Shown here: positions 1 to 64,000 of the stretch, in pieces
How the letters are laid out: each line of letters opens with the position of its first letter
How positions within the stretch are numbered: the first letter of the stretch is position 1
IMG/VR virus record: IMGVR_UViG_3300036944_000550
Span: 1-64,000 of that record
Length of the DNA: 64,000 nt
Source: a virus
Reading direction: 5' to 3' (one strand)
Notes under the pieces: generated by a model
Database searches by the model: none
What the model was told of the DNA's origin: nothing
Seen by the model: the letters and a program-made list of their open reading frames with translations, nothing else
Program-made: the position numbers and the translations under genes

Positions 1-1
1 A

Positions 2-13
2 TGTGTTCTCCTT
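2..13 (-). promoter_or_regulatory. Ribosome binding site of a gene beyond the left edge
   Basis: On the minus strand the first 13 bases read as a strong Shine-Dalgarno AAGGAGA followed by a short ACAC spacer and then AT at the very edge. An ATG would be completed by the base just outside the window. The site follows directly after the stop codon of the CobS-like gene, so another leftward gene probably continues that operon. The gene itself cannot be seen. Confidence 0.4.
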
Positions 14-1157
14 AGAATGGAACTTCTTCATTTACAGACTGGAAGTATGCGTCTTCATTCACACCATCATCTGGCACCGCATCGCTGTCGACTTTCTTAT
101 AGAGATCTAGGAAAGCGGACTTGGTGTCAGCATCGAAGCGATTGACACAGAGTTCGATTGCTTTAGAGCGCGAACCGAACATAGCAAAGGCATTGACGAT
201 ATGCTCAAGACGACGAGTCGAGATTAGTTCTTCGACGCCACCTTCATAGAAAGTCTTGCGGATAATATCTGCCCAAGTCACCAACTTGTCAGCAAATTCA
301 TCATCAACCTTATTGACCTTTTCCATCTTGTTGAGGATAATCTGCTTCTCAATCTTCAGCGAAGGATATTCCTGCTCAACAGTGATGGCGAAACGCTCAA
401 GGAACGCATCGTCAAGAATCTGGGCAGACATAAACTTACCATCGTCAGACCCACGACCCTTGGTGTTCGCCGTAGCGATAACGTTGAAACCAGTCTTGGG
501 GTAAACTGTCTCACCAGTTTTCTTGTTGAAGTATGGTTTACCTTCAAGAATTGCTTGGAGGCACATCATCTTGTTCGAACCACGGTCGATTTCGTCAAGG
601 ATGAGAATAGCACCACGCTTCATGGCAGTGAGAACTGGACCTTCACGGTAAACAACGTTACCGTCGACGAGGGTGTTACCACCAATCAGGTCGTCTTCAT
701 CAGTTTCGATGGAGATGTTAACACGCATGCATTCGCGCTTCAACTTAGCACAGACCTGCTCAATCATGGTGGTCTTACCGTTACCCGACAGACCAGAGAT
801 GAATGTTGGGTAGAAGTTGTTCGACTTCACAACCTTCCGAAGATCGTTGTAGAAACCAAAGGGAACATAGGTCACGTCAATCTGCGGTACGAGATTCTCG
901 ATCACTGTCTGCAACTTCGGTTGGATAACCATCTTAGGAGCAGCAACAGGGATTTGGGCGACAGGCGACTTAACACCTGTCATCAACGGGGACAGGTCAT
1001 ACGTACCACGCTTGATCATACGTTCGCGCTGAAAAATCCAACCAGGATACTTCATCCCAAGAGATTCGGCAGCGGCAACAATATCACGCTTACGGAAAAC
1101 ACCATTGTTGGTGTTGTTGTCGGAAAGGAACTCAACCAAAGCATCACGATTCATCAT
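12..1157 (-). CDS. CobS/MoxR-like AAA+ ATPase
   Basis: An AAA+ ATPase of 381 residues resembling the CobS subunit of cobaltochelatase and MoxR-type chaperone ATPases, a family common in marine T4-like phages. Walker A (GLSGNGKT) lies at about residues 122-129 and Walker B (ILILDEID) at about 184-191. A basic N-terminal segment of about 100 residues precedes the ATPase core. The next upstream gene in the same direction, after one small ORF, encodes a VWA-domain protein, and AAA+/VWA pairs of this kind normally act together to remodel a protein or insert a metal. Start ATG (1157 or 1154) has a GAGGAT Shine-Dalgarno. A TTGACT-17-TATATT promoter lies just upstream. A role in cobalamin synthesis is not supported because no other cob genes are present, so the substrate is unknown. 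Confidence 0.85.
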   Translation of the reverse strand: MMNRDALVEFLSDNNTNNGVFRKRDIVAAAESLGMKYPGWIFQRERMIKRGTYDLSPLMTGVKSPVAQIPVAAPKMVIQPKLQTVIENLVPQIDVTYVPFGFYNDLRKVVKSNNFYPTFISGLSGNGKTTMIEQVCAKLKRECMRVNISIETDEDDLIGGNTLVDGNVVYREGPVLTAMKRGAILILDEIDRGSNKMMCLQAILEGKPYFNKKTGETVYPKTGFNVIATANTKGRGSDDGKFMSAQILDDAFLERFAITVEQEYPSLKIEKQIILNKMEKVNKVDDEFADKLVTWADIIRKTFYEGGVEELISTRRLEHIVNAFAMFGSRSKAIELCVNRFDADTKSAFLDLYKKVDSDAVPDDGVNEDAYFQSVNEEVPF

Positions 1158-1195
1158 AAAAATATCCTCACATCACATCATCATTTAATATAATC

Positions 1196-1224
1196 AATAT
1201 ACCTTAGAACGGTATAAAAGTCAA
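1196..1224 (-). promoter_or_regulatory. Sigma70-type promoter for the CobS-like gene
   Basis: Read on the minus strand: -35 TTGACT (1224-1219), a 17 bp spacer, -10 TATATT (1201-1196). It sits between the small ORF ending at 1230 and the start codon at 1157, giving a leader of roughly 30 nt. It belongs to the family of near-identical promoters found before the non-structural genes of this window. Confidence 0.75.
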
Positions 1225-1229
1225 GCCTA

Positions 1230-1427
1230 TTATTTAGAAATAATCAATTCACGCGACTCAACCAATTCAGAAGAACCGTCATTACAGAAGTCATAATATT
1301 CAACGGTTTCATCACGAAGAAGAATAAACCCAGCACCGTTAGGATAAACAGCACGAAGGACACCATTTTCATCACGCGACCAATCACAGAGGACGAGAGT
1401 TTCAAGTTCAGAGGGGAAATCAACCAT
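1230..1427 (-). CDS. Small acidic hypothetical protein
   Basis: A 65-residue protein that I do not recognise. It is acidic and rich in aromatic residues, with motifs such as LVLCDWSRDENG and VEYYDFCNDG, and no membrane segment. The reading frame is open from an ATG at 1451, but the promoter -10 box ends at 1460, so transcripts would begin at about 1453. The ATG at 1427 has a good AAGGAAAA Shine-Dalgarno and is the better start. It lies between the VWA gene and the AAA+ gene, with its own promoter, so it may be co-regulated with them. Confidence 0.6.
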   Translation of the reverse strand: MVDFPSELETLVLCDWSRDENGVLRAVYPNGAGFILLRDETVEYYDFCNDGSSELVESRELIISK

Positions 1428-1459
1428 AATAAAATTTTCCTTATCAATCATTATATTTC

Positions 1460-1488
1460 ATTCTACCCCGAAACGAGATAAAAGTCAA
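1460..1488 (-). promoter_or_regulatory. Sigma70-type promoter for the 65-residue gene
   Basis: Minus-strand TTGACT (1488-1483), 17 bp spacer, TAGAAT (1465-1460). The -10 and spacer form the right arm of a 12-nt imperfect inverted repeat whose left arm starts just after the upstream stop codon (about 1499-1510). Confidence 0.75.
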
Positions 1489-1517
1489 GCCCTTATTTCG
1501 CTTCGGGGTAAATAATT

Positions 1518-3785
1518 TTATGCGACTGCTTGGATCATTTTATTCAGTAAAACTCGGTTGGTCTGCTTGGTATTTTGGAACTTCTTAAATGCCCGACGAA
1601 GATCTTTCGGGTCGCTGCTTTCAGATTCAAAAACATCTTCGCCGATAGTCAACTCGCTGCCACCTGGAATCAAAAAGCGGTCATCGAAACCAAACGATTT
1701 TGTGGTGTGGAAAAACTTTTGCTTCCATTCATTCTTCCACTTGGTATCGAAATCTTCAGCAGAATTGTGCATACGTTTTGCTGCCCACTTAGGATTGTAA
1801 GGAGCGATGAAGAAGTTGATAAGACGCGAACCTGTTGCCTTCTTGTAGAGTTCTAGAAGAGCAACTTGTAGTTGAGTGCGATAAACTTCATCATCATACT
1901 TAACTGTTACCGAAGCATTAGTGCTTGCATCTGTGATATTGATATGGTGCGAACCATAACGGCCTCCGACAGTGATATTGTTATCGCCATCACCATCGGT
2001 GAGGAACACAGTATTGAGAACTTCTACACGATTTTTAGCACGGAACTTGTCAGCAATCGAACGAGCAACCATGATTGATTCCTCGAGAGGAGTCGAAGCA
2101 AGAGACATGATATGAGAATTACGAACGAATATTTCAGCACGACGAGAAGGACGAGCAGAATAGTCATAACCCTTTGCGCACATAAGAAGATTGCGAACTA
2201 CCTCATTAAACTTAGCAGACGAACAGTTGTCAGAAACAAACTGCAACAGATTGAACGAATTGTCACCGATTTCAAGTTCCTTGTCAGATGAACCCATGCC
2301 ACTGGCACGATTTGCGCGCATGGCATCAGACTTGGAATACTTGTCATTGACGACACCATTGTTGGTGAAACCATACACTTCAAACGGAATACGAACCTTG
2401 CGACAGAACATCATCAGTGTGACCAACTGTTCAATCGTACCACGCATGTTTCCTGCCATGGAACCAGACATGTCCAGGAACAAAAGCATACCATGGTTTT
2501 TACCATTAGGCACAACTGTGTTACGAGCGAACAGGTCTTCGCTGATTTTGTGTGCCCAAACACGGTCAACATCAAGACGACCAGTTTTAGAAGTCTGCGC
2601 ACGAGCAAACTCTGAAGCGCGACGACGCATTTCAAACTCTTGAACCATGGTATTAATATACTTCTGGTTGTTGCTGCGGAACTCAGAGAAAACTTCTTGA
2701 GCGATTGGGTCGTAATCTACAGTTTTCGTATACCACCTGTCAGAATACACAGTCGGGCGCATGTTTTCCAGAACCCAGTCCATAGGGATGACATAGTTCT
2801 TGGTATCAACCTTACGGAGAATACCATACGCATACTCACGAGACTTTGAGTCGATGAATGTATCTTCCATGTCGCGGAAGTTCTGGTCAGTGATAGAGAC
2901 AGGGTCTTCGTTGAGGATTGGTGTATCATTTGAACCAGGAAGTTTTACGCCTTCGTTAGGAGCAACGCCACCATCTTCATCGGAATCACCTTCATCATCA
3001 CCATCTTCATCAGACTCAGCGCCATCGGCAGGAGTATCAGATTTATCACCATCGGTATCAGCGTCAGCATCTTCACTGCCTGCAGGTTTACCAGGAGTAG
3101 GAGCAGTCTTCTCTTCAGTTGACTCGTCATCAACTACAGAGACCCACTGATCACCAATCTCTGCGTCGTCACCTTCCTCGTCAAACGCACCAATATCACC
3201 CATGAAGTTTGACGAATCAAAGTCATGCTCGGGTTCAGATTTAGCAAGTTCATAGAGTTCTACTGCGAGCGCAGCAACATCATCCCATGTTTCTAAGGCA
3301 TCAACGCGAGCAAGATATTGATTCTCATCAGCGCTGAAAGGAGCATTGAGGAAAGAACCAACCTTATAGTGCAGATTGATACGGTCAATGAGACGCAACT
3401 TGCTGAGGTCATATCCCTTAACACCGAAGAAGTTATTGTCGAACAGTTCCTGATAACCAGCGAAGAAGTTACGACGGATACCAGGAAACTTGTCCTTAAT
3501 CTTACGCTCGATACGAGCATCTTCAAGGACGTTCAGATAGGACTTGATACCCATACCACGAGCATCAAGTTCTGAGTGCCAACCCTGAGCAGGTGTGAAC
3601 AATGCGTGACCAACCTCATGACCAATAAGCAGGTCATAAAGGTCGGACGACATGTCTTTCCAGATGGGGAGGATCAGGGTGCGGTTCTTCAGGTCGAACA
3701 TCGCGGTCGGAACCTTCTGATGTTCAATCCGAAGGTTCTCAGTGGCGAGCAATTTAGCAAGGGTAGACTTATGGGAAATAGACAT
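1518..3785 (-). CDS. CobT-like protein: HExxH metallopeptidase-like N-terminus plus VWA domain
   Basis: A 755-residue protein with three visible parts. Residues 1-190 contain HEVGH (about 56-60) followed about 25 residues later by NVLEDARIER, which together look like the zinc site of a gluzincin-type metallopeptidase. Residues about 195-290 are a very acidic, low-complexity linker rich in Asp, Glu and Ser. From about residue 430 there is a von Willebrand A domain with an intact MIDAS start, LFLDMSGSM (DxSxS at about 438-442). Such proteins in marine T4-like phages are annotated as CobT-like or peptidase. The partner is probably the AAA+ ATPase encoded downstream. ATG 3785 is preferred over GTG 3788 because GAGG lies 7 nt upstream. 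Whether it is proteolytic is inference. Confidence 0.8.
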   Translation of the reverse strand: MSISHKSTLAKLLATENLRIEHQKVPTAMFDLKNRTLILPIWKDMSSDLYDLLIGHEVGHALFTPAQGWHSELDARGMGIKSYLNVLEDARIERKIKDKFPGIRRNFFAGYQELFDNNFFGVKGYDLSKLRLIDRINLHYKVGSFLNAPFSADENQYLARVDALETWDDVAALAVELYELAKSEPEHDFDSSNFMGDIGAFDEEGDDAEIGDQWVSVVDDESTEEKTAPTPGKPAGSEDADADTDGDKSDTPADGAESDEDGDDEGDSDEDGGVAPNEGVKLPGSNDTPILNEDPVSITDQNFRDMEDTFIDSKSREYAYGILRKVDTKNYVIPMDWVLENMRPTVYSDRWYTKTVDYDPIAQEVFSEFRSNNQKYINTMVQEFEMRRRASEFARAQTSKTGRLDVDRVWAHKISEDLFARNTVVPNGKNHGMLLFLDMSGSMAGNMRGTIEQLVTLMMFCRKVRIPFEVYGFTNNGVVNDKYSKSDAMRANRASGMGSSDKELEIGDNSFNLLQFVSDNCSSAKFNEVVRNLLMCAKGYDYSARPSRRAEIFVRNSHIMSLASTPLEESIMVARSIADKFRAKNRVEVLNTVFLTDGDGDNNITVGGRYGSHHINITDASTNASVTVKYDDEVYRTQLQVALLELYKKATGSRLINFFIAPYNPKWAAKRMHNSAEDFDTKWKNEWKQKFFHTTKSFGFDDRFLIPGGSELTIGEDVFESESSDPKDLRRAFKKFQNTKQTNRVLLNKMIQAVA

Positions 3786-3813
3786 CACGGAACCTCATCA
3801 ATTAATATATTTC

Positions 3814-3842
3814 ATTCTACCTCGAAACGAGGCAAAAGTCAA
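3814..3842 (-). promoter_or_regulatory. Sigma70-type promoter for the CobT-like gene
   Basis: Minus-strand TTGACT (3842-3837), 17 bp spacer, TAGAAT (3819-3814). The spacer contains the perfect small palindrome CCTCG-TTT-CGAGG, a possible operator. Confidence 0.75.
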
Positions 3843-3867
3843 GCCCTAAAATTACTTTCAGGATAAA

Positions 3868-4224
3868 TTAATTACAGCGAGTGATGCGCTTTTCATAATA
3901 GTCGCCATATCTGTCTATACCGCTGGTAAAAATTTCACGGCAATTCTGACGACGATAGTGATATTCATACTCACGGTCATAGACTTCGCGTTCGACTTCA
4001 CGTTCTGCAGGTTGTTTACGACTGGCAGCAGCACCCAGAATGAACGCACCTACGCCGATAGCGATTGCTTCACCAGTGCTAATGCGTGAACGTTTATGTT
4101 CGCGTCTTTCCTGACGTTGTTCCCAACCATTTCCATCACGATGACGTGCTTCAGCAGCAACAGGAGTTGCGACCACAGCGAGAGCAATCAAACTTGAGAT
4201 AACAGTGTCAAATGGTTTTTTCAT
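3868..4224 (-). CDS. Exported or membrane-anchored small protein
   Basis: A 118-residue protein of unknown function. The N-terminus (MKKPF then a hydrophobic core of about 18 residues ending VAAEARH) is a classical signal peptide with probable cleavage near residue 26. A basic Arg/His-rich stretch follows, then a second hydrophobic, small-residue segment (GEAIAIGVGAFILGAAAS, about residues 52-69) with glycine-zipper spacing. The C-terminal part is rich in charged and Tyr residues and has two Cys residues that could pair in the periplasm. It would therefore act in the host envelope, perhaps in superinfection exclusion or envelope stress, which is inference. It has a strong GGAGAAA Shine-Dalgarno and its own promoter. 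Confidence 0.7.
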   Translation of the reverse strand: MKKPFDTVISSLIALAVVATPVAAEARHRDGNGWEQRQERREHKRSRISTGEAIAIGVGAFILGAAASRKQPAEREVEREVYDREYEYHYRRQNCREIFTSGIDRYGDYYEKRITRCN

Positions 4225-4247
4225 AAACTTTCTCCTTCTATTATTCC

Positions 4248-4276
4248 ATTCTACTATAAAACGAATGAAATGTCAA
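4248..4276 (-). promoter_or_regulatory. Sigma70-type promoter for the exported small protein
   Basis: Minus-strand TTGACA (4276-4271), 17 bp spacer, TAGAAT (4253-4248). Leader of about 18 nt to the ATG at 4224. Confidence 0.78.
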
Positions 4277-4279
4277 GCC

Positions 4280-4885
4280 CTAATATTTCGTCATCGTTCC
4301 GTCGTGATGAGCGAGGTAGGGTTCAAACTTGATGTTTGGGTATTCTTTAGCAAGACCCTTGAACATTTCAAGATTTGATACGGCATCATCGAACAGGCGA
4401 ACACGAGCGTATTTACCTGTATCGAGATATTGTTTGATGTAGATTTTCTTGCCTTCTGCAGAGTTAGGAGCATTGAGATTACCAGCGCGATGCACGTGGA
4501 TATCATCGATGTCAATGTTTTGTTTGCGGAAGGTATCTAGGAACATGTCACGGTCATCAAAGTCAGCGCGAGCAGTGATGACAATCATCTTGCTGCCTTT
4601 TGCTTTGACGTTCTTGTGAATAGCAATCAACTTATTAATTGCCTTCGCGATAGGTTCAGATGTATCGCGGAAGTGCTTGGCATCGCGGAACTCGCGGAAG
4701 TCAAAGGACTCACCAGCACCCAGTTTATAGGTGTTAAACTCTTGGTTTGAAAGTTTCCGAACCAGTTGTGCACCCTTCATCACATAGATAAGTGCTTTAG
4801 TGTTGAAGAGGGTCTCGTCGATATCCCATATGGTCAGACCAGAACCCTCTTCTCGTTCGTAAATATAATCTTTTAAACCAATCAT
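4280..4885 (-). CDS. HAD-superfamily hydrolase/phosphatase
   Basis: A 201-residue protein with the HAD fold signature. Motif I is WDIDETLF at about residues 20-27, with nucleophile D21 and acid/base D23. Motif II is MIVITARAD at about 100-108. Motif IV is RLFDDAVSN at about 163-171. The family hydrolyses phosphoesters; phage members include nucleotide and polynucleotide-end phosphatases, but the substrate cannot be read here. No kinase domain is attached, so it is not a complete T4 PseT-like enzyme. The start is unusual: the -10 box ends only 6 nt before the ATG, so the transcript would be leaderless or nearly so, and no Shine-Dalgarno or later Met precedes motif I. Confidence 0.8.
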   Translation of the reverse strand: MIGLKDYIYEREEGSGLTIWDIDETLFNTKALIYVMKGAQLVRKLSNQEFNTYKLGAGESFDFREFRDAKHFRDTSEPIAKAINKLIAIHKNVKAKGSKMIVITARADFDDRDMFLDTFRKQNIDIDDIHVHRAGNLNAPNSAEGKKIYIKQYLDTGKYARVRLFDDAVSNLEMFKGLAKEYPNIKFEPYLAHHDGTMTKY

Positions 4886-4891
4886 AGAATT

Positions 4892-4920
4892 ACTATACCT
4901 GCTTTTTTCGTAAAAGTCAA
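4892..4920 (-). promoter_or_regulatory. Sigma70-type promoter for the HAD hydrolase, predicted leaderless
   Basis: Minus-strand TTGACT (4920-4915), 17 bp spacer, TATAGT (4897-4892). Only six bases separate the -10 box from the ATG at 4885, placing the expected transcription start at or within a base of the start codon. Confidence 0.7.
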
Positions 4921-4926
4921 GCCTAT

Positions 4927-5568
4927 TTATTCATCTATTGTTTTTTTTCTTGTGCGTTTCGGTTTGGGGGTTTCTTCTGGATCCTGTGCATTAATGCGTT
5001 TCTCTAATCGTTTCGCGACTTCATCAGCATCCAACCAGATATCCTTGTTGTCAAGCATGGACTTAATTTCTTCAGGTGTCAAGAAGTCCTTATAGAATGA
5101 ATCAAACAGTTTTTCTGACCAAGACCTGAAGTGGGTGATTTGATCATACATCTCACCACCCTTACCGATTGTTCCACTGGAATAATTGTGGAACATGAAC
5201 ATGGTATGGTCAGATAGTTCGAACCTATCTGCTGACAAGAATATCAAAGTAGCAGCGCTCATACAAATGCCTTCAACCGAACATACGATAGTGGCATTTG
5301 ATTCCTGAATCGCACGAACCAGTTGCAGAGCAGAGAACAAGTCACCACCCTCGCTGTTTATTCGAATGTAGATAATATCAGTTTCACCTGCTGCCCTGAG
5401 AATCTGAAACCATTCAACATAATCTTCCGCTGGTTTAATTTCACCACAGAGATAAAATGTTACAGCAGTTGCTACTGGTTGTTGGAAGAACTTTGGTTTT
5501 GGAAAAAAGGGCAGATCCGTATCACTCAAAGTGTCGCGTGATCGCGGTGATTTTGTCAATTTGTGCAT
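4927..5568 (-). CDS. ClpP-like serine protease
   Basis: A 213-residue protein of the ClpP/crotonase fold. Visible ClpP features are YIRINSEGGDLFSAL (about residues 67-81, the oxyanion-hole glycine region), GICMSAATLIFLSA with the catalytic Ser at about 104, MFMFHNYSSG with the catalytic His at about 127, and a C-terminal IWLDADEVAKRL segment matching the conserved region that carries the Asp and the handle end. Such phage ClpP-like proteins can act in protein turnover or in head maturation, but this phage has a separate gp21 protease, so a regulatory role is more likely. It is the last gene of the operon starting at 9486 and overlaps the previous gene by about 47 nt. ATG 5568 is used, although an in-frame TTG further down would reduce the overlap. 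The lysine-rich C-terminus is atypical. Confidence 0.82.
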   Translation of the reverse strand: MHKLTKSPRSRDTLSDTDLPFFPKPKFFQQPVATAVTFYLCGEIKPAEDYVEWFQILRAAGETDIIYIRINSEGGDLFSALQLVRAIQESNATIVCSVEGICMSAATLIFLSADRFELSDHTMFMFHNYSSGTIGKGGEMYDQITHFRSWSEKLFDSFYKDFLTPEEIKSMLDNKDIWLDADEVAKRLEKRINAQDPEETPKPKRTRKKTIDE

Positions 5569-5893
5569 CAATAATTGGTATCCTGTTTGGCCAATGAATA
5601 TACTCCTTCTCAGGATTCTTCATCAGGTTATAAAGTAGGGGAAGAATTAGATCTTCGACTTGTTTTAGTTTCTCTGAAACTTCCATTTCAACGAGTCTCT
5701 TATGTTCAGAGATCATTAGTGTCTGGTCTGCAGTCAGAATGCGAGACTCGATGTCATAGAGTTTTGCCATGATCTCATCTTTGAGACCGCTGGTATCTAT
5801 ATCTTCTTGGGGATTATATGGTTCTCGAACGTGAACCACGGTTTCAGTTGGATCTTCAAATGTGAATCCAAAATCATAGGTTTTGTTTGACAT
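5522..5893 (-). CDS. Hypothetical protein, helical
   Basis: A 123-residue protein that I do not recognise. It is charged, mostly helical in composition (long stretch from about residue 40 to 105), with no membrane or signal segment. It overlaps the C-terminus of the deformylase gene by 20 nt and the ClpP-like gene by about 47 nt, so the three are probably translationally coupled. A possible role as partner of the ClpP-like protease is only positional. Confidence 0.7.
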   Translation of the reverse strand: MSNKTYDFGFTFEDPTETVVHVREPYNPQEDIDTSGLKDEIMAKLYDIESRILTADQTLMISEHKRLVEMEVSEKLKQVEDLILPLLYNLMKNPEKEYIHWPNRIPIIDAQIDKITAITRHFE

Positions 5894-6392
5894 ATTTCTT
5901 CAGATACTTTCTTGCTCGTTTGTTTAAAGACTTGAGTGCCATGTCGAGTTTCAACTGTGATACATGATCAGAGAAATTTAATCCTTCCATGTGATCAAAT
6001 TCATGCTGGGCGATTCTTGCAGGTAGACCCGCAAAAGTTTCGACCACATATTCTCCAGTAACAGTCTGGTATGAAAGAGTCACTTCCTTGGGGCGTTTAA
6101 CAGACAACCATAATCCAGGATATGATAGACATCCTTCCTTGGCGAGTTCCGTTTCCTTAGAGACAGAAACTACATGCGGATTAAAAACATTTTTACGATT
6201 GGTATCGTCGGATCCCATCACAAAAACTTTGGAGTCAATACCAACTTGATTAGCAGCAAGACCAAGTCCCCGTAACCTTCGAGATTCTTCCCACAATTTA
6301 TCGGCAAGTTCCTGTGCGTTCTGAGTTTCAAAGTCAAAGATTTCAGGAACCTTGCGAAGAGCAGGGTCTGTAAATTTAATTAATTCCATCAT
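5874..6392 (-). CDS. def: Peptide deformylase
   Basis: A 172-residue iron/zinc peptide deformylase, which removes the formyl group from nascent N-termini. All three family motifs are intact: motif I GLGLAANQ (about 42-49), motif II EGCLS (86-90, metal ligand C88) and motif III QHEFDH (129-134, ligands H130 and H134, catalytic E131). Length is typical of short bacterial and phage enzymes. It starts with an ATGA overlap on the gp46 stop, so it is translationally coupled to the recombination nuclease. Phage deformylases are known mainly from marine cyanophages, where they are thought to favour turnover of particular host proteins. The benefit here is inference. Confidence 0.93.
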   Translation of the reverse strand: MMELIKFTDPALRKVPEIFDFETQNAQELADKLWEESRRLRGLGLAANQVGIDSKVFVMGSDDTNRKNVFNPHVVSVSKETELAKEGCLSYPGLWLSVKRPKEVTLSYQTVTGEYVVETFAGLPARIAQHEFDHMEGLNFSDHVSQLKLDMALKSLNKRARKYLKKYVKQNL

Positions 6393-8104
6393 ACCACCAT
6401 TTCACTGTAATTATTTTTCTTTTCAAACTTAATCAAACTGCGGAACTTATCGAACAGTTGATCACCCTTGTGACTGATGACAAACACATTAGTATCTTCG
6501 CCGACAGTATCAAGCAATGCCATAACATAATCGGTACCATTATTATCCAGTGAGGAGTCAAAAACCTCATCAAGAATTAGCAGATTAGTTGCTACGCTGT
6601 TCTTCATCTTAGCAATTGTGCGCCAAGTAAACAGCAGCGCCAAGTCAATTCTTTGTTTCTCACCTTCGCTGAACGAAGCGTAACTAAAGTCGTCGCGATG
6701 TCGCGATTTAATTGTCTCATCAAACTTCTCATCAAGATTAAACTGCACGAAGAAGTCCATTGCTTGTAGATATTTATTTACCAACTTATTGATAACTGGA
6801 AGATACTGCCGAATAATCTTAGTCTTAATACCAGTGTCCTTGAGTAGTGTCGAGACAACTTCCATGTAATGCTTTTCTTCATTCAGTCTTGCCTTTTCCT
6901 CGTTCTGTGTCAGAACTTCCTTAGCATATGACTTGAGTTTTGTTTTTTCTTCATCAATATCTGCAGTCTTGGTTGCAATGTCATTTAGTTCTAGATTAAG
7001 TGCTTGAATCAGACGCTGTTGAACAATAATTTCGTTGTTGTTCGCGATAATCTCTGCGCTCAACCCAGAAATTTGTTCGGAAAGAGTCTCATTTTCCGAG
7101 ATAAGTTCTCCAAGTTTCGTAAATTCTTCTTGGAGTTTTTCCATTCCTGAAGAAAGTTCTTGCATTTTCTCTTGTCGGGATGATACGATGGTTTCTTTAT
7201 GATCGTGAGCAATGCCTTGCCGACATGTCGGACACTCATCCGTTTCCTTGTAGAATGCCACCTCCTTTTGGAGATCGCGGAGTTGGCTGGAAAATTTGGT
7301 TTTAAAAGATTCGAGTTTCTTTTGCTTTGTTGCAAGGTCTCCGAGTGCTGCCTTGGCATCTTCGTGTGTAATCTTCTCTCCTTCGAGCGCAGCAACAAGA
7401 CCTTGGAAACGGGTGATTGACAATTCACCATCTTCGATTCGTGAGATAATTTCATCAACTCTCTTTTCTTTATTTGCTTCGAGCGTATCGACATATTCTT
7501 TCTGAATGGTTGCCTTTTGTTTCAGAACTTCTAACTTACCATCAGCATCATGAAGACTATCTTTCAGTTCGTTCATCTTGTCGCGCAGAACAGTATTCAT
7601 TGTTGTAAAGATCTGAATGTCAAGAATGTCTTCAATAATCTCGCGACGAGTAAACGGTGGCAACTGCATGAATGGAGTGAACGATGCTGAACCCAGAATA
7701 ACAATCTGAGTAAACGATTTGTAATTTAGTTTTAGAACTGATTCCTCGAGATACTTTTGATAGTCCCGAGCAGCAGCATCCTGATTGATTACTTCACCAC
7801 CAGATTGAATCTCGAAGATGTTCGGTTTAATACCACGAACAATCTTATAATCTTTACCACCAATGTCAAACTCAATCTCAACCAGAAGATTTTTCTTGTT
7901 GATAGAATTAAGCAGTTGTGGTTTATTGATGCTACGGAATGGTTTACCGAATAATCCGAAGCAGAGAGCATCGAGCAGTGTGGATTTACCGCCACCATTC
8001 TCACCAACAATCAAAGTGCTGGGCGAACGGTTAAGTTCAATTTCAGTGAAAGCATTACCTGTTGAAAGTAAATTCTTCCAACGTATAGTTTTAAAAATTA
8101 TCAT
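6389..8104 (-). CDS. 46: Recombination endonuclease subunit gp46 (Rad50/SbcC-like)
   Basis: A 571-residue SMC-like ATPase that with gp47 forms the T4-type Mre11/Rad50 nuclease resecting DNA ends for recombination-dependent replication and host DNA degradation. Walker A GENGGGKS lies at about 34-41. A long coiled coil is split by a zinc hook CPTCRQG near residue 295. The ABC signature FSEGEKQR and Walker B LLILDEVFD lie near the C-terminus. It overlaps gp47 by ATGA (8101-8104), giving near equimolar synthesis. Length is close to T4 gp46. Confidence 0.96.
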   Translation of the reverse strand: MIIFKTIRWKNLLSTGNAFTEIELNRSPSTLIVGENGGGKSTLLDALCFGLFGKPFRSINKPQLLNSINKKNLLVEIEFDIGGKDYKIVRGIKPNIFEIQSGGEVINQDAAARDYQKYLEESVLKLNYKSFTQIVILGSASFTPFMQLPPFTRREIIEDILDIQIFTTMNTVLRDKMNELKDSLHDADGKLEVLKQKATIQKEYVDTLEANKEKRVDEIISRIEDGELSITRFQGLVAALEGEKITHEDAKAALGDLATKQKKLESFKTKFSSQLRDLQKEVAFYKETDECPTCRQGIAHDHKETIVSSRQEKMQELSSGMEKLQEEFTKLGELISENETLSEQISGLSAEIIANNNEIIVQQRLIQALNLELNDIATKTADIDEEKTKLKSYAKEVLTQNEEKARLNEEKHYMEVVSTLLKDTGIKTKIIRQYLPVINKLVNKYLQAMDFFVQFNLDEKFDETIKSRHRDDFSYASFSEGEKQRIDLALLFTWRTIAKMKNSVATNLLILDEVFDSSLDNNGTDYVMALLDTVGEDTNVFVISHKGDQLFDKFRSLIKFEKKNNYSEMVV

Positions 8105-9156
8105 ACAGAAACGTGCTGTGCCTCAATATACAAAGTTCTTAACATGTTTTTAATTTTATCTTTGTCGAGGTCGGTGCTAACAGTGTCAACAAAATCGGAT
8201 AGTACGGTCATCGTATCTTCAACATCCATCTTATCTTCCTCAATTACATCTGCCTCGAACTCAGAGAAGTCTTCAATTATCTTTAGTTCGATTAGATCGC
8301 AGTCATATAGTTTATCAACGAAGCGATCAAATTTATAGAAGTCTGTCTTCTTGACTACGACTAATCTTACACAACTACCAACAATTGGTCCAAGGTCCAT
8401 ACTATTAGGATCGCTAGTAGTATCATCATAATAGATTTTATGGAAGATTTGAAATGGGTTCTCAAAGAATTCTACCTCGTTAGTTTCCGTGTCATATAAG
8501 TGATACCCTCTAGGGTCATTATAGTCAGACCAAGTAAACTCATAGGTATTACCAAGATACAGAATGTTACCAGTCCGACTGCGATGGTGAAAATGACCAG
8601 AACAAACGAGAGGAAATCTATCAAAACGTTCAGTGCCCATGCCATGGTCATTTTTATGCCCACGATACATTTCAAAACCTGAAAATTCAAAGTGTCCAAA
8701 TACTGCTTGTGCATTACTTTTATCTACAACCTCCATGGTTTCTGCATAATTACCAGAACAAATCCATGGCACGAGCAATAGATTCTTTCCGTCTAGTTTA
8801 ATTTCTTCTGCGTCAGAATATGTAATAACATTACCATATTCACGAAGTAGCAGGTCTAGTGAGTTTACCTCATTAGTATTCTTGAAAAATGTGTCATGGT
8901 TTCCTGCGATCATGTGCACATCGATACCGAGATCTCTTGCTTTATCGAAGAAATACTCACGACACTTTTTTAGTGTGTTGTAATTGATAAACTTGCGGCG
9001 ATCAAAAACATCACCAAGATGAATAATGGTTTTGATTCCTGCTTGTTCGAGATGCGGGAAAAACACCTCAGTATAAAACTTCGCGAAGAAGTTATCGAAC
9101 GGAATAGAATCTGACCTTGCACCAAAGTGTGTGTCCGTGATCAACGCAACCTTCAT
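8101..9156 (-). CDS. 47: Recombination endonuclease subunit gp47 (Mre11/SbcD-like)
   Basis: A 351-residue metallophosphoesterase nuclease. The five phosphodiesterase motifs are present in order: DTHFG near residue 7, GDVFDRR near 49, GNHD near 88, FGHFEFSG near 153 and GHFHHRS near 187. It pairs with gp46. The gene is the second of an operon that starts with a small membrane protein at 9486 and runs through gp46, deformylase, a hypothetical protein and the ClpP-like protease. Confidence 0.96.
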   Translation of the reverse strand: MKVALITDTHFGARSDSIPFDNFFAKFYTEVFFPHLEQAGIKTIIHLGDVFDRRKFINYNTLKKCREYFFDKARDLGIDVHMIAGNHDTFFKNTNEVNSLDLLLREYGNVITYSDAEEIKLDGKNLLLVPWICSGNYAETMEVVDKSNAQAVFGHFEFSGFEMYRGHKNDHGMGTERFDRFPLVCSGHFHHRSRTGNILYLGNTYEFTWSDYNDPRGYHLYDTETNEVEFFENPFQIFHKIYYDDTTSDPNSMDLGPIVGSCVRLVVVKKTDFYKFDRFVDKLYDCDLIELKIIEDFSEFEADVIEEDKMDVEDTMTVLSDFVDTVSTDLDKDKIKNMLRTLYIEAQHVSV

Positions 9157-9171
9157 ACTCGAACTTTCTAA

Positions 9172-9486
9172 TTACTTTGTAGGTGCAGTAGGAACTACTT
9201 CTTCCAACTTTTCTTCGGTCGTTGGTTCTGCTTCACCTTCTTCTGCGAGGCGCTTAAGAACAATTTGACCATCACAGATCATGTAGTGTTGACCATCGCC
9301 GAGATCGCTCGACTCAAGATAGATGCATCCTGCGTTCTGCTTAGAAACTCCTTGAACACCATTCCTATGTTTACTAACACTAATGGATACTGATGCGATG
9401 ATCAATGCAAACGCAAGAAAGAAAAATACTGCGAACCAGTTTTCAGTGAACCATGCAACGTACTTGTTAGTTTTTACTTCAGTCAT
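9172..9486 (-). CDS. Small single-pass membrane protein
   Basis: A 104-residue protein with one clear membrane segment (WFAVFFFLAFALIIASVSIS, about residues 17-36), preceded by a short N-terminus with Lys and followed by a soluble domain containing two Cys residues and a Glu/Pro-rich tail. ATG 9486 has an excellent AAAGGAG Shine-Dalgarno, so the upstream in-frame TTG at 9504 is rejected. It is first in the gp47-gp46 operon. Function unknown. A location in the inner membrane is predicted. Confidence 0.75.
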   Translation of the reverse strand: MTEVKTNKYVAWFTENWFAVFFFLAFALIIASVSISVSKHRNGVQGVSKQNAGCIYLESSDLGDGQHYMICDGQIVLKRLAEEGEAEPTTEEKLEEVVPTAPTK

Positions 9487-9518
9487 AAACAACTCCTTTA
9501 ACAATCTTTAATAATTCC

Positions 9519-9547
9519 ATTCTACTCTATATCAAGAGAATTGTCAA
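9519..9547 (-). promoter_or_regulatory. Sigma70-type promoter for the gp47/gp46 operon
   Basis: Minus-strand TTGACA (9547-9542), 17 bp spacer, TAGAAT (9524-9519). It overlaps the last codons of gp55 and would drive the operon from 9486 to 4927. Confidence 0.78.
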
Positions 9548-10133
9548 TGATTTTTTGGTCTAAATATTTCGGTCGACGCTTTGGTATGTTACTGACCTTT
9601 GCTGATTCTGGTTTGTCGAAGTCATCAATCATGTCCATCTGCTTCTTAACATAGTCAATAAACTCATTACCATAGTCACCTGTATCATGGTCTTGAGTAA
9701 TCAAGTCATGGACATCAATGTTTCGCATGTATCGATACTTCGTTTGCTGTTGGCGTTTCTCTTTCGCGATACGACGAAGGAAAGCATAGTATGTTATCTG
9801 TGTGAAGTACGCGAAGGGATTCTTTGATTTCTCAGGATTAAAGTTATCGATGTAAGTAATACAATTTTCAATACCATCCGACACCATTTCTTCTCGATAT
9901 GTGTAGTTGATAAAGTTACTCTTGTATGCCAAGTGAGTTGCGATCTTTAGAAAGCATTCCCCGATATAGTTAGGAATACGAGGTTTTAATACTCCTGCTT
10001 CTTTTGCAGCAATAACACTATCTCGATACTTAGTAATCTCTTCAAGAAACTTAGAGTTATCTACATAATGTATGTTGTTTTTCTTATTCTTCTTGAATGG
10101 TTTCTTCACATTTTTTTCTGGTATTTCAGTCAT
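9522..10133 (-). CDS. 55: Late-transcription sigma factor gp55
   Basis: A 203-residue protein matching T4 gp55, the small divergent sigma factor that directs host RNA polymerase to TATAAATA late promoters. The diagnostic segment NPFAYFTQITYYAFLRRI lies at about residues 103-120 (sigma region 2-like), preceded by MVSDGIENC. T4 gp55 is 185 residues. The Shine-Dalgarno GGAG lies 7 nt before the ATG. Its expected targets are the TATAAATA boxes found before the head and tail genes of this window. The coactivator gp33 and clamp gp45 are not in the window. Confidence 0.93.
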   Translation of the reverse strand: MTEIPEKNVKKPFKKNKKNNIHYVDNSKFLEEITKYRDSVIAAKEAGVLKPRIPNYIGECFLKIATHLAYKSNFINYTYREEMVSDGIENCITYIDNFNPEKSKNPFAYFTQITYYAFLRRIAKEKRQQQTKYRYMRNIDVHDLITQDHDTGDYGNEFIDYVKKQMDMIDDFDKPESAKVSNIPKRRPKYLDQKIIDNSLDIE

Positions 10134-10156
10134 TTATAACTCCATCTATACATACC

Positions 10157-10185
10157 GTTATACTATACTTTTTCTTATTAGTCAA
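10157..10185 (-). promoter_or_regulatory. Sigma70-type promoter for gp55
   Basis: Minus-strand TTGACT (10185-10180), 17 bp spacer, TATAAC (10162-10157). Leader of about 17 nt containing the Shine-Dalgarno GGAG. Its -35 box is 34 bp from the -35 box of a divergent rightward promoter. Confidence 0.75.
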
Positions 10186-10218
10186 TGTTTTTTTTTCACT
10201 ATTATTTCAGTATATAGC

Positions 10219-10247
10219 TTGACAACACTCGCGATTCGAGGTATAAT
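10219..10247 (+). promoter_or_regulatory. Perfect consensus sigma70 promoter, rightward
   Basis: TTGACA (10219-10224), exactly 17 bp, TATAAT (10242-10247). This is the only promoter of this class on the plus strand and the only one with both hexamers perfect. The spacer holds the palindrome CTCG-CGATT-CGAG. Transcription would start near 10254, in a region with no plus-strand gene, and run antisense to the 122-residue gene and uvsW. Confidence 0.75.
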
Positions 10248-10253
10248 GACTAT

Positions 10254-10376
10254 GTCGAGTATGATGAATAATAGATTTACTACTGCTTAATTGAGTAGGT
10301 TCCTGCTCCTGAGTAGTCGGGAGTGCAACATATCCATGTCTGTATTTTCCTCTTGAGTTTCCTCGGGGAACTTTAC
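10254..10376 (+). ncRNA. Possible short antisense RNA
   Basis: Predicted from the consensus promoter at 10219. Downstream sequence contains no worthwhile ORF, only a nine-codon ATGATG reading frame ending at 10290. It contains a 7-bp hairpin (CTCCTGA, GTAG, TCGGGAG; 10306-10323) and a 6-bp hairpin (GTTTCC, TCG, GGGAAC; 10357-10371) followed by TTTACTT. The last could be a weak terminator, giving an RNA of about 120 nt complementary to the 3' end of the 122-residue gene. This is inference, and the U tract is poor. Confidence 0.25.
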
Positions 10377-10655
10377 TTCTCCAGAGATATATCTTTCATA
10401 CTGTCCTAGGAGATTCTCTCTCAAAAGGCAGACAGTAATTATTTCGGATTTGGGTATCAGAAAAGTCTTCTCTGTAGTAATGCCAATCCATGGTTTCAAA
10501 AGAAACGTTTCCCCGACAACATCTTCTTGAATCATAGGATAGGGAATTACTGCAATGGGATTATCCATCCAGAATAATTCATTGGTATCACTGTCTCTTA
10601 TCGATGCGATTACTAGGTCGCCATTTTTAAATTTAAGTACCTTTGGAGTTTCCAT
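10287..10655 (-). CDS. Putative Sm-like (LSm) fold protein
   Basis: A 122-residue protein. The first 80 residues show an alternating beta-strand pattern typical of Sm/LSm folds: KFKNGDLVIASI, then NPIAVIPYP, then LKPWIGITTEKTFLIPKSEIITV. The same kind of small protein with an ...LKPW/LMPW... strand is common in marine T4-like phages. The C-terminal 40 residues are charged and probably disordered. It overlaps the uvsW stop by 23 nt with a GAGGAT Shine-Dalgarno inside uvsW, so it is the third gene of the uvsY-uvsW operon. RNA binding is an inference from the possible fold, and I am not certain of the family. Confidence 0.6.
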   Translation of the reverse strand: METPKVLKFKNGDLVIASIRDSDTNELFWMDNPIAVIPYPMIQEDVVGETFLLKPWIGITTEKTFLIPKSEIITVCLLRENLLGQYERYISGEVKFPEETQEENTDMDMLHSRLLRSRNLLN

Positions 10656-12162
10656 CAGTAGATATCCTCACGAGTTTGTATTTAAAACCTTCTTCATTAT
10701 ATAACTTAATTCTCTCTATCATGTGTAGTAGAGTATAATTCTTTTTACTTTTCCAAGACAAGTCATCACCAATGTCAAAAAGACGGCAGGAAGTTTTGTC
10801 ATCCCCCTTACGCAATCCTCTACCAATCGACTGTAGATTTCTTACTCTAGATTTCGACGGAGAAGCGAATATGACATTATGTAGATTCCTTATATTTATT
10901 CCTGTTGAAAAGGTGCCATAAGATGCGATGATAACTGCATCTTTTTCTTTCTCGGTAATCTCACGAACCTTCTCACGTTGTTGAGTGTCAGTTCCACCAT
11001 GAACAAAGAAAACTTGACGAGACTTTCCAATCTTCTCATTGATCAAGTCATACAAAACAGCGCCATGCTTCTCAACAAACTGGAATAGCACCAGCGTGTT
11101 GCCTTTTTGCGTAGTCGCTAGATTCTTGATTATGTTGTTGCGCTTTTGGTGTGTTACCAACCAGTCCATTTCTTCTTGATAGGTATACTTAGTTAGTGCT
11201 TTCTTCTCTTCATCAGTATAATCCAGCACGATACAAGTTATGTCTAGATCGGCAACGGATCCCTGTTCCATCAATTCTTTGGTTGAGATAACTTTATGAA
11301 CCTTACCAAACAATCCCTCTAGGATCAACTTGTGCGTCTTAGTTCCATCAAGAGTTCCTGTTGTTCCGATCCGGAACTTAGTCTTGGTGCATTTGTTGAA
11401 GATTGATGTTAGCGATTTCGCTTTGAAAAGATGCGCTTCGTCTCCATATATAACATCAAACCCATCAAAAAACTTTTTAGGTAATTTGTAGATTGATTGC
11501 CATGTTGATATCGTAATGGGATACTCATTCGACTTTTCAAATCCTGAATAGATTCTCGCACAATTATAACTTGCTTTCCAGTCTGTTTCTGAGGCATAAT
11601 CTTGGAAGTCCTTATACATTTGTTCAACCAGAGATGTGGTTGGAACAATAATTAATTGTTTGCGCCCAAACTTTTGGTGGTATCGCATCAACAGATAAAT
11701 GATCAGCGACTTACCAGATGCAGTTGGTGACAGTAGTAGAGTTCTGCCGATGCGAATCGCATACTTAACAGCGTCTAACTGGTAGTCTCTCGCTTCGATC
11801 GGATTACCTTGTGAATGGAGATTCAGCGAGTCGGCATATTCAACCAGTTCTTCATAGGTTATGGGATCGCCGATACGTTCGATCTGAACGTCCATCTCAT
11901 ATTCATTACGCTGACAAAATTCTCTGAGGTATGGGAGAAGTCCTACGTATAGTTCTTTAGTCCACATGTTAAACAAACGTGCCTTACCGTCCCATAACTT
12001 AGCACGGTAGGTGGGCATAAATTTTGCACCTGGAACATCAAACGTAAAATACTCTGATAGTTCCTGTGAAATACTGGGGTCGCATTCCACATTTAGATAC
12101 ACTTCATCTTTTTTAGTGATGGTTAGATCGGTCACATTAATCCATTTGTAAATTTGGTCCAC
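10633..12162 (-). CDS. uvsW: UvsW ATP-dependent helicase
   Basis: A 509-residue superfamily-2 helicase that in T4 unwinds R-loops and remodels recombination forks, switching replication from origin- to recombination-dependent initiation. An N-terminal domain (about 1-120) precedes Walker A SPTASGKS (145-152), motif II DEAH (241-244), motif III-like TGTLDG and motif VI QSIGRGLRKG near 460. It begins with GTG at 12162 inside the 3' end of uvsY (31-nt overlap). No ATG is available before the conserved N-terminal domain, so translational coupling to uvsY is likely. Confidence 0.94.
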   Translation of the reverse strand: MDQIYKWINVTDLTITKKDEVYLNVECDPSISQELSEYFTFDVPGAKFMPTYRAKLWDGKARLFNMWTKELYVGLLPYLREFCQRNEYEMDVQIERIGDPITYEELVEYADSLNLHSQGNPIEARDYQLDAVKYAIRIGRTLLLSPTASGKSLIIYLLMRYHQKFGRKQLIIVPTTSLVEQMYKDFQDYASETDWKASYNCARIYSGFEKSNEYPITISTWQSIYKLPKKFFDGFDVIYGDEAHLFKAKSLTSIFNKCTKTKFRIGTTGTLDGTKTHKLILEGLFGKVHKVISTKELMEQGSVADLDITCIVLDYTDEEKKALTKYTYQEEMDWLVTHQKRNNIIKNLATTQKGNTLVLFQFVEKHGAVLYDLINEKIGKSRQVFFVHGGTDTQQREKVREITEKEKDAVIIASYGTFSTGINIRNLHNVIFASPSKSRVRNLQSIGRGLRKGDDKTSCRLFDIGDDLSWKSKKNYTLLHMIERIKLYNEEGFKYKLVRISTDGNSKGT

Positions 12163-12572
12163 TCAATTGCGGACTTAATATCCCATGTCCTACTATTTAG
12201 TGACCGCAGAATCTGCTCTAATTGGTAGAGGACTGCCTTGATATAATCAATCTTGTCTTGTTGTTTGATCATCTCTTCATCACACTGAAGAACATCGTCC
12301 ATCTCATTTTTTAGTGGTTTGAGACCTTGGTATTGATTCCATCCATGTTCTTCGAGTTCTTCGCGTGTTAGTTCTCCACGATAATACTTCATCTTAGTTC
12401 TGCGCAAGCGATAATAATCTGCCTCTGCCTTGCGCAACTGCAGTTTTGAATTTGATAGTATGTTAAGATATTTAGAATGCAACTCTGGTGTCTTGGTTGA
12501 TTCTGGACCAAGATTTAATTGGTCGATTTTACAGTCTTTAGTCCATGACTCTTGAATTTCAGATAGTTTCAT
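12132..12572 (-). CDS. uvsY: UvsY recombination mediator
   Basis: A 146-residue, highly charged helical protein with the size (T4: 137) and pattern of UvsY, which loads UvsX recombinase onto gp32-coated single-stranded DNA. Similar features are the N-terminal EIQESWTKDCKID, the central YYRLRRTKMKYYRGE and the C-terminal RSLNSRTWDIKSAIEW, which parallel the T4 protein. The position directly before uvsW is as in T4 and cyanophages. Strong GAGGG Shine-Dalgarno. uvsX is not in the window. Confidence 0.88.
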   Translation of the reverse strand: MKLSEIQESWTKDCKIDQLNLGPESTKTPELHSKYLNILSNSKLQLRKAEADYYRLRRTKMKYYRGELTREELEEHGWNQYQGLKPLKNEMDDVLQCDEEMIKQQDKIDYIKAVLYQLEQILRSLNSRTWDIKSAIEWTKFTNGLM

Positions 12573-12598
12573 AATGCCCTCAATAGAAAAATAATATA

Positions 12599-12627
12599 AG
12601 TATACTACATTTTGCTTAGAATGTCAA
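12599..12627 (-). promoter_or_regulatory. Sigma70-type promoter for the uvsY-uvsW operon
   Basis: Minus-strand TTGACA (12627-12622), 17 bp spacer, TATACT (12604-12599). It starts only a few bases after the gp3 stop codon (12631). Confidence 0.78.
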
Positions 12628-12630
12628 GCT

Positions 12631-13215
12631 TTAAAGTGCCGCAACTGTGTATTGGCGGTATTTAAACGCAGCAATACCAACCAAGTAATCTGCTCTACCA
12701 GAACTGATGTCGAAGTCTAATGCCTCAAGACTAACTGGGAATACATCATAGTATGTAATTTTAACATTCGGATTATTGTCCGAGTCAAGAATGAAGAAGT
12801 CTGCGTCTGAGAAGTTGCCTAGTGCACCGAGACGTTTATCTGAGATGGCAGGAAATCTATAACGTTGCGATTCATTCCAGTTTTTATATTGGTCTCTAGA
12901 CTCTGGGAATCCAAGACCAACCATCCAGTTGTATAATTCAAGATAGTTGCTCATGTTCTCTTGAACAAGAAACCGAATTACTAAGTCACCATATGACAAT
13001 TTATCTCCAGGAACTGGAATATCTGACAGTGGTGTTTGAAATGTTGGTGAACCGAGTTGTATTGCAGGAATGTTTGCTGCTTGGCAGAAGTATGATACAT
13101 TGGGTAGATTGTGGACCTGAAATTTAAATCCATTTGGTTTAAGATAATCGAGATCGCTGGGTTGTTGGTTAACCCAGTTTGCTTCTGTTACACCCAGTGA
13201 TGTTTTTAATACCAT
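12631..13215 (-). CDS. 3: Tail completion and sheath stabilizer protein gp3
   Basis: A 194-residue protein assigned to gp3, which caps the tail tube at the head-proximal end. It resembles T4 gp3 (176 residues) in the run DLVIRFLVQENMSNYLELYNWM (given in part: DLVIRFLVQE, then LYNWM), which parallels T4 PLIVRFLVDE...MYEWM, and in the late DADFFILDSDNNP strand. The fold belongs to the gp19-like tail-tube family. Its place between gp23 and uvsY is the same as in cyanophages. It has its own TATAAATA late promoter. Confidence 0.85.
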   Translation of the reverse strand: MVLKTSLGVTEANWVNQQPSDLDYLKPNGFKFQVHNLPNVSYFCQAANIPAIQLGSPTFQTPLSDIPVPGDKLSYGDLVIRFLVQENMSNYLELYNWMVGLGFPESRDQYKNWNESQRYRFPAISDKRLGALGNFSDADFFILDSDNNPNVKITYYDVFPVSLEALDFDISSGRADYLVGIAAFKYRQYTVAAL

Positions 13216-13237
13216 GTTACCCTCATTTGTTTCATAC

Positions 13238-13245
13238 TATTTATA
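13238..13245 (-). promoter_or_regulatory. Late promoter of gp3
   Basis: Minus-strand TATAAATA followed by GT, the T4 late-promoter consensus, 22 nt before the gp3 ATG. Recognised by gp55 in T4. Confidence 0.75.
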
Positions 13246-13248
13246 ATG

Positions 13249-13275
13249 AAAATGGGGAGAGCATTTCTGCTCCCC
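13249..13275 (-). terminator. Terminator after gp23
   Basis: On the minus strand a GC-rich hairpin (GGGGAG paired with CTCCCC, 10-nt loop) is followed by ATTTTCATT. The tract is only moderately U-rich. A second hairpin (CCTCTC/GAGAGG, 13292-13310) lies directly after the gp23 stop and may be part of the same 3' end. Confidence 0.55.
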
Positions 13276-13316
13276 CCAGTTTCTTAGCAACCCTCTCTCT
13301 AATGGAGAGGTATCGA

Positions 13317-14603
13317 TTACATAAGGTTAGTAACCTTAACACGACGATAGTATTGGTTACGGTTAGAAGTGAACGTATCACCGTCAGTTGTACCGTTCGA
13401 CTGAGTTACGAATGGGTTAGCGATCATCCCGTAACGAGTCTTGAAACCAATTTTTGGTTGGAAGGTATTAGGATCGATTGCACGAACCATTTGTAGTGGA
13501 ACGTATGGGCAATAGAAGATACCAGCGTCATAAGCATTGGCACCCTTATAACCAACAACATAGAACTGCGATGCAGCGCCAGTGTTTGCTGAGTATGGAT
13601 CTACGAATACTTTGTAACGACCGTTCAGCGTACCAACGAAGGTATTGCCTGTGTCATCAACTTGAAGAGTTGGCGAACCAGCAAGTGCAGCACCTGTATC
13701 AAGCATACCTGCCATTGCGAGAGCAGCAGCAACATCTGACGAACAGATAATGAAGTTACCCTTACCACGACGAGTGTCTTGAGCGATTACGTTAGCGTCA
13801 CGTTCGATGTTGAACAGAAGACCCTTGAAACGCTCAACTGACCAACGACCGTTTGAGTCAACGTCAAGATCGAAAGTACCAGCAGTTGCAGTCGAAGCGG
13901 CACCTGTCTTAGCAACTTTGTAGATCGTACGGATAACTTCGCGGTTGATTTCAGCAAGAATTTCTTGTGAAAGGATGTTGGAGAGTTCGCCTTCAGCATC
14001 AAGACCGTGAATTGCCTTGAGATCTTGAGCGAGTTCTACAGTGTATTCTGCTTTAAGAGCACGTGTCTTAGCAGTTACAGTTGTTTTCTCGATCGAGAAT
14101 GCCATTTGGTTGAAGTCAGTTCCACCAGATTCGCCAAGTTGCTCAGCGTCTACTGTTGCAACACCAGTACCTGTGGTGTAAGAACCATCAACTGGGTTCG
14201 AACCAGCGTGAGTTCCTGTACCAGCGAAGTCTGTATCTGCTTCGTTGAAGAGTGCTTCCGTACCCGCTTGGGTGCTGTAAGCTGACTTCATTGCGAAGAT
14301 AAGACCAGTTGGACCAGTCATAGGTTGAACGCCAGCAACGTCATATGCCATCAAGTTAGGCAGCGCACGACGAACGAGCGAGATTAGGATTGGATCGTAG
14401 CGATCGATGTCGGACGCACCAGTACCAGCGATGTTGTTTGCTGGAGTTTCGAAAAGAGCAGTGCGCTCTTCGCGAAGTGCACGCTCTTGGTTTTCAAGAA
14501 CTACTGCAGTAACCGCACGCTTGTATTTATCTGTGATCTGGCCAAGTCCGTCATGATTGAGAACTGGTTCCCACTTTTTTGTTAGTTGCTCTGAAAGAAA
14601 CAT
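13317..14603 (-). CDS. 23: Major capsid protein gp23
   Basis: A 428-residue HK97-fold major head protein, shorter than T4 gp23 (521). The conserved RRALPNLMAYDVAGVQPM region (about residues 78-95) matches T4 RAMPNLIAYDICGVQPM. In T4, gp21 removes an N-terminal peptide after an (L/I)-x-E site. Here LFE at about residues 50-52, just before TPANN, is a good candidate, which would leave a mature protein of about 376 residues. Late promoter and GGGG Shine-Dalgarno upstream, double hairpin downstream, as expected for the most abundant virion protein. Confidence 0.97.
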   Translation of the reverse strand: MFLSEQLTKKWEPVLNHDGLGQITDKYKRAVTAVVLENQERALREERTALFETPANNIAGTGASDIDRYDPILISLVRRALPNLMAYDVAGVQPMTGPTGLIFAMKSAYSTQAGTEALFNEADTDFAGTGTHAGSNPVDGSYTTGTGVATVDAEQLGESGGTDFNQMAFSIEKTTVTAKTRALKAEYTVELAQDLKAIHGLDAEGELSNILSQEILAEINREVIRTIYKVAKTGAASTATAGTFDLDVDSNGRWSVERFKGLLFNIERDANVIAQDTRRGKGNFIICSSDVAAALAMAGMLDTGAALAGSPTLQVDDTGNTFVGTLNGRYKVFVDPYSANTGAASQFYVVGYKGANAYDAGIFYCPYVPLQMVRAIDPNTFQPKIGFKTRYGMIANPFVTQSNGTTDGDTFTSNRNQYYRRVKVTNLM

Positions 14604-14634
14604 TTAGTTTTCCCCTTTAGGTGTTCAATAGATT

Positions 14635-14642
14635 TATTTATA
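14635..14642 (-). promoter_or_regulatory. Late promoter of gp23
   Basis: Minus-strand TATAAATA 31 nt before the gp23 ATG, in the short gap after gp22. Confidence 0.75.
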
Positions 14643-14647
14643 TAAAT

Positions 14648-15766
14648 TTAATTTTTAGAAGCAAGTACATCAAGTGCCTTGATATACTGACTTACGGTTG
14701 ATCCTTCGCTGAAGTCATTGTCAACTCCATCGTCAAACTTCTCTTCAGAAAGAGTTCTTGTCTTGGGGAAATAATTTTCCTTGATGACATTCAACTTCTC
14801 TTCAAAGATATCTGCATTCTCGAATTCTACATCAGCGACCAACGACTTGAATTTCTCAGCGTCTGTTTTTGCAAGACCTTCAGCAACTACAGAAAGAACA
14901 CTTTCCTTGTTGAGTTGAAGATTAGCATCGTGTAGTTCTACATTAGCAGCGATTGCTTCATCCAGTTTCGAAGAAATTTCTTCAATCTGTGATTGCATTT
15001 CACCTAGAACATCGTATTTGTCTTCTGGGACATCAACATAATGCTCAGCGAAAAGTGTTTTTAGACCTTCGATGAAATCTTCAGCAATGTCAGTACGGAG
15101 ACCGTTTTCTACTGCCAATTGATTTTCTTCGATCCAATTTTCGATTACGTAACCGAGATAAGAATCAACCTTCTCTACGAGTTCCGACTTATATTCTTCC
15201 ATCAACTCAGCAGCTTCTTCAACCAGACGGTCTTCGATCAAACTTACTTCGTTGGAAACTCTCGCAACAACCATTGCTTCGAAAAGCGATGATGCCTTGT
15301 CGCGGAAATCTTCTGTTAGGTTTTCATTACCATCAAACAAAGATGCTAGATCGGCAGCGAAATCTTCTTCAAGATCTTCATCTTCACCATCTTCTAGATC
15401 TTCATCTTCTTCTGGATCATATTCTTCTTGATGAACATTGCCCTTTGAAGATGCTTGGTTTACAACCGATGTTGGATCAGCAACTGTAGTAAAGTTTGGA
15501 GCGGCACCTGCACCTGATTGTGTGATCTTGCTCTTGTTGTCAGCAATTGGCGACGCTTCTTTGGCGCCTGGATTTTCAGTTTCCTGATCACGTTCGCTTG
15601 CAATAGTTGCGTCTTCCGACGATCCTTGACGTGGATTCTTTGCATCGCCTGCAGTTTTTGCAGGGATCGAAGTATCCTTACCCTTTGCTGCGCCCATTGG
15701 ACCAGCATTTTCCTCGGATAATTGCTTTTTATTAAGCAACTCTCTGATTTTGTTTTCTACGTTCAT
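14648..15766 (-). CDS. 22: Prohead core scaffolding protein gp22
   Basis: A 372-residue scaffold, longer than T4 gp22 (269). Composition fits: an N-terminal disordered Ala/Gly/Pro/Ser region, an extremely acidic segment (about residues 117-137), and a long helical coiled-coil rich in Glu and Leu from about 150 to 300. Its position between gp21 and gp23 is the T4 order. In T4 it directs shell assembly and is digested by gp21 during maturation. GGAGAAG Shine-Dalgarno. Confidence 0.92.
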   Translation of the reverse strand: MNVENKIRELLNKKQLSEENAGPMGAAKGKDTSIPAKTAGDAKNPRQGSSEDATIASERDQETENPGAKEASPIADNKSKITQSGAGAAPNFTTVADPTSVVNQASSKGNVHQEEYDPEEDEDLEDGEDEDLEEDFAADLASLFDGNENLTEDFRDKASSLFEAMVVARVSNEVSLIEDRLVEEAAELMEEYKSELVEKVDSYLGYVIENWIEENQLAVENGLRTDIAEDFIEGLKTLFAEHYVDVPEDKYDVLGEMQSQIEEISSKLDEAIAANVELHDANLQLNKESVLSVVAEGLAKTDAEKFKSLVADVEFENADIFEEKLNVIKENYFPKTRTLSEEKFDDGVDNDFSEGSTVSQYIKALDVLASKN

Positions 15767-15796
15767 TTGCTTCTCCTAGAATTCGAGATTATATAA

Positions 15797-15804
15797 TATT
15801 TATA
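15797..15804 (-). promoter_or_regulatory. Late promoter of gp22
   Basis: Minus-strand TATAAATA overlapping the gp21 stop codon, 30 nt before the gp22 ATG. Confidence 0.65.
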
Positions 15805-16468
15805 AAACTTTTGTTTTACGGGAGACACGATTTAAGAAAGATTCAAATACCTTCAACTTCGCTTCTTCCAATTCTTTTCTGGATGCTTTCTTGATCAATT
15901 TCTTAGACATGTCACATGCTTGCTCTGTCCAGACACCATTAACCACGACCCATTCTTTATTTTCCATAATGCCCTGAACGAATGCGTCAGGAGCAGAAGG
16001 ATCTGCTACAATGTCAGCAGCAGTAGCAAGGTAGAAGTCGTCTTGGACTTCATTGATACCTTCTTTGTTTGCTTTCAATGTACCCATACCACGGGAAGAA
16101 ACACCAAGTTTAGCGCCACCCTCGATAAGACCTTTAGCAATATTACCCATTGGAGTATCCATGAGTTTTGCTTTACCAATATAATTGTCACCGTCTTCTT
16201 TGAGCGAGACAATCATGTGTGATACGCGATCTAGATTGATCGATGGACCATCTGGGTGACCGAGTTCTCCGAGAGCACGATTCGATCTGACATAACTTTC
16301 GTTATATCTCTCGACTTCTTTTGACATAATCTCTTTTGGATAAACCCGACCATTGCGGTTTGCCAAATTGGATTGCAGAAACACACCTTCAATGAAGTGT
16401 GTTTTCTTGCCGTTTGTTTCTTCGATTAACAGGTTTACGTCTTCAACGACTTCAGTAATAAGTTTCAT
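15800..16468 (-). CDS. 21: Prohead maturation protease gp21
   Basis: A 222-residue serine protease (T4: 212) that processes the capsid and core proteins. Family features are RNGRVYP near residue 38, GELGHPDGP with the catalytic His at about 71, and GVSSRGMG with the catalytic Ser at about 124, followed by IVADPSAPDAFV with a candidate Asp near 156. It shares one base with the stop of the preceding gene (TAATG), so it is coupled to it. Confidence 0.94.
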   Translation of the reverse strand: MKLITEVVEDVNLLIEETNGKKTHFIEGVFLQSNLANRNGRVYPKEIMSKEVERYNESYVRSNRALGELGHPDGPSINLDRVSHMIVSLKEDGDNYIGKAKLMDTPMGNIAKGLIEGGAKLGVSSRGMGTLKANKEGINEVQDDFYLATAADIVADPSAPDAFVQGIMENKEWVVVNGVWTEQACDMSKKLIKKASRKELEEAKLKVFESFLNRVSRKTKVL

Positions 16469-16845
16469 TATCCTAGATCTCCTTGGTCCTGATGTTGTTG
16501 CGAACCATAACCAGAAATCTTAGCGAGTTCTAGAACTACAGATCCAGTACCTGATGAAAAATCTACAACCACATCTGATCCGTTTTCTTCGTTGTCTGAC
16601 CAACCCATGAATTCCATCTTACCTGAACCAGAAAGATAGTATAGAACTACACTATTCCGAGTAATAGTAGCAGTAGAACCTACTGACAGCGCCCAATGAA
16701 GAGTGCGAATGTTTGCTTTTGGTGAAGACTGAGTTTCTGAAGACTTCTTCAGATCAGTTGCAAGTGCAATGGTAGCGGATCCCGTGCCACGCACTTTCAC
16801 CACACCATGAACCTGTGTTAGTTTTAGAACCGCTTTAGTCGCCAT
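16468..16845 (-). CDS. Hypothetical virion-associated protein next to gp21
   Basis: A 125-residue beta-rich protein (alternating Val/Thr/Ser strands such as GSATIALATDLKK and GSVVLELAKISGYG), with a Gln/Asp/Gly tail. Similar small proteins are found next to gp21 in cyanophages and pelagiphages and are seen in their virions. A head role is likely from position, but the exact function is unknown. AAGGAA Shine-Dalgarno. Confidence 0.75.
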   Translation of the reverse strand: MATKAVLKLTQVHGVVKVRGTGSATIALATDLKKSSETQSSPKANIRTLHWALSVGSTATITRNSVVLYYLSGSGKMEFMGWSDNEENGSDVVVDFSSGTGSVVLELAKISGYGSQQHQDQGDLG

Positions 16846-16855
16846 CTGTTATTCC

Positions 16856-17356
16856 TTACTGGTATCTAGCTTTCTTTGCATTACGCAAAATTTTGAAATC
16901 GTGTCCGTCAACCTTACCATTCTTATTGGCATCAATCTTATGCTGATTGCCCTTTAGTTCTTCAGATTTCAAAGAACCTTGCATTTCTTGCTTTGATCTT
17001 TTATGTTTCTTTTTAAAATCTGCATGGGACAATGATTCCATGTCCATTGCCAGATCTTTCATACGACCTTCTTCTAGATCGGTTTCTTCAGACATCTTAA
17101 CGTCGCCGCTGCGACGTTTCATTGCCATGTTGCGACCTGCTGCACGCTTTCTAAGAGTCTTAGTATCGGATCCGTCTGAACTAAAGTCACCGCCAACCAT
17201 CTTCATCTTATCAGCAATCTTCTTGCCTTGTTCACCGGCCTTATTATAGTAACCACGAACAGTGTTAACAGAAAGTTCGTCGAGACCTTCGACTTCTTCC
17301 AGATTCAATGAGCGAGTTTCATTGATTCTTTCCATTAAATCCTTAAACTTCAGCAT
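16856..17356 (-). CDS. Prohead core protein, gp68-like position, with EF-hand-like loop
   Basis: A 166-residue, strongly basic and helical protein in the place of T4 gp68 between the gp67 and gp21 genes. The C-terminus carries DANKNGKVDGHDF (about residues 142-154), a complete calcium-binding loop of EF-hand/dockerin type. ATG 17356 with a GGGAGA Shine-Dalgarno is chosen. The longer frame from 17446 would overlap gp67 by more than 100 nt. The real overlap is 14 nt. In T4 the gp68 core protein shapes the prohead and is removed by gp21; sequence identity to T4 gp68 is not clear. Confidence 0.7.
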   Translation of the reverse strand: MLKFKDLMERINETRSLNLEEVEGLDELSVNTVRGYYNKAGEQGKKIADKMKMVGGDFSSDGSDTKTLRKRAAGRNMAMKRRSGDVKMSEETDLEEGRMKDLAMDMESLSHADFKKKHKRSKQEMQGSLKSEELKGNQHKIDANKNGKVDGHDFKILRNAKKARYQ

Positions 17357-17582
17357 CGTCTTCTCCCGTAAAGTCTTCTTCTGATTCATCTTCAATGTCA
17401 GTATCAGATTCTTCTTCAGGTTCTGATTCTTGTCCGTTAAAAACATTCATTGCGATTTGCTGTCTATATGCATCTAATGCAGCACCTGCTTTCATGTCCA
17501 TCAGGTCATTAAAGACTTGTTCTGCGTCGGCAAGAGTACCGCTTTCAATGTTATTTATTAGATCTGCTACATTGTTTTCCAT
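17343..17582 (-). CDS. 67: Prohead core protein gp67 (PIP)
   Basis: A 79-residue protein with the gp67 pattern: a short helical N-terminus (NNVADLINNIESG, AEQVFNDLMDMKA) and a highly acidic Glu/Asp C-terminal half from about residue 51. T4 gp67 is 80 residues and lies in the same position, between gp20 and gp68. It is cleaved to internal peptides in T4. Confidence 0.85.
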   Translation of the reverse strand: MENNVADLINNIESGTLADAEQVFNDLMDMKAGAALDAYRQQIAMNVFNGQESEPEEESDTDIEDESEEDFTGEDDAEV

Positions 17583-17597
17583 AATAATTATCCTTGT

Positions 17598-17819
17598 TTA
17601 AAAATCTGAACGTGTGTGAGTGATACCCTGATCTTGTATCCATTCACTATACAAGTCAAACTGCTCTGCGCCCTCTTCATTTGCAGCATTACGCAATTCC
17701 CATGCATCAAACACTTCTTTACCCTTGTTTACTAATATCCATTCACCTAGTGACAAAAACTCGTTATCAGAAGTAAACTCATGAGTTACGCCATCTTTTG
17801 TGCCTGTAATTGTAACCAT
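17598..17819 (-). CDS. Small hypothetical protein between gp20 and gp67
   Basis: A 73-residue protein, not recognised. It is mildly acidic with WELRNAANEEGAEQFDLYSEWI near the middle (helical). It starts 5 nt after the gp20 stop codon with an AAGGATAA Shine-Dalgarno, so it belongs to the head operon. Confidence 0.65.
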   Translation of the reverse strand: MVTITGTKDGVTHEFTSDNEFLSLGEWILVNKGKEVFDAWELRNAANEEGAEQFDLYSEWIQDQGITHTRSDF

Positions 17820-17824
17820 TTTTA

Positions 17825-19348
17825 TTATCCTTGTTCTTGTTGTGGTGGTTGCTCTTCTGCAGGTGGGACTTCTGGTGGATTAGCATTATTCGATGCTTCG
17901 ATTTCTGCTATCTCATCATTAGTAAGTTTCAGAATATTCTTTTGAACATATTCTTTGCTGTAGAGCGAACCAATAAAGGTTGACATTCCATTTAAAATTT
18001 CAATACGAGACTGAAGAATTTGCTGTTCTTTAGATTCCGTATAGTATGCATCAGTTGCAAAGTTATATTGAATCTTATATCTGATAGATTCCCAGTCTGC
18101 CTCAGTAATAATACCCTTGAGAATCAATTGAGTCTTCAAAAGATCATCAAAAATTAACGAGAAACGACGACGCAGTCTAGCAATAAACTTTGTAAACTTC
18201 CACTCATCACGATTAATTTCAGCAGCACGCCCAAAGTTTAAACCTGATTGCTGTTGCTGTCTCGAGATTGGAACATTCAATGATTGATATAGTTTACGCT
18301 GGAAGTAATCAACGTCTTGGATTTGTCCAAGGTTTTCTCCTCCAGGAAGTGTTTCAATCTGAGTTCCTCTACCACCTTCGCGGCGAGGCAACCAGAAGTC
18401 TTCAAGCATTGACATGAATTTCTTATCATCACGAATTTCACCAGTGTTTGAATCGTATACGATTTTGTTACGATACTGGTTCATGATACCCTTTAGGTAT
18501 TGTTCTGCTTTAATCTTAGGTAGATTACCAACGTCAACATAAAAAACTCGACGCTCAGGAGCACGAGTGATACGATAAATCACAAGCGCATTTTCCATCA
18601 TGCGGAGTTGGTTTGCTGGACGTATTGCTTTATGAAGATACGACAATCCCACGTTCTTATCCTGATCAACAAGACCAGAAGGAACATGGCAAATAGCATC
18701 CTTTGTAATTCTAAGTGCATTCGCACTGGTCGAATAATCATTCACGTTTGCTGACTTTTGGTGCACTACACCTTTTTCATTAAAGAGAAAATACTCATCA
18801 ATGCGTTTGATAAAGTCAACATTGGTCTTGGTATCTTTTTCCTTGATGATCTCACGAACCTTTTTAATCTTCCGTGGATCAATGTAACGAACATCAGTTA
18901 GACCCTGCTTTGGGTTTGCTGTGTCGATAACTTTATGGAAAAACAATCTACCATCAACATACCAACGGCGGAAGTAATCATGCGCTCTTAGTTTAAAATC
19001 TAAAATTCTTAAGATTTCTTCGAATTCTTTTTCGATATCTTTCTTGATACCTGCAGACATCTCTACGTCATCCAGATTAATTCTAACTGGATCTTCGTCA
19101 TCAAGATTTGAAATGGAGTCATTGACAATATCATCAATTGCTGTGTCGACATCTGCCATACCAGCAATGTCACGATAGCGTCTTATGAGTTCTTGCTCTG
19201 TACTGGCAGTCCCATCTAAGTCTAGATAGGTTCCATAGTAACCACCTGCTTTAATTTCATCTGTGCCACCGTCGTCTGTCGGAGCCACGAACGATTTTTC
19301 CGTCGGTGGCTCCGAAGACCGTGTAATCTTATAACCAAAAATTTCCAT
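17825..19348 (-). CDS. 20: Portal vertex protein gp20
   Basis: A 507-residue portal (T4: 524). It forms the dodecameric ring through which DNA is packaged and to which the neck attaches. The segment QELIRRYRDIAGMADVDTAI (about residues 53-72) and the motifs RRWYVDGRLFFHKVID and LSYLHKAIRPANQLRMMEN are characteristic of the family. The C-terminal 25 residues are Pro/Gln-rich. No strong Shine-Dalgarno is visible before ATG 19348, with AAGAG lying rather far upstream. Confidence 0.96.
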   Translation of the reverse strand: MEIFGYKITRSSEPPTEKSFVAPTDDGGTDEIKAGGYYGTYLDLDGTASTEQELIRRYRDIAGMADVDTAIDDIVNDSISNLDDEDPVRINLDDVEMSAGIKKDIEKEFEEILRILDFKLRAHDYFRRWYVDGRLFFHKVIDTANPKQGLTDVRYIDPRKIKKVREIIKEKDTKTNVDFIKRIDEYFLFNEKGVVHQKSANVNDYSTSANALRITKDAICHVPSGLVDQDKNVGLSYLHKAIRPANQLRMMENALVIYRITRAPERRVFYVDVGNLPKIKAEQYLKGIMNQYRNKIVYDSNTGEIRDDKKFMSMLEDFWLPRREGGRGTQIETLPGGENLGQIQDVDYFQRKLYQSLNVPISRQQQQSGLNFGRAAEINRDEWKFTKFIARLRRRFSLIFDDLLKTQLILKGIITEADWESIRYKIQYNFATDAYYTESKEQQILQSRIEILNGMSTFIGSLYSKEYVQKNILKLTNDEIAEIEASNNANPPEVPPAEEQPPQQEQG

Positions 19349-19363
19349 AATATTAGATTACTC

Positions 19364-19882
19364 TTAAAGTGTGTCAGTTAGGTAGTGTGAGTAGTTGAAG
19401 GTTACGGTAAACTCTTCGATTACATCGTTCTGACCATATTGCAAACCAATTTCCGACATGTTAATCGGGAATGAGTTAAACAGAGTATATTCCATCAGCA
19501 CATCATCATTACGATCAAGATGCTGAACGATAATATCTGCTTGATAGTCAGTTGGCGTAAGAACACCTGTGTTCAATTCCAGATCATTCATTCCGTTCAT
19601 CCACTCTTCGAATGGTTTGCGGAGCGACATTTCAGTGTCATTGATGATTGTTACTGTCCACGGATCGAAGATACGCTCGCCAGCGAGTTTCACTTCGCGA
19701 CCACGATACTGAACGAGAGTTGGGTTTACTGTTGATGCAGGAAGGGCAGCACCAGTAACCAACAGCGCATATTCTCTGTCAGGAACGGATGTTACATATC
19801 CAGGCCAGTTGAGTAATACACGGAATTGGTTAGGTCTTGCACCACCAGCACCTAGTAACCCTTTAAACTTTGAAATATCCAT
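19364..19882 (-). CDS. 19: Tail tube protein gp19
   Basis: A 172-residue tail tube subunit (T4: 163). Conserved pieces are GARPNQFRVLL near the N-terminus, YRGREVKLAGERIFDPWTVT in the centre, matching T4 NRKINVAGDRTFDDWTVT, and DVIEEFTVTFNYSHY at the end. The tube is wrapped by gp18 and transports DNA. GGAGAAAT Shine-Dalgarno. Confidence 0.95.
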   Translation of the reverse strand: MDISKFKGLLGAGGARPNQFRVLLNWPGYVTSVPDREYALLVTGAALPASTVNPTLVQYRGREVKLAGERIFDPWTVTIINDTEMSLRKPFEEWMNGMNDLELNTGVLTPTDYQADIIVQHLDRNDDVLMEYTLFNSFPINMSEIGLQYGQNDVIEEFTVTFNYSHYLTDTL

Positions 19883-19903
19883 AATAGATTTCTCCTATAA
19901 TTC

Positions 19904-19911
19904 TATTTATT
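19904..19911 (-). promoter_or_regulatory. Possible variant late promoter of gp19
   Basis: Minus-strand AATAAATA preceded by CCCG, one mismatch from TATAAATA, 21 nt before the gp19 ATG. An identical CCCGAATAAATA string occurs at 51633-51644 beside a perfect late box, which supports it slightly. Confidence 0.4.
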
Positions 19912-19918
19912 CGGGTTA

Positions 19919-21592
19919 TTAGGCACCAACTTCTTCGAACGATACCGAGGTACGAGTTGCGATGAAGTTAAGGTAGATGAAGTTGATCGACTTAGCAGGT
20001 TTGATGTAGATATCTGCAACAAACTCATTACGGTCAATTACTTCGCCAGTGTTATTTGTTTCGTCACATACGACACGGAAGTCATAGATACCACGGCGAC
20101 CACGAACATCGCGGAGGAATGGTTCAACTAGTGACTTGAACTGCGCACGAGTGAAGACATCGTTGAATTCGAACAACTGGAACTTAGCAGCAGTTGAAAT
20201 CGCCTTCTCAAGAACGATGAATAGACGACGAACATTGATACGATCGAATGCCGATGGTTTGGCAAGAAGTGTCTTGTCACCATAAAGAACAACACCCTGT
20301 CCTGGGAACGAAACAACTGGGTTGATGCCATTCTTGTAAAGAGTATCACGATCTGTTTGGTTTGGTGAGAACAGAAGTTTCACGCAATTCTTGATAGCAC
20401 CACGGTTGAAACCAGCAGGTGACCACCATGGATCATTGGTTTGATCAGTACGAGCACAAAGACCTGCAGTATCAGCATTCAAAGGAATATTGATATATGT
20501 GTCATTATACTTATCGTATTGAACCTTCCAACCTGAATCCATAACAGCGTATGAAGTCGAACGATTTAAGGTTGAACTTCTATATGTTACGATGTCGTCT
20601 GCTTCGTCACCAGCATTGTTCTGTACTGCTGCCAGAGGAGGTGAGAGGAACACAACGCAGTCAAGACGATCAAGAGCAATGTTATCAATAACGTGCTGAG
20701 CAACAGCAACAGCATGACCACCAGTCAGAAGAAGCGAAACATCAACTAGTTCCTTATTGCCAAACAGATCGTAACCTGCTTGAAGATCACCAGCTGCAGG
20801 AGCAGCATCAACGCCGACTGTAAGAGAAACGTTTTCTGGCGAATTAAGACCGACAAATGCGCCTGCAACTGCTGCAGTTGAACCCCAATCAGACATTGAT
20901 GCTGGATGATCCATCCACCAAATGTATTTTGATTGTGTATTAATTACGTTTTTATAGTAGTTTGATGACCCATCAGAATTCTTGGCATCCGATGCCTTAG
21001 AAACGAATGGAAATTTTTCTAGAACAGTGCCAGCAGTACCAGTAAATACGCCATCTTCGTCAACAACGATTACGTGAAGTTCGTCACCAGTTGAATTGAA
21101 ATTCGCCGCATATTCTGAGGTTCCTGGAGCAGAATCAAACTGTGCAACATATGACCATTCACCGAATGTTAATGCGTCTGCAATACCAACTCGCAGAGAG
21201 TTACCAGCAGCACCTGGATACTTAGCAGCCCAAGTTCCTACTGCTGCTTCTCCTGAAGAATACGATGCTTCATAAACATCTTGATTGTTGATCGAAATTG
21301 CAGTTCCTGTTGAAACAGCGTTTCTTGCTGCTGTGCCGACTGCACGAACGAGTTGTAGATTATTTCCGTAACCAAGGAAGTTTGCTGCAGTGTGGAAGTG
21401 TACTGTAGTTGTGCTTGTTGGTTTACCAAACTCGCGAACGAGTTGGTTTTCTGACGAAACTGTTTGAATTTCGTTTACAGGTCCCCAGAGGAAGTAACCA
21501 ACGTATCCACCAGCAGAACTTGAGACTGCTGGTACGACGTTAGTTAGATCCTTTTCAGTAACTAGGACTCCTGGCGATAATTGAAATGCCAT
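19919..21592 (-). CDS. 18: Contractile tail sheath protein gp18
   Basis: A 557-residue sheath subunit (T4: 659). Typical features are the N-terminal FQLSPGVLVTEKDLTNVVP arm, YVGYFLWGPV, a variable Ala/Gly/Ser-rich middle domain, and the conserved C-terminal region with QGVVLYGDKTLLAKPSAFDRI and the RRLFIVLEKAI helix. ATG 21592 is used because GGAGAAGAAA precedes it and MAFQLSPGV is the family start. An upstream in-frame ATG would add ten residues not found in relatives. Late promoter upstream. Confidence 0.96.
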   Translation of the reverse strand: MAFQLSPGVLVTEKDLTNVVPAVSSSAGGYVGYFLWGPVNEIQTVSSENQLVREFGKPTSTTTVHFHTAANFLGYGNNLQLVRAVGTAARNAVSTGTAISINNQDVYEASYSSGEAAVGTWAAKYPGAAGNSLRVGIADALTFGEWSYVAQFDSAPGTSEYAANFNSTGDELHVIVVDEDGVFTGTAGTVLEKFPFVSKASDAKNSDGSSNYYKNVINTQSKYIWWMDHPASMSDWGSTAAVAGAFVGLNSPENVSLTVGVDAAPAAGDLQAGYDLFGNKELVDVSLLLTGGHAVAVAQHVIDNIALDRLDCVVFLSPPLAAVQNNAGDEADDIVTYRSSTLNRSTSYAVMDSGWKVQYDKYNDTYINIPLNADTAGLCARTDQTNDPWWSPAGFNRGAIKNCVKLLFSPNQTDRDTLYKNGINPVVSFPGQGVVLYGDKTLLAKPSAFDRINVRRLFIVLEKAISTAAKFQLFEFNDVFTRAQFKSLVEPFLRDVRGRRGIYDFRVVCDETNNTGEVIDRNEFVADIYIKPAKSINFIYLNFIATRTSVSFEEVGA

Positions 21593-21649
21593 TTTCTTCT
21601 CCTTGTATATAAAAACTGACAAAAACCACTGTCTTTTTTGTTATAAACT

Positions 21650-21657
21650 TATTTATA
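21650..21657 (-). promoter_or_regulatory. Late promoter of gp18
   Basis: Minus-strand TATAAATA 57 nt before the gp18 ATG, in the gap after gp17. Confidence 0.7.
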
Positions 21658-21668
21658 AGATACTTACT

Positions 21669-23303
21669 TTACATCCAACCACGTTTAGTTGGTGTAGTAT
21701 CGACAGACCATAGGTCTCCACTATCAACAAAAACTTCTTCTTCAGTACCATTTAATATTAGACCAAATGGTGTCAGTTCTTCTTCTATTTGTTTCATCTG
21801 ACCATCATATAACTTTTTTCTAATGTCAATATCTGTCAGATCGGTGAAATATGTATTGCTGGTTACCCATGCAAACATTACTAAACTCATTACCAAGTCA
21901 TCAAAATAACCTTCATCCGCCATCCAAGTTCCCATCTTTTCAATAAAGGTAGAGAACTCTGAGATGGTATCTGCATCAAAAATAAGTAACTTCTTTTCTT
22001 CCATCAGAGACTTTAGTGTAAAACAACCTTGCCTTTTAACTTGCTTGGTCATTCGAACACCCATTTGGGTTGCTCTACCAAATCCTGGAGAAAGATATTG
22101 TTTATTTGTATCTTTAGATGTCGTTAAAATATTATCATATTCTAATTCTGCATGTAAAATATCGGCGACTTGTTGACCGATATCGTTAATTTCAATCATT
22201 ACATATGCATTATTAAAATCTCTTGCCACTTTGTTTACGATATTAGGATATAACATCGGTGGTATTTTATTGTTGCGGTATTTGGCGACTAGTTTATATG
22301 GAACCGAGGTCGCATCAACCACAGTAAATGCAGAATAGTCGCCGCCAATACCTCTTGCAGTATCAACACCCATAACATAAGTATGCTCTGGGATCGGATC
22401 CTCGAAAATATCTAGACCATCCTTCATGTATATAGGGTCAATAGAACTCATCGCTCCAAGTGTATGTGCATTCACAAGAGTGTTGCTCGAACCAAGAAAA
22501 TTACAGAGAACTTCTTGGTTGAATTTCAACTCGCCGAGCATCTTGAGTTGTTCTTCTGCCCATTCTTCATCGCGTCCAGGAATTTCAGTATATGGGATGA
22601 ACATGGGTTTGAATCCATTGACACCCTTTTCTGCTTCGTTCCAGAATTTCCAGAAGTGGTTATACCCCAGAGGTGTTGAGGTTAGAAGGATCTTAGTTGT
22701 TTGACCAGCAGAAATTGTAGGATAAACTGAAGCGAAGAACTGTTCAGCAACCGTGTTTGGAATAATCGCTGCTTCATCGATATACAACCAGTTAACAGAC
22801 TTACCACGAATACCAGAGGCAGTCGTAGCAGCAGTAAATACCTTGGATCCGTTTTCTAATTCAACGTCACCCTTGTTCCAAGTCTTAACACCTTGCTGCA
22901 TCCAGAGAGGCAAGTTCTCAAACATACCTTGATAACGATTCATGACTTCGCGAGCAGCAGAAGTCTTGTTCGCAAGGATAGCAACAGTTTTTGCATCTTG
23001 AAACAGTGTATACCACAGGATACAAGCAGCAGATGTGATAGTCTTACCCTGCTGACGACCTTCCATAAGAATCGCTTTACGATTGTCTAGGATATGATGG
23101 ACTTTGCGCTTCTGACATTCATACAGTTTGAATGGAATGAGACCTTCGTCAAGCGACACGATCATGCAATAGTTCTCGATGAAGTAAATTGGATCCTCCT
23201 CGCACAAAGCGAGTTCTGTCAATTGCTCCGGAGTAAAATTGTGTTTGTATCCAATCGGTTTTAAATTAATATTACCGTGATACGAGGATTCCTCAATTAT
23301 CAT
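21669..23303 (-). CDS. 17: Terminase large subunit gp17
   Basis: A 544-residue packaging motor (T4: 610). The N-terminal ATPase has Walker A EGRQQGKT (81-88) and Walker B LYIDEAA (Asp/Glu at 176-177), with the coupling motif LLTSTP near 206. The C-terminal RNase H-like nuclease starts with MGVDTARGIGGD (catalytic Asp at 314). Its start overlaps the gp16 stop by 11 nt. Confidence 0.97.
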   Translation of the reverse strand: MIIEESSYHGNINLKPIGYKHNFTPEQLTELALCEEDPIYFIENYCMIVSLDEGLIPFKLYECQKRKVHHILDNRKAILMEGRQQGKTITSAACILWYTLFQDAKTVAILANKTSAAREVMNRYQGMFENLPLWMQQGVKTWNKGDVELENGSKVFTAATTASGIRGKSVNWLYIDEAAIIPNTVAEQFFASVYPTISAGQTTKILLTSTPLGYNHFWKFWNEAEKGVNGFKPMFIPYTEIPGRDEEWAEEQLKMLGELKFNQEVLCNFLGSSNTLVNAHTLGAMSSIDPIYMKDGLDIFEDPIPEHTYVMGVDTARGIGGDYSAFTVVDATSVPYKLVAKYRNNKIPPMLYPNIVNKVARDFNNAYVMIEINDIGQQVADILHAELEYDNILTTSKDTNKQYLSPGFGRATQMGVRMTKQVKRQGCFTLKSLMEEKKLLIFDADTISEFSTFIEKMGTWMADEGYFDDLVMSLVMFAWVTSNTYFTDLTDIDIRKKLYDGQMKQIEEELTPFGLILNGTEEEVFVDSGDLWSVDTTPTKRGWM

Positions 23304-23781
23304 GTTCTATAACTTTTGCTTTCTCTGCTTTCAATGCCTTGAGTAAATCTTGGGTGCTTCCGGAAAAGATAATATTATTCTGTGTGTCTATTTGCTGAGA
23401 CTTTTTGCTATCATCTTGAAGAACCTTTTTCTTTCTCGCCTGAAGATCCATAAGATCTTTAGCAGTATCACCAGTTGTTTTGATCAATTGACCAACGACT
23501 TCATACGCACGAGGACTGTCGCTTGCAAGTGCAACATTTAACATACCCTCTAATGCTCGTTGACTTGTGTCAATCAATTCATTGAGTTTGTTTCTAGCAA
23601 CATTATAATCATCTTCAATGTCATTGCCAGTAGATTCGATGACTGCTGGAACTGCAGATGTAGTGGTAGTTGCTGGGAGAATCTCCACTTCAATTACTTC
23701 AACTGGTTCTGGGATCTTTGTTGTTTCGGTTCCAAAAAGATCGTCAAGATCTTGATAGTTACCCTTGTTCGTAGAATTCAT
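23293..23781 (-). CDS. 16: Terminase small subunit gp16
   Basis: A 162-residue protein in the T4 gp16 position (164 residues). It has an acidic N-terminal region with DLDDLFGTE, a central helical part (about residues 65-130) and a charged C-terminus. gp16 regulates gp17 and recognises DNA for packaging. ATG 23781, inside the gp15 3' end, has GGAG 7 nt upstream and is preferred to the upstream in-frame ATGs near 23808. Confidence 0.88.
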   Translation of the reverse strand: MNSTNKGNYQDLDDLFGTETTKIPEPVEVIEVEILPATTTTSAVPAVIESTGNDIEDDYNVARNKLNELIDTSQRALEGMLNVALASDSPRAYEVVGQLIKTTGDTAKDLMDLQARKKKVLQDDSKKSQQIDTQNNIIFSGSTQDLLKALKAEKAKVIEHDN

Positions 23782-24532
23782 CGAATTGCTCCACATAATC
23801 CCATTCATCCGTTACTGCAGCAGTATTTGGATTTGTTGTTACTTGATATTTTTGTTGATAAGTAGGTTGTTCAATATCCGTATATGTATTTGCGATTGCG
23901 CTTCGGATAATTCCTTGCTGCTCGACTGGACCATACATGTTCAACCCTAGTGTAAAGTTTAATGTCCATACAATCGAACGTCTTTGCATGTAATCACCAG
24001 CATAGTCATCTTCATAATTGATTGAATCAAGAACTATCTGAAGATCTCTCTTGATTCCCATTGCAGGAATGTCAGTTATAGTGACGCAGAAGTCAGGATT
24101 GAAGAACGGAATTATTTGCTCAACAATCTGCAACGCATCATCTTGATTCTTTGCCATTGCATACAACGAAATATTCATGTCATATGGTGTGCTTGTGAAT
24201 TGAGTTCGGAGCATGTTGGGGTCATCACCCTGACCGATTGCTACGTTCTTAGTTAACAGGTTAATCTTTCTCGCAGGATTATATTGTAATCCTGTTATCT
24301 CAAACCCCATTCGCGGAAGAATAATTGCCGTTGCCTGCGTAGTCGTTGTTGGAACTTCTGCGATACGAGCAAGAAATTTATTTTTCGGTGAATATGCCAA
24401 GGGAACACGAACAGATTGCACGACTTCTTGATCAGAATTGTATCTCTTAACAGAAATCTGATTAAAGATTGTACCGAAAGCAATGATTGCTTTTCTGATG
24501 TGTTGATGATAAAAGTGTTGACGTAAAAACAT
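23759..24532 (-). CDS. 15: Tail sheath stabilizer and connector protein gp15
   Basis: A 257-residue tail terminator (T4: 272). It matches T4 gp15 at VQSVRVPLAYSPKNKFLARI near residues 38-57, ILPRMGFEITGLQYNPARK, and the DDALQIVEQIIPFFNPDF/ KRDLQIVLDSI region. It caps the sheath and joins the tail to the gp13/gp14 neck. The C-terminal Tyr/Gln-rich tail overlaps gp16. The ATG shares one base with the gp14 stop. Confidence 0.94.
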   Translation of the reverse strand: MFLRQHFYHQHIRKAIIAFGTIFNQISVKRYNSDQEVVQSVRVPLAYSPKNKFLARIAEVPTTTTQATAIILPRMGFEITGLQYNPARKINLLTKNVAIGQGDDPNMLRTQFTSTPYDMNISLYAMAKNQDDALQIVEQIIPFFNPDFCVTITDIPAMGIKRDLQIVLDSINYEDDYAGDYMQRRSIVWTLNFTLGLNMYGPVEQQGIIRSAIANTYTDIEQPTYQQKYQVTTNPNTAAVTDEWDYVEQFDEFYEQG

Positions 24533-25278
24533 TATGCTCTTTTCTGTACCTCACCGAATGGATTGAATGCGGTGAAGTCTAGAATGCCTTCTGCTTCTAC
24601 CTCGAATTCTTCATTGTCTGATTGTGGATCTGTGTCTGCAGTTGCATATATCTCGAGGATAATTGAATCATCACTAGAGTTTAGAACAAAGTCCCCTGAC
24701 TCTTGAAGCAGCTGGAATCTGTAAACATCTTGATTTGATGCGTCAGTGATTGAATCAATTTCATCGATCCCTGTATCAATTCTTTCAGAACTGAATTCAA
24801 AGACATCACATTGCAGTTTATATGTGTAGATCTTGCCGAGTTGATAGAATGGATTTAAGAAGTCAACATACTTGATTACGAAAAATGTTTTGGTTTTCGA
24901 GAAGTAAAGTAGATCGCCTTCTGCTGGTCTTCCTGGTAATTCTAGTATCGCATTCTGAGCAACACCTTCTTCCCAGCGTCTTTTGGCAACTACGAAGGTT
25001 GCTGAAGATCTAAACTCAAATCCGAACTTAGTAAATAGTTCGCCTTCACCCTCGAAACCTTGAACATTCTCAAGATACATTTCGAGAGGATATGCTTGAT
25101 CGAAATACTGAAGTGCATCTTCGCCTAGGATACCGTCAAGGTTACCAGTTTGTTTTGGAAGATAAAAAACATCATGACCGTAGATCTTCAAACTTTCAAT
25201 GACAAGATCCTCCACCAAACGTTGTTCGTTTGTGGTTCCAGATGTATTACCAGATTGAAAATAGAAGTTCGTTGGCAT
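24532..25278 (-). CDS. 14: Neck protein gp14
   Basis: A 248-residue head-completion/neck protein (T4: 256). Recognisable parts are the N-terminal MPTNFYFQSGN, ESLKIYGHDVFYLPKQTGN, and the LYFSKTKTFFVIKYVDFLNPFYQLG segment. With gp13 it closes the portal after packaging. The order gp13-gp14-gp15-gp16 is the T4 order. Confidence 0.94.
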   Translation of the reverse strand: MPTNFYFQSGNTSGTTNEQRLVEDLVIESLKIYGHDVFYLPKQTGNLDGILGEDALQYFDQAYPLEMYLENVQGFEGEGELFTKFGFEFRSSATFVVAKRRWEEGVAQNAILELPGRPAEGDLLYFSKTKTFFVIKYVDFLNPFYQLGKIYTYKLQCDVFEFSSERIDTGIDEIDSITDASNQDVYRFQLLQESGDFVLNSSDDSIILEIYATADTDPQSDNEEFEVEAEGILDFTAFNPFGEVQKRA

Positions 25279-25281
25279 GTC

Positions 25282-26250
25282 TTATCCAACCATGAAGTCT
25301 ATTGGCAACTCTGACTTCAATTGCATTTCGTTTTCGATTGTCGTGATTTCTTCGACTGCTTCTTCGTAAATCTCTCTGCCATTTAGAATTACACCCCCAG
25401 GAAGTTGGATCCCACCAAACTTCTTCATGTTCTCGCCCCATTGACGTTTGATCAATGCAGTCGAATAACGTTTCAGGAACATGTCATCATAGACTTGTGT
25501 GTATGTTGTTGGGTCTAGGATACGATAGCATTCAACGACAATAAAATCATCAGGATTTAATACTTCTTCCCAATTCATGTCAATATACATCTTGTCCATT
25601 TTACGATTGTATTTGAATGAACGATCGCCAACTAGAAGCATGTCAAGCATCGATAGATGCTGTTGAACTTGCGTGTAATAAACCATGTCAGCAGACAGCA
25701 AGTTATACATGTCATTAAGACGGAACTGATAGATAAGATCGAACATGTTGTTACGATTGTTCATACCAGAACTTGGACCATTGACTGGCAGAACACGGAT
25801 AACACCGATTACCGAATCTGGGAGCGGGAGATAACCATTTTGAATATCTCCTGGAGTATAGAAACCAGTTGCGGCGAGTGCTCTGCTGAAACCTGATGTG
25901 GAACCAGTAACAGTTTCACCTGTTGTGAACACACCCTTTACGTTGGATATTCTAGCAGTAGTTCCGGATAATGTATATAAGATACATGTTGCGCCTGAAG
26001 TATTACCAACTAACATCTCGTTGTTCTGGAAAGAGGGCGCAGACAACCCTGAGAATTTTAATTCTGCAGTGGTAACTTTGTGTGTGAGATAGAGTCTCTC
26101 GACACCGTCAAAGTGATACTCTTGGAAATACTGTAATGCGTCATCGATACGATCTTCTACTTGATCATCGTCCACATTAATTTCGATTACTGGAAACCCA
26201 AGTCTGCGCAAACAGTAATCTATTAAACCTTGTCTTGAAGAAATTGCCAT
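25282..26250 (-). CDS. 13: Neck protein gp13
   Basis: A 322-residue neck protein (T4: 309). Diagnostic segments are LIDYCLRRLGFPVIEINVDDDQVEDRIDDAL (in part: LGFPVIEINVDDDQVEDRID) near the N-terminus, FDLIYQFRLNDMYNLLSADM in the middle and FKYNRKMDKMYIDMNWEE. There is a short low-complexity insert (about residues 75-115, Gly/Thr/Ser-rich). AGAGGACA Shine-Dalgarno and a late promoter upstream. Confidence 0.94.
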   Translation of the reverse strand: MAISSRQGLIDYCLRRLGFPVIEINVDDDQVEDRIDDALQYFQEYHFDGVERLYLTHKVTTAELKFSGLSAPSFQNNEMLVGNTSGATCILYTLSGTTARISNVKGVFTTGETVTGSTSGFSRALAATGFYTPGDIQNGYLPLPDSVIGVIRVLPVNGPSSGMNNRNNMFDLIYQFRLNDMYNLLSADMVYYTQVQQHLSMLDMLLVGDRSFKYNRKMDKMYIDMNWEEVLNPDDFIVVECYRILDPTTYTQVYDDMFLKRYSTALIKRQWGENMKKFGGIQLPGGVILNGREIYEEAVEEITTIENEMQLKSELPIDFMVG

Positions 26251-26269
26251 ATCTTGTCCTCTTTGGGAC

Positions 26270-26277
26270 TATTTATA
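26270..26277 (-). promoter_or_regulatory. Late promoter of gp13
   Basis: Minus-strand TATAAATA followed by GT, 19 nt before the gp13 ATG. It probably drives gp13 and the genes behind it (gp14, gp15, gp16, gp17). Confidence 0.75.
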
Positions 26278-26515
26278 ATGCACCCATGTCATATACTGTA
26301 GGATCCACCCCTGCGAGATCACCCAGATCGATTGTTCCTGGGATAGTAAAGAAATCTGGATTATATCCACCCACTTCAATAATACTTCCATCAGTTTTTT
26401 TAGAATACAGCGCACCATCTGCCAAGTTTACTGCAAGTTCCCCAACAGCAATATCATTTACTGTCGGGATTGAACCTGCGGATTCACTTCTTTTTAATTG
26501 TATTACAGTTGTCAT
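26273..26515 (-). CDS. Short fibre-locus protein with the IKRS/GELAVN module
   Basis: An 80-residue protein consisting mainly of a module also seen in the 119- and 563-residue proteins of this locus: VIQLKRSESAGSIPT, then DIAVGELAVNLADGALYSKKTDG. This resembles the N-terminal module of many phage tail-fibre proteins, including the Mtd-type N-terminal domain. It ends PTVYDMGAL. It is the last fibre-locus gene before gp13 and has no Shine-Dalgarno, so it is probably coupled to the preceding fibre gene (2-nt gap). A virion attachment or trimer-initiation role is inferred. Confidence 0.7.
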   Translation of the reverse strand: MTTVIQLKRSESAGSIPTVNDIAVGELAVNLADGALYSKKTDGSIIEVGGYNPDFFTIPGTIDLGDLAGVDPTVYDMGAL

Positions 26516-26517
26516 AA

Positions 26518-28611
26518 TTAATTCAATAGAGTCCCTGCGGCATTGTAAACATTAATACGGAAATATGCGCTTGAGTTACCGTCTAGAAGATCAGCATCAA
26601 GTCCCGAACCAGAACCATCAACTGTCTTAATCGCATCAAGCATATTGGTGGCAGTGAATGCGCCACCCAGAGAAACTGCAGTTCCTGCCAAAGTGATTGC
26701 GCTGTTTGCAAGTTTAGCATTAGCAATAGAACCTGCCAACATAGTATTGGTAACTGATCCAGTATCACCAGTTGTAACGACAGTGCCAGAAACATCTGGG
26801 AAAGTGAATGTTCTATCTGCAGATAAGGTAGTTGGCGTTAGAATTGCTTCCCAGTTTCCAGTACCACCTGCACGACCGCGAAGTTCTATACCATCTTGTG
26901 TGGATGCTGCACGAGTTAAAACACCACCGCCAGTAGTTGTTAGAGAAGTACCTGTCGCTGCACCAATATTTGGTGTTACTAGGGTTGGAGTATTAGCAAA
27001 TACCAGTGCACCAGAACCAGTTTCGTCAGTAACTACTGAGGCGAGGTTTGCTGCGGTTGGAGTAGCAAGGAATGTTGCAACTCCAGTACCAAGACCAGAA
27101 ACACCAGTGGCAATTGGAAGACCAGTTGCATTGGTTAGAACACCAGATGCGGGAGTACCAAGTGCAGGAGTTACGAGTGTTGGACTGTTAGCAAATACGG
27201 CAGCACCAGTACCAGTTTCATCAGTTAAGGCTGCTAGGAGTTGGGCAGAAGTGAATGATCCAAGTACCGCTGCGTTGCCTACCGATGTGATATGCCCAGT
27301 TAAGTTTGCGTTAGTTGTTACATTACCCGCAGTTAATCCAGATGCTGTACCAGTTACATTGGTCATTACACCAGAAGCAGGAGTACCCAATGCTGGCGTC
27401 GTTAGTGTTGGACTAGTAAGTGTCTTGTTTGTGAGAGTTTGCGTTGCAGTAGTACCAACAACTGGAATATAGTTAGTTCCGTCTACTGTATATTCCCAAA
27501 CATCGGTAGTTTCATTCCATTGAAATGCAACATTAGTAGAAGTACCACGTTCAACTTCGATACCAGCATTTTGTGATGGAGTTCCTGCTTCATTACTATT
27601 TAATGTAATAATATTATCAGCAAGATTGATTGTTTCGGTATTTACTGTAGTAGTAGTTCCAGAAACAGTAAGATTGCCACTAACAGTTAAATCATTGAAT
27701 GTAACGTTAGAACCAGTTCCAACTGCCTGACCAATAGCAACTGCACCATCAGTGATAGTAACACCTGTTCCTGCGCTGAAGTGAGCGCGGACATCTGTTG
27801 CACTTGGACCAGTATATGTAATTACACCAGTTGTATTGTTGTATGCTAGTGATCCATCGCCGCCACTATCTGTTACAGATACCGCACCACGCGCAAGAGC
27901 ATCTGTATATTGAGTAATGGTGGATGAAATTGCACCAGTTGTATTATTATATGAAATCCCTGTACCCGCACTTAGACTTGACAGAGTAATAAAGTTTGCG
28001 CCATTAGTTAGATGACTGGTATTAGTTGGGATGGTAATAGCACCAGTTGTGCTGTTATATGCTCCTGAACCAGCAGTAAAACTTAGGGATGCTCTTGCTA
28101 GTGAGTCGGTATATTGGGTAATAGTGGATGAAATTGCGCCACTAGTAATACTAATGCCTGTGCTTGCGCTGAAGTGAGCACGAACATCAGACGCAGAAGG
28201 TCCAGTGTAAGTAATTACACCAGTAGTATTGTTGTAAGCAAGCGATCCATCGCCACCAGAGTCAGTTACAGATACTGCTGCTCTTGCAGATGCATCATTA
28301 TACTGAGTGATAGAAGTAGAGATAGCACCATCAGTAATGGAAATACCAGTGCTTGCGGTAAATGCGCCTCTTGCTCTTGCGTTTGTGAAATAGAGGTTCG
28401 TTGAACCTTCTGTTATTTCGTCACTGTTATCTTTAGTCTGAATTGCTGAAGTAACATATGCTTCAGTTGCCAGAGGTTTACCACCAGCAGTGGTACCATC
28501 ATGAACAACTACAGTATCTTTTGTTGTGTCGACAGTGACTTCACCGACAGCACCCGTAAAGGTTGAGTGCTGAACAGTAGTCCCTCTTCTAAGTTGTAAA
28601 ATCGTTGCCAT
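26518..28611 (-). CDS. Tail-fibre-like protein with Mtd-type N-terminus and beta repeats
   Basis: A 697-residue probable tail fibre or adhesin. Residues 1-50 form the module [20 protein letters not shown]...[19 protein letters not shown], typical of tail fibres with an Mtd-like N-terminal domain. Residues about 60-300 contain imperfect repeats of roughly 40-60 residues built around [18 protein letters not shown] and DVRAHFSA, visible as DNA repeats. Residues about 300-600 are Thr/Ala/Gly/Val-rich beta repeats ([20 protein letters not shown]). It ends [10 protein letters not shown], close to the VYDSSGNRLN end of the 160-residue protein at 42444. GGAGATA Shine-Dalgarno. The receptor is unknown. 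Confidence 0.82.
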
Positions 28612-28634
28612 TTGTATCTCCTAGTCCACCCTAT

Positions 28635-28838
28635 TTAGGTATATGTTCCACCATCAAGAATGGCACCGTCTTTAATATTTGCTAGAGTGGTTTTCAACAA
28701 CTCATGTCCACCAGCAGTGGAACCGTCATGCACTCTTATCGAATTGTTTGTAGTGTCTACAGTGATTTCTGCCACAGCACCAGTAAAGGTATTGTGCTGG
28801 GTGGAAGTACCTCTTCTAAGTTTGACTCTTGCTGCCAT
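28635..28838 (-). CDS. Stand-alone Mtd-type N-terminal module protein
   Basis: A 67-residue protein made almost only of the module that begins the 697-residue fibre: VKLRRGTSTQHNTFTGAVA, TVDTTNNSIRVHDGSTAGG. It ends with ILDGGTYT, closely related to the NIDGGTY ends of two other proteins in this locus. It overlaps the stop of the 119-residue gene by one base. It may be an adaptor or a remnant of a longer fibre. Confidence 0.7.
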   Translation of the reverse strand: MAARVKLRRGTSTQHNTFTGAVAEITVDTTNNSIRVHDGSTAGGHELLKTTLANIKDGAILDGGTYT

Positions 28839-29197
28839 CAGATACTCCCGTAATCAATTGAGTTATACTCGAGTACGTTGTCGGTAATTAGTCCGTAATC
28901 TAAATCAGCATTTTGATTTAGGCGAACGACCGCGACACCTGGAGTTGTTGTGGTATCAACAGTGAAATCCCCGAAGATGGTGTCAGCGAATGAAATGGTT
29001 GCTACTGATGTTGCAGCGCCTCCATCATTTACTTCGACTCCACCAAGACCAACGACTGTTCCATCAGCCTTTTTAGAATAAATTTTCTTATCTGTTAGAT
29101 TAACAGCGAGTTCGCCTACTGCTAGATTTGCACCAGTTGGTGCTGCTCCAGGAGTCTCACTTCGCTTTATCTGTACTGTCGTTGTCGGCGCTGTCAT
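28838..29197 (-). CDS. Short fibre-locus protein with the IKRS/GELAVN module
   Basis: A 119-residue protein with TTVQIKRSETPGAAPTGANL, LAVGELAVNLTDKKIYSKKADG and then a beta-rich part with FGDFTVDTTTTPGVAVVRLN. It ends LEYNSIDYGSI. It is a paralogue of the 80-residue protein and of the 563-residue fibre N-terminus. Its start overlaps the coiled-coil gene by 41 nt. Function as virion adaptor or fibre piece is inferred. Confidence 0.7.
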   Translation of the reverse strand: MTAPTTTVQIKRSETPGAAPTGANLAVGELAVNLTDKKIYSKKADGTVVGLGGVEVNDGGAATSVATISFADTIFGDFTVDTTTTPGVAVVRLNQNADLDYGLITDNVLEYNSIDYGSI

Positions 29198-29483
29198 TCA
29201 GAACTTCCTTCTCGGTTTGCTCCGCATCGTCAACGAGGTATGGTTCTTGTGTGTCGGTATAACTGTAATCAGATTTTAATTTACCGTCAAGACCCATGTA
29301 ATCGGACTTAGGAACTGGAATTGCTTGAATATCTTCTAAAACTTGAATCTTTTTCTGCAACTCATTAATGGTTTCATTCGCCATTGTAAGTTGTGTATTC
29401 AACATGATATTATCAAGTGTTAATGCCTTCAGTCGTTCTGCAAGATTTGCAATATACGAGTTAATAAATTTTGTTTGATCCAT
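29157..29483 (-). CDS. Small coiled-coil protein of the fibre locus
   Basis: A 108-residue protein with a helical coiled-coil from about residue 8 to 50 (LAERLKALTLDNIMLNTQL, MANETINELQKKIQVLED) and an acidic, Ser/Asp-rich C-terminal tail. It could be a chaperone or trimerisation factor for the fibres, but that is positional inference only. A good GGAG Shine-Dalgarno follows the terminator of the 563-residue fibre gene. Confidence 0.7.
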   Translation of the reverse strand: MDQTKFINSYIANLAERLKALTLDNIMLNTQLTMANETINELQKKIQVLEDIQAIPVPKSDYMGLDGKLKSDYSYTDTQEPYLVDDAEQTEKEVLNDSADNDSTDKAK

Positions 29484-29494
29484 TATCTATCTCC

Positions 29495-29525
29495 AAAAAA
29501 GTGGGAGGGGAGAAATTCCCCTCCC
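29495..29525 (-). terminator. Strong rho-independent terminator after the 563-residue fibre gene
   Basis: Perfect 9-bp stem (GGGAGGGGA with TCCCCTCCC, loop of five bases, 29503-29525), followed on the minus strand by AC and six Ts. It lies between the fibre gene stop and the Shine-Dalgarno of the coiled-coil gene. This is the clearest intrinsic terminator in the window. Confidence 0.9.
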
Positions 29526-29533
29526 CTTATATA

Positions 29534-31225
29534 TTAGTATGTTCCACCGTCGATATTACCGAACGAAGGAGCAGCGCCTGAACCACCAGATAGAAGAACT
29601 TGACCAGCAGTTCCCGCAGCAGTAACACCGAGCGCATCAGTACCATTACCGAACATAACACCGTTAGCAGTAAACGTTGCCGCACCAGTACCACCGTTTG
29701 GAACAGTGATTGCTGAAGCAAGCGACGAAATAGTTCCGCCTTCAAGGTTAGCAACAAGAGTAGCAATGGTATAACCAGTTGCCGCTGTGTTAACAGTTGT
29801 GGTTGGAGCAGCTTGTGAGTCCTTGAAGAGTCTCCACTTACCGTCCGAAGCATCGCGGAAGATACCTGAGTAAAGGTCTAGTGAACCGCTGGTATCATAC
29901 ATACCGAACAGACCGATGTCAACTGCGTCAGTTGTGCTATTGTCGTTACCAACGAATACGAGTGGATCGGTAACAGTTAGAGTTGTCGAGTTAACAGTAG
30001 TTGTCGTTCCCGAAACTGTAAGGTTACCAGCAACTGTTACGTTAGCACCCGAAAGTGTAAGAGCAGTTGTTCCACCAGATGACTTAATGTCGTTTCCTGT
30101 TACAGTCAGATCACCAGCAACAGCAACGTTTGCACCGTCAAGTGTTAGAGCAGTAGCAGAAGATGACTTGATGTCATTACCAGTTACGGTAAGATCGCCA
30201 GCAACAGCAACATCAGCACCAGCAAGTGTCAAAGCAGTAGCAGTAGAAGACTTAATGTCGTTTCCTGTTACTGTTAGGTCACCAGCAACCGAAACATCCG
30301 CACCCGAAAGAGTGATAGAAGTTGTTCCACCAGATGCCTTAATGTCGTTACCGCCAACTGTTAGGTCACCAACAAGGGTAACGTTATCAGTAAGAGCAAC
30401 AGTTACACCAGCATCTTCAGAACCTGAACCTGTGATAGTAACTTGGTTTGCAGTTCCAGCAACAGTAGCAACATAGTTACCAGTTGTGTCAGTTCCAAGA
30501 GCAACCGAGTTGGCAGCAATCGAGGCAACACCTGTTTCGCTGATTGTAATGTCACCAGAAACGGCAGCATAGATGTAATCGCCAATATCTTCAGCAGTAA
30601 TCTTCTTGTTTGTAGTTGCCGAAGCATCATAAACAAGGAATTCGTCCGCATCAGCAAGTGATGTCAGAGCAGTTGCGCCAGTGATATCAGCAACGATAGC
30701 AACTTGGTTGTCTGAAACTGTTGTCTTGACGCCAAGTGAACCAGCAAAAGTCAGAGTTCCACCAGTCGAGAAGGAATCCGTATTTGGCGTACCTTGGTTA
30801 TCGCTGATTGTGAACGAAGACGAAGCAGGTGACGAGAATGCGAGTTGACCTGAACCGTTTGTGGTAAGGATCTGACCGTTTGTACCGTCTGCGGTTGGAA
30901 GGATCAGAGTAAGGTCAGCGGCCAGTGTATCGGCTGCCTTTAGAGTTACTTTGTTGGAACCATTATTTGTTCCTTCAGCAAAGGTTGCTTTGCCACCAAC
31001 TGTTGTGGTTGCATCGATAAGACGAGCATCAACCTTGTCTGTGAAATACTTACCACCAACAGCATGAATTGCGGCAGAACCACCTTCTACTGATTCGATA
31101 TAAAGTTTTGCACTTGCGCCGCTATTGCTTGCGTCTTGTGCGTATGCCATTTCACCTTCTAGGAGGGCGGACGTTGCTGGAGCAGTTGCGCCTGAACTTC
31201 TTTTAATTTGAATAATTGTTGACAT
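29534..31225 (-). CDS. Tail-fibre-like protein with 28-residue tandem repeats
   Basis: A 563-residue probable fibre. The N-terminal module (IIQIKRSSGATAPATSALLEGEMAYA) is related to those of the 80- and 119-residue proteins. Residues about 285-405 hold at least four tandem 28-residue repeats of the form VAVAGDLTVTGNDIKSS + TALTLxGAD, an 84-bp repeat in DNA (about 30013-30369). A Thr/Gly-rich segment with FGMYDTSGSLDLYSGIF-type sequence follows, common in marine-phage fibres. The extreme C-terminus is SFGNIDGGTY. AAGGAA Shine-Dalgarno, strong terminator downstream. Confidence 0.82.
   Translation of the reverse strand: MSTIIQIKRSSGATAPATSALLEGEMAYAQDASNSGASAKLYIESVEGGSAAIHAVGGKYFTDKVDARLIDATTTVGGKATFAEGTNNGSNKVTLKAADTLAADLTLILPTADGTNGQILTTNGSGQLAFSSPASSSFTISDNQGTPNTDSFSTGGTLTFAGSLGVKTTVSDNQVAIVADITGATALTSLADADEFLVYDASATTNKKITAEDIGDYIYAAVSGDITISETGVASIAANSVALGTDTTGNYVATVAGTANQVTITGSGSEDAGVTVALTDNVTLVGDLTVGGNDIKASGGTTSITLSGADVSVAGDLTVTGNDIKSSTATALTLAGADVAVAGDLTVTGNDIKSSSATALTLDGANVAVAGDLTVTGNDIKSSGGTTALTLSGANVTVAGNLTVSGTTTTVNSTTLTVTDPLVFVGNDNSTTDAVDIGLFGMYDTSGSLDLYSGIFRDASDGKWRLFKDSQAAPTTTVNTAATGYTIATLVANLEGGTISSLASAITVPNGGTGAATFTANGVMFGNGTDALGVTAAGTAGQVLLSGGSGAAPSFGNIDGGTY
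30013..30369 (-). repeat. 84-bp tandem repeats in the 563-residue fibre gene
   Basis: Four or more in-frame copies with an 84-bp period, marked by the recurring segment that encodes TVTGNDIK. Neighbouring copies are very similar in DNA, with changes mostly at third codon positions, so copy number could change by recombination. Confidence 0.8.
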
Positions 31226-31259
31226 TTAGACTATTCCTTTTTGGTTATTGTCTTTGTTT

Positions 31260-31475
31260 TTAATACGTCCCACCGTCTATATTATCTAAAACCACTTCAG
31301 ATGCAGGGTTAGCTGCCTCCCATTTGTTCGTAGCAGTATTGTAGATCAAAGTATATCCATCTTGAACACCTTCTAGATCTACATCCGCTAACGTCTCTAT
31401 TTTAGTTGATGTTCTTTTACTTACTATATTTGTATTTATAGTATTTGAAGTTCCTACTGTAACTTTTAGTGTCAT
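31260..31475 (-). CDS. Small fibre-locus protein ending NIDGGTY
   Basis: A 71-residue protein: LKVTVGTSNTINTNIVSKRT, then GVQDGYTLIYNTATNKWEAA, a strand pattern common in fibre repeats, then VLDNIDGGTY. The end is nearly identical to that of the 563-residue fibre encoded next. Its ATG touches the stop of the 109-residue gene. Function unknown. Confidence 0.65.
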   Translation of the reverse strand: MTLKVTVGTSNTINTNIVSKRTSTKIETLADVDLEGVQDGYTLIYNTATNKWEAANPASEVVLDNIDGGTY

Positions 31476-31804
31476 TATTTTGTTACCTCTGGATTAATTA
31501 CAACGATTCCTTCTAGAACTCGTAGCGTTTCGCCATCGCCTGTAATTTCAATATCGTAAACATATCTTCCTGCCTTTATTGCTGAGGTTTGCACAGCAGT
31601 CATTGAAATAGTGACTTCACCATCTTCGGGTAAAGAAACTGCTGCAGTAAAATTAATAGCAGTATTAGTGTAATACGATCTGCGCATTTGTGCCGCTACA
31701 GTATAACCAGTAAGATCTTTTAGATCTCCGTTCTGATCATTTACTGCGAGGGACAAAGAAAAAGTTGTTCCTTGGTCAATAAAGATATTTTGAATTTGTG
31801 CCAT
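31475..31804 (-). CDS. Small beta-sandwich virion protein
   Basis: A 109-residue protein with the pattern IDQGTTFSLSLAVNDQNGD, LTGYTVAAQMRRSY, GRYVYDIEITGDG, RVLEGIVVINPEVT. This is the compact Ig-like beta-sandwich seen in many phage baseplate and fibre adaptor proteins of BppU N-terminal type. It is the first gene of the leftward fibre locus, with a late promoter 27 nt upstream, and diverges from the plus-strand glycosyltransferase block. Confidence 0.72.
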   Translation of the reverse strand: MAQIQNIFIDQGTTFSLSLAVNDQNGDLKDLTGYTVAAQMRRSYYTNTAINFTAAVSLPEDGEVTISMTAVQTSAIKAGRYVYDIEITGDGETLRVLEGIVVINPEVTK

Positions 31805-31814
31805 CGGAAACCCT

Positions 31815-31822
31815 TATAAATT
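31815..31822 (+). promoter_or_regulatory. Possible late-type promoter for the plus-strand block
   Basis: TATAAATT, one mismatch from the late consensus TATAAATA, 32 nt before the first glycosyltransferase-like ATG (31855). It would be divergent to the late promoter of the 109-residue gene. No TTGACA-type promoter was seen on this strand here. Confidence 0.35.
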
Positions 31823-31831
31823 ATACGGGAA

Positions 31832-31839
31832 TATTTATA
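31832..31839 (-). promoter_or_regulatory. Late promoter of the leftward fibre locus
   Basis: Minus-strand TATAAATA 27 nt before the ATG at 31804, in the divergent intergenic region. Confidence 0.7.
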
Positions 31840-31854
31840 ACAACTGAGAATACT

Positions 31855-32532
31855 ATGCAAACGATTTTGATGATAAAATATGGTGAAAAATATTCTGCTG
31901 CAGACGTAAACAGAATAGTAAATGATACTGGTAGAAAATATAACTATGCGTGTATCACCGATGATCCAACAGACCTAGATCCATTAATAAAAGCAATTCC
32001 TATGCCTGAAGATATAGAGGGACATTGGATTAAAATATGGATGTATACTTTGGAGGAATTGGGTGATGTTCTTTACTTAGATCTTGATATCAGAATACAA
32101 AAAAACATTGATCATCTGTGGAATTCTATTGACAATTTTCCTACAATAGTATATACTTATTGGAAGGATAAAGAGTTTCCCGATTATGTTGGTGACACAC
32201 ATGGTATGCGTTTCTTAAGTAATTATAACTCAAGTGTTGTTATGTGGAGAGAAGGAACTGTTCAACATATTTGGGAACACTTCCAATCAGATCCTGATTA
32301 CTACATGGTTAAATACTTTGGTGATGATAGATTTTTGTGGCATGAAGATTTTAGATTTAATTACTTTCCAAAGGGTGAAATTTATTCTTTTGTTTATGGT
32401 GCAGATTATTATGGAATTGACGACCACAATGAATCTTTCTTCTATCGCCCAACTTATACGATAGCATTGTTAAATGGTTTAGATCAATTCCCTGGAGCAG
32501 AAAAAAAGTATGATGAACTTCGTATGCATTAA
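31855..32532 (+). CDS. Glycosyltransferase-like protein, paralogue 1
   Basis: A 225-residue protein with a GT-A-like architecture. The N-terminal strand TILMIKYGEKYSAADVNRIV is shared with the next three genes. The DxD motif sits in YLDLDIRIQKN (about residues 76-86), where family enzymes bind the metal and sugar nucleotide. The conserved C-terminal IYSFVYGADYYG matches the YSxNYG region of the paralogues. It resembles small glycosyltransferases of the GT8/capsular type in general layout. Donor and acceptor are unknown. ATG 31855 is used because the conserved strand starts there. The Shine-Dalgarno (GAG) is weak. It overlaps the next gene by 23 nt. Confidence 0.72.
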   Translation: MQTILMIKYGEKYSAADVNRIVNDTGRKYNYACITDDPTDLDPLIKAIPMPEDIEGHWIKIWMYTLEELGDVLYLDLDIRIQKNIDHLWNSIDNFPTIVYTYWKDKEFPDYVGDTHGMRFLSNYNSSVVMWREGTVQHIWEHFQSDPDYYMVKYFGDDRFLWHEDFRFNYFPKGEIYSFVYGADYYGIDDHNESFFYRPTYTIALLNGLDQFPGAEKKYDELRMH

Positions 32533-33262
32533 GTGGGGTGATAAGTATCCTGCCAAGTATGTAAACAATTTGTATAACATGGTGAAGAAGAACTACGCCA
32601 ACCTGTTTACATTCACGTGTTATACGGATGACACCGATGGTTTAATTTGCGATACTGCACCAATACCTGACGATGGTATCCTGCATCCAAAATATTGGTT
32701 TGGTAAAGAAACATTCTGTTTCGATCGAGCAAAGTTCTCAGTATTTAATTCACACAACTGGTTAGGTTACGAAGGCAACTGGTGCTACTTTGATCTCGAT
32801 ATAGTAATCCAAGAAGATATAACCGATGTAATAGAACTTGCACAGAAACCTCGTATCATTCAATGCCGCTGGCAACCACAGTCTCAAAAACACGACAGAC
32901 TATTCATTGATATTCGCGGAACCTTTTACAACTCTAGTATGATGTTATGGCCTGGAAAATCTTGCGAACACATTTACAGTGATGCATTAGAGAATTCAGA
33001 ATCGATATTTAAGACTTTCTTCAAGGGAACTGATAACTATCATTACTGGCGACAGAGAGATTTCTGGAAAGATATTCCAAGCGGATGGGTATATTCTTGG
33101 AATAGGGGAAAGTACCATCCAGAAGATGTTGAGCGATTTAAGTTTCGTAAAGATGCAAAGATCTGCCTATTCAATACTGACAACGTCCCACACCCTTCAG
33201 CAAAAGAACAGATAGAATTATCTGAATGCGTAGATGAAAATATTATTAGGTTGTGGCAATGA
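32510..33262 (+). CDS. Glycosyltransferase-like protein, paralogue 2
   Basis: A 250-residue paralogue: FVCIKWGDKYPAKYVNNLYN at the N-terminus, LHPKYWFGKETFCFDRAKF, then YFDLDIVIQED with the DxD motif, and late GTDNYHYWRQRDFWKD and GWVYSWNRGKYH. Compared with copy 1 it has an extra region before the DxD (HPKYWFG) shared with copy 3. It starts at ATGATG within the end of copy 1 and has no clear Shine-Dalgarno, so it is probably coupled. It ends in an ATGA overlap with copy 3. Confidence 0.75.
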   Translation: MMNFVCIKWGDKYPAKYVNNLYNMVKKNYANLFTFTCYTDDTDGLICDTAPIPDDGILHPKYWFGKETFCFDRAKFSVFNSHNWLGYEGNWCYFDLDIVIQEDITDVIELAQKPRIIQCRWQPQSQKHDRLFIDIRGTFYNSSMMLWPGKSCEHIYSDALENSESIFKTFFKGTDNYHYWRQRDFWKDIPSGWVYSWNRGKYHPEDVERFKFRKDAKICLFNTDNVPHPSAKEQIELSECVDENIIRLWQ

Positions 33263-34077
33263 GAGTTAATTACGTCTGCTGTAAATGGGGAACAAAGTAT
33301 TCTGCTGAGTTTGTCAACCGTCTTTATCGAATGGCAAAGAAACACACCACCGAAGAATTCGAGTTTCACTTCTATTGCTATACAGATAATAGCGAAGGAT
33401 TCGAAGACGAGATTAAAGTCATCGACTTCCCAGACATCGCTGATATTCATCCCAAATATTGGTTCGGAAGCGAAGACTACAAATATGGTATGGCAAGGTG
33501 TTGGGACAGACCAAAAACCTTCATCTTCAATACGCATAATTTTGCAGAAGACAAACCGACTGGTAGATTTGTATTCTTCGATCTTGACGTTATCATTCAA
33601 AACGATTTAACGCCAATCATTACCTACGATCTAGACAACCCCACCAAGTTTCGATCTTGGTGGCAAGATCCTCGCCCAATGAAGTCACGCAACTTTAAAC
33701 TATCGCATGGTGCATATACGAATGGTAGTTGCATGGTTTGGTCAGATGATCAGACAGAATGTATATGGCAAGATGTTCTAGAGCACCAAGAACGAATCTG
33801 GTTTACATTTACAGATGGAACTGACAACTACCACAGTTGGCGGTGGGGCGACTTTAGTAATACCCCTCTGTGGAAACATTTCCCAAACACCTTTGCTTAC
33901 TCATACAATCGCGGTCGCGACTGGGATTCAGGGGATCTTGAAGTTGGTATATATAGAAAAGACTGTATTGTTTGTGTTTTTAATGTGGATCTACTTCCAT
34001 TCACAGACAATAGCAGAGGAAAAGTGAAACAGGAATCCTTGGTCGATCCTGATCTTTTAGAGCATTGGAATGTTTGA
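33259..34077 (+). CDS. Glycosyltransferase-like protein, paralogue 3
   Basis: A 272-residue paralogue, the longest. It has VNYVCCKWGTKYSAEFVNRL, IHPKYWFGSEDYKYGMAR, FFDLDVIIQND (DxD), a longer loop with FRSWWQDPRPMKSRNFKLSHG, then GTDNYHSWRWGDFS and FAYSYNRGRDWD. It is closest to copy 2. ATG 33259 overlaps the previous stop as ATGA. The upstream in-frame GTG at 33253 is less likely. The stop overlaps copy 4 by one base. Confidence 0.75.
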   Translation: MRVNYVCCKWGTKYSAEFVNRLYRMAKKHTTEEFEFHFYCYTDNSEGFEDEIKVIDFPDIADIHPKYWFGSEDYKYGMARCWDRPKTFIFNTHNFAEDKPTGRFVFFDLDVIIQNDLTPIITYDLDNPTKFRSWWQDPRPMKSRNFKLSHGAYTNGSCMVWSDDQTECIWQDVLEHQERIWFTFTDGTDNYHSWRWGDFSNTPLWKHFPNTFAYSYNRGRDWDSGDLEVGIYRKDCIVCVFNVDLLPFTDNSRGKVKQESLVDPDLLEHWNV

Positions 34078-34760
34078 TGATTAGTATTTACACAGTGAAG
34101 TGGGGAACAAAATATAGTGTTGACCATGTTAATAAAATACTTGAGCAATGCAGAGAACACATAACAACTGATTTTGATTTTTACTGTTTGACTGAACATA
34201 CCATCGGTTTACATTCTGACGTTATCGTAATTCCTTTTCCAGAAGATAATTACTATGAAAAATGGTGGAATAAATTATACTTATTCGATAAGCAAGTTGT
34301 ATCTCAACGTGGAGAAAAACTATTTCTGGATCTTGATATAGTTATTCAAAACAATATCGATTGCATAGTAGACCATGACCCAGAAGATGGTTTGACATTT
34401 GTTCACACTCACTGGCACAACATGAAGAAAATGAAACGCGATACACAAGACATTCCTCGTGCATACACCGACCTAAATTCTAGTGTGTTAAGATGGAATG
34501 ATAGATTAGATACTGATAAGATTACCAAGTTTGTTACAGACTATCCCGACCAAATGTTTTTTCATTATCGAGGTCTTGATAATCTTTTCGGTCACCAGCG
34601 CGACCGCTTATTGAAAATTGATTTTTTTCCTGATGGTTGGGTGTATAGTTACAACTACGGATACATGTGGCCGATTGATACTAGAGAACAAGTTATCCGA
34701 ACCGAACCACTAATTTGCTTATATGACTCAATGGAAAGACCACAAGATGTTAAATTATAA
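34077..34760 (+). CDS. Glycosyltransferase-like protein, paralogue 4
   Basis: A 227-residue paralogue: ISIYTVKWGTKYSVDHVNKI, FLDLDIVIQNN (DxD), YRGLDNLFGHQRDRLLKIDF, GWVYSYNYGYMWP. It lacks the HPKYWFG insert of copies 2 and 3 and so resembles copy 1 in size. ATG 34077 forms a TGATG overlap with the stop of copy 3, giving tight translational coupling. It overlaps the methyltransferase-like gene by 14 nt. Confidence 0.75.
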   Translation: MISIYTVKWGTKYSVDHVNKILEQCREHITTDFDFYCLTEHTIGLHSDVIVIPFPEDNYYEKWWNKLYLFDKQVVSQRGEKLFLDLDIVIQNNIDCIVDHDPEDGLTFVHTHWHNMKKMKRDTQDIPRAYTDLNSSVLRWNDRLDTDKITKFVTDYPDQMFFHYRGLDNLFGHQRDRLLKIDFFPDGWVYSYNYGYMWPIDTREQVIRTEPLICLYDSMERPQDVKL

Positions 34761-35403
34761 TTATTTGAATAACTATCGTTATTGGGGCGAAGGATTGGAT
34801 AAAATCAATCACGAACTGCCATGGAAACATGAAGACTTTCGTAAGTCTCTGAATCCGAATACTATGGATGCTGCTATTTGGTTAGTAGAAGAACTACTGA
34901 AAGTAGAAGATATCCCAGAAGAATTGAATATTACAATTTTGAATTCATGGTTAGGATTTCCTCTGCTACCGTTACTCTGCGAAAATTTAAATGTCAAGAA
35001 GATTAATTTGATTGATATTGATAAAGATGCGTTGGAACTATCAAAAGTATTCAATCGGTTTTATAGCGATAGTGGAATAGAACTAGACCATATCAACTGG
35101 GATGTTCCCTTTGCATATCATGACATCAATGCACTAGAAACTGATGTAGTAATTTCTATTGGGTGCGAGTCAATGTATCCGTTGAAGAAAATGACGACCG
35201 CAAACAAGGATTGTATCTTTGCTTGTCAGTCTTCAAATGTTTTTAGAGAGATGTATGGTATCAATTGTGTTCCATCGATCGAAGAGCATGTTGAGAATGT
35301 TGGAGTTACTGATGTTTTCTACGAGGGATCTATTAAGCAGTCATACTATAGTTGGGATGGCAAGGTCGAGTTTGACCGCTTCATGGTAATTGGAAAAAAG
35401 TAA
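34747..35403 (+). CDS. SAM-dependent methyltransferase-like protein
   Basis: A 218-residue protein with a Rossmann-like pattern: ITILNSWLGFPLLPLLCENL (strand, loop, helix), then KINLIDIDKDALELSKVF, where the acidic end of strand 2 would bind the SAM ribose, and TDVVISIGCESMYPL for strand 4. The usual GxGxG is replaced by SWLGFP, so cofactor binding is uncertain. ATG 34747 with GGAAAG upstream is preferred to an in-frame ATG at 34723. The gene sits inside the glycosyltransferase operon, so sugar or protein methylation is plausible but inferred. Confidence 0.6.
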   Translation: MLNYNYLNNYRYWGEGLDKINHELPWKHEDFRKSLNPNTMDAAIWLVEELLKVEDIPEELNITILNSWLGFPLLPLLCENLNVKKINLIDIDKDALELSKVFNRFYSDSGIELDHINWDVPFAYHDINALETDVVISIGCESMYPLKKMTTANKDCIFACQSSNVFREMYGINCVPSIEEHVENVGVTDVFYEGSIKQSYYSWDGKVEFDRFMVIGKK

Positions 35404-36003
35404 ATGATGCTTGGGACAAACACGGATATTAAAAAAATAACTGAGAATTGGATTCCAGAAAATTCTGTAGGTGCAGAAATCGGTATCTGGAGAGGTGATG
35501 CGTCAAAACAACTTTTGACAAAATGTAGTTATCTACATATGATAGATCCATATAATATCAGCGTATATGAAAATACTACTGATTGGTTGAATATGGGGTA
35601 CGAAAAAATATTAGAGAGATATTCTTCATTAGTAGGTTCGACAGACCCAGCAGATTTTCAAAAATTTTATGACGATCTCTATCTTGACGTTTGTGAACAA
35701 TTTAAAGATTTACCTGCAACTATCCATCGAATGACTTCTCGGGATTGGTTTTCTTCTTATACTGGAGAAAAATTGGACTGGATTTATATCGATGGTGATC
35801 ATAGTTATGAGGGTGTGATGGAAGATTTGGTATCTAGTCTTGATGTGGTAAAACAAAATGGATTAATTTTTGTTGATGATTATTCAATACATAATAGTTT
35901 ACATCCTGGAGTTAGAGCAGCAGTCAGAGATTTCTGCTATGAGAGAAAATTAAAATTCAAGAGATTATATCTCAATACGTGCATGATAGAATTGGGGACA
36001 TAA
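35404..36003 (+). CDS. Class I methyltransferase (Methyltransf_24-like)
   Basis: A 199-residue methyltransferase. It shows VGAEIGIWRGDASKQLL (motif I, about residues 22-38), HMIDPYN after strand 2, LDWIYIDGDHSYEGVMEDL (strand 4 with the DGDHSYE signature of this family) and NGLIFVDDYSIHNSLHPGVR. Relatives are common in sugar and capsule biosynthesis clusters. It starts directly after the previous stop at ATGATG. The likely target is a glycan made by the neighbouring enzymes, which is an inference from position. Confidence 0.85.
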   Translation: MMLGTNTDIKKITENWIPENSVGAEIGIWRGDASKQLLTKCSYLHMIDPYNISVYENTTDWLNMGYEKILERYSSLVGSTDPADFQKFYDDLYLDVCEQFKDLPATIHRMTSRDWFSSYTGEKLDWIYIDGDHSYEGVMEDLVSSLDVVKQNGLIFVDDYSIHNSLHPGVRAAVRDFCYERKLKFKRLYLNTCMIELGT

Positions 36004-36004
36004 T

Positions 36005-36742
36005 ATGGCAAGAGCAAGAGTCGTCGCACCACCACCACAAGATTATATTCCAGAACCTTTAGTATCAGCACCACCTCCTCCCGAGGAAGTGGTCGCGGAA
36101 GAATGGATCGATGGAAACTTCCAAGAAGAAATTATCGAAGTTGAGATTAATGAACCTTCCCAAGAAGAACTTGATAGGGAAAGAATCGCGCAAGAAAAAC
36201 ATGAAGAAATACAGAGACAAAAACTTGCAATAGAAGAAGAATCAAAAGTAGCAGCAGAAACAATTGCTAAAGCAAAAGAGATTCTAGAAAATCCGCCTGT
36301 CGTAATTGAGAAGGTAATCGAAACAGTAATCGAAACTGTTCATGTTACAGATCCGAAACTAGTTGAAGAATTACAAATCCTCAAAGAGGAAAATGAAAAA
36401 CTTGCCAGAGAAAATGCTGCAGCAGTAAGAGCAAAAGAAGAACAAATTTTAAAGGCGCGACAACAGGCAACTGAACAGCGCAGCAATCAACACATGGTTC
36501 AATTAAACATGACACCAAAAATTCCATCGTTAATTAGTAAAATTAAAACAGTATTTCGAAACCGTCGAATTAAGTCTGCTACTAATGTTGGAATTAAAAA
36601 CTATGAAACTGCAATCCTCGAGCGAGCAAGAATTGCAGTTCCTAAGTTGTTAGATGATATTGAAAAAATGCATGAGCAGTTGACTATTCTAGAAGATCTG
36701 CTCACAAAATATAGTGAGGTTAAGAGCACTCAGGAAAAGTGA
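36005..36742 (+). CDS. Coiled-coil protein with proline-rich N-terminus
   Basis: A 245-residue protein of unknown function. Residues 1-35 are rich in Pro and acidic residues (VVAPPPQDYIPEPL, APPPPEEVV). Residues about 55-155 are a long charged coiled coil (Glu/Lys/Gln/Ala), and the C-terminal 70 residues are helical and basic. It has no membrane segment. GGGGACA Shine-Dalgarno one base after the methyltransferase stop. It is the last gene of the plus-strand block and overlaps the convergent oxygenase-like gene by 13 nt. A scaffold for the upstream enzymes or a structural role are both possible. Confidence 0.65.
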   Translation: MARARVVAPPPQDYIPEPLVSAPPPPEEVVAEEWIDGNFQEEIIEVEINEPSQEELDRERIAQEKHEEIQRQKLAIEEESKVAAETIAKAKEILENPPVVIEKVIETVIETVHVTDPKLVEELQILKEENEKLARENAAAVRAKEEQILKARQQATEQRSNQHMVQLNMTPKIPSLISKIKTVFRNRRIKSATNVGIKNYETAILERARIAVPKLLDDIEKMHEQLTILEDLLTKYSEVKSTQEK

Positions 36743-36760
36743 GAAGCGTCTTCACCTGAG
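36729..36760. terminator. Hairpin at convergent gene ends
   Basis: Inverted repeat CTCAGG...CCTGAG enclosing GAAG-CGT-CTTC, located across the overlapping 3' ends of the plus-strand coiled-coil gene and the minus-strand oxygenase-like gene. It could stop transcription in both directions. No U tract is present on either side, so the call is weak. Confidence 0.35.
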
Positions 36761-37407
36761 ATATCTTCAATCATTGACCGCCAGATTTCTAGATGCGGTA
36801 CAACATATCCTAGTGTCAATCTTTTAGCAGAGTTACCGCAGCAGTGGTATACAATTTTATTCGGATCGCTACGATCACCGAAATGACCAACCTTACATGA
36901 CCAACCGATAGGATCAACCATAGTTACGATTTCCTTTGTAACTGGATCCAAGTAGCGAAAGTATCCACCATTTTCTTCTGTATTGTAAGTAATCAGAATA
37001 TTATATCCTGATGCATTCCAATTGGTATGCCAACCCATGAAACCATTTTCGGGATAATAGGTAAACACCGCATTGTTTCTTGCACCAAGATAACTCATTA
37101 TCTCAGAATTCGTTGCTTGCTGTCTTCTACCATATTCGGTTGGAAACCATGTTTGTCCATGTGCCTGAGACATGTCAGTACACCATGCAACATCAGGGAA
37201 ACCAACATGTCGCTCACCTTTACTAACGATATGATTAAGATACTGTTCATCAGTAGCAGTTTCCATATTCAATCCACCTCGACGTATTTCTTGATGCCTT
37301 TCTGGACCCAGCACGAGATGTTGATCATTTTGAGCAAAGAACCATTCTGTGAATGGATCTAAAATATCACTTAGTTCTTTAGAAACTGAATTTGTAAATT
37401 GTAGCAT
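36730..37407 (-). CDS. Putative 2OG-Fe(II) oxygenase-like protein
   Basis: A 225-residue protein with the layout of prolyl-hydroxylase-type double-stranded beta-helix enzymes: FTYYPENGFMGWHTNWN (candidate first ligand H127), YNILITYNTEENGGYFRYLD, and KIVYHCCGNSAKRLTLGYVV (candidate distal His H188 and 2OG-binding Arg R196). The usual HxD/E is HTN here (N129), so the metal site may be degenerate or altered. It follows the fifth glycosyltransferase gene in the same operon. Hydroxylation of protein or sugar is a guess. AGGACAC Shine-Dalgarno. Confidence 0.6.
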   Translation of the reverse strand: MLQFTNSVSKELSDILDPFTEWFFAQNDQHLVLGPERHQEIRRGGLNMETATDEQYLNHIVSKGERHVGFPDVAWCTDMSQAHGQTWFPTEYGRRQQATNSEIMSYLGARNNAVFTYYPENGFMGWHTNWNASGYNILITYNTEENGGYFRYLDPVTKEIVTMVDPIGWSCKVGHFGDRSDPNKIVYHCCGNSAKRLTLGYVVPHLEIWRSMIEDISGEDASHFS

Positions 37408-37417
37408 GTGTGTCCTG

Positions 37418-38113
37418 TTAATCTAATAAAGAATGTGGAATTGTATAATGATAAATCACTACTGGTCGACCCTGCAATTCTTCTTGTTTATATCCGGAAA
37501 CAAAGTTCCATCTGGCATCTGGATCAGGGAATCTGGCAGTTTTAACGCCAAAGTCGAAATGATTTAGGAGTCTCCACATTGTGAATGTGTCCCACTGCAA
37601 TGCTGATTTGGGATAATGTTTACGATCCCATCCTGGTTTATTCTGTTCCCAGTACTCGTCATACCATGCACGCATGAGTTTCAATGTTTGTTCATTGTTT
37701 CGGTAGATAAACAATCCACAGTGCTCAGTCATTTCTTCTGTGTCAGATAACTTAGTCAGTGCTGCGTTATACGGGCGATTAGCAGTAAAGAGGATATCTA
37801 CATCTTTGGGGATTTGATCAAAGATCTTTTGGATGTCTTCATGCTCAACTTCCATGTCACAATCCATGTAGGTTGTTAAGTCATACGGAGTTTGATCAAG
37901 CGCCCAAAGTTTCGCTCGTTTATCTCTTGGGACATTCTCAGTTACAACTGTGTCAAAGATTTCATAATCATCTGGTTGAACCCATTCCTCATGCGTGAAG
38001 AATGTTATTTTTGCATCAGGATAGAAATCGCGTAGAGATATAGCGGAATTTCTCGCCGCTCTATAATAACCTTTTCTTACCGTTGCAACATAAAGGAAAC
38101 CATTATTCTGCAT
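37418..38113 (-). CDS. Glycosyltransferase-like protein (fifth copy, divergent)
   Basis: A 231-residue GT-A-like protein. GFLYVATVRKGYYRAARNSAISL and DAKITFFT form the first Rossmann unit. TTYMDCDMEV holds a DxD motif (about residues 84-86). TEHCGLFIYRNN and DTFTMWRLLNHFDFGVK are typical later elements of small phage glycosyltransferases that act on nucleotide sugars. It is not closely related to the four plus-strand copies. ATG 38113 follows GAAGCAG inside the end of the 151-residue gene (11-nt overlap). It is co-transcribed with the 2OG-like gene from the promoter at 38594. Confidence 0.75.
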   Translation of the reverse strand: MQNNGFLYVATVRKGYYRAARNSAISLRDFYPDAKITFFTHEEWVQPDDYEIFDTVVTENVPRDKRAKLWALDQTPYDLTTYMDCDMEVEHEDIQKIFDQIPKDVDILFTANRPYNAALTKLSDTEEMTEHCGLFIYRNNEQTLKLMRAWYDEYWEQNKPGWDRKHYPKSALQWDTFTMWRLLNHFDFGVKTARFPDPDARWNFVSGYKQEELQGRPVVIYHYTIPHSLLD

Positions 38114-38558
38114 CAACTGCTTCTCGCACGATAGCAGTATTTGCTTCTTCCTGTTGTAGAAGAATTACCGTGTACGCAGTAACTTCCATAATGTTTTTTG
38201 CTTTGCGGATCTTAGATTTTAACTCGCGATTTTTCGAGGACTTGATTAGATCGATCTCAAATGCATCTAATTTAGCAGCGAACAGTTGCTCTTGCTGCAT
38301 ACGAGTCTTGTCAACCTTCTGGCGTTCAATGTTGTGCTTGATATGTTGATTGCGGTCATCAAATCGTTTCTTGGTATTCGCATCAATCTGCTCGACGCTA
38401 TACTTCTTCATCAATTCATCATAATCTCGATTAGTACCATCGTTCATAATTGATGCAGTTGCTCGTTTACCCGTATCGGAATAAACGAACTCCGCAATCA
38501 CATGTTGTTTTTCTTTGTTCGCCCAGTAAGGATTTTCAATAGTGCGTGTACTAGTCAT
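38103..38558 (-). CDS. Hypothetical helical protein
   Basis: A 151-residue protein, not recognised. A short beta-rich N-terminus (HVIAEFVYSDTGKRATASIM) is followed by a long charged helical region from about residue 55 to 140. It resembles small tail or assembly-chaperone proteins in composition. It lies directly after the repeat-protein genes but has its own early-type promoter. GGAGATT Shine-Dalgarno. Confidence 0.7.
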   Translation of the reverse strand: MTSTRTIENPYWANKEKQHVIAEFVYSDTGKRATASIMNDGTNRDYDELMKKYSVEQIDANTKKRFDDRNQHIKHNIERQKVDKTRMQQEQLFAAKLDAFEIDLIKSSKNRELKSKIRKAKNIMEVTAYTVILLQQEEANTAIVREAVDAE

Positions 38559-38593
38559 TCAAATCTCCATTAAAAAATAAATTCTCAATATTA

Positions 38594-38622
38594 TATATAC
38601 GCGATTTTCATATAAAAGTCAA
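38594..38622 (-). promoter_or_regulatory. Sigma70-type promoter for the 151-residue/GT/oxygenase operon
   Basis: Minus-strand TTGACT (38622-38617), 17 bp spacer, TATATA (38599-38594). The -10 is less perfect than in the other members. It starts just beyond the stop of the repeat-protein gene. Confidence 0.65.
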
Positions 38623-38627
38623 GGGTT

Positions 38628-40406
38628 TTATACGGTGCGAACCCAAAGTTTTATGGTCGATACAGTTTCTTTAGTTGCGATCACTGTCGCACCCGAGAAG
38701 TTGCTTGAATATGTTCCACTAAAGTTACTGGCATAATTTCCTGTATAGTTTCTAGAACCTGAATAATATCCAGTGTAGTTTCCTGTAAAGAATCCAGTGT
38801 AGTTACCAGTATATGTTGCAGTTCCTGCAAAGAACCCAGTATAAAACCCTGTAAAGAACCCAGTGTAAGTACCCGTATATGTTGCAGTTCCTGCGTAAGC
38901 ACCTGTAAAGAATCCAGTATAATTACCAGAATATGTTCCAGTGTAAGTTGCTGGTCCAACATAGTTACCAGTAAAGAATCCTAAGTATGTACCGAGATAT
39001 GTTCCATTATAGTTACCTGCATAGTTTCTAGAACCAGAATAGGTGCCGAGATAGTTGCCGGAGAAGTTACCTAGATAGTTACCTGAGAAGTTGCCCGTAT
39101 AAGTTCCAAGATAGTTACCCTGGAAATTTCCATTAAGGAATCCGCCAAAGAATCGTGCATATGTTCCGAGATAGTTACCAGAGAAACCTTGCGAGTAAGT
39201 TCCTGTGAAGTTTCGCGAATATGTTCCGAGATAGTTTCCAGCATAGTTACCTGCATAGTTTCTAGAACCAGCATAATTTCCTGAGTAGTTTTTACTGAAG
39301 TTACTGGTGTAGTTACCAGAATAACCAGCAGTCCCTACAAAGTTACCAACATAGTTTCCACTGAAACCTCTCGAGTAAGTACCTGAATAGTTTGCTGGAC
39401 CAACATAACCGCCACTAAAGTTGTTTGCGAATGCTCCAGAATATGCTGCGGAATAGTTTGCTGGACCCACGAAACCGCCACTAAAATTGTTTGCGAATGC
39501 CCCAGTATATGTCCCAGCATATGCTGCAGAATAGTTTCTTGAACCTGAGAAGGTGCCGAGATAGTTACCCGAGAAGTTACCCAGATAGTTCTGTGGTGTT
39601 ACTTGCTCTCTGGTATCAGCAAACTCATCACCCATCGCAACCCAAGTACCACTCACTGGTGCTGTAGATTGAACCTTATATGTGCCGATTCCCGTGTCAA
39701 TAATTCTGTTTCTAAAACTCGGAAGCATCTGTAGGATTTCAGAAGATGACATTTCTTTGACATCTTTGGTATCAATCAGTTTTAGTGGTTTGAGATTAGA
39801 GTCTGACAATGTAGTTGCAGCAGTTTTCTGCCATAGATATGTTACTGTGTTGCCGCCATTAGCAACATCAGTTAATGTGTATCGAGCAACCCATGTACCA
39901 CCTGATGGAGCAGTTGGTTGTAGTTTATATTGCCCAGCAGTATATGTGGTCTCGGTGATCATCGCATTGATTGCATAATCTAAGATTTCACTATCAATTT
40001 GACCATCGGACATTTCTTTAATACCATCGTCATATTTCAACGGACGATTGGTAATGCTTTCTGCCGCAGCAGCAGTAACCTGTTTTGCAGTGTATGTGAC
40101 AACATTCGCATTTGCCATGTATGTACCAGAAGCGTCCGTATAAGCCGTACCAACTGCATCTGCTGGATGAGTTCCTGTCGCCGCTTGAAGATCTGTGTCA
40201 ACAAACGTGCCGATCGAAGTACCAGAACCACTGTTGTTTGTTGTGATGTTGATTTCAGCAGTGCCAGTACCATCTGAGTTTGCGCCGAAAGAAACTGTCA
40301 GAGTTTGTGCAATGTAATTCTTTACTTCATCGACAGACATCTGTTGTAGACCCTGCCAGTTTACAGCAGAAACTGGTGTTGCCGAAGATTTATTTCTCAA
40401 AACCAT
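38628..40406 (-). CDS. Tetrapeptide-repeat (G-N/T-Y/F-x) adhesin-like protein 1
   Basis: A 592-residue protein. The first 270 residues are a globular head, related to that of the next protein, including two copies of the APSGGTWVARYTLTD-type unit (APVSGTWVAMGDEFAD is the second). Residues about 274-570 are an almost uninterrupted array of tetrapeptides, G-[NT]-[YF]-[LSTA], for example SGNYLGTYSG and TGFFTGFYTG, interrupted by GSRNYAGNY units. The last 22 residues (TKETVSTIKLWVRTV at the end) form a short cap shared with protein 2. A long fibrous structure is likely. ATG 40406 is used (AAGGA upstream) in place of the GTG at 40427. Many N-Y-T/S triplets could be glycosylation sites, which is inference. 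Confidence 0.78.
   Translation of the reverse strand: MVLRNKSSATPVSAVNWQGLQQMSVDEVKNYIAQTLTVSFGANSDGTGTAEINITTNNSGSGTSIGTFVDTDLQAATGTHPADAVGTAYTDASGTYMANANVVTYTAKQVTAAAAESITNRPLKYDDGIKEMSDGQIDSEILDYAINAMITETTYTAGQYKLQPTAPSGGTWVARYTLTDVANGGNTVTYLWQKTAATTLSDSNLKPLKLIDTKDVKEMSSSEILQMLPSFRNRIIDTGIGTYKVQSTAPVSGTWVAMGDEFADTREQVTPQNYLGNFSGNYLGTFSGSRNYSAAYAGTYTGAFANNFSGGFVGPANYSAAYSGAFANNFSGGYVGPANYSGTYSRGFSGNYVGNFVGTAGYSGNYTSNFSKNYSGNYAGSRNYAGNYAGNYLGTYSRNFTGTYSQGFSGNYLGTYARFFGGFLNGNFQGNYLGTYTGNFSGNYLGNFSGNYLGTYSGSRNYAGNYNGTYLGTYLGFFTGNYVGPATYTGTYSGNYTGFFTGAYAGTATYTGTYTGFFTGFYTGFFAGTATYTGNYTGFFTGNYTGYYSGSRNYTGNYASNFSGTYSSNFSGATVIATKETVSTIKLWVRTV
38690..39590 (-). repeat. 12-bp periodic repeat array in adhesin 1
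   Basis: DNA with a 12-bp period encoding the G-x-Y/F-x tetrapeptides. Recurrent units on the plus strand are ...ccagagaagtt.. and ..gagatagttacc... variants. Codon 2 alternates between Asn and Thr and codon 3 between Tyr and Phe. Confidence 0.8.
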
Positions 40407-40408
40407 GT

Positions 40409-42442
40409 TTATGCTGTCCTTATCCACAATTTAACAGATGACACTGTTTCTTTAGTTGCTTGTATTGTTGCGCCGGAATATGTTCCTATAAAGTTATTTA
40501 TATAACTCCCCAAGTAATTTCCAGTGTAATTTGTTGTTCCAGTGTAAAAACCAGTATATGCTATTCCTACGCCAGTGAAATACCCTGTATAGGTTCCAGT
40601 GTACGCTGTTCCAGTAAAGGTTGCAGAATATGGAGTTCCTGGAGTTCCGCTGAAAAACCCTGAGTACGCTGGTCCTGGACCAGTATAGAATCCAGTATAT
40701 GAAGTTCCTGGACCACTGAAAAACCCTGAGTACGCTGGTCCTGGACCAGTATAGAATCCAGTATATGAAGTTCCTGGACCTGTAGGTCCAGTATAAGTTC
40801 CTGCATACGGCTGACCATATGATGGACCTGCTGGATTCGAGTATGATGGACCTGCTGGATTCGAATATGATGGACCAGCTGGGTTTGATCCTGCAGGTGT
40901 AGAATATGATGGCGGTCCCGCATAGAATCCAGTGTAATATGCCTTGTCATAACCAGTGACAAAATACAGGGAAGGGCCTTGGAAATTTCCTGCATAACCT
41001 AAATTTGATGCATAGAATCCAGCATAATTTTGTGGTGCCGAAAACTCTCCTATGTAAACTTCTCCAGGTTCATTTGGAGCGATAGGTATCTCAAAGTATC
41101 CAGTATAGTTGAGACCTGGACCTGTATAAAACCCAGTATAGTTTGCAGCAAAGATACCACTAGTATAATATACTACCTGTTCTCTTTGGGGCGGAGGACC
41201 ATCGTAATTCCCTCCATAACTGCCAGTATATGGTGTTGAATATGATGGACCTGCTGGATTATTACCTGCTGGATTCGAGTATGATGGACCTGCTGGATTC
41301 GAATATGATGGACCAGCAGGTGTAGAATAAAATGGACCACCTATGTAATTACCAGTATAATTTGCTCCTGGATTTGCTGGACCCGTATAAGTTAATCCAG
41401 TATAATTAGTAGTACTAGAAAAATTACCAGTATAATTGCTGGACCCTGTATAGGTTGTTCCAGTATATGCTAAAGGAGAGGAAAAAGATCCAGTATAATT
41501 GCTGGAAGTACTATAGGTTGTTCCAGTATATGGGGAACTATAAGCAGGTCCAGTAAAATTACTGCTGTAATTTCCTGATGCAGAATAAGGCGCAGAATAT
41601 GGAAAAGGACCAGTATAATTACCAGTATAATTACCAGTATAATTACTACTGTAATTACCAGCGTAGTTCTGTGGCGTTACTTCTTCGCGAGTATCCGTGA
41701 ATGTGTTACCTGTTTGAACCCAAGTGCCGCCACTAGGCGCATCTGATTGGATTTTATAAGTTCCGATACCTGTTTCAATAATTCTATTTCTAAAGACTGG
41801 AAGCATCTGTTCGATTTCTGCTTCAGTCATCTGCTTGCAGTTACCACCATTAAACGTTCTTAGTGGTGTGAGATCCGCTGTTGGTAGTGAAGATGAAACT
41901 GTTTTCTGCCACAGATATGTTACAGTGTTTCCACCTTGTGCTGTATCTGTTAATGTATACCGCGAAACCCAAGTTCCGCCTGATGGTGCAGTTGCTTGCA
42001 GTTTATATTGTCCAGCAGTATATGTTGATTCAGATACCATTGCATTAATACACAGATCCATTGTGCTATCAATGTCACCATCTACCATTTCTTCTAGACG
42101 AGAATCCCATGCTAATGGTCTGTTGGTAATACTTTCCACTGCTGCAGCAGTAACCTGTTTAGCAGTGTATGTTGTTGTAGAAACTGCACCAGTAGCAGGA
42201 TGCGTTCCGATAGATTCGGTTCTTGTCGTATCGACAAACGTACCGATCAAAGTTCCTGCACCTGAGTTATTTGTAGTAATATTAATTTCAGCAGTTCCAG
42301 TACCATCTGTTACTGCAGCAAACTTTTCTGTGATAACATTAGCAATATAATTTTTTACCTCTGCATCGGTCATGGTCTGCAAACCGCTGATGTTTGCAGA
42401 AGTGATTGGGGAACCTGTTGCCTTGACCTTTAGAGGGTTCAT
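40409..42442 (-). CDS. Tetrapeptide-repeat adhesin-like protein 2
   Basis: A 677-residue paralogue. The N-terminal 255 residues align with protein 1 (SANISGLQTMTDAEVKNYIA, NITTNNSGAGTLIGTFVDT, QYKLQATAPSGGTWVSRYTL). From about 258 the sequence becomes a repeat region with NYTG tetrapeptides, PSYSNPAG octamers and SYTGFYTGPGPAYSGFFSGPG 22-residue units (two perfect DNA copies). The shared C-terminal cap TKETVSSVKLWIRTA follows. It begins one base after the stop of the 160-residue gene, with AGGTTAA as a possible Shine-Dalgarno, and shows more Pro and Ser than protein 1. A receptor-binding or decoration fibre is inferred. Confidence 0.78.
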   Translation of the reverse strand: MNPLKVKATGSPITSANISGLQTMTDAEVKNYIANVITEKFAAVTDGTGTAEINITTNNSGAGTLIGTFVDTTRTESIGTHPATGAVSTTTYTAKQVTAAAVESITNRPLAWDSRLEEMVDGDIDSTMDLCINAMVSESTYTAGQYKLQATAPSGGTWVSRYTLTDTAQGGNTVTYLWQKTVSSSLPTADLTPLRTFNGGNCKQMTEAEIEQMLPVFRNRIIETGIGTYKIQSDAPSGGTWVQTGNTFTDTREEVTPQNYAGNYSSNYTGNYTGNYTGPFPYSAPYSASGNYSSNFTGPAYSSPYTGTTYSTSSNYTGSFSSPLAYTGTTYTGSSNYTGNFSSTTNYTGLTYTGPANPGANYTGNYIGGPFYSTPAGPSYSNPAGPSYSNPAGNNPAGPSYSTPYTGSYGGNYDGPPPQREQVVYYTSGIFAANYTGFYTGPGLNYTGYFEIPIAPNEPGEVYIGEFSAPQNYAGFYASNLGYAGNFQGPSLYFVTGYDKAYYTGFYAGPPSYSTPAGSNPAGPSYSNPAGPSYSNPAGPSYGQPYAGTYTGPTGPGTSYTGFYTGPGPAYSGFFSGPGTSYTGFYTGPGPAYSGFFSGTPGTPYSATFTGTAYTGTYTGYFTGVGIAYTGFYTGTTNYTGNYLGSYINNFIGTYSGATIQATKETVSSVKLWIRTA
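40470..41668 (-). repeat. Mixed repeat array in adhesin 2
   Basis: It contains a perfect 66-bp tandem duplication (copies beginning near 40651 and 40717), three perfect 12-bp units cagtataattac at 41611-41646, and a block of 24-bp units encoding PSYSNPAG present at about 40827-40890 and again at about 41270-41325. It is built like a locus that changes length by slippage or recombination. Confidence 0.85.
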
Positions 42443-42443
42443 T

Positions 42444-42926
42444 TTAGTTTAACCTGTTACCACTCGAGTCATATACAATTAAATTAGTTACACGATACCA
42501 ATCTACGGCATCTTGTGCAATCAATTCAACAGATGAATATGGTGATAGATTAACACCAACGTTGACAGTTCCACCGTCAATGACATCTGAAGTATTTGGA
42601 TACACCTTAATGGTAACTGCTGTGGTATTGATAACCTTGATGGTCAAACCAGCGGCAGCAGTCGGGAGTTTTACACCTTGATTTGCTGTTGCTGTTGTGA
42701 TCATGTTGACAGTTTTTGTCAGCGCAGTAGCATCACCTTGAGTGGTTCCTGCTGCTGTAACTGTGCCTGCGACCGATTTGGTCAGGGTTCCGGTAAGTGT
42801 TAAATCTGCAAAAGAAGGACTAGCGCCAGATTCATACTTATCTGTATTCAAATTGCTGAAGTTATTATCAACTTCAGTATTCGTCAGCGGAGTCCCCTTT
42901 ACAGATCTAAGGGTAAGAGTGCTCAT
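42444..42926 (-). CDS. Virion structural protein, fibre-associated
   Basis: A 160-residue protein. The N-terminus TLRSVKGTPLTNTEVDNNFSNLN is a common start of marine-phage tail-fibre-associated proteins. It is followed by PSFADLTLTGTLTKS and a beta-rich domain (PTAAAGLTIKVINTTAVTIK, PYSSVELIAQDAVDWYRV). It ends VYDSSGNRLN, close to the end of the 697-residue fibre. AAGGATAA Shine-Dalgarno. Confidence 0.72.
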   Translation of the reverse strand: MSTLTLRSVKGTPLTNTEVDNNFSNLNTDKYESGASPSFADLTLTGTLTKSVAGTVTAAGTTQGDATALTKTVNMITTATANQGVKLPTAAAGLTIKVINTTAVTIKVYPNTSDVIDGGTVNVGVNLSPYSSVELIAQDAVDWYRVTNLIVYDSSGNRLN

Positions 42927-42932
42927 GCGTTT

Positions 42933-43148
42933 TTATCCTTGTTTCTGTAGTATTTTTGTTAGTAAGTTTTTAATCTCAATCATTTCATCCTTAAGATTAT
43001 TTATATCGTCTCCATATGATTCTATTTGCTTCATATGTTGTTTACGAGACTTATATGCATGCAGAGCAGGCAGGTCATTCGAAAGTATTGCCTTCGAATG
43101 ACCATCACGTTCATACTTTGTTGTATCAGTTAGTTTAATTCTTGTCAT
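42933..43148 (-). CDS. Small helical hypothetical protein
   Basis: A 71-residue protein: TRIKLTDTTKYERDGHSKAIL, then a C-terminal coiled coil (DINNLKDEMIEIKNLLTKIL). ATG 43148 directly follows the stop of the 2105-residue gene (TAATATG), and an in-frame upstream codon inside that gene is unlikely to be the start. It could be a coiled-coil adaptor for the large tail protein. Function unknown. Confidence 0.65.
   Translation of the reverse strand: MTRIKLTDTTKYERDGHSKAILSNDLPALHAYKSRKQHMKQIESYGDDINNLKDEMIEIKNLLTKILQKQG
42998..43005 (-). promoter_or_regulatory. Possible internal late promoter
   Basis: Minus-strand TATAAATA inside the 71-residue gene, 71 nt before the 160-residue gene start. It could be a chance codon match. 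Confidence 0.35.
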
Positions 43149-43149
43149 A

Positions 43150-46100
43150 TTACACCTGCAACGCAATCGCTCTTAGTTCTCTCACGCGAGGAACGACAGA
43201 ACTATTTGTTGATAGAGGAATAACCTTTACTGCGAAACTTTTATATCCGCTGTAAGTAGCACTTCCTACTGTGTATTCAAGAACTCCAGCATTTTTATTT
43301 GCTGTCGGTATGGTATACTGATATTCAACATAACCAGATTTTGCTGTGGTGCTAAGAGGTGGATTTACTGCCTCTAATTCGATCCAAGCAAGATCATCAA
43401 AGTTCGAGGGATCTGTTGCTTCTTGGAATTTACCATATACCTTAACATCACAACCAACAGGAATCTGATTGCTCAAATATACCTTTAGATCTTCTGCATC
43501 TTGACCATCATCAAGAACAACCCTACGAGAGATATACTTAGAAGCAGCGGAACCGTTGTTTCCAGTTTCAGTAGTAGTAAGATTATTTACATCATTGGCA
43601 ATTGCGATTATAGAACATTTTCTAGTATCGATTACAGGCGAAACAGTTGATGTTTGTGTCATCATACCTGCTCTAACTGTCAGAGATTTATCACCATCCA
43701 AATCTGTTTGTTCATTTGAGTACGAATAGATTTGTGCTTCATATGATAACTCATACTCCTGCCCGAAATTGATTCCCTCAAACGTAGTTCCGCCAGCACC
43801 TGCACCAGTTGCAGTTGGTGCAACTGACCAAGAAATTGTTGCAGGAGTATGATCAATAGAACCGATATTGGTTTCAAGGACATTAAGTTGCTTATTTTCG
43901 ATTTCTGTGATTTCAGCATAAGATGTACCGTTACCAATAATATCAGCAGCAGTGAATGAACCCAGATTTACTAGAATCTTACCTACATTGTATAGGGAAT
44001 CATATTGTTTAACAAATCCTCTATTCAAAGTTACTGCTACTGCTGCAGCAGAACCACTACCACTCGAGATAGTTAGTCTTGGATTGGATGTGGTCACATA
44101 TGTCAGACCTGTCAACGTACCAGCAGTAGTTACGATTGCTGCACCGCCAGAAGTTTGAAGAGTGAATCCAGTAACATTTGGTGACGTTCCAGTTACTGCA
44201 GAAACTTTGTAGACAGTTCCTGATGTGTATCCAGTAATGGTGCCTGTACCTGCACGAGTACCAGTAATTGTTACAGTATCACCAACAGATAGCGACGATG
44301 CGCCACAAGTAAACTGCCCAGCAGTACCAGAAGTAGCAACAGTCGCTGCCAGAGTTCCAGTCGTTGTATTATATCCCGCTCCTGGATTTATAACTGCAAC
44401 ATTTGTTACTGATCCGCCTGCGATTGTTACCGCAACAGTTGCATTTGTAGTAGCACCACCACCTGAAAGAGTATGTGTAATAGTTCCGTTCGTATAACCA
44501 GTACCTGCATTCGTAATATTGAAGGAGAATCCGTGAATTACATCACCTGCTTCAAAGTTTCCGTTCGTAAACGAATCGAATTTCAGGAAGTCGACATCCA
44601 TGTTTCTCATCACAAGCGAACCAACTGTATTGATTTCAAAGTTTGCACGACGTAACGTAAACTTAATATCTTCTGCTTGGTGTGCTGTCCAAGATCTATC
44701 ATTTGCAGATGTAAATAGAAGACCTACGTGTGGTTGCTCAGAAATTCTATTCTCTGTGCCGAGTTCGTTCTCGCCCAATTCAGAAACCCAAATATTATAA
44801 TCTGGATTATTACCTGCAGGAAGAAGAACAAAACAGTATTCCGTATTGTTCTGAAGATATACAGGTGATGGGAAAGTGAATGTTGTTGCAGTTGCAGCGG
44901 TTTCACTCACAGAAACGTCAGCAGGATTTAGTGTTACTTCACCAAACGGAATAACTCTATTACCAGGATATCCATTTACCACTTCTCTTAGTTGGAGAGT
45001 AATTGGTGCACTAGATGACTTGGTTCTGAAATATACATCAAGATTGGTAGCATAACAACCGAATGGCATACCTTCGACATAGAAGGTCTGTGCAATAGGA
45101 TCTCGTCCTCGAACTGGTGGCGCGCAAGGATTTACTGTGTTACAAATTTCAGGAAGTGATATTGTTTCAAAACTTCCAAAAACGAGACCACCGAAACCAC
45201 CGAAACCACCTATTTGAATTTCTTGTGCAGGCGTGCAAGTTGTTACTGGTTCGCAAGGATTTGGAGTTGGAGTTTCGGCAACGGGCACGACAGGTGCGGT
45301 TGGTGTTGGTGGTGGAGTTGGTGTAATAACAGGAGGATCTGCAACAACAACTGGCGGTAACGTAGGAGGAGGAGGTGTTCCTGGTGGTGGTGGAGGAGGT
45401 GGCGGAGGAGGTGGTGTAATCACGGTATTTTCAATATTTGTTATGTTATTAACCGTCGTAAATGTATTATTTACTGTTGTTTGGACAACACCAACATTTC
45501 TATCTGCTAATCTATTTTCAGTAGTAGATGTTTCAAATACTGATCTTGAATCAGAAACATTGTTGATCGCCACGTTAGCAACACGAGTCGATACGACTGT
45601 GTCTTGGACAGATTGTGACAATCCATTTGCTGACCATGTTTGCGTGGACGCAGTTGTTATGAACGTATCGCGGTTAAATTCATCATCACAGAGACGGAAA
45701 TTCTTATCACCAGTACGGAATGTTGCTGCTGGAATTCTAAATTGTCCTACGCAAATACCCTGAGCATTTGTAATTAGCGAGGCACCATAAGCACCCGAAT
45801 TGCCAGCAATCGCATATGAAGAATACGCTGCAGGATCCGTTGGTGGAATATCCGTAGTTGGATCAAAACTCAGTGGTCTACAATGTGTCGCAACACCAAT
45901 ACCATCAAAGAATGGGAATACTCGTGTATTTGGTTTCATTCTTTTTGCGATGAAGGTTATGACAACTGACCGCATGAACGGAATGATGGAAGTATCTGTT
46001 ACGCGAGCACCAATTCTCTGACTTTGCGTTTCCGGAGTTACTGAAATAGAAACACCTTGACGAGTTTGGCGCTGTTCGGTGGTAGTAGTTATAACTTGTG

Positions 46101-49100
46101 TTTGTTCTTGGAATAGTGTATCACCACGTATTTGTGTATTACCAGCGACAGTTTGTGAGGTTTGTCCTGTGGCAGTTCTTCCAGTTACTACATCTTGCCA
46201 ATCACCATACTGAGTTCCCCATGCATCTGCCATGGTTTCCCAAGCATCATAATTTCCATCGAAGTTTACACTTACATCTGGTTGCATTGAGGTATCCGTC
46301 CAGTTATCAACTGGTGGATCTAGTTCCATATTTCCGATGTAGTTAAAGAGTAACTCCCCGACACAATTTCTCGGTTTAGAGGCCGATGTATTTTCTGTCA
46401 TCATGATATTAGTATACGGGAGGGTTATCAAGTCGCCCGTCTTATATACGTTTGTTGAGTTGGTATAATCAAAAGCGAGATCGATATTTTCTAGATAGAA
46501 GAAAGGACGCAGTTCTTTTTTTACTGGATCAATTGAGATATGATATGCACTATCAAAAACATTACCGATATTATGTCCAGTAAACGCATCAACTAGGATA
46601 CCGTTTTTAAAACGATCAAGTCCAGAACCATCAGGTATAGACAAATCACTGGCCGCTTTTTCTAATAGCGTCAACGATGTATAATACTCAAGACGGTTGA
46701 TTCGTTGTTCTAGAACACCGATGTCGCGCATAGTATATCGACGATTATCAATGCTTCGGAATGTCACACCATAATCTGGACGATTTACGCTCTTCGCAAC
46801 ATTAGGAGCGAGTGATGGATATGGTGGAATTGTTATGATTGCCAGTGACATGCAATTATCTGGTTCAGCAGGAATTCCAGGAATCAGTGATGGTGTACCA
46901 TATATCGTACTGAATACACCTTCGGAGTCAATGATCAGTCGATCTGTTCTTCCGAGATAATACTCTAGATCAGTAATAAACTGTTCGGTTGGAACTGGAT
47001 TTGTGATACCAACGGAAGGAGCAGATAAGGTTGTGCTCTCAGTAGGATTAGTTGTTGCAGATCCTACAGTGGTAGAATTCGCTGCAGAATCTGCATAACG
47101 AACACGGAAATCTAAAGTATCACGCAAGTCAAATGATTCACCTGTCAGCGGCGATCTATAAATTGGAATATCCTGCGTCTTAATTGTTCCTGCGGCCGCA
47201 CCAGTATCATCAATCGGATATGAGTCAACAACAAAGAAAGTACCGTCTGCAGAAGCACCATCGTGGGTGAAGAAATCTAATTTGATAACCAATTTCTTAT
47301 TCGTAAGTGACGGTGCACTAGGTTTCTTGATAATTTTGGCATTGCGATATTCATTATCACGTTGACCATTATCGAGAGTAAACGAAGAAGCAATGTCTAC
47401 ACCAGCAGCAACTACTGCAGCATCAGTATCAGTATTAGCACCAATAAAAATATTTTTAATTTGATACACATCTGACAGACCAAGTGAATACGTACCAGTA
47501 TTTGTTGATGGGTGGGTATTCGTATTGATAATTGCGTAACGATCTTCACGAAGAACCTTTAAAATAGGTTGCGCATTAGCAGTCTGAACATTTACATAAA
47601 GTTTAACCTGCTTTGGTGCAGCGGCAAGACTTCCTGTAAGATCAATAGTGATTGATTGTGCCGAGTTCTTTGTGAATGTTGCCTCAACCGTAGTAAGATT
47701 AATTATCGATCCAATTGGACGACTATCACCATCAATGGTAGCCGCTTCTTTCATCACCATAGTGAAATTATTGTTTCTGATTGTATTAGTAAACGAATCA
47801 TATGGGAAAGTTTCGTCACCACTTAGAGTTATGGTAACTCCACCAGTAATGCTTAATTCACCGTCGAATTCTTTGGTGTAGATAAATGAGTTATCATAAA
47901 CTGCACTGGGAGCAATAGTTTTCGTTGCTCGAGCAGGAATTCTATATAGAGATTTGTTGAAACTTGTTTCTTGTAGAACAGCATTACCACCTACGAGAAC
48001 AATATCGGCATGACCATCAGCAGTATCATTATAGAAGATACCGCGAACATCCTTAAAATCTCCACTTGACATTGCAATGTCATAGAGATATAAACGATAT
48101 TCTGCCGCAGCAGTTCCAACTGTTCCAGATTCATATACAATCTGTTTTACGCGAGCAGTACCAACCTGAGATCCCGCTGCAGCAGTTGCAGAAAATGTAG
48201 TTGCAGTGATTGCTCCTGCTGCTATACTGCGAAGACTGACTTTATCGCCAGTGTTTAAATCCCACATCCCGCAGAATTCGTCTACGAGAATATAGTTACC
48301 ATACGCAGTACTAATTGGAATTTCTTGTTGATTTACTGTTGTCAATCCCTTTGGAACAACAACGTATTCTGTTTGGAATGTTTCATGCTCATATCCGCGA
48401 ACATATGCTTTACCTGCTTCAAGACCGATAGCAAGAAGATCTTTGCTACCACCACGTTCTGGATCGACAGTGTTTAGTGTTCGTAAACCATTGTTATCGT
48501 CAACATTAAGATGCTCTTTAATCAAAACAGGGAATTGTCTTACTGCATAATTACCTGACTCGTCATATGTGCGTCTCGCCATGTTCTTACCGAGTTCGCC
48601 ATAGATATTTGCAGTGTAAATTCTTTGGACTTCTCCACTTATGATTTCAACCAATTGGTTAAACGTGGGAGGAATTGTGTCAGTTGATTCATATGCAACA
48701 AGCGTAGTTGTTACTTGGTATCTATCTGCCCCTGGAGCAGCATAGTTGAAAGATCCTTGTGCAGGATCTAGTAAAGTTTGATCATCTTCAGCAGAAACTG
48801 TATCTTCTACGATCTGGAATCCAACCTTTACAGATGGTAGATTGGAATACTTAGAAAGTATGATTGTTTGTGTTTCGTGATTGACGAATTTACCATCAAT
48901 ATACACAATACCGTCATCAACAGTCAACGCAGAAGCAAGACCCCAATAACTGTTAGTTGGTTCTGCTTCATCATATGTGGTATCAACAACAAATGTATCA
49001 CCGTTTCTGCCCGCAGTCGTGGAAGTTACAGTAAGAGTTTCACCCCCTGTGAAGTGAACCGCAGTCGTAGATCCATCACCGCTTGTATAGCGAAGATATA

Positions 49101-49467
49101 GTGTTTTCAAGTCAGGAGATTCTGCTTGAGTACCAGTTGCTGCATCAAGAATTACTGCGGTGATTCCTGATGTTGCACCAGTTACCGTATCGCCAATATA
49201 ATCTACTAGTGTGTCATTATCTACTCCAGCATCAAGGATCTTAACGAATGCTCTCTGAGAATCCAGTTTGAATTCACAACCTTGGACGACTGAACCATTC
49301 TTGAAAATATGGTTTCCGAATTTACCAATTTGAGATTGCAACAGAGTTTGTAGTTGCGTAAGTTCGCGTGCCTGTACTGCATATCCAGGACGGAACAAAA
49401 CTCGATTGAAATTTTTTGCATCGTCAAAGTCATCATAGTATGGAGATACATTTAAATTCAGTGCCAT
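43150..49467 (-). CDS. Giant tail/baseplate structural protein (DUF4815-like N-terminus)
   Basis: A 2105-residue virion protein, the largest in the window. The N-terminus (NVSPYYDDFDDAKNFNRVLF, RPGYAVQARELTQLQTLLQS) matches the DUF4815-type structural proteins encoded beside gp6-gp8 in marine T4-like phages. A Pro-rich linker with an 11-Pro run lies near residue 1355. A domain around 1450-1620 has Cys pairs and a beta-sandwich pattern. Residues about 1640-1800 carry GxGY-type repeats and a module of about 95 residues nearly identical to one in the gp7 analogue. The C-terminus is beta-rich. It may be a long baseplate-associated fibre in the place of T4 gp10-gp12, which is inference. Confidence 0.8.
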   Translation of the reverse strand: MALNLNVSPYYDDFDDAKNFNRVLFRPGYAVQARELTQLQTLLQSQIGKFGNHIFKNGSVVQGCEFKLDSQRAFVKILDAGVDNDTLVDYIGDTVTGATSGITAVILDAATGTQAESPDLKTLYLRYTSGDGSTTAVHFTGGETLTVTSTTAGRNGDTFVVDTTYDEAEPTNSYWGLASALTVDDGIVYIDGKFVNHETQTIILSKYSNLPSVKVGFQIVEDTVSAEDDQTLLDPAQGSFNYAAPGADRYQVTTTLVAYESTDTIPPTFNQLVEIISGEVQRIYTANIYGELGKNMARRTYDESGNYAVRQFPVLIKEHLNVDDNNGLRTLNTVDPERGGSKDLLAIGLEAGKAYVRGYEHETFQTEYVVVPKGLTTVNQQEIPISTAYGNYILVDEFCGMWDLNTGDKVSLRSIAAGAITATTFSATAAAGSQVGTARVKQIVYESGTVGTAAAEYRLYLYDIAMSSGDFKDVRGIFYNDTADGHADIVLVGGNAVLQETSFNKSLYRIPARATKTIAPSAVYDNSFIYTKEFDGELSITGGVTITLSGDETFPYDSFTNTIRNNNFTMVMKEAATIDGDSRPIGSIINLTTVEATFTKNSAQSITIDLTGSLAAAPKQVKLYVNVQTANAQPILKVLREDRYAIINTNTHPSTNTGTYSLGLSDVYQIKNIFIGANTDTDAAVVAAGVDIASSFTLDNGQRDNEYRNAKIIKKPSAPSLTNKKLVIKLDFFTHDGASADGTFFVVDSYPIDDTGAAAGTIKTQDIPIYRSPLTGESFDLRDTLDFRVRYADSAANSTTVGSATTNPTESTTLSAPSVGITNPVPTEQFITDLEYYLGRTDRLIIDSEGVFSTIYGTPSLIPGIPAEPDNCMSLAIITIPPYPSLAPNVAKSVNRPDYGVTFRSIDNRRYTMRDIGVLEQRINRLEYYTSLTLLEKAASDLSIPDGSGLDRFKNGILVDAFTGHNIGNVFDSAYHISIDPVKKELRPFFYLENIDLAFDYTNSTNVYKTGDLITLPYTNIMMTENTSASKPRNCVGELLFNYIGNMELDPPVDNWTDTSMQPDVSVNFDGNYDAWETMADAWGTQYGDWQDVVTGRTATGQTSQTVAGNTQIRGDTLFQEQTQVITTTTEQRQTRQGVSISVTPETQSQRIGARVTDTSIIPFMRSVVITFIAKRMKPNTRVFPFFDGIGVATHCRPLSFDPTTDIPPTDPAAYSSYAIAGNSGAYGASLITNAQGICVGQFRIPAATFRTGDKNFRLCDDEFNRDTFITTASTQTWSANGLSQSVQDTVVSTRVANVAINNVSDSRSVFETSTTENRLADRNVGVVQTTVNNTFTTVNNITNIENTVITPPPPPPPPPPPGTPPPPTLPPVVVADPPVITPTPPPTPTAPVVPVAETPTPNPCEPVTTCTPAQEIQIGGFGGFGGLVFGSFETISLPEICNTVNPCAPPVRGRDPIAQTFYVEGMPFGCYATNLDVYFRTKSSSAPITLQLREVVNGYPGNRVIPFGEVTLNPADVSVSETAATATTFTFPSPVYLQNNTEYCFVLLPAGNNPDYNIWVSELGENELGTENRISEQPHVGLLFTSANDRSWTAHQAEDIKFTLRRANFEINTVGSLVMRNMDVDFLKFDSFTNGNFEAGDVIHGFSFNITNAGTGYTNGTITHTLSGGGATTNATVAVTIAGGSVTNVAVINPGAGYNTTTGTLAATVATSGTAGQFTCGASSLSVGDTVTITGTRAGTGTITGYTSGTVYKVSAVTGTSPNVTGFTLQTSGGAAIVTTAGTLTGLTYVTTSNPRLTISSGSGSAAAVAVTLNRGFVKQYDSLYNVGKILVNLGSFTAADIIGNGTSYAEITEIENKQLNVLETNIGSIDHTPATISWSVAPTATGAGAGGTTFEGINFGQEYELSYEAQIYSYSNEQTDLDGDKSLTVRAGMMTQTSTVSPVIDTRKCSIIAIANDVNNLTTTETGNNGSAASKYISRRVVLDDGQDAEDLKVYLSNQIPVGCDVKVYGKFQEATDPSNFDDLAWIELEAVNPPLSTTAKSGYVEYQYTIPTANKNAGVLEYTVGSATYSGYKSFAVKVIPLSTNSSVVPRVRELRAIALQV
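44088..44370 (-). repeat. Copy A of a module shared with the gp7 analogue
   Basis: About 280 bp encoding TLAATVATSGTAGQFTCG through [12 protein letters not shown], highly similar at DNA level to 53925-54210. Long identical blocks include the parts encoding [12 protein letters not shown] and YKVSAVTG. Confidence 0.85.
45365..45415 (-). repeat. Polyproline-coding, G-rich strand repeat
   Basis: A GGN/GGAGGT-type array on the plus strand encoding a run of 11 Pro followed by GTPPPPTLPP on the minus strand. The rows of GG doublets could form a two-layer G-quadruplex on the plus strand. Confidence 0.7.
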
Positions 49468-49482
49468 ATTTTATGTTCTCTC

Positions 49483-51099
49483 TTAAAATTTTAGAATTGC
49501 TCTAATTTTCTCTACCTGATCTTCTTGACGAACGATGAATTCTCTGTTATCCAGATATATAATTTCGCCTGTTTTGTTGTCAAGTTCAGGTTCTACCACA
49601 CTATTTATAGTCAATCCAGTCAAAGATTGCGTAGTATTACTGAGTATACTAGAAGATGTTATTATTGGTATTATAGGAAGAAGGTATATACTTTCCAATG
49701 AACCATCGTTGTTGGCATCAACCTTTTGAACGACAATAAATTTACCGCCGCTGTCAGTTGTAATCACATCATCCAAGGCATAACTAGCAGGAGATGAAGT
49801 GTTAATAATGTAACAGCAGGTTCCCGTGGAATCTTGAAAATTATTATTAGTATCAAAAATTAATGGATTTTTAACCAATCCGATTTGTCGGAAATCATTA
49901 TTCAGAAACAGATCAGCAGTGTCATTTGTTAAATTGACAGAGAATCCAACATTAGTTGCAAACAGTTCTTTTTGTGCATTCGCACCATGACCTGCTCTTG
50001 GTGAAATAACTGCAATTATACTAGCACCAGATCCTTCTACGCCATCAATAGTAATGTCAGCAAAAGAATAACCAGTACCACGATTTGTTATAGTAATTGA
50101 AAGAATTGCTCCATCATCTGGATCAATTTCTAGTGTTGCTTCTGCCCCAGAACCATCACCAATGATTCCAACCGATGCATCGTTTTCTTGGTAATCGATG
50201 CCGCCAGAAAGAATTTCTATGCGATCAATTGTTCCTGGAATAGCAGCATTCTCAACGTTTTGTTGCGCAGTACCAGACTCAGTAGCGCCCAAGGTGACAG
50301 AAGCCGCAGCACCAGATCCACCACCACCCGAGAATGTGATGTACGCAAAACTATAACCTTCGCCTGGATTTGTCAGAGAAATATTTGTAAGAACTCCCGC
50401 ACCAGAAACCGTAGCAGTTGCAACTGCACCAGTACCATCACCATTTATGATAACTGTTGGTGCAGTTTCATATGAAGAACCAGTATTGGTAATAGTAATA
50501 GTGTCGATACGTCCATTAACATCAAATGCAGGATCACCAGAACCTGCAATTTTTCTCACAGGGATAAATTCTGGTGTGAGAAACTTTGTCTTATCTGATG
50601 CCTCGACCTTAAACATAAACTTCCAGATATATCCATCTGCTGTTTCAATCGCAGAAGTAGAAGTTCCTGTTGGTTTAGTGGTGCTTTGAGAATTACCATC
50701 ATTGAAGATGCACTTATAAACATGGTCGTCATCAGTTAGCACATAAAATTCTGCATCTTTGAGCGATAGAGCACCACTGTTTGCAGCATATGCGTCACCA
50801 TTCGCATCTAGTTCGCCATATTTGTCATCATACTGATCATAAACTGTTCCTGACGCCCAGTTGATTCTAGGAATCATAAGAACTGTGTCGCTCGACTGAA
50901 TACGTTTAACGAACAGCATGTTTCTATTTGACGTGTTCGCATAACGCACAGAATCTACTGGATCTTCGGGTGATTCTTCGTCATCCCATTCAGTTGTTCT
51001 GCCTACAAAGAAATAGTAGAAGTCGTTCTCGTTGTAAATATCACGATAAAGACTTCTTGCTATTTCTGTGCGACCTGCTGATCGTAAAAGAAGTGTCAT
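49483..51099 (-). CDS. 8: Baseplate wedge protein gp8 with inserted repeats
   Basis: A 538-residue baseplate wedge subunit. The end, KTGEIIYLDNREFIVRQEDQ then VEKIRAILKF, matches the T4 gp8 end (SGEMIYMENRPPI...DQTEEINILFTF). The N-terminus has FFVGRTTEWDDEESPEDPVDSV, matching T4 FITFGRSEPW...PPYPTDSV. T4 gp8 is 334 residues, and the excess is mainly residues about 197-366, which contain four GxGY-type beta repeats. It belongs to the gp6-gp7-gp8 wedge region. The Shine-Dalgarno before ATG 51099 is weak. Confidence 0.85.
   Translation of the reverse strand: MTLLLRSAGRTEIARSLYRDIYNENDFYYFFVGRTTEWDDEESPEDPVDSVRYANTSNRNMLFVKRIQSSDTVLMIPRINWASGTVYDQYDDKYGELDANGDAYAANSGALSLKDAEFYVLTDDDHVYKCIFNDGNSQSTTKPTGTSTSAIETADGYIWKFMFKVEASDKTKFLTPEFIPVRKIAGSGDPAFDVNGRIDTITITNTGSSYETAPTVIINGDGTGAVATATVSGAGVLTNISLTNPGEGYSFAYITFSGGGGSGAAASVTLGATESGTAQQNVENAAIPGTIDRIEILSGGIDYQENDASVGIIGDGSGAEATLEIDPDDGAILSITITNRGTGYSFADITIDGVEGSGASIIAVISPRAGHGANAQKELFATNVGFSVNLTNDTADLFLNNDFRQIGLVKNPLIFDTNNNFQDSTGTCCYIINTSSPASYALDDVITTDSGGKFIVVQKVDANNDGSLESIYLLPIIPIITSSSILSNTTQSLTGLTINSVVEPELDNKTGEIIYLDNREFIVRQEDQVEKIRAILKF
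49602..49609 (-). promoter_or_regulatory. Possible late promoter of the 2105-residue gene
   Basis: Minus-strand TATAAATA followed by GT, in the same context (TATAAATAGT) as the gp3 and gp13 boxes, but inside the gp8 3' coding region, about 135 nt before the start of the giant tail gene. Confidence 0.45.
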
Positions 51100-51105
51100 T
51101 TTATA

Positions 51106-51555
51106 TTACGAGATCGTAACCGTCCAAGTGATAGTCATGCTGTCTGATGCACCCTTGTTGATGACAGCAAATTCAGTGCGGCAAAGCATTGTTCCGCTGG
51201 TCAGAGCATTGAAGATACCTGCTTCAGTTACCGCACCAGTACCTGCACCAGCACCAAACGTTGCAACATATTCAATTGCGTTTGCTGTTACCGTTGTTGA
51301 AGTCAAAGCAACACGTGCACCGAGTGCAGTTTCAAGAGCAGTATCACCTGCTGCTGGATTTGTTGTACCCGAACCAACACCCATGTGCGTCATAGCAGTA
51401 AGAGTGGTGTCTTTCATGCGCGAAGCAATATAAGCAAGACCAGTGTTAACAACAAGGTTAGGGACAGTTACTTCTTGAGTAACATTACCTGCTTCGTCGC
51501 GAAGAACGATGTTTAGTTCGCCCTTAGTACCTTTTACGTTTTCGATTAGTTTCAT
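51106..51555 (-). CDS. Small tail/fibre structural protein
   Basis: A 149-residue beta-rich protein: GELNIVLRDEAGNVTQEVTV, VNTGLAYIASRMKD, AMTHMGVGSGTTNPAAGDTA, TEAGIFNALTSGTMLCRTEF. This is the pattern of a widespread phage family of tail-fibre or baseplate accessory proteins. It lies between gp8 and the gp7 analogue and has a late promoter upstream. Confidence 0.75.
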   Translation of the reverse strand: MKLIENVKGTKGELNIVLRDEAGNVTQEVTVPNLVVNTGLAYIASRMKDTTLTAMTHMGVGSGTTNPAAGDTALETALGARVALTSTTVTANAIEYVATFGAGAGTGAVTEAGIFNALTSGTMLCRTEFAVINKGASDSMTITWTVTIS

Positions 51556-51613
51556 TTGTTTTACCTTCTTCTTAGTTGAAAAACAGGTTAATTTATCACC
51601 TGAGTATAATGTA

Positions 51614-51621
51614 TATTTATA
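51614..51621 (-). promoter_or_regulatory. Late promoter of the 149-residue gene
   Basis: Minus-strand TATAAATA 58 nt before the ATG at 51555, with a further AATAAATA variant at about 51633-51640, preceded by CCCG as at the gp19 gene. Confidence 0.65.
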
Positions 51622-51659
51622 TAGACTGCTTTTATTTATTCGGGTTTTATATTGTTATT

Positions 51660-54600
51660 TTAGATATCAAACCGCCCACGAAGAGCAGTAAAGTTTTGTG
51701 TAATTTCTGCGTCCGATAAGGCACGATCGTAGATCATTGCCACACCAATATTACCTTTGAAAAATCTACTACTATTGAGATCATCCCAACCAATTTTTAT
51801 ATCATCCAGAGTAGTGCTAGTATGAGATACAGTATTGGTGGCAGAGGTAATTCCACTAGATTGGCACAAATATGCCTTTGCTGATGTGCTGGTAACGGAA
51901 ACTGCAACCATGCACCATGTTGAATCTGGAATAAGTAGTCCACTATCCCATTGATAGGTATTAATGGCATTGTTCCAAGTATATGAAAGTTTATTGGTTG
52001 TACCGTAAACCGTTAATCCAGTAGCAGTTGCGCTTCTAGAATACATGATACCATCATAATCATCCTGAGGGCCGTTTCGTTTTATCCAGACTATAAAAGT
52101 TGCTGCCGATGTTGTAAGTGATCCTGAACATTGGACATAGTCATTGGTACCATCAAACACGATGGACCCACCATCTGCACTGCTATATGTTGGTCCATTG
52201 GTTAATGTTCCACTGTGGTCACCACCACTCATATCAGTCCATGTAGTGCCAGTTCCTGAGTAACTTAGAGAGTTACCTGCATCAAGATTCAATATAGAAT
52301 TGGGAACAGGGAATGATGAATTGGTGCCAGCAAAGGTCATGGACTGACCAACATAATCTGAACCGAAATCGCCTTCGATATAATTTTGAACGTTAATGAT
52401 TCCATCTTCAGTAACTGCTACTGTTTCAAATATGCCTTTGAGTACATCTAAAAGCGATTGTTCAGTTGCTGCAATAGATTCTATTGTTTCAGAATCATTT
52501 GCGACGATTAATAATTCAGTGGCACCTGCATCATCAGTTTTAACCAGATAAGGAATTATGCCGATTGTATCAGTTGATGTAACGGAATCTGTCAAAGATT
52601 TATACAGATGGTTGAATGAAGTTTCAGTAGCATTTGCCTCATCTACATCAATTGCTTCATCATTACCAGGACGCTCTATACCTGCGCTGGTATATTCATG
52701 TGTGATCACAGATTCTGCAAACGTTCTATAATACTCTACAGTTCTGGTAAACGATTCGGTCGCAATAACAGCATCTTCACCTGCTATATGTTCGAATGTA
52801 GTTCCTCCGATAGAAAGATAATAACCAAATGGCATTCCAAACCCAGAAACAATAGTAATAACACCTTCACTGTTGATACTAATAGTCATAGTATAAAGAC
52901 CACCATCTTTAGTTATATCAAAGGTGGTACCGTAAAGTGCACTGGCGTTATCAAACGGAGTAACATAAGAAGGTGTTATTACTTTCGAAACTGCAAATAC
53001 ATTTGCTTCAGAAGTCGTTGCTGCTTCAGCAAGAACCTTTGCGAAATCAAATTCAGTAGTATCTGCTGCGACATAATTCTCATCGAAGAAACCGCCTTCA
53101 GCGTATGGATCTTGGAGGAAAATAGATTCTTGTAGAACCTTATCAAAATCAGTAATTGCATTTTCAGCAGTAATTGTTGTTTCGTTTACTTCTCTGACAT
53201 ATTGAACAACACGATCAAACACATCCAGTGTTTCTGTAGTATCATCTTCCGTTCCATAGATACCAACAGTAAAATCAAGAGTTGTTATATCTGCCACTGT
53301 AGCAGCATCAGCCAATACCTTAAAGACATGACTGCTATTTGCCTCTGCTACTGTTGCAGAGTCAGTAAGAACTTTTCTAAAGTTTACTGCATAATAGAAC
53401 GTATCAGCAGACAATTCTTCAAGCACAAACTCATAGATATGCAGAGGTTGTATTGGTGTTGTAATGAATTGATTGAAGTCAACCGTCTGCTCAATGGTAA
53501 GTTCACCGAAGATAGCAGTACCTGCTGGGTGAGTAGTATTCTTGACAATATCCAACCATTTATTGGATGGAACATTTGAACGAACAACATATGAGTAGTT
53601 TTGATAGTAGAAGTTATCTTGTAGTTTGTTGACATTCGACAACATACCACGCGAGTCTCTAAATCTGCCTGTCTTAACGTTTACTGCACCCGTGGTAAAC
53701 GACAGAGTAGCAGTACATCCAAGTGCTGATTCTATATCTACTGTGAATGATTCGCGCTCGAAGTCAAATCCAGTATCGAAAATACTAACTGCGGTAGGAC
53801 AACCATCAACATCAATCGCATCAATTCGAATTGATGCCTTGTTATCTCTACCAACAAGAGTATACGGATTCAGCGTAGTGTCAGTTTCATTATATTTGTT
53901 TAAAAAGTATCCAGAACTGCTTGACGTTGTAGTAACATATGTCAGACCTGTCAACGTACCAGGAGTCGTTGTTATAATACTGCCCGCAGATGTTGTTAAG
54001 GTAAACCCAGTAACATTCGGTGATACACCAGTTACTGCAGAAACTTTATAGACAGTTCCTGTCGTGTATCCAGTAATAGTTCCTGTGCCTCCACGAGTAC
54101 CAGTAATTGTTACAGTACTATTAACTGCAAGTGTTGATGGTCCACAAGTAAATTGACCCTCGGTCCCAGAAACAGCAACAGTTGCTGCAAGAGTTCCAGT
54201 TGTCCCTGAATTAAATTCTACAGTATATGAACCTACTGATCCAGATTCATCGATCGAGTAAATATCGCCGACTGAGAATCCGCATGGTGGTGTCCCAGAA
54301 CAATCAATAACATCAACAGTTGAAAGTTGACGAACAACATACCCATACAGGGTTGTCGTAGTTCCAGAAACTATCTCAACCTTAGTTCGTATTGCTTCTG
54401 TGGAAAACGTAACAGCAGGCGCTGTTGAATATCCAGATCCACCGTTTGTAACTATTACGTGTGATATTTCACCAGTATCTGTCAGGATTGTTCTAGCAGT
54501 TGCAGATGTTCCTGTCGCTGAGGTAAATTGTACTGCAGGTGCTGCAAAATATCCATTACCACCATCAGTAACAGGTTCATAAAGTCTATTATTTCCTGGA

Positions 54601-55790
54601 TCTGCAGGTGCAATATTAATCCCAGTACCCAGTGTTGCATTATTTGCAGATAATGCTAATTTTATTTGGTTGGAATTTACAACAATTACGTAATATATTG
54701 CATACTCTGTTAATCCGCCGACAACATGTCCTGTGCCTCTAGTATATATTACAATATCACCAGTAGAATAACCGTGACTGTTTATTGTAATTATATTCGT
54801 GGCATCATTTACGCCTGTTGATGAGTTGAATTCCTTATACGCATCACCAACAATTGCCTTTACTTGACCACCAGAAACTAAAGCATTCGCAGAAGCGCCA
54901 GCGCCTGGAACTAAAATTCGTGCAGTTTTAGGTAAACTTGTCACCAACTCATACACGGCAGGGAAAACATATGCGAATTTAGTTACATTGCTTATGTTAG
55001 TTTCAACAGTTCGTTCATATGTTACTGATGAGACATTCTCATAATATGTAATTTTGACTGTTTTGCTGTTTAGGTCGAATGGATTTGCTGTGATAGATGA
55101 ATCAACTGCAAGTTTTAATGTTATGTCTTCAATCCAGATACCATCAGATGCACGAAGCACCTGTTCAGATGGATAAAAGATTTCTGTACGTTCATTGTAT
55201 AAGATTCTAAAGAGAAGTTCAATTGCCTTCTCAGAACCCTTTGCTTCATAGAACTGCTTGATGAATTTGATTAATCTTCTGTCATCAATCTGCGCAGTAA
55301 GCGGAAAGTTCTGTGCATACTGGTTCTTAAACTTGGGGAGGAATGTATCAAGTGTTCTGTTAATATCGAAATTCTTCTCGTAGTTGAGAAGGAAATTGTT
55401 TACCTGATTTTCTTCATCTAAAAACTCATAATATTTTTCTAGGAACGTAATGAATACAGGATACTCGACACGAACGAAATCTGGAAGTTGGTTTGCAATA
55501 AGATGACTTAATGATTGCTTGAAACCATTGTAGGCATCATCAATATACACCATGTTCGCAGTTGCTGCCGCACCAGATCCACTACCACCTGAAAATGTAA
55601 TTGTTGGCGGTGAAAGATAATTATAACCAGCAGATGTCAAAGTAATTGCAGTAACTTTACCAGAAGAAACTGTAGCAGTTGCTGTAGCATTTCCGCTGAT
55701 TGTAACTGTTGGCGCAGAGGTATAACCTGATCCACCATCAGTGACAGTTACACTAGCAACCTTCTTATAATATGAGGTGGTTTCGGTCAT
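51660..55790 (-). CDS. gp7-position baseplate wedge analogue with C-terminal LamG-like lectin domain
   Basis: A 1376-residue protein (T4 gp7: 1032) between gp6 and gp8. Residues about 10-80 contain two GxGY-type beta repeats. Residues about 85-225 are helical and conserved in marine phages ([40 protein letters not shown]). A module of about 95 residues in the middle is shared with the giant tail protein. Residues about 800-1150 carry loosely repeated helical units ([11 protein letters not shown]-type). From about 1165 a laminin-G/concanavalin-type domain begins ([47 protein letters not shown]). Such domains bind sugars. It is probably a wedge protein with an added glycan-binding end. Direct similarity to T4 gp7 was not seen. 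Confidence 0.72.
53925..54210 (-). repeat. Copy B of a module shared with the 2105-residue protein
   Basis: About 285 bp encoding [18 protein letters not shown] through [15 protein letters not shown] is very similar to 44088-44370, including long runs without any difference. Confidence 0.85.
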
Positions 55791-55793
55791 TTA

Positions 55794-57674
55794 TTATTCT
55801 TGCGAATTAGCAACTGCAGTAATCGACAGACCTGCAGGAATATTTGTAACTGAATTTGCTGCACTAGTATCCAATGTTAACACAGTATTTCTAGCAGCAT
55901 AAGGAAAAACCGCTGCCGTCGAAGAAGTGGTAGTAGATGTTAAGTCTGTTGTTAAAATATTTGGAGCATCACCAAAAGGTTCAACATAGATTCTCAATTC
56001 TGTTTCCAAATCAATTAAAAGATCTGTGATAGTTACAACACCCGTAGTGTAATCAACGCTTCCAGTGTTAGATAGAACAATTGTGTCATCAGAAACCCTC
56101 TTCATTACAAGAGTTCCAATGTCACCAACTGTTATATCATGCTGATCCGTTATATAAACATCATAGTTTTGTGTGCCAATAGTTGTATTAAAAGTCGTCG
56201 TTTTCAGAGTTTCAATTTCAAGCGGACCATTAAATCTTATTACATAATCTTCAGCAACTCCTGCAAATATTGGTATTCTTTTGTGCATCAAAACTTGGAT
56301 ACTGGAAGAGAAAATAGACTGGGTTGTTCCAACAACTGCAGAAAGCAATTTAGAATAATAAAAGTTTTTCTGTAGTTTGTTAACATTATTTGTGAAGAAA
56401 CTTTCAATTACTGTTCTAACCTCAGATTCAATTCTCGAGGAAGTTAATGACGTAATTGTTTTGTTGTAGTTGACTGAAATGTTCAACCCGATGTATGTTA
56501 CGATTGGGTCGACGAACTCGGGTTGAATCGAAACAACACTTCTTGGTCGAATAATATCTCTAGCGATAATGTCCTTATCTGCTTGGGAGACAATCGATCC
56601 AGGTAGTGGTTGAATAGATATAAATACCTTACCGTAAATAGGAGGATTGTTTTCTTCACCACCCCAAACAGCAATAGAATTGATGTTACCAAATCTGGAT
56701 CTGATCAATGTCTCGTAGTCATCAGAAGTGACAACACGATTTTTAGTAGAATTAAATTTGGGAGCATTATAACGAATACTGTCAACACTTTCCTTTTCGC
56801 GACCACCCGTCGCAGCAGATCCAAGATAGACTACTTTAGACTCCCCAGATGCAGTAAAAGTTTTTGATGGTGAAAAGTTAGGAATAGAGTTCGCTGCTGA
56901 TCCACTGCTAACAATATAATCGATGCTAACAATATTACCAACTTGCAGTTGCTGTCCGATAATATCATCACCAAATCTTACTTCATATAATCCTGATGGA
57001 CCTTCTTCAATAAAGAATGCCTTTGTAGTTTCATCGACTTCCATGATGTCATCATAGAAATTCCACGTTACAGTTGTTGTGACTGTGGATGATGTCTGCA
57101 CTCTTACTCTAACAGTAGTAGTATCAATATTTACATTCGGTAGAACAAATGGACCAGACTTATTAGATTGATCAACAATGAACGTATTAGTTACTCGCTT
57201 ACCTTCAATCAGTTCCATCGGGAAAGTAAATCCTGTTTGTCCAGTTTCAAGAGTTACTAGTCCAGAAACATAGTCCTCTTTCGGAAAGAAAGTATATGTG
57301 TTCTTTGCTGTCTTTGCAGTGAACGGTGTATCACGTAATATAGTTAAACTTGTATTGGTAAACGTAACAGGCGGATCAATCTGCAATGTTATATTGGCGC
57401 GAGCAGATTTTCTAGAAGTCGGCGTATAACCTAATGTTTTCGCAATAGATGTGACTGAATTTCTCTTGACTGCACTATCAATAAACATTTCATTTGCTTG
57501 AAGGTGTGCAAGAGTTGCATTATAATGTGTATTATATGCAAGAATATCAAGAAGTATCGTGAGACCTGCGCCATCAAAGTTGTAATCTTGGAACTCCTCT
57601 TGCGATTGCATGAAGGTTTTTAGATTTTCCTTGATAGTTGCGAAATCTAATTCAGTTACATTAAGTTGTGACAT
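55794..57674 (-). CDS. 6: Baseplate wedge protein gp6
   Basis: A 626-residue wedge protein (T4: 660) of the gp6/J-like family that forms the inner baseplate ring. Typical sequences are the N-terminal FATIKENLKTFMQSQEEFQD and FDGAGLTILLDILAYNTHYN, then ALANEMF-like LQANEMFIDSAVKR, and RYNAPKFNSTKNRVVTSDDYE in the centre. The order gp25-gp6 is conserved. Confidence 0.95.
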   Translation of the reverse strand: MSQLNVTELDFATIKENLKTFMQSQEEFQDYNFDGAGLTILLDILAYNTHYNATLAHLQANEMFIDSAVKRNSVTSIAKTLGYTPTSRKSARANITLQIDPPVTFTNTSLTILRDTPFTAKTAKNTYTFFPKEDYVSGLVTLETGQTGFTFPMELIEGKRVTNTFIVDQSNKSGPFVLPNVNIDTTTVRVRVQTSSTVTTTVTWNFYDDIMEVDETTKAFFIEEGPSGLYEVRFGDDIIGQQLQVGNIVSIDYIVSSGSAANSIPNFSPSKTFTASGESKVVYLGSAATGGREKESVDSIRYNAPKFNSTKNRVVTSDDYETLIRSRFGNINSIAVWGGEENNPPIYGKVFISIQPLPGSIVSQADKDIIARDIIRPRSVVSIQPEFVDPIVTYIGLNISVNYNKTITSLTSSRIESEVRTVIESFFTNNVNKLQKNFYYSKLLSAVVGTTQSIFSSSIQVLMHKRIPIFAGVAEDYVIRFNGPLEIETLKTTTFNTTIGTQNYDVYITDQHDITVGDIGTLVMKRVSDDTIVLSNTGSVDYTTGVVTITDLLIDLETELRIYVEPFGDAPNILTTDLTSTTTSSTAAVFPYAARNTVLTLDTSAANSVTNIPAGLSITAVANSQE

Positions 57675-57675
57675 C

Positions 57676-58074
57676 TTATCTACTTCTTCTTAGAACAGTT
57701 GAAAATGAAACGGGATCCGGAATCCCGACAACATAAAAATAAATGGAGACATTAAATGCATTCTGATCAAAGAGCGGCACAACATCTATTTGTTGTGCTC
57801 TAACTCGCGGTTCATACTTATTAATTAATAACTCTAATCTTAATTTTAAAGAGTTAGCAGTAACAATATCAACATTCTCAAACATCATACCGTAGATCGG
57901 AGAACCAATCTTGGGTTGGAATGGTCTTTCGTAAAAGTTCGTAAGAACGAGAACTTTTAGTGCCTGTTTTACAGCATTGACATCAAACTTTCTCGCAACG
58001 TCACCCGTAATTGGATGCATTGCGAAGGATAAGTCTAGATCCGAATAGATTCTGTTTACTGTTTTTGTTGTCAT
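57676..58074 (-). CDS. 25: Baseplate wedge protein gp25
   Basis: A 132-residue protein, the same length as T4 gp25. Features are YSDLDLSFAMHPITGDVARK near the N-terminus and YERPFQPKIGSPIYGMMFEN (the conserved gp25/IraD element) in the centre. It joins wedge and sheath and initiates sheath assembly. A TATAAATA box ends only 5 nt before the ATG and no Shine-Dalgarno is visible, so translation may rely on coupling or a leaderless mRNA. Confidence 0.95.
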   Translation of the reverse strand: MTTKTVNRIYSDLDLSFAMHPITGDVARKFDVNAVKQALKVLVLTNFYERPFQPKIGSPIYGMMFENVDIVTANSLKLRLELLINKYEPRVRAQQIDVVPLFDQNAFNVSIYFYVVGIPDPVSFSTVLRRSR

Positions 58075-58079
58075 ATAGT

Positions 58080-58087
58080 TATTTATA
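58080..58087 (-). promoter_or_regulatory. TATAAATA late-type box abutting the gp25 start
   Basis: Minus-strand TATAAATA with only five bases between it and the gp25 ATG. A late transcript from it would start at about the first codon. It may be functional and leaderless or fortuitous. Confidence 0.4.
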
Positions 58088-58089
58088 TG

Positions 58090-61000
58090 TTACCAAGGAG
58101 TGAATTTACCAGGACTTATAATTTTAGTACTACCATTAGACTGTAATTTAGCGGTTCCGTTCGCAGTTCCGCTTCGTTTCTGTCCATTGTAAAGAACCCA
58201 ACCAATATGAATCCATGCTGTTTTTCCACTCGCAGTTTCTAAGAGAATTTGATCACATTTCGGTAAAGAAGTTGCAATGTAATTTGCGATTTCAATCATC
58301 TTTTTACGATTATCTGCAAATCCCCACTGAATATCTACTGCGGCATATCTATGTGCACTTTTCGTATCATGTCGGAAACCAGAGTTGATTCTAAAACCTG
58401 GATATCTTTCTCTCAATGGTTCTAGGATGTTCAAGCACAAACATCTATAATTTTGAATAATATCCCATTGACTGATTACACCCGACCCACCCTTCAAAGA
58501 TCTTGGATATGAAATAAATTGACTCAACTTACGAGGGTAGAATGCCTTTGAAAAGAAATCATCCAAAACATAATTATCAGACAATTGAATGTTGCCTGAA
58601 ATTTTACCACCACCAAGTGCAGGCATTGGTTTCTTAGTTTTGTAGAAGATATTACATCCAGGAATAGCATCAGGAACCTTGCCGAAATCACCAGTTACCG
58701 CAGAACTACCATCATCTGCCGCTGTTCCTGGACCTCCTGGTTGCGATGGATCTGACTTATCGACACAATCTTCAGTACCACTATCTGGTTCATCTGGTAC
58801 GTCATTCTCAGTATTATCCGGAACACCTTGTGATCCACCACTTACGTTTGCTGCTGCAGCACCGCCGACATATTGTGATTTACCAGTTACAGATTTACTG
58901 ACAGGTTTTTCAACAGTCTTGATAGTTGACAATGGAGCAGCGACTGCACATACAGCTTCTGCAGCAGAAGCTGGTTCGGTCACAGATGCCGTTGTAGTTC
59001 CAGCAACTGGTAGATTATGTGTACTTCCACCATTGGTGCCAGTGTCTGTTCCAGTTGCCCGAAGATTGGTACTACCAGCATTCAGAGTTGTTACATTTAC
59101 TGTGGTTACGTCAAGAGTTGGAGTGTCAATCGGCGAAGAAGTTACAAGAGGTGCCTTTAGACTGATATTACCTGCACCTTCAACATTAACAGCAGCACCA
59201 GATTTTATTTCAGTTGCTGCACCTGATTTAGTTTTTATTGCTGCATCAGTGCATAAGTTTGTATCGCCTGTTGAATGATTGAAGAATGACCCTGCCGATT
59301 TAATATGAGTATCCGCTTTAGAGGTGACATTAACACCTGCATCAGAGGTCAAATTAAACTTGCCTGTGACATCGGTTGTGAAATTGCCTTTCGAATCAAT
59401 GTCGATATCACCAACATTTTCTAGAGACATTAATCCACCATTTCTTGCATAAATTCCATCGGCAACAGATAATGATAATCTACCCGCGATGTTAACGTCG
59501 ACATCATTATGAATGTCCATAGAGACTTTACCATGCATTGTCAAATTTGTGTCGCTCATGATGATCACATTACAGTTTCCAGCAACGTGCACATTCGCCA
59601 TACCTTCTATTAAAATGTATCCATTCTTGTCTAGAATTGTGTATCCATCACCAACAATCTTAGTTACTTTGGTTCCGTTCGGTCCAATCTCGTCAAATGT
59701 TCCGGATCTATGTGCCCAGTTAAGTCTTTCAGAACCAGGAGTGTCATCAATTTCCATAGCATGACCTGATTCAGAACCAAACACTTTATTGAATGGATAT
59801 TGTGCATTATATGGTGATTCTGGTTGCGCCCAAGTAACACCATTTCTGCCTGCTGTTTGGACTTCACGTTTTCGAGATGCATTTCTTGCAGCAGGGGATG
59901 CTCCTGCGCTTAATGTTTCCCTATTCCCCGAAGAACTCTTAGGACTCTTACCAATTTGGGGAGAGTTTACACCTGTTGCTAACGGATTTGTATCAGGTTT
60001 ATTTACTGATGATCTTAATGGATATACGCTGGTAGGATCTTTAAACCCCTTCGTGTCATCTTGTTGAGATGCAGGCAATACATCTGTGTTTTTGGGTTGA
60101 TTGTTTGATCTGAAAGTATCAATTGAATTGTCAGTATTAACTTGGTCGCTTACTGCAGCATTTTGTACCTGAGTTGATGGTGTGAATGATACATCGGGTT
60201 CTTCTGGTTTGACTTCAAGTGCTATCTTCTCAGATGTTGTTTCTTTAGTTCGCAGAGTTCCATCTGCATTCACAGTTTCAACAACAGTAGTCTTAGTTCC
60301 ATCAGGATTAGTTATTGCTGTTGTTGTTATGGTGTTACCAGCAGCGTCGAAAATTGATGTTATTGTTGGATCAATAATATTGAGTTGTTTTTTAATTGGA
60401 GCAATATCTGTTTCAAAAGAATCAACAATCTGCGTCTTTGCAGATTGTAGAAGTTGGTATTTTTCTTCAAGTCCAGTAATTTTTGCTGCTTGAATTACTT
60501 TATCTAATTGTGCAGTAAGACTTGTGATAGACACTGGTCTTGATACTGCAATTTCTTTACCATCATATAAAAATCTGCCTGCAATATCAGTTCCTGCTGC
60601 TACATATTCTATTACGAGACTTCCAATAGTATTTTCTACTGCCGCCAACCCACCTTCGATTGGAGGCAGAACAGGAACATCTGGTTTCGCCACACTAATT
60701 TCTAATGGGGTAGCAGTAACAGAGTTATACCCAATGTCATACCAATACTTTGATGTAATACCTGAAGTATCTTTTTTGATAATACCATTAGCATAATTTG
60801 CTGCAGTATCATAGTTGATACATAATGCTACTGATAGTAATCCAGCAACAATATCCTTATCAGTTGAATCGTTTATTATTCTTGCATTATACAGCAGACT
60901 GTAAATGAAATTTAAATAAGCATATGCGATTTCGTCTTGGTATGATTTATTTGAAAGGATGTCAAATGCTGTTTCTATGCGTACATTGACAGGAATTCCA

Positions 61001-61410
61001 GTAAGCGCATAAGTCAAGAAATAATATTGGGCGCTATTTTTTGCTTCGATTTTAGATTCAGCAAAATCTAACTGGGTACCATATTTTTCTTTTGCTGCTT
61101 CATAGTATGATTTTCGTGTTTCTAACTTTTCTGGACCCTCTGGGCGATCAATTAATGTATTGTCAATATAATCTCTAGCAAGGATACCAAGCCAACTCGC
61201 ATCAATTAGTTGATTGATTGTTAATCTGTATGCACCATACTCGCCACCATCGTGAACCTTCGACCATATATCCTTGCTTCCTGCTACAGGATATTGCTCT
61301 TTGATTGCATTCTGGCACGCAATAAGAAGTTTTGAGATATCTTCTGGAGTCAAACTCCCAATATCTGTGCTAAAACTTTCTAATGTAGTTTCATATGTCA
61401 TAGTAATCAT
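58090..61410 (-). CDS. gp5 C-terminal needle part fused to an M15-type peptidase domain
   Basis: An 1106-residue protein. Residues about 1-300 are helical and of unknown role, followed by a Ser/Thr/Pro-rich region to about 540. Residues about 550-790 match the gp5 C-terminal beta-helix: SGHAMEIDDTPGSERLNWAH, RSGTFDEIGPNGTKVTKIVG, then runs of short strands of the type NVTSKADTHIKSAG. The last 150 residues form a peptidase M15/VanY-like domain: NSGFRHDTKSAHRYAAVDIQ (zinc ligands H1020, D1026) and AWIHIGW (H1068). It would sit at the cell-puncturing tip and cut peptide cross-bridges. T4 gp5 has no such domain. Confidence 0.82.
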   Translation of the reverse strand: MITMTYETTLESFSTDIGSLTPEDISKLLIACQNAIKEQYPVAGSKDIWSKVHDGGEYGAYRLTINQLIDASWLGILARDYIDNTLIDRPEGPEKLETRKSYYEAAKEKYGTQLDFAESKIEAKNSAQYYFLTYALTGIPVNVRIETAFDILSNKSYQDEIAYAYLNFIYSLLYNARIINDSTDKDIVAGLLSVALCINYDTAANYANGIIKKDTSGITSKYWYDIGYNSVTATPLEISVAKPDVPVLPPIEGGLAAVENTIGSLVIEYVAAGTDIAGRFLYDGKEIAVSRPVSITSLTAQLDKVIQAAKITGLEEKYQLLQSAKTQIVDSFETDIAPIKKQLNIIDPTITSIFDAAGNTITTTAITNPDGTKTTVVETVNADGTLRTKETTSEKIALEVKPEEPDVSFTPSTQVQNAAVSDQVNTDNSIDTFRSNNQPKNTDVLPASQQDDTKGFKDPTSVYPLRSSVNKPDTNPLATGVNSPQIGKSPKSSSGNRETLSAGASPAARNASRKREVQTAGRNGVTWAQPESPYNAQYPFNKVFGSESGHAMEIDDTPGSERLNWAHRSGTFDEIGPNGTKVTKIVGDGYTILDKNGYILIEGMANVHVAGNCNVIIMSDTNLTMHGKVSMDIHNDVDVNIAGRLSLSVADGIYARNGGLMSLENVGDIDIDSKGNFTTDVTGKFNLTSDAGVNVTSKADTHIKSAGSFFNHSTGDTNLCTDAAIKTKSGAATEIKSGAAVNVEGAGNISLKAPLVTSSPIDTPTLDVTTVNVTTLNAGSTNLRATGTDTGTNGGSTHNLPVAGTTTASVTEPASAAEAVCAVAAPLSTIKTVEKPVSKSVTGKSQYVGGAAAANVSGGSQGVPDNTENDVPDEPDSGTEDCVDKSDPSQPGGPGTAADDGSSAVTGDFGKVPDAIPGCNIFYKTKKPMPALGGGKISGNIQLSDNYVLDDFFSKAFYPRKLSQFISYPRSLKGGSGVISQWDIIQNYRCLCLNILEPLRERYPGFRINSGFRHDTKSAHRYAAVDIQWGFADNRKKMIEIANYIATSLPKCDQILLETASGKTAWIHIGWVLYNGQKRSGTANGTAKLQSNGSTKIISPGKFTPW

Positions 61411-61413
61411 TGG

Positions 61414-62370
61414 TTAAACCTTATACTTGTTTTTATAGAAGGCAAATTTATTTTTTCTGTCGGGGAGTCCAGTATCACCACCATTGATCTGTTGTGTTAC
61501 ATAATTGATATCATTCCATTTATTATTTTTACCAATTTTTGCTCTTTCCTTATTGAAATACCAAATAATAAGTTCTGCAGCAATTTCTTTTTGCGCAACT
61601 AACTCTGGGTTATTTACTAAATCTTTTCCAATGTATTTTCCTGCGTTTCTGTAAGCAGATTTCCATGTGTGCTGTAGAAATCCTCTTCCTCTATATTTTG
61701 AACCATCGCCTGCAGTAGTATTACCATACTGTCTGGCTCTGGTAGGATTATCTCCAGTGATATCATATTTTAGAAAATAACTTTCTTTTCCTACTTCTTT
61801 TAATTTTCTAAAACCGCCTGTTTCATGATTACATTGTGCCATAATCATCGCCTTGGCGATTGGAGTATACCCATTTATTTTTTTGCCATTAAGATCTAAC
61901 CAAGCTTCTAACCAAGACTCTACATTTTTTGCGTCGCCAGAAGGTTGAACCACATCACCAATATCACCACCAGAATCAGAGTTCCCGCTACCTGTTGCAG
62001 CATCACCAGAAGATCCAGATCCTTCGCTCGGAGAACAATCATTTGAATTTAATCCTCCTGGAATAGCACCAACTGTTCCAAAAAACATAGGGTGCTGTCC
62101 ATTCTCACCGTCAGCAAAAAATCCAACTACCCATGAACCTTCGACTGCACCTGTAGGAGACCATCCAACACCCGAAGTTCCTGCTGAGTTGGCAGGCATT
62201 ATTGGCATCGCCCAAGGAAGTTCTTCCGTTGGTAAACCAATATTATCTTCTGTGTGGTAACCAATAATTCTTACACGACATCTACCCAAACGTAATGGAT
62301 CGTTGCGATCTTCGACAACCCCAAACCACCAATAGAAGTTTGCATTATTATTAGATGTAATATTATCCAT
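61414..62370 (-). CDS. 5: gp5 N-terminal part: OB-fold hub fused to GH19-like lysozyme
   Basis: A 318-residue protein. Residues 10-105 are the gp5 OB domain (WWFGVVEDRNDPLRLGRCRV, ELPWAMPIMPANSAG, GSWVVGFFADGE). A Ser/Gly-rich linker (about 115-140) follows. Residues 150-318 are a GH19/chitinase-type muramidase: MAQCNHETGGFRKL with catalytic E183, and YRGRGFLQHTWKSAY. In T4 the OB, lysozyme and beta-helix are one protein with a different (GH24) lysozyme. Here the lysozyme family is replaced and the beta-helix is encoded by the next ORF. It overlaps the hub gene by 8 nt. Confidence 0.85.
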   Translation of the reverse strand: MDNITSNNNANFYWWFGVVEDRNDPLRLGRCRVRIIGYHTEDNIGLPTEELPWAMPIMPANSAGTSGVGWSPTGAVEGSWVVGFFADGENGQHPMFFGTVGAIPGGLNSNDCSPSEGSGSSGDAATGSGNSDSGGDIGDVVQPSGDAKNVESWLEAWLDLNGKKINGYTPIAKAMIMAQCNHETGGFRKLKEVGKESYFLKYDITGDNPTRARQYGNTTAGDGSKYRGRGFLQHTWKSAYRNAGKYIGKDLVNNPELVAQKEIAAELIIWYFNKERAKIGKNNKWNDINYVTQQINGGDTGLPDRKNKFAFYKNKYKV

Positions 62371-63946
62371 TGTTCACTTCTTCCACTTCATAAATTTCTT
62401 GCGCATACGAATCTTTGGAAATCTCTAAAAACATTGTATGTCTTAACGGAGATATTTGATGATGTATTGCAGTTATCATATAAATTCCTGATACAAATTT
62501 ATCCCATATTAATGCTTCGGAATCATCTTTAGTCTTTTCGCCGACTGATGGATAGTACAAGTTAATTAATCTACCAACTTCGGCATCTGTTCTCCCAGGA
62601 ACTGTTATTTGCATTCGCAACGTAGTTAAATCCATTAGAGAACTATTTCTTTGTGAAATAAAATTCTCTGGGTGTAAATCAACCGAATCCTCAGTTGAAT
62701 CTAACACTCCAGGATTTACCGTAGATACGAATGGTTTATTATCTGAAGAGCGCAAAACATTAATTGGAAAAATCATTTTGTATTTTTTAGATGAATTTTC
62801 AGTTTCGGTATCCAAAGAATATTTACCTGTTGTCACATCATACGTTCCATCTTCCATGTGAGCATATTCTCTATAGTTAAACCCATGATCATAATAGTAT
62901 GACTTGTAATCTTTCTTAACCATATCAAAAGAATGCACAGTACTAGCAAAATGCCCTAAGTCTTGACTTTGAATTATATCTAAATTTGTAATAAATTCTA
63001 GTGCCTCGATTGTTTGAAATCCTTTGGTCAACGAGGAAACTCTATCAAGATTCTGCAGATTAGTATTATATACGAACGCTGAATATATGTCACCGTTTTC
63101 TAACTGATTTGCTACAAGACTTTCTATTGATGCAAAATAAAACGCTTTCGTTGTTTCAAAGAATAAAAATGTTGGAGATTTATGTTTTAGACCAATTGAT
63201 CGTTTCGCTAACCAATTTAAGCACTGGATTGGTGTCCACATAGGAGATACAAATGTTATATGCGAATCGTGTGGTGTATCTGCGATAAAGAATTCTGTTA
63301 ATGCTGTTTCAGTAGAAATTTGTACTCCATCAACTGTTTGATTGTTGGCAATTCCAGATTCCTCAGAACCTGCACTATCTGCGATATTTTTATTTGTAAA
63401 AAATCGTGGCGATTTCATGTTCTCCGTGAAAATCTCAGCAGCAATTTCGTCAGTTGTTCCTTCAAATTTTTTACATACTTTAGTTACATTATCTGAAGAT
63501 GCTTCAAGCGAGCAAAAAAACAATTCATAATATTGCTCTCTGTCATTATTCAGTTTACGATTCTTTACTGAATACACCGAGAAAGATTTCTGAATCTTAT
63601 TGATTGGATCGAAGGTTCCGAGATTACTTGTCGTGTTTCCGCCCAACCCTCCCCATGGAGTTTGAATATCAACAGTAAGAATTTCATCACCAACAATAGG
63701 CAATCTTCCAATAAGGTTAAGAGAGTCGCGTATAACTACGGAACCATTTAGTGTCGGGGAAAAAATATCTTCATATAAATTTATTTCCATCATAAATGGT
63801 TTTAAATCTAATGGTTGCTCTGCAGAGATCACAGTCAAGTCAAGTGATGTAATAATTACATCTCCTGGTTTTGCCAATGTATCACTGACTGCTGTTGTCT
63901 TTTTAGATGATACAGATTTACTTGGATCTGCTGTTGGTTCTACCAT
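62363..63946 (-). CDS. Baseplate hub protein, gp27-like
   Basis: A 527-residue protein immediately before the gp5 OB/lysozyme gene, the place of the gp27 partner. The N-terminal half is like a hub with two tube-like domains (FMMEINLYEDIFSPTLNGSV, DSLNLIGRLPIVGDEILTVD, YYELFFCSLEASSDN). The C-terminal part MQITVPGRTDAEVGRLINL and FVSGIYMITAIHHQISPLRH parallels the second barrel domain of T4 gp27 (391 residues). The first 25 residues are Ser/Lys/Thr-rich and probably disordered. AGGTAATT Shine-Dalgarno. Direct identity to T4 gp27 is low, so the assignment rests on layout and position. Confidence 0.7.
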   Translation of the reverse strand: MVEPTADPSKSVSSKKTTAVSDTLAKPGDVIITSLDLTVISAEQPLDLKPFMMEINLYEDIFSPTLNGSVVIRDSLNLIGRLPIVGDEILTVDIQTPWGGLGGNTTSNLGTFDPINKIQKSFSVYSVKNRKLNNDREQYYELFFCSLEASSDNVTKVCKKFEGTTDEIAAEIFTENMKSPRFFTNKNIADSAGSEESGIANNQTVDGVQISTETALTEFFIADTPHDSHITFVSPMWTPIQCLNWLAKRSIGLKHKSPTFLFFETTKAFYFASIESLVANQLENGDIYSAFVYNTNLQNLDRVSSLTKGFQTIEALEFITNLDIIQSQDLGHFASTVHSFDMVKKDYKSYYYDHGFNYREYAHMEDGTYDVTTGKYSLDTETENSSKKYKMIFPINVLRSSDNKPFVSTVNPGVLDSTEDSVDLHPENFISQRNSSLMDLTTLRMQITVPGRTDAEVGRLINLYYPSVGEKTKDDSEALIWDKFVSGIYMITAIHHQISPLRHTMFLEISKDSYAQEIYEVEEVNNG

Positions 63947-64000
63947 TATTAATTACCTACTAATCAAACTCGAGTATAGAGATACGAATTCTGCCAAATA
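63947..64000. other. Right-edge sequence without a recognisable gene
   Basis: Fifty-four bases upstream of the hub gene. I see the hub Shine-Dalgarno but no promoter of either class and no gene start in this short piece. Confidence 0.5.

Follow-up and report, generated by a model that had tools for sequence, protein, structure and literature searches.

A conserved sigma-70-type promoter facing the end of the uvsY-uvsW-LSm operon beside the late sigma factor gene of T4-like phages

In the gap between the late sigma factor gene gp55 and the end of the uvsY-uvsW-LSm operon, we found a conserved promoter of apparent host sigma-70 early type that faces the operon end and is predicted to make a short noncoding RNA antisense to the 3' end of the LSm-like gene. 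Our tentative reading, to which we give a little less than an even chance, is that it acts mainly in cis and shields gp55 from read-through. The DNA analysed (hereafter the window) comprises 64 kb out of a 96,535-base virus record, and in its ORF list the long ORFs from 6389 to 14603 all point leftward; by ascending position they are gp46, gp47, a 110-aa protein, gp55, a 122-aa protein, uvsW, uvsY, a tail-tube gene and a gp23-like gene. Family matches were obtained for gp47, gp55, uvsW, uvsY and the tail tube; gp46 and the gp23-like gene are presumed identities, given by eye and recall. The features of the region are as follows.

9522-10133, minus strand: gp55 late sigma factor gene (phrog_234, E 3.3e-59)
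10157-10185, minus strand: gp55 promoter, TTGACT-17-TATAAC, 10/12, diverging from the antisense promoter
10219-10224, plus strand: -35 box of the antisense promoter, TTGACA (consensus scan)
10242-10247, plus strand: -10 box of the antisense promoter, TATAAT, spacer 17 (consensus scan)
10248-10256, plus strand: dyad at the start site, GAC-TAT-GTC, containing the conserved TGT (10253-10255) and the predicted start G10254
10254-10372, plus strand: putative noncoding RNA, antisense, with a weak hairpin and a T stretch near its uncertain 3' end
10287-10655, minus strand: LSm-like gene, 122 aa (phrog_471, labelled methylamine utilization)
10633-12162, minus strand: uvsW helicase gene (UvsW_N, E 8.9e-15)
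12132-12572, minus strand: uvsY gene (UvsY, E 6.3e-30)
12599-12627, minus strand: probable operon promoter (uvsY-uvsW-LSm), TTGACA-17-TATACT, so assigned by position

An earlier note, made from the window alone, had described a perfect rightward TTGACA-17 bp-TATAAT, and our consensus scan confirmed it at 10219-10247 on the plus strand with a score of 12/12, heading into the minus-strand LSm-uvsW-uvsY operon. Its sigma-70 hexamers fall within the 16-18 bp spacing and stand above chance, and we infer a sigma-70 promoter of the host early type. Nine sites with at most one mismatch occur in the window against 0.94 expected, this one being the sole perfect match; the whole 96,535-base record has a second 12/12 site (71954-71982, minus strand) and no third, and the second sits inside a minus-strand ORF of 200 aa in the same, sense, direction. 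Because the -10 box ends at 10247, the start is predicted at G10254, in agreement with the proposed start near that position, and the transcript would run into the 3' end of the minus-strand LSm gene at 10287, overlapping it from +34, so that the claimed antisense relation to the 122-residue gene also holds. The note's further proposals, an RNA extending to uvsW and a role in timing the early-to-late switch, are conjectural. Likewise, the statement that no plus-strand gene lies downstream was borne out among the ORFs overlapping 7500-13500, where all those of at least 106 aa are on the minus strand and the longest plus-strand ORF has 105 aa.

The gap itself, 153 bp from the stop of the 122-aa gene to the start of gp55, holds both opposed promoters. 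The gp55 promoter (TTGACT at 10185-10180, TATAAC at 10162-10157) is indeed back to back with the antisense one, the distance between the two -35 boxes being 33 bp by our count rather than the 34 bp given before. On the simplest reading, the gap is a divergent-promoter module; the module is present in the sequence, and its effect, discussed below, is put forward conditionally. The suggestion that the operon ends in a gene for an LSm-fold protein was strengthened by an eight-protein profile, which matched PDB chain 3by7 (E 3.1e-10), a structure that we take to be Sm-like. An Sm-like protein is also annotated at the corresponding place in the record of phage S-SCSM2R. The same family (window 10287-10655) additionally matches PDB entries of the TIP60 protein cage.

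Conservation was examined in 330 sequences, consisting of 320 loci from IMG/VR (four gp55 queries, best 80 matches each), seven named phages (S-PM2, Syn19, Syn1, DSL-LC03, S-RIM2, P-RSM6 and Melnitz-1), the window and two pieces of its own record. A gp55 match was present in 329 and a called start in 306, the latter splitting into 279 gap loci (at least 45 bp), 16 loci with gaps below 20 bp and 11 without an upstream ORF; the 279 were reduced to 162 non-redundant representatives, with the window and its copy L081 left out. The antisense promoter, whose conservation in related phages the earlier note had offered as a check, scored at least 10/12 in 94.4% of these 162 gap-bearing representatives and at least 11/12 in 61.1%, against 6.0% and 0.5% of dinucleotide-shuffled gaps, and 6.2% and 0.6% of LSm coding DNA of equal length. 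The gp55 promoter reached at least 10/12 in the gap of 78.4% of the 162, so the antisense promoter is, if anything, the better kept of the two. The promoter, its position and the first ~15-20 bases of its predicted transcript are all conserved. Among the named phages, S-PM2, Syn19, Syn1, DSL-LC03 and S-RIM2 have an antisense site of 11/12 and P-RSM6 one of 10/12. Before de-duplication the site reached at least 10/12 in 262 of the 279 gap loci, and against our reading stand the 17 below that score (15 at 9, two at 8), together with Melnitz-1, which has a weak form only (TTGCTT-17-TATATT, with the usual start-site signature behind it; its best automatic site, 9/12, is in a different register). 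None of the 16 loci with gaps below 20 bp, scanned over 60 bp, had a site of at least 10/12. In L037-L040, L047, L056-L058 and L060, the upstream gene lies only 9-13 bp from gp55 and the antisense promoter is absent, which constitutes an alternative, joined arrangement.

Antisense sites of this quality are rare within genomes. Five genomes (S-PM2, Syn19, Syn1, Melnitz-1 and the window's own record) contain 206 gaps of 45-250 bp between called same-direction genes, and only four of these gaps contain an antisense site scoring 11/12 or better, every one at the LSm/gp55 junction, Melnitz-1 being the sole genome of the five that misses it there; sites at exactly 10/12 add three more.

Behind the -10 box, the representatives have in common the signature AAC--TGT--GGGTT, with T, G and T at positions 6-8 (86%, 81% and 73% of representatives), the expected place of a sigma-70 start. 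The signature is not confined to the junction. A pattern search of the seven named genomes returned one or two extra copies each in S-PM2, Syn1, Syn19 and S-RIM2, one loose match in DSL-LC03 and no further copy in P-RSM6 or Melnitz-1; the four extra copies whose annotation was read (S-PM2, Syn1 and two in Syn19, one before cpeT) precede same-strand genes, and a Melnitz-1 near-copy with a TATTAT -10 precedes a hypothetical gene. The same kind of scan in IMG/VR gave at least 80 loci (from at least 120 stretches). Among the matches listed, 54 of 80 lie at the gp55/LSm junction, and every one of these is antisense; the other 26 are at different places, several preceding same-direction ORFs, with translations behind several that by eye resemble CpeT and ThyX, and some at loci that do not look T4-like. 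GTT, which was outside the search pattern, follows in 52 of the 54 junction matches and 18 of the 26 others listed, versus 9 of 80 in a control stretch. Since the signature also heads sense promoters, the antisense site is a member of a gene-serving promoter class, of which the commonest member sampled reads antisense. Judging from hexamers and neighbours, the class is probably early. In Melnitz-1 (L373-L380; e.g., record 37407, 65995), several sense promoters among the matches listed mirror their -10 just downstream (TATACT..AGTATA), forming another start-site dyad.

The dyad at the start site has arms of only 3 bp in the window and longer ones in many relatives, where the arms covary (AACTCT/AGGGTT, AACAGT/GCTGTT, AACCTT/GAGGTT, CAGCA/TGCTG, CCCTA/TAGGG, GGGTA/TACCC). 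Among the 149 loci having the required TG, with G-T pairs allowed and relatedness uncorrected, dyads of at least 4 bp occur in 78% versus 34% of mononucleotide shuffles, and of at least 6 bp in 36% versus 3.6%; control stretches 22 and 40 bases further down have dyads of at least 4 bp in 36% and 44%. We rejected a hairpin of the leftward mRNA, as allowing wobble on the other strand barely changes the share of loci with dyads of 4 bp or more (40% to 42%), whereas plus-strand wobble lifts it to 78%, a preference that is suggestive only and comes in many cases from one clade's AACTCT/AGGGTT. A hairpin of the antisense RNA was rejected as well, for the predicted start lies in the loop and the structure cannot form in that RNA; therefore, the dyad belongs to the DNA or to initiation. 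It is conceivable, though doubtful, that the dyad is a functional element, folding in the non-template strand or bound as DNA, of a Kyanoviridae early promoter class whose most widespread member makes only antisense RNA and sets the timing of gp55 and the UvsW-LSm operon.

As for the proposed shielding, one promoter in the gap would drive gp55 and the other would, probably early in infection, direct polymerases into the operon end, where they would make a short antisense RNA; by pairing of this RNA and by head-on collisions between polymerases, operon transcripts could then be held back from gp55, which would thereby be timed by its own promoter, with LSm and UvsW output possibly lowered by the antisense transcription. 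In this way the antisense promoter may contribute to a separate switch to late genes. Most relatives have no leftward terminator between LSm and gp55: at -5 kcal/mol one passes at the LSm end or in the gap in 14 of 162 (8.6%, versus 7.2% of shuffles), and at -7 in 6.2% versus 2.2%. As leftward terminators are thus somewhat commoner than in shuffles, some phages may not need another stop. Shielding also leaves unexplained why the transcript's first ~15-20 bases are conserved, and why the last eight codons of LSm show synonymous conservation.

These same features would be accommodated if the predicted transcript were itself a base-pairing RNA regulating LSm-uvsW mRNA or other targets, perhaps together with the LSm-like protein encoded next to it, a possibility that we consider unlikely on balance. 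The first bases are at least partly a feature of the promoter class, being common to sense promoters. In the last eight LSm codons, synonymous conservation is 0.725 against about 0.55 mid-gene (1157 non-independent pairs), which goes beyond the protein and would fit an RNA role too; codons near the LSm start, overlapped by uvsW, are also high (0.69-0.77). Of the 153 representatives that reach 10/12, 151, 149 or 152 had enough sequence, depending on the test. Rightward terminators inside the LSm gene are enriched: at -9 kcal/mol they pass in 28 of 151 versus 10.1 +/- 2.6 in synonymous-codon shuffles (largest of 30 shuffles, 16), and at -5 in 69 of 151, under half of the representatives, versus about 54 expected. 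The excess, which counts in favour of shielding by a short RNA as well as of a base-pairing RNA, is largest 100-199 nt downstream (23 versus 6.4, two bins summed, 149 loci), and the RNA may accordingly often end within about 100-200 nt. In the window no rightward terminator passes the rule, which, like the pass rate of under half, weighs against the shielding reading. Of six relatives scanned, two pass at +117, where the window has its weak T stretch (L005, -8.7; L007, -7.5), L002 passes at +99, L003 and L008 only beyond +330, and L001 nowhere.

Folding tests, weak as they are, speak mostly against a structured base-pairing RNA. Where the earlier note had seen two hairpins and a weak T stretch at about 10372, folding gives three main hairpins, and the T stretch, TTTACTT, fails the terminator rule; 10254-10376 folds at -32.3 kcal/mol, a modest gain over shuffles (z -1.55), of which 12 in 200 fold as well. 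Across 152 representatives, synonymous shuffles match the folding of the initial 120 nt (mean z -0.29; opposite strand -0.22), and Rfam gave no match at gathering score in the window. A first consensus-fold test had no power: real alignments came out at zero energy, as did shuffled ones, and even the dyad was missed. By clusters, a consensus fold beyond shuffles appeared in one of ten, a hairpin at z -2.97 in eight relatives (L023, L042-L044 and others) that favours an RNA role in that group; the other nine were not significant, several being uninformative at zero energy. A small plus-strand protein was rejected, since antisense ORFs are not in excess over synonymous shuffles (24% of 149 loci have a longest ORF of 40 aa or more, versus 27%); the 31-aa plus-strand annotation in Melnitz-1 starts inside gp55 and ends before the antisense promoter.

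It is conceivable, though distinctly unlikely, that the RNA is a by-product and that the gp55 promoter receives negative supercoils from the antisense polymerase or is in competition with it. The back-to-back placement agrees with such coupling, and 34 of 122 pairs have interlocking or overlapping -35 boxes (offsets -16 and -7; five further pairs with larger overlaps are perhaps misassigned); however, the spacing varies between interlocked boxes and 54 bp, which means that selection has not fixed one geometry. Divergent or bidirectional promoters of bacteria likewise place two opposed promoters in one short region. The junction differs from them in its two separate sites, its varied spacing and an antisense site that reaches at least 10/12 more often than the gp55 one.

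With still less probability, the duplex might shield LSm-uvsW mRNA from host RNase E, or direct its cleavage, as was proposed for another marine cyanophage (Stazic 2016, as cited in PMC10976474). According to PMC10976474, which cites the same work, antisense transcription has been observed in Kyanoviridae, and this lends the idea some plausibility. Here, however, the duplex would extend over no more than the 3' end of a single gene.

In phage T4, R-loop origins combine a promoter, a purine-rich RNA and uvsW. The junction resembles them in its promoter, in the uvsW gene next door and in the purine-rich first bases of the predicted RNA in many relatives, e.g., GTCAAGGGTTCAAGGG, and one may imagine that the transcript primes leading-strand synthesis and is removed by UvsW. 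We regard such an origin as very improbable: the junction differs in lacking a skew signal, and sense copies of the promoter class head ordinary genes. In all five genomes (20 bins each) the sign of GC skew is the same on both sides of the site and goes with the coding strand; four-fold-site skew has no clear switch, although in Melnitz-1, where it is near zero, it drifts from -0.006 to +0.015. For phages whose replication depends on recombination, the absence of a skew switch at the site in the five genomes is weak evidence. Finally, although the scan does give many weak sites (56 versus 46 expected in 20 kb), a chance consensus match is refuted by the conservation, and the rarity as an antisense site, the GTT that follows junction matches and the excess over expectation in the window also speak against it.

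Antisense RNA in cyanophages is already known from CfrI, the noncoding antisense RNA of the psbA region of cyanophage S-PM2 (as described in PMC2984593 and PMC5931967), and the LSm/gp55 junction would be a further case in the same phage family. As given in those two sources, CfrI belongs to another locus, measures about 225 nt and was reported as expressed; the RNA here is predicted from the DNA, and the junction site, unlike CfrI, is conserved across most gap-bearing relatives sampled. With the cyanomyovirus sigma-70 early promoters outlined in PMC2984593, the junction promoter has in common sigma-70-like -35 and -10 boxes and a signature found before sense genes, and it differs from them in being antisense, with no gene found behind it. 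The same 2010 review calls early and middle control in cyanomyoviruses unclear and describes them as having no homologues of motA and asi, which regulate the middle mode in T4 (PMC2984593). A noncoding promoter kept beside the late sigma gene in most gap-bearing phages sampled would be a concrete and testable part of early/middle control, accessible in S-PM2, Syn1 and similar isolates. By title and abstract opening, we found no literature report of an antisense promoter at the LSm/gp55 junction, in a search mostly outside subscription journals, to which the Syn9 transcriptome and CfrI papers belong, and we do not claim that it is unpublished.

Two further features of the window deserve mention. 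A perfect G/C-rich hairpin, GGGAGGGG..CCCCTCCC, at 29503-29525 has T-rich flanks on both strands and lies near a change of gene direction, and is likely a terminator. In addition, TGGACC-17-TATAAT occurs twice, exactly 45 bp apart, at 41333-41406, which is probably a sequence repeat.

Follow-up and report, generated by a model that had tools for sequence, protein, structure and literature searches.

Mirrored arms in giant aromatic-repeat proteins of a phage suggest a single-chain hairpin tail fibre linked to hydroxylase-like and glycosyltransferase genes

Two adjacent aromatic-repeat proteins are encoded in the window analysed here, the stretch of 64,000 nucleotides at positions 1 to 64,000 of the IMG/VR virus record IMGVR_UViG_3300036944_000550, and it is likely that such a protein is a receptor-binding tail fibre of a T4-like phage which consists of one giant antiparallel hairpin, is modified by the enzymes of linked genes and is assembled with the aid of a small protein, cc151. 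Computational support was obtained for the equal length of the two shaft arms, for their mirrored joints, for the insertion of the shaft into the third module of the head, for the linkage of the genes and for the fold of the linked oxygenase.

Repeat protein 1 (599 aa, GTG start, 38628..40427, on the minus strand as are all the genes and protein segments located below) comprises a head, a predicted hairpin shaft and a returning C-terminal strand, judging from its ORF, its homologues and an AlphaFold2 model. Repeat protein 2 (677 aa, ATG start, 40409..42442), described from its ORF and head identity, has a head and a C-terminal strand like those of protein 1 and a Pro-richer shaft. The two ORFs overlap by 19 bases, the heads are 62% identical in the alignment, and the C-termini are TKETVSTIKLWVRTV and TKETVSSVKLWIRTA, respectively. 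In 320 aa, the protein 1 shaft contains 59 aromatic pairs at a spacing of four residues, whereas 2000 shuffles gave 18.5 on average and 32 at most; that of protein 2 contains 38, compared with 18.0 (maximum 31) after shuffling; the autocorrelations at lag 4 are 0.69 and 0.29, respectively. The common head, period-4 shaft and C-terminal motif that an earlier note had read from the two ORFs are thus borne out by the ORF coordinates, the head identity and the shuffles. The consensus G-[NT]-[YF]-x proposed in that note holds in the window but not in the whole family, where an aromatic residue at every fourth position is the sole constant; the homologue L048 reaches an autocorrelation of 0.92 at lag 4, and Gly often gives way to S, A, K or R in the homologues L055 and L054. 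Aromatic residues in the shafts are spaced chiefly by 4 and 6 residues and also occur as doublets with spacings of 1 + 3 = 4, in agreement with the suggestion that Tyr and Phe lie on one face.

As had also been stated, the repeat is neither a pentapeptide repeat, since its period is four (autocorrelation −0.23 at lag 5), nor collagen, since Gly recurs with period 4 and weakly in distant members, and matches to either were absent in Pfam; collagen-like matches of the protein 1 model in BFVD (E 0.005, TM ≤0.1) were not credible. Neither repeat protein gave anything above chance or threshold in Pfam, PHROGs or NCBIfam, no described repeat family and no known tail-fibre family (Pfam, PHROGs) being matched, and neither the protein 1 shaft nor the head profile found a significant relative among PDB sequences. 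Literature searches gave no description of an aromatic period-4 repeat or of the linked gene cassette. Matches by tblastn in phiKZ and in Enterococcus and Aeromonas phages were weak, and the phiKZ stretch inspected has no aromatic period-4 repeat. A super-period of 12 residues, seen in L048 and in the Kyanoviridae phage C48C1, was considered as a sign of a three-sided solenoid and rejected; it is absent in protein 1 and is ascribed to DNA duplication.

The structure prediction proposed in the earlier note, made here for the protein 1 monomer (AlphaFold2), is confident in the head and the C-terminal strand but not in the shaft, where the pLDDT is 25-40. The head (residues 1-276, 39600..40427, pLDDT mostly 80-91) is modelled as three E-E-H-E-hairpin modules at about residues 24-116, 129-203, and 214-281 plus 577-597, and modules 2 and 3 are homologous (HMM-HMM alignment 96.5%, E 1e-9). 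The last strand of module 3 is supplied in the model by the C-terminal strand (residues 586-599, 38631..38672), which resembles the end of module 2, TVTYLWQKT; its last ten residues have a pLDDT of 87 and form a strand at 592-597. The corresponding parts of protein 2 are the head at residues 1-255 (41678..42442), placed by alignment to that of protein 1, and the C-terminal strand at residues 662-677 (40412..40459), placed by sequence. On the AlphaFold2 model, the very long shaft interrupts the hairpin of head module 3, and what had been called a cap is the returning strand of this hairpin, so the head and the C-terminus would lie at one end. Consequently, of the head-shaft-cap fibre put forward earlier, the fibre with a globular head is retained, but the distal cap is replaced by a C-terminus at the base. 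In the same model, strands 284-297 and 559-572 have residue sums (856) within 2 of the covariation axis.

A fold-back of the shaft is indicated by about 85 distinct homologues of the repeat proteins. In protein 1, the outgoing arm (residues 277-422, 39162..39599, from arm lengths and breaks) and the returning arm (residues 436-585, 38673..39122, from mirrored breaks) flank the motif YARFFGGFLNGNF (residues 423-435, 39123..39161, from arm lengths), which is the proposed fibre tip. Matches to this motif were taken without reference to the midpoint, 42 of them in 41 distinct proteins with 27 shaft lengths of 93-509 aa; over these matches the lengths of the C-arm and the N-arm correlate with r = 0.991 and a slope of 0.998, covarying over 38-246 aa. 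The motif stands at the midpoint in 40 of the 41 proteins, the C-arm exceeding the N-arm by 14-20 residues, mostly by exactly 17, as in protein 1 itself (150 and 167 residues); the exception is the homologue L044, with a difference of 36. Where the strict motif is lacking (PFFGGF, Pro-rich PxxPGE and other variants), the predicted midpoint likewise falls in or close to non-repeat sequence. In protein 2 the turn would be PNEPGE (residues 456-461, 41060..41077), at the midpoint expected from the family of protein 1 (about residue 455), with arms of 202 and 206 aa. Furthermore, in the distant homologues L055 and L056 the sole long non-repeat domain, about 90-125 aa in length, falls on the shaft midpoint or close to it (centre 1439.5 compared with 1436.5 in L055, and 1295.5 compared with 1258 in L056).

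The two arms also mirror each other in detail. Phase breaks in protein 1 lie 39/61/83/105/131 residues from the turn on one side and 38/64/86/108/130 on the other. Across 31 non-redundant shafts the breaks of one arm match those of the other in position (break numbers, r = 0.93; mean mismatch 2.9 aa compared with 8.7 in shifted controls), and mirrored pairs are of the same type in 145 of 150 cases (SS 81, PP 64, mixed 5); the p-values of these mirror statistics are optimistic because the shafts, which are related in sequence, were picked for a motif close to the midpoint. The order of break types is palindromic, for example SPPPSSSS|SSSSPPPS. In protein 2 the antiparallel arm alignment scores 54.5 compared with a block-shuffle mean of 26.5 (SD 7.1, maximum 53.5, 1000 shuffles); parallel, direct matching of the arms was poorer and was discarded (p 0.48 for protein 2). 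An axis scan that makes no use of the motif put the best axis within 4-8 units of the midpoint in seven protein-2-type homologues among those examined, and among distant proteins the midpoint was within 16 units in 12 of 25, compared with 2.0 expected. In very long homologues (C48C1, L055, L274, L310 and others) the best aromatic axis is not at the midpoint, and the shaft protein of C48C1 has several globular insertions.

Such symmetry might be an accident of gene duplication or conversion in a tandem array, the shaft being a solenoid or disordered without any fold-back. The array evidently evolves by DNA duplications, of 24- and 66-bp units, and the modelled shaft is not confident. However, duplication yields direct order, and of 61 breaks in shafts whose order is asymmetric, 57 match when mirrored and 31 as a direct repeat, so the palindromic order does not come from it; moreover, both arm lengths change together. 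This explanation is therefore considered very improbable.

The architecture proposed for the fibre is as follows. The head would be three copies of a small α/β module, and the β-hairpin loop of the third copy would have grown to hundreds of residues. The chain would leave the head as an extended strand, every fourth residue being a Tyr or Phe that faces one side, turn at a short motif, Gly-rich in protein 1 and Pro-rich in protein 2, and return in register to complete module 3 by its C-terminal strand. Joints paired between the arms would close each segment of about 22 residues (four tetrapeptides and a hexapeptide), and the fibre could therefore become longer or shorter only if both arms changed alike. 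The tip of the fibre is likely the midpoint of the chain: the head would anchor to the virion, and receptor contact would be made by the turn or by a globular domain located there.

The same equal arms and mirrored joints would arise if two chains paired head-to-tail with their midpoints in register, each C-terminal strand completing the head of the partner, and the monomer model cannot distinguish such a domain-swapped strand from an intramolecular one. Nevertheless, nearly all examined shafts have at their midpoint a non-repeat motif with Gly-Gly or Pro, which a turn needs but a straight dimer would not, the midpoint region of L055 and L056 holds a whole domain, and a fibre with heads at both ends would have no free end for receptor binding. 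Pairing between molecules is thus judged improbable, and pairing within one chain is preferred. In addition, the fold-back symmetry argues for a topology other than three chains wound in parallel, although a trimer of hairpins would also agree with this symmetry. The triple-stranded β-helix of T4 gp5 is a shaft of three chains wrapped around a common axis (PMC4576200); multi-chain fibres of this kind likewise have long, thin, β-rich shafts, as we infer for the window proteins, but in the latter the mirror symmetry is between two arms of a single chain.

Downstream of the repeat genes, three further genes are linked to the fibre, a linkage which had gone unnoticed in the earlier note. The gene adjoining the shaft gene in linked loci encodes cc151 (38103..38558), a small coiled-coil-like protein and possible assembly factor, whose match to the chaperone Skp is weak and non-significant (E 0.028). 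The second, GT (37418..38116), is a putative GT-A glycosyltransferase with an invariant D85-x-D87; it has sub-threshold Pfam matches to Glycos_transf_2 and Nucleotid_trans, and a homologue matches HpnI (E 0.0023). Further putative glycosyltransferases are located at about 31798-34077 of the window (sub-threshold GT8 match). The third, OXY (36730..37407), is a predicted 2OG-Fe(II) oxygenase of the prolyl-hydroxylase fold with H127-x-N129 ... H188 ... R196, assigned by AlphaFold2 (pLDDT 91.9) and Foldseek, where the top match is the Pseudomonas putida prolyl-4-hydroxylase (probability 1.00, E 5e-5) and the double-stranded β-helix fold is matched in P4H/PHD2 (probability up to 1.00). OXY shares with prolyl-4-hydroxylase and PHD2 the predicted fold and the H...H...R spacing. 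Its two His and the distal Arg are invariant, and so is an Asn (HxN) that takes the place of the acid of the metal triad, the motif in most of the family being HxD/E. Profiles of OXY and GT had no significant match among PDB sequences, and the cassette had none above threshold in Pfam, PHROGs or NCBIfam.

A search based on the repeat found cc151, GT and OXY following the repeat gene, and an independent search based on the oxygenase found a head or period-4 gene upstream in all 76 loci with room for one (3 by head match only). The fibre is probably modified after translation, as this linkage suggests: the hydroxylase-like protein and the glycosyltransferase would act on it, and cc151 would help assembly. 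N-x-S/T sequons were dropped as the modification site (18 of 38 Asn in the window, 24 of 75 in C48C1 and 34 of 121 in L055), since they are not consistently kept in relatives. Alternatively, the enzymes may modify lipopolysaccharide or another part of the host surface so as to prevent superinfection, their link to the fibre reflecting a shared host-recognition island; this is the less likely reading, yet a serious one. The additional glycosyltransferases of the window (about 31798-34077) would fit it, and the same role has been proposed for glycosyltransferases in the pelagimyophage host recognition cluster (PMC7029224). Against it, the order of the cassette is kept in relatives at about 31% identity, no cassette turned up that lacked a fibre gene, and the OXY fold is closest to protein prolyl hydroxylases. 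OXY relatives do occur outside the cassette, at three places in C48C1 and in L327.

The repeat genes lie between DUF4815/baseplate genes and neck genes, among the baseplate, tail and neck genes as T4-like tail fibre genes do, and the position in C48C1 is comparable. Because the head is without a structural match in PDB and without a convincing one in BFVD (Foldseek of the whole protein 1 model, none with E <1 and none <0.001, respectively), virion attachment rests on this gene position. It would be rather surprising if the proteins were instead secreted or displayed on the cell surface during infection; a search found no virion proteomics of any family member, but the genes stand among those for baseplate, tail and neck in the window and in C48C1. 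The cassette occurs in most of the IMG/VR loci fetched (many of them overlapping views of the same contigs), C48C1 was its sole carrier among 50,697 phage records at the sensitivity used, and a bacterial genome collection gave three loci in two MAGs, apparently mis-binned phage contigs. As a host clue, psbA is absent from the record.

A close known counterpart, WJE88074.1 of C48C1 (3347 aa, "hypothetical protein"), has a homologous head and a period-4 aromatic shaft followed by cc151, GT and OXY, but is much longer and Arg-rich, with several globular insertions and an uncertain turn position. The GN[VL]T repeats in putative tail fibres of the Synechococcus phages S-RIM2 and syn9 likewise have a four-residue Gly/Asn period and lie before neck genes; however, they are aliphatic, in much shorter runs, with an unrelated head, and no oxygenase or glycosyltransferase neighbour is annotated. 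Hydroxylation followed by glycosylation is known from collagen and Skp1, where a hydroxylase and a glycosyltransferase have a single repetitive or dedicated protein as their substrate, and OXY and GT resemble this as a functional analogy, not by homology, the shaft not being Gly-X-Y. A further reading is offered tentatively, as somewhat short of an even call: a new architecture among fibrous proteins, in which a single chain forms an antiparallel hairpin out of one loop of a three-module head, its length adjustable and its joints matched between the arms, and in which maturation is by a phage hydroxylase and glycosyltransferase dedicated to it, as a counterpart of collagen-type modification on a viral adhesin. 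The pelagimyophage cluster is a hypervariable region before the neck genes with fibre genes and glycosyltransferases, as in the window, and in the available portion of its description neither the repeat protein nor a fixed four-gene cassette appears (PMC7029224).

If true, the folding back of a single chain would be another way to build the shaft of a phage fibre. Phage fibres decide which bacteria get infected, and the well-studied shafts are several chains wound together. With a hairpin, the tip would be encoded in the middle of the gene, and the usual habit of seeking the receptor-binding part at the C-terminus would therefore mislead. In addition, the palindromic protein pattern offers a simple sequence test for hairpin fibres elsewhere, and the fixed link with genes for a hydroxylase-like protein and a sugar transferase allows a direct test of the idea that phages hydroxylate and glycosylate the fibres they make.

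Two adjacent genes on the minus strand encode the repeat proteins, protein 1 of 599 aa (38628-40427) and protein 2 of 677 aa (40409-42442), and their ORFs overlap by 19 bases. As an earlier note on this DNA had claimed, the two have related heads (62% identical) and nearly the same C-terminus, the last 15 residues being almost identical. The four-residue aromatic periodicity is likewise borne out: both shafts carry Tyr/Phe at each fourth residue far above chance, with 59 aromatic pairs four apart in protein 1 against a mean of 18.5 and a maximum of 32 in shuffled sequences. The record is that of a T4-like phage of 96.5 kb, in which the repeat genes are flanked on one side by a DUF4815 structural protein of 2105 aa, beyond which lie baseplate genes, and on the other by neck, terminase, portal and capsid genes.

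The four-residue period is broken by hexapeptide steps at a spacing of about 22 residues. These breaks are mirrored about a mid-shaft turn; in protein 1 they lie 39, 61, 83, 105 and 131 residues before it and 38, 64, 86, 108 and 130 residues after it. In 31 non-redundant shafts, which were selected for a motif close to the midpoint and include related, non-independent sequences, so that the unselected counts below are safer, break numbers of the two arms correlate at 0.93 and 145 of 150 pairs of breaks are alike in type. Joints of the xGSRNY type stand opposite each other (commonest offset -1), and GPANY/GTAGY joints stand opposite GTATY/GPATY joints (commonest offset +3). When the types are asymmetrically ordered they form a palindrome, as in SPPPSSSS before the turn and SSSSPPPS after it (S and P being types of break), and the mirrored order fits 57 of 61 such breaks while the direct order fits 31. 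A duplication of DNA would yield direct order and an inversion would not keep the protein; therefore the palindromic order points to a structural constraint.

The arms also match in length, but for a constant offset. Many homologues carry the mid-shaft motif Y-[TI]-L-Y-Y-G-G-F-V-G-G, and when the N-arm is taken as the stretch between the head end (DTREQV) and the motif, and the C-arm as that between the motif and LWVRT at the C-terminus, the pairs are 38/55, 64/81, 78/95, 116/133, 150/167 (protein 1), 178/195 and 246/263. With every motif match taken and the midpoint not used, the difference is 14-20 in 40 of 42 matches and mostly exactly 17 (41 distinct proteins, 27 shaft lengths). One outlier comes from a second match to the motif within homologue L107; the one true exception, L044 (8001-9482), has a difference of 36, which may reflect an indel that arose recently and is still unmatched, or a fault in the assembly. 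Proteins of a second type lack the motif, and in them the predicted midpoint coincides with sequence outside the repeat pattern that is often rich in Pro, as in protein 2 (PNEPGE, residues 456-461; arms of 202 and 206). A motif-free scan over all axes gave the midpoint as the best axis in seven second-type homologues among those examined, and for 12 of 25 distant proteins it put the best axis no more than 16 units from the midpoint, against 2.0 expected.

An AlphaFold2 model of protein 1 (30 input sequences) has pLDDT mostly 80-91 in the head, 87 in the last ten residues and 25-40 in the shaft. In its secondary structure the head is one module three times over, each copy consisting of strands, a helix some 17 residues long (32-48, 141-158 and 228-245) and then a hairpin. 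The loop of this hairpin spans residues 81-106 in module 1 and 190-191 in module 2, and in module 3 the entire shaft lies between strands 262-281 and 577-597. Beyond these, strands 284-297 and 559-572 have residue sums of 856, at most 2 off the covariation axis. HMM-HMM alignment shows modules 2 and 3 to be homologous (96.5%, E 1e-9). The best alignment for the end of module 2 (TVTYLWQKT) is with the C-terminal strand, at a score of 14.0 that just exceeds the highest of 60 shuffled controls (13.5). Therefore the common C-terminus, which the earlier note took for a cap, is part of the head.

Most likely the repeat protein is a fibre for host recognition, with one giant antiparallel hairpin as its shaft. 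The shaft chain would be extended with its aromatics, at spacings of 4 and 6, all on one face, the head would anchor the fibre and the mid-chain turn would contact the host. The main structural rival is an antiparallel dimer, for which the same symmetry is expected. On the hairpin reading a tip domain is expected at the shaft middle, and in the distant homologues L055 and L056 the only long non-repeat domain, globular-looking and a candidate receptor-binding tip, lies at or near it (aa 1395-1484, shaft of 2075 aa, and aa 1233-1358, shaft of 1718 aa, respectively). The remote protein of Phage C48C1 has several long non-repeat domains and its turn position is uncertain.

After the repeat gene come a small coiled-coil-like gene (cc151) and the genes of a putative GT-A glycosyltransferase (GT) and a predicted 2OG-Fe(II) oxygenase (OXY), together a cassette. 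Independent scans with OXY, GT and cc151 always found an upstream head-bearing or period-4 gene, given enough DNA; with distant OXY this was 76 of 76 loci, three by head match only. OXY had no family match, and its AlphaFold2 model (pLDDT 91.9) matches prolyl-4-hydroxylase and PHD2 (probability 1.00, E 5e-5), with invariant H127, H188 and R196 and an invariant Asn in place of the usual acid at the metal site. From gene linkage and fold we infer that OXY and GT modify the fibre; possibly the enzymes act instead on host lipopolysaccharide, as is proposed for similar pelagimyophage genes in PMC7029224. OXY relatives also lie outside the cassette in some cassette-bearing phages, namely L002 (Phage C48C1) and L327, so the family has further contexts. 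The cassette can also be interrupted, since in L297 and L300 a second head-bearing repeat protein lies between GT and OXY.

A 160-aa protein (42444-42926, minus strand) with a fibre-like N-terminus (LTNTEVDNNFSNLN) and no family match stands immediately upstream of both repeat genes in closely related loci. A 697-aa virion protein (26518-28611, minus strand) has a Major tropism determinant N-terminal domain (Pfam Mtd_N, E 6e-14) and is a candidate for another receptor-binding protein, and a 563-aa structural protein (29534-31225, minus strand) with an 84-bp tandem repeat in 3.9 copies is possibly a third fibre. An opposite-strand island adjoins the cassette (31798-34077, plus strand); its ORF starts resemble paralogous GT8-like glycosyltransferases, paralogy being judged by eye from L326, and one ORF has a sub-threshold Pfam match. 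Next come a methyltransferase (35404-36003) and a pair of ORFs without a match, and the genes at 34723-35403 and 36005-36742 recur in the majority of the closely related loci.

With protein 1 as query, a single scan of IMG/VR yielded 54 loci. In a set of 50,697 phage records, at the search sensitivity applied, the sole relative is in Phage C48C1 (Kyanoviridae; 3347 aa), again the only record matching cc151, GT and OXY. A near copy of the cassette, with OXY 90% identical, is on a Bifidobacterium breve MAG contig (CALPIE020000128.1, L326), which looks like a mis-binned phage contig. The Gly and Asn positions vary among distant members, where the aromatic at each fourth residue alone stays. Neither repeat protein matched Pfam or PHROGs. 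Comparison with described repeat families, folds and cassettes likewise gave no match, in keeping with the earlier note, whose author knew of no named family for the repeat, and searches of an open-access literature library gave no description of any of them. The repeat proteins would be phage tail fibres, a known kind, and there is a substantial chance that their shaft architecture is new in kind.
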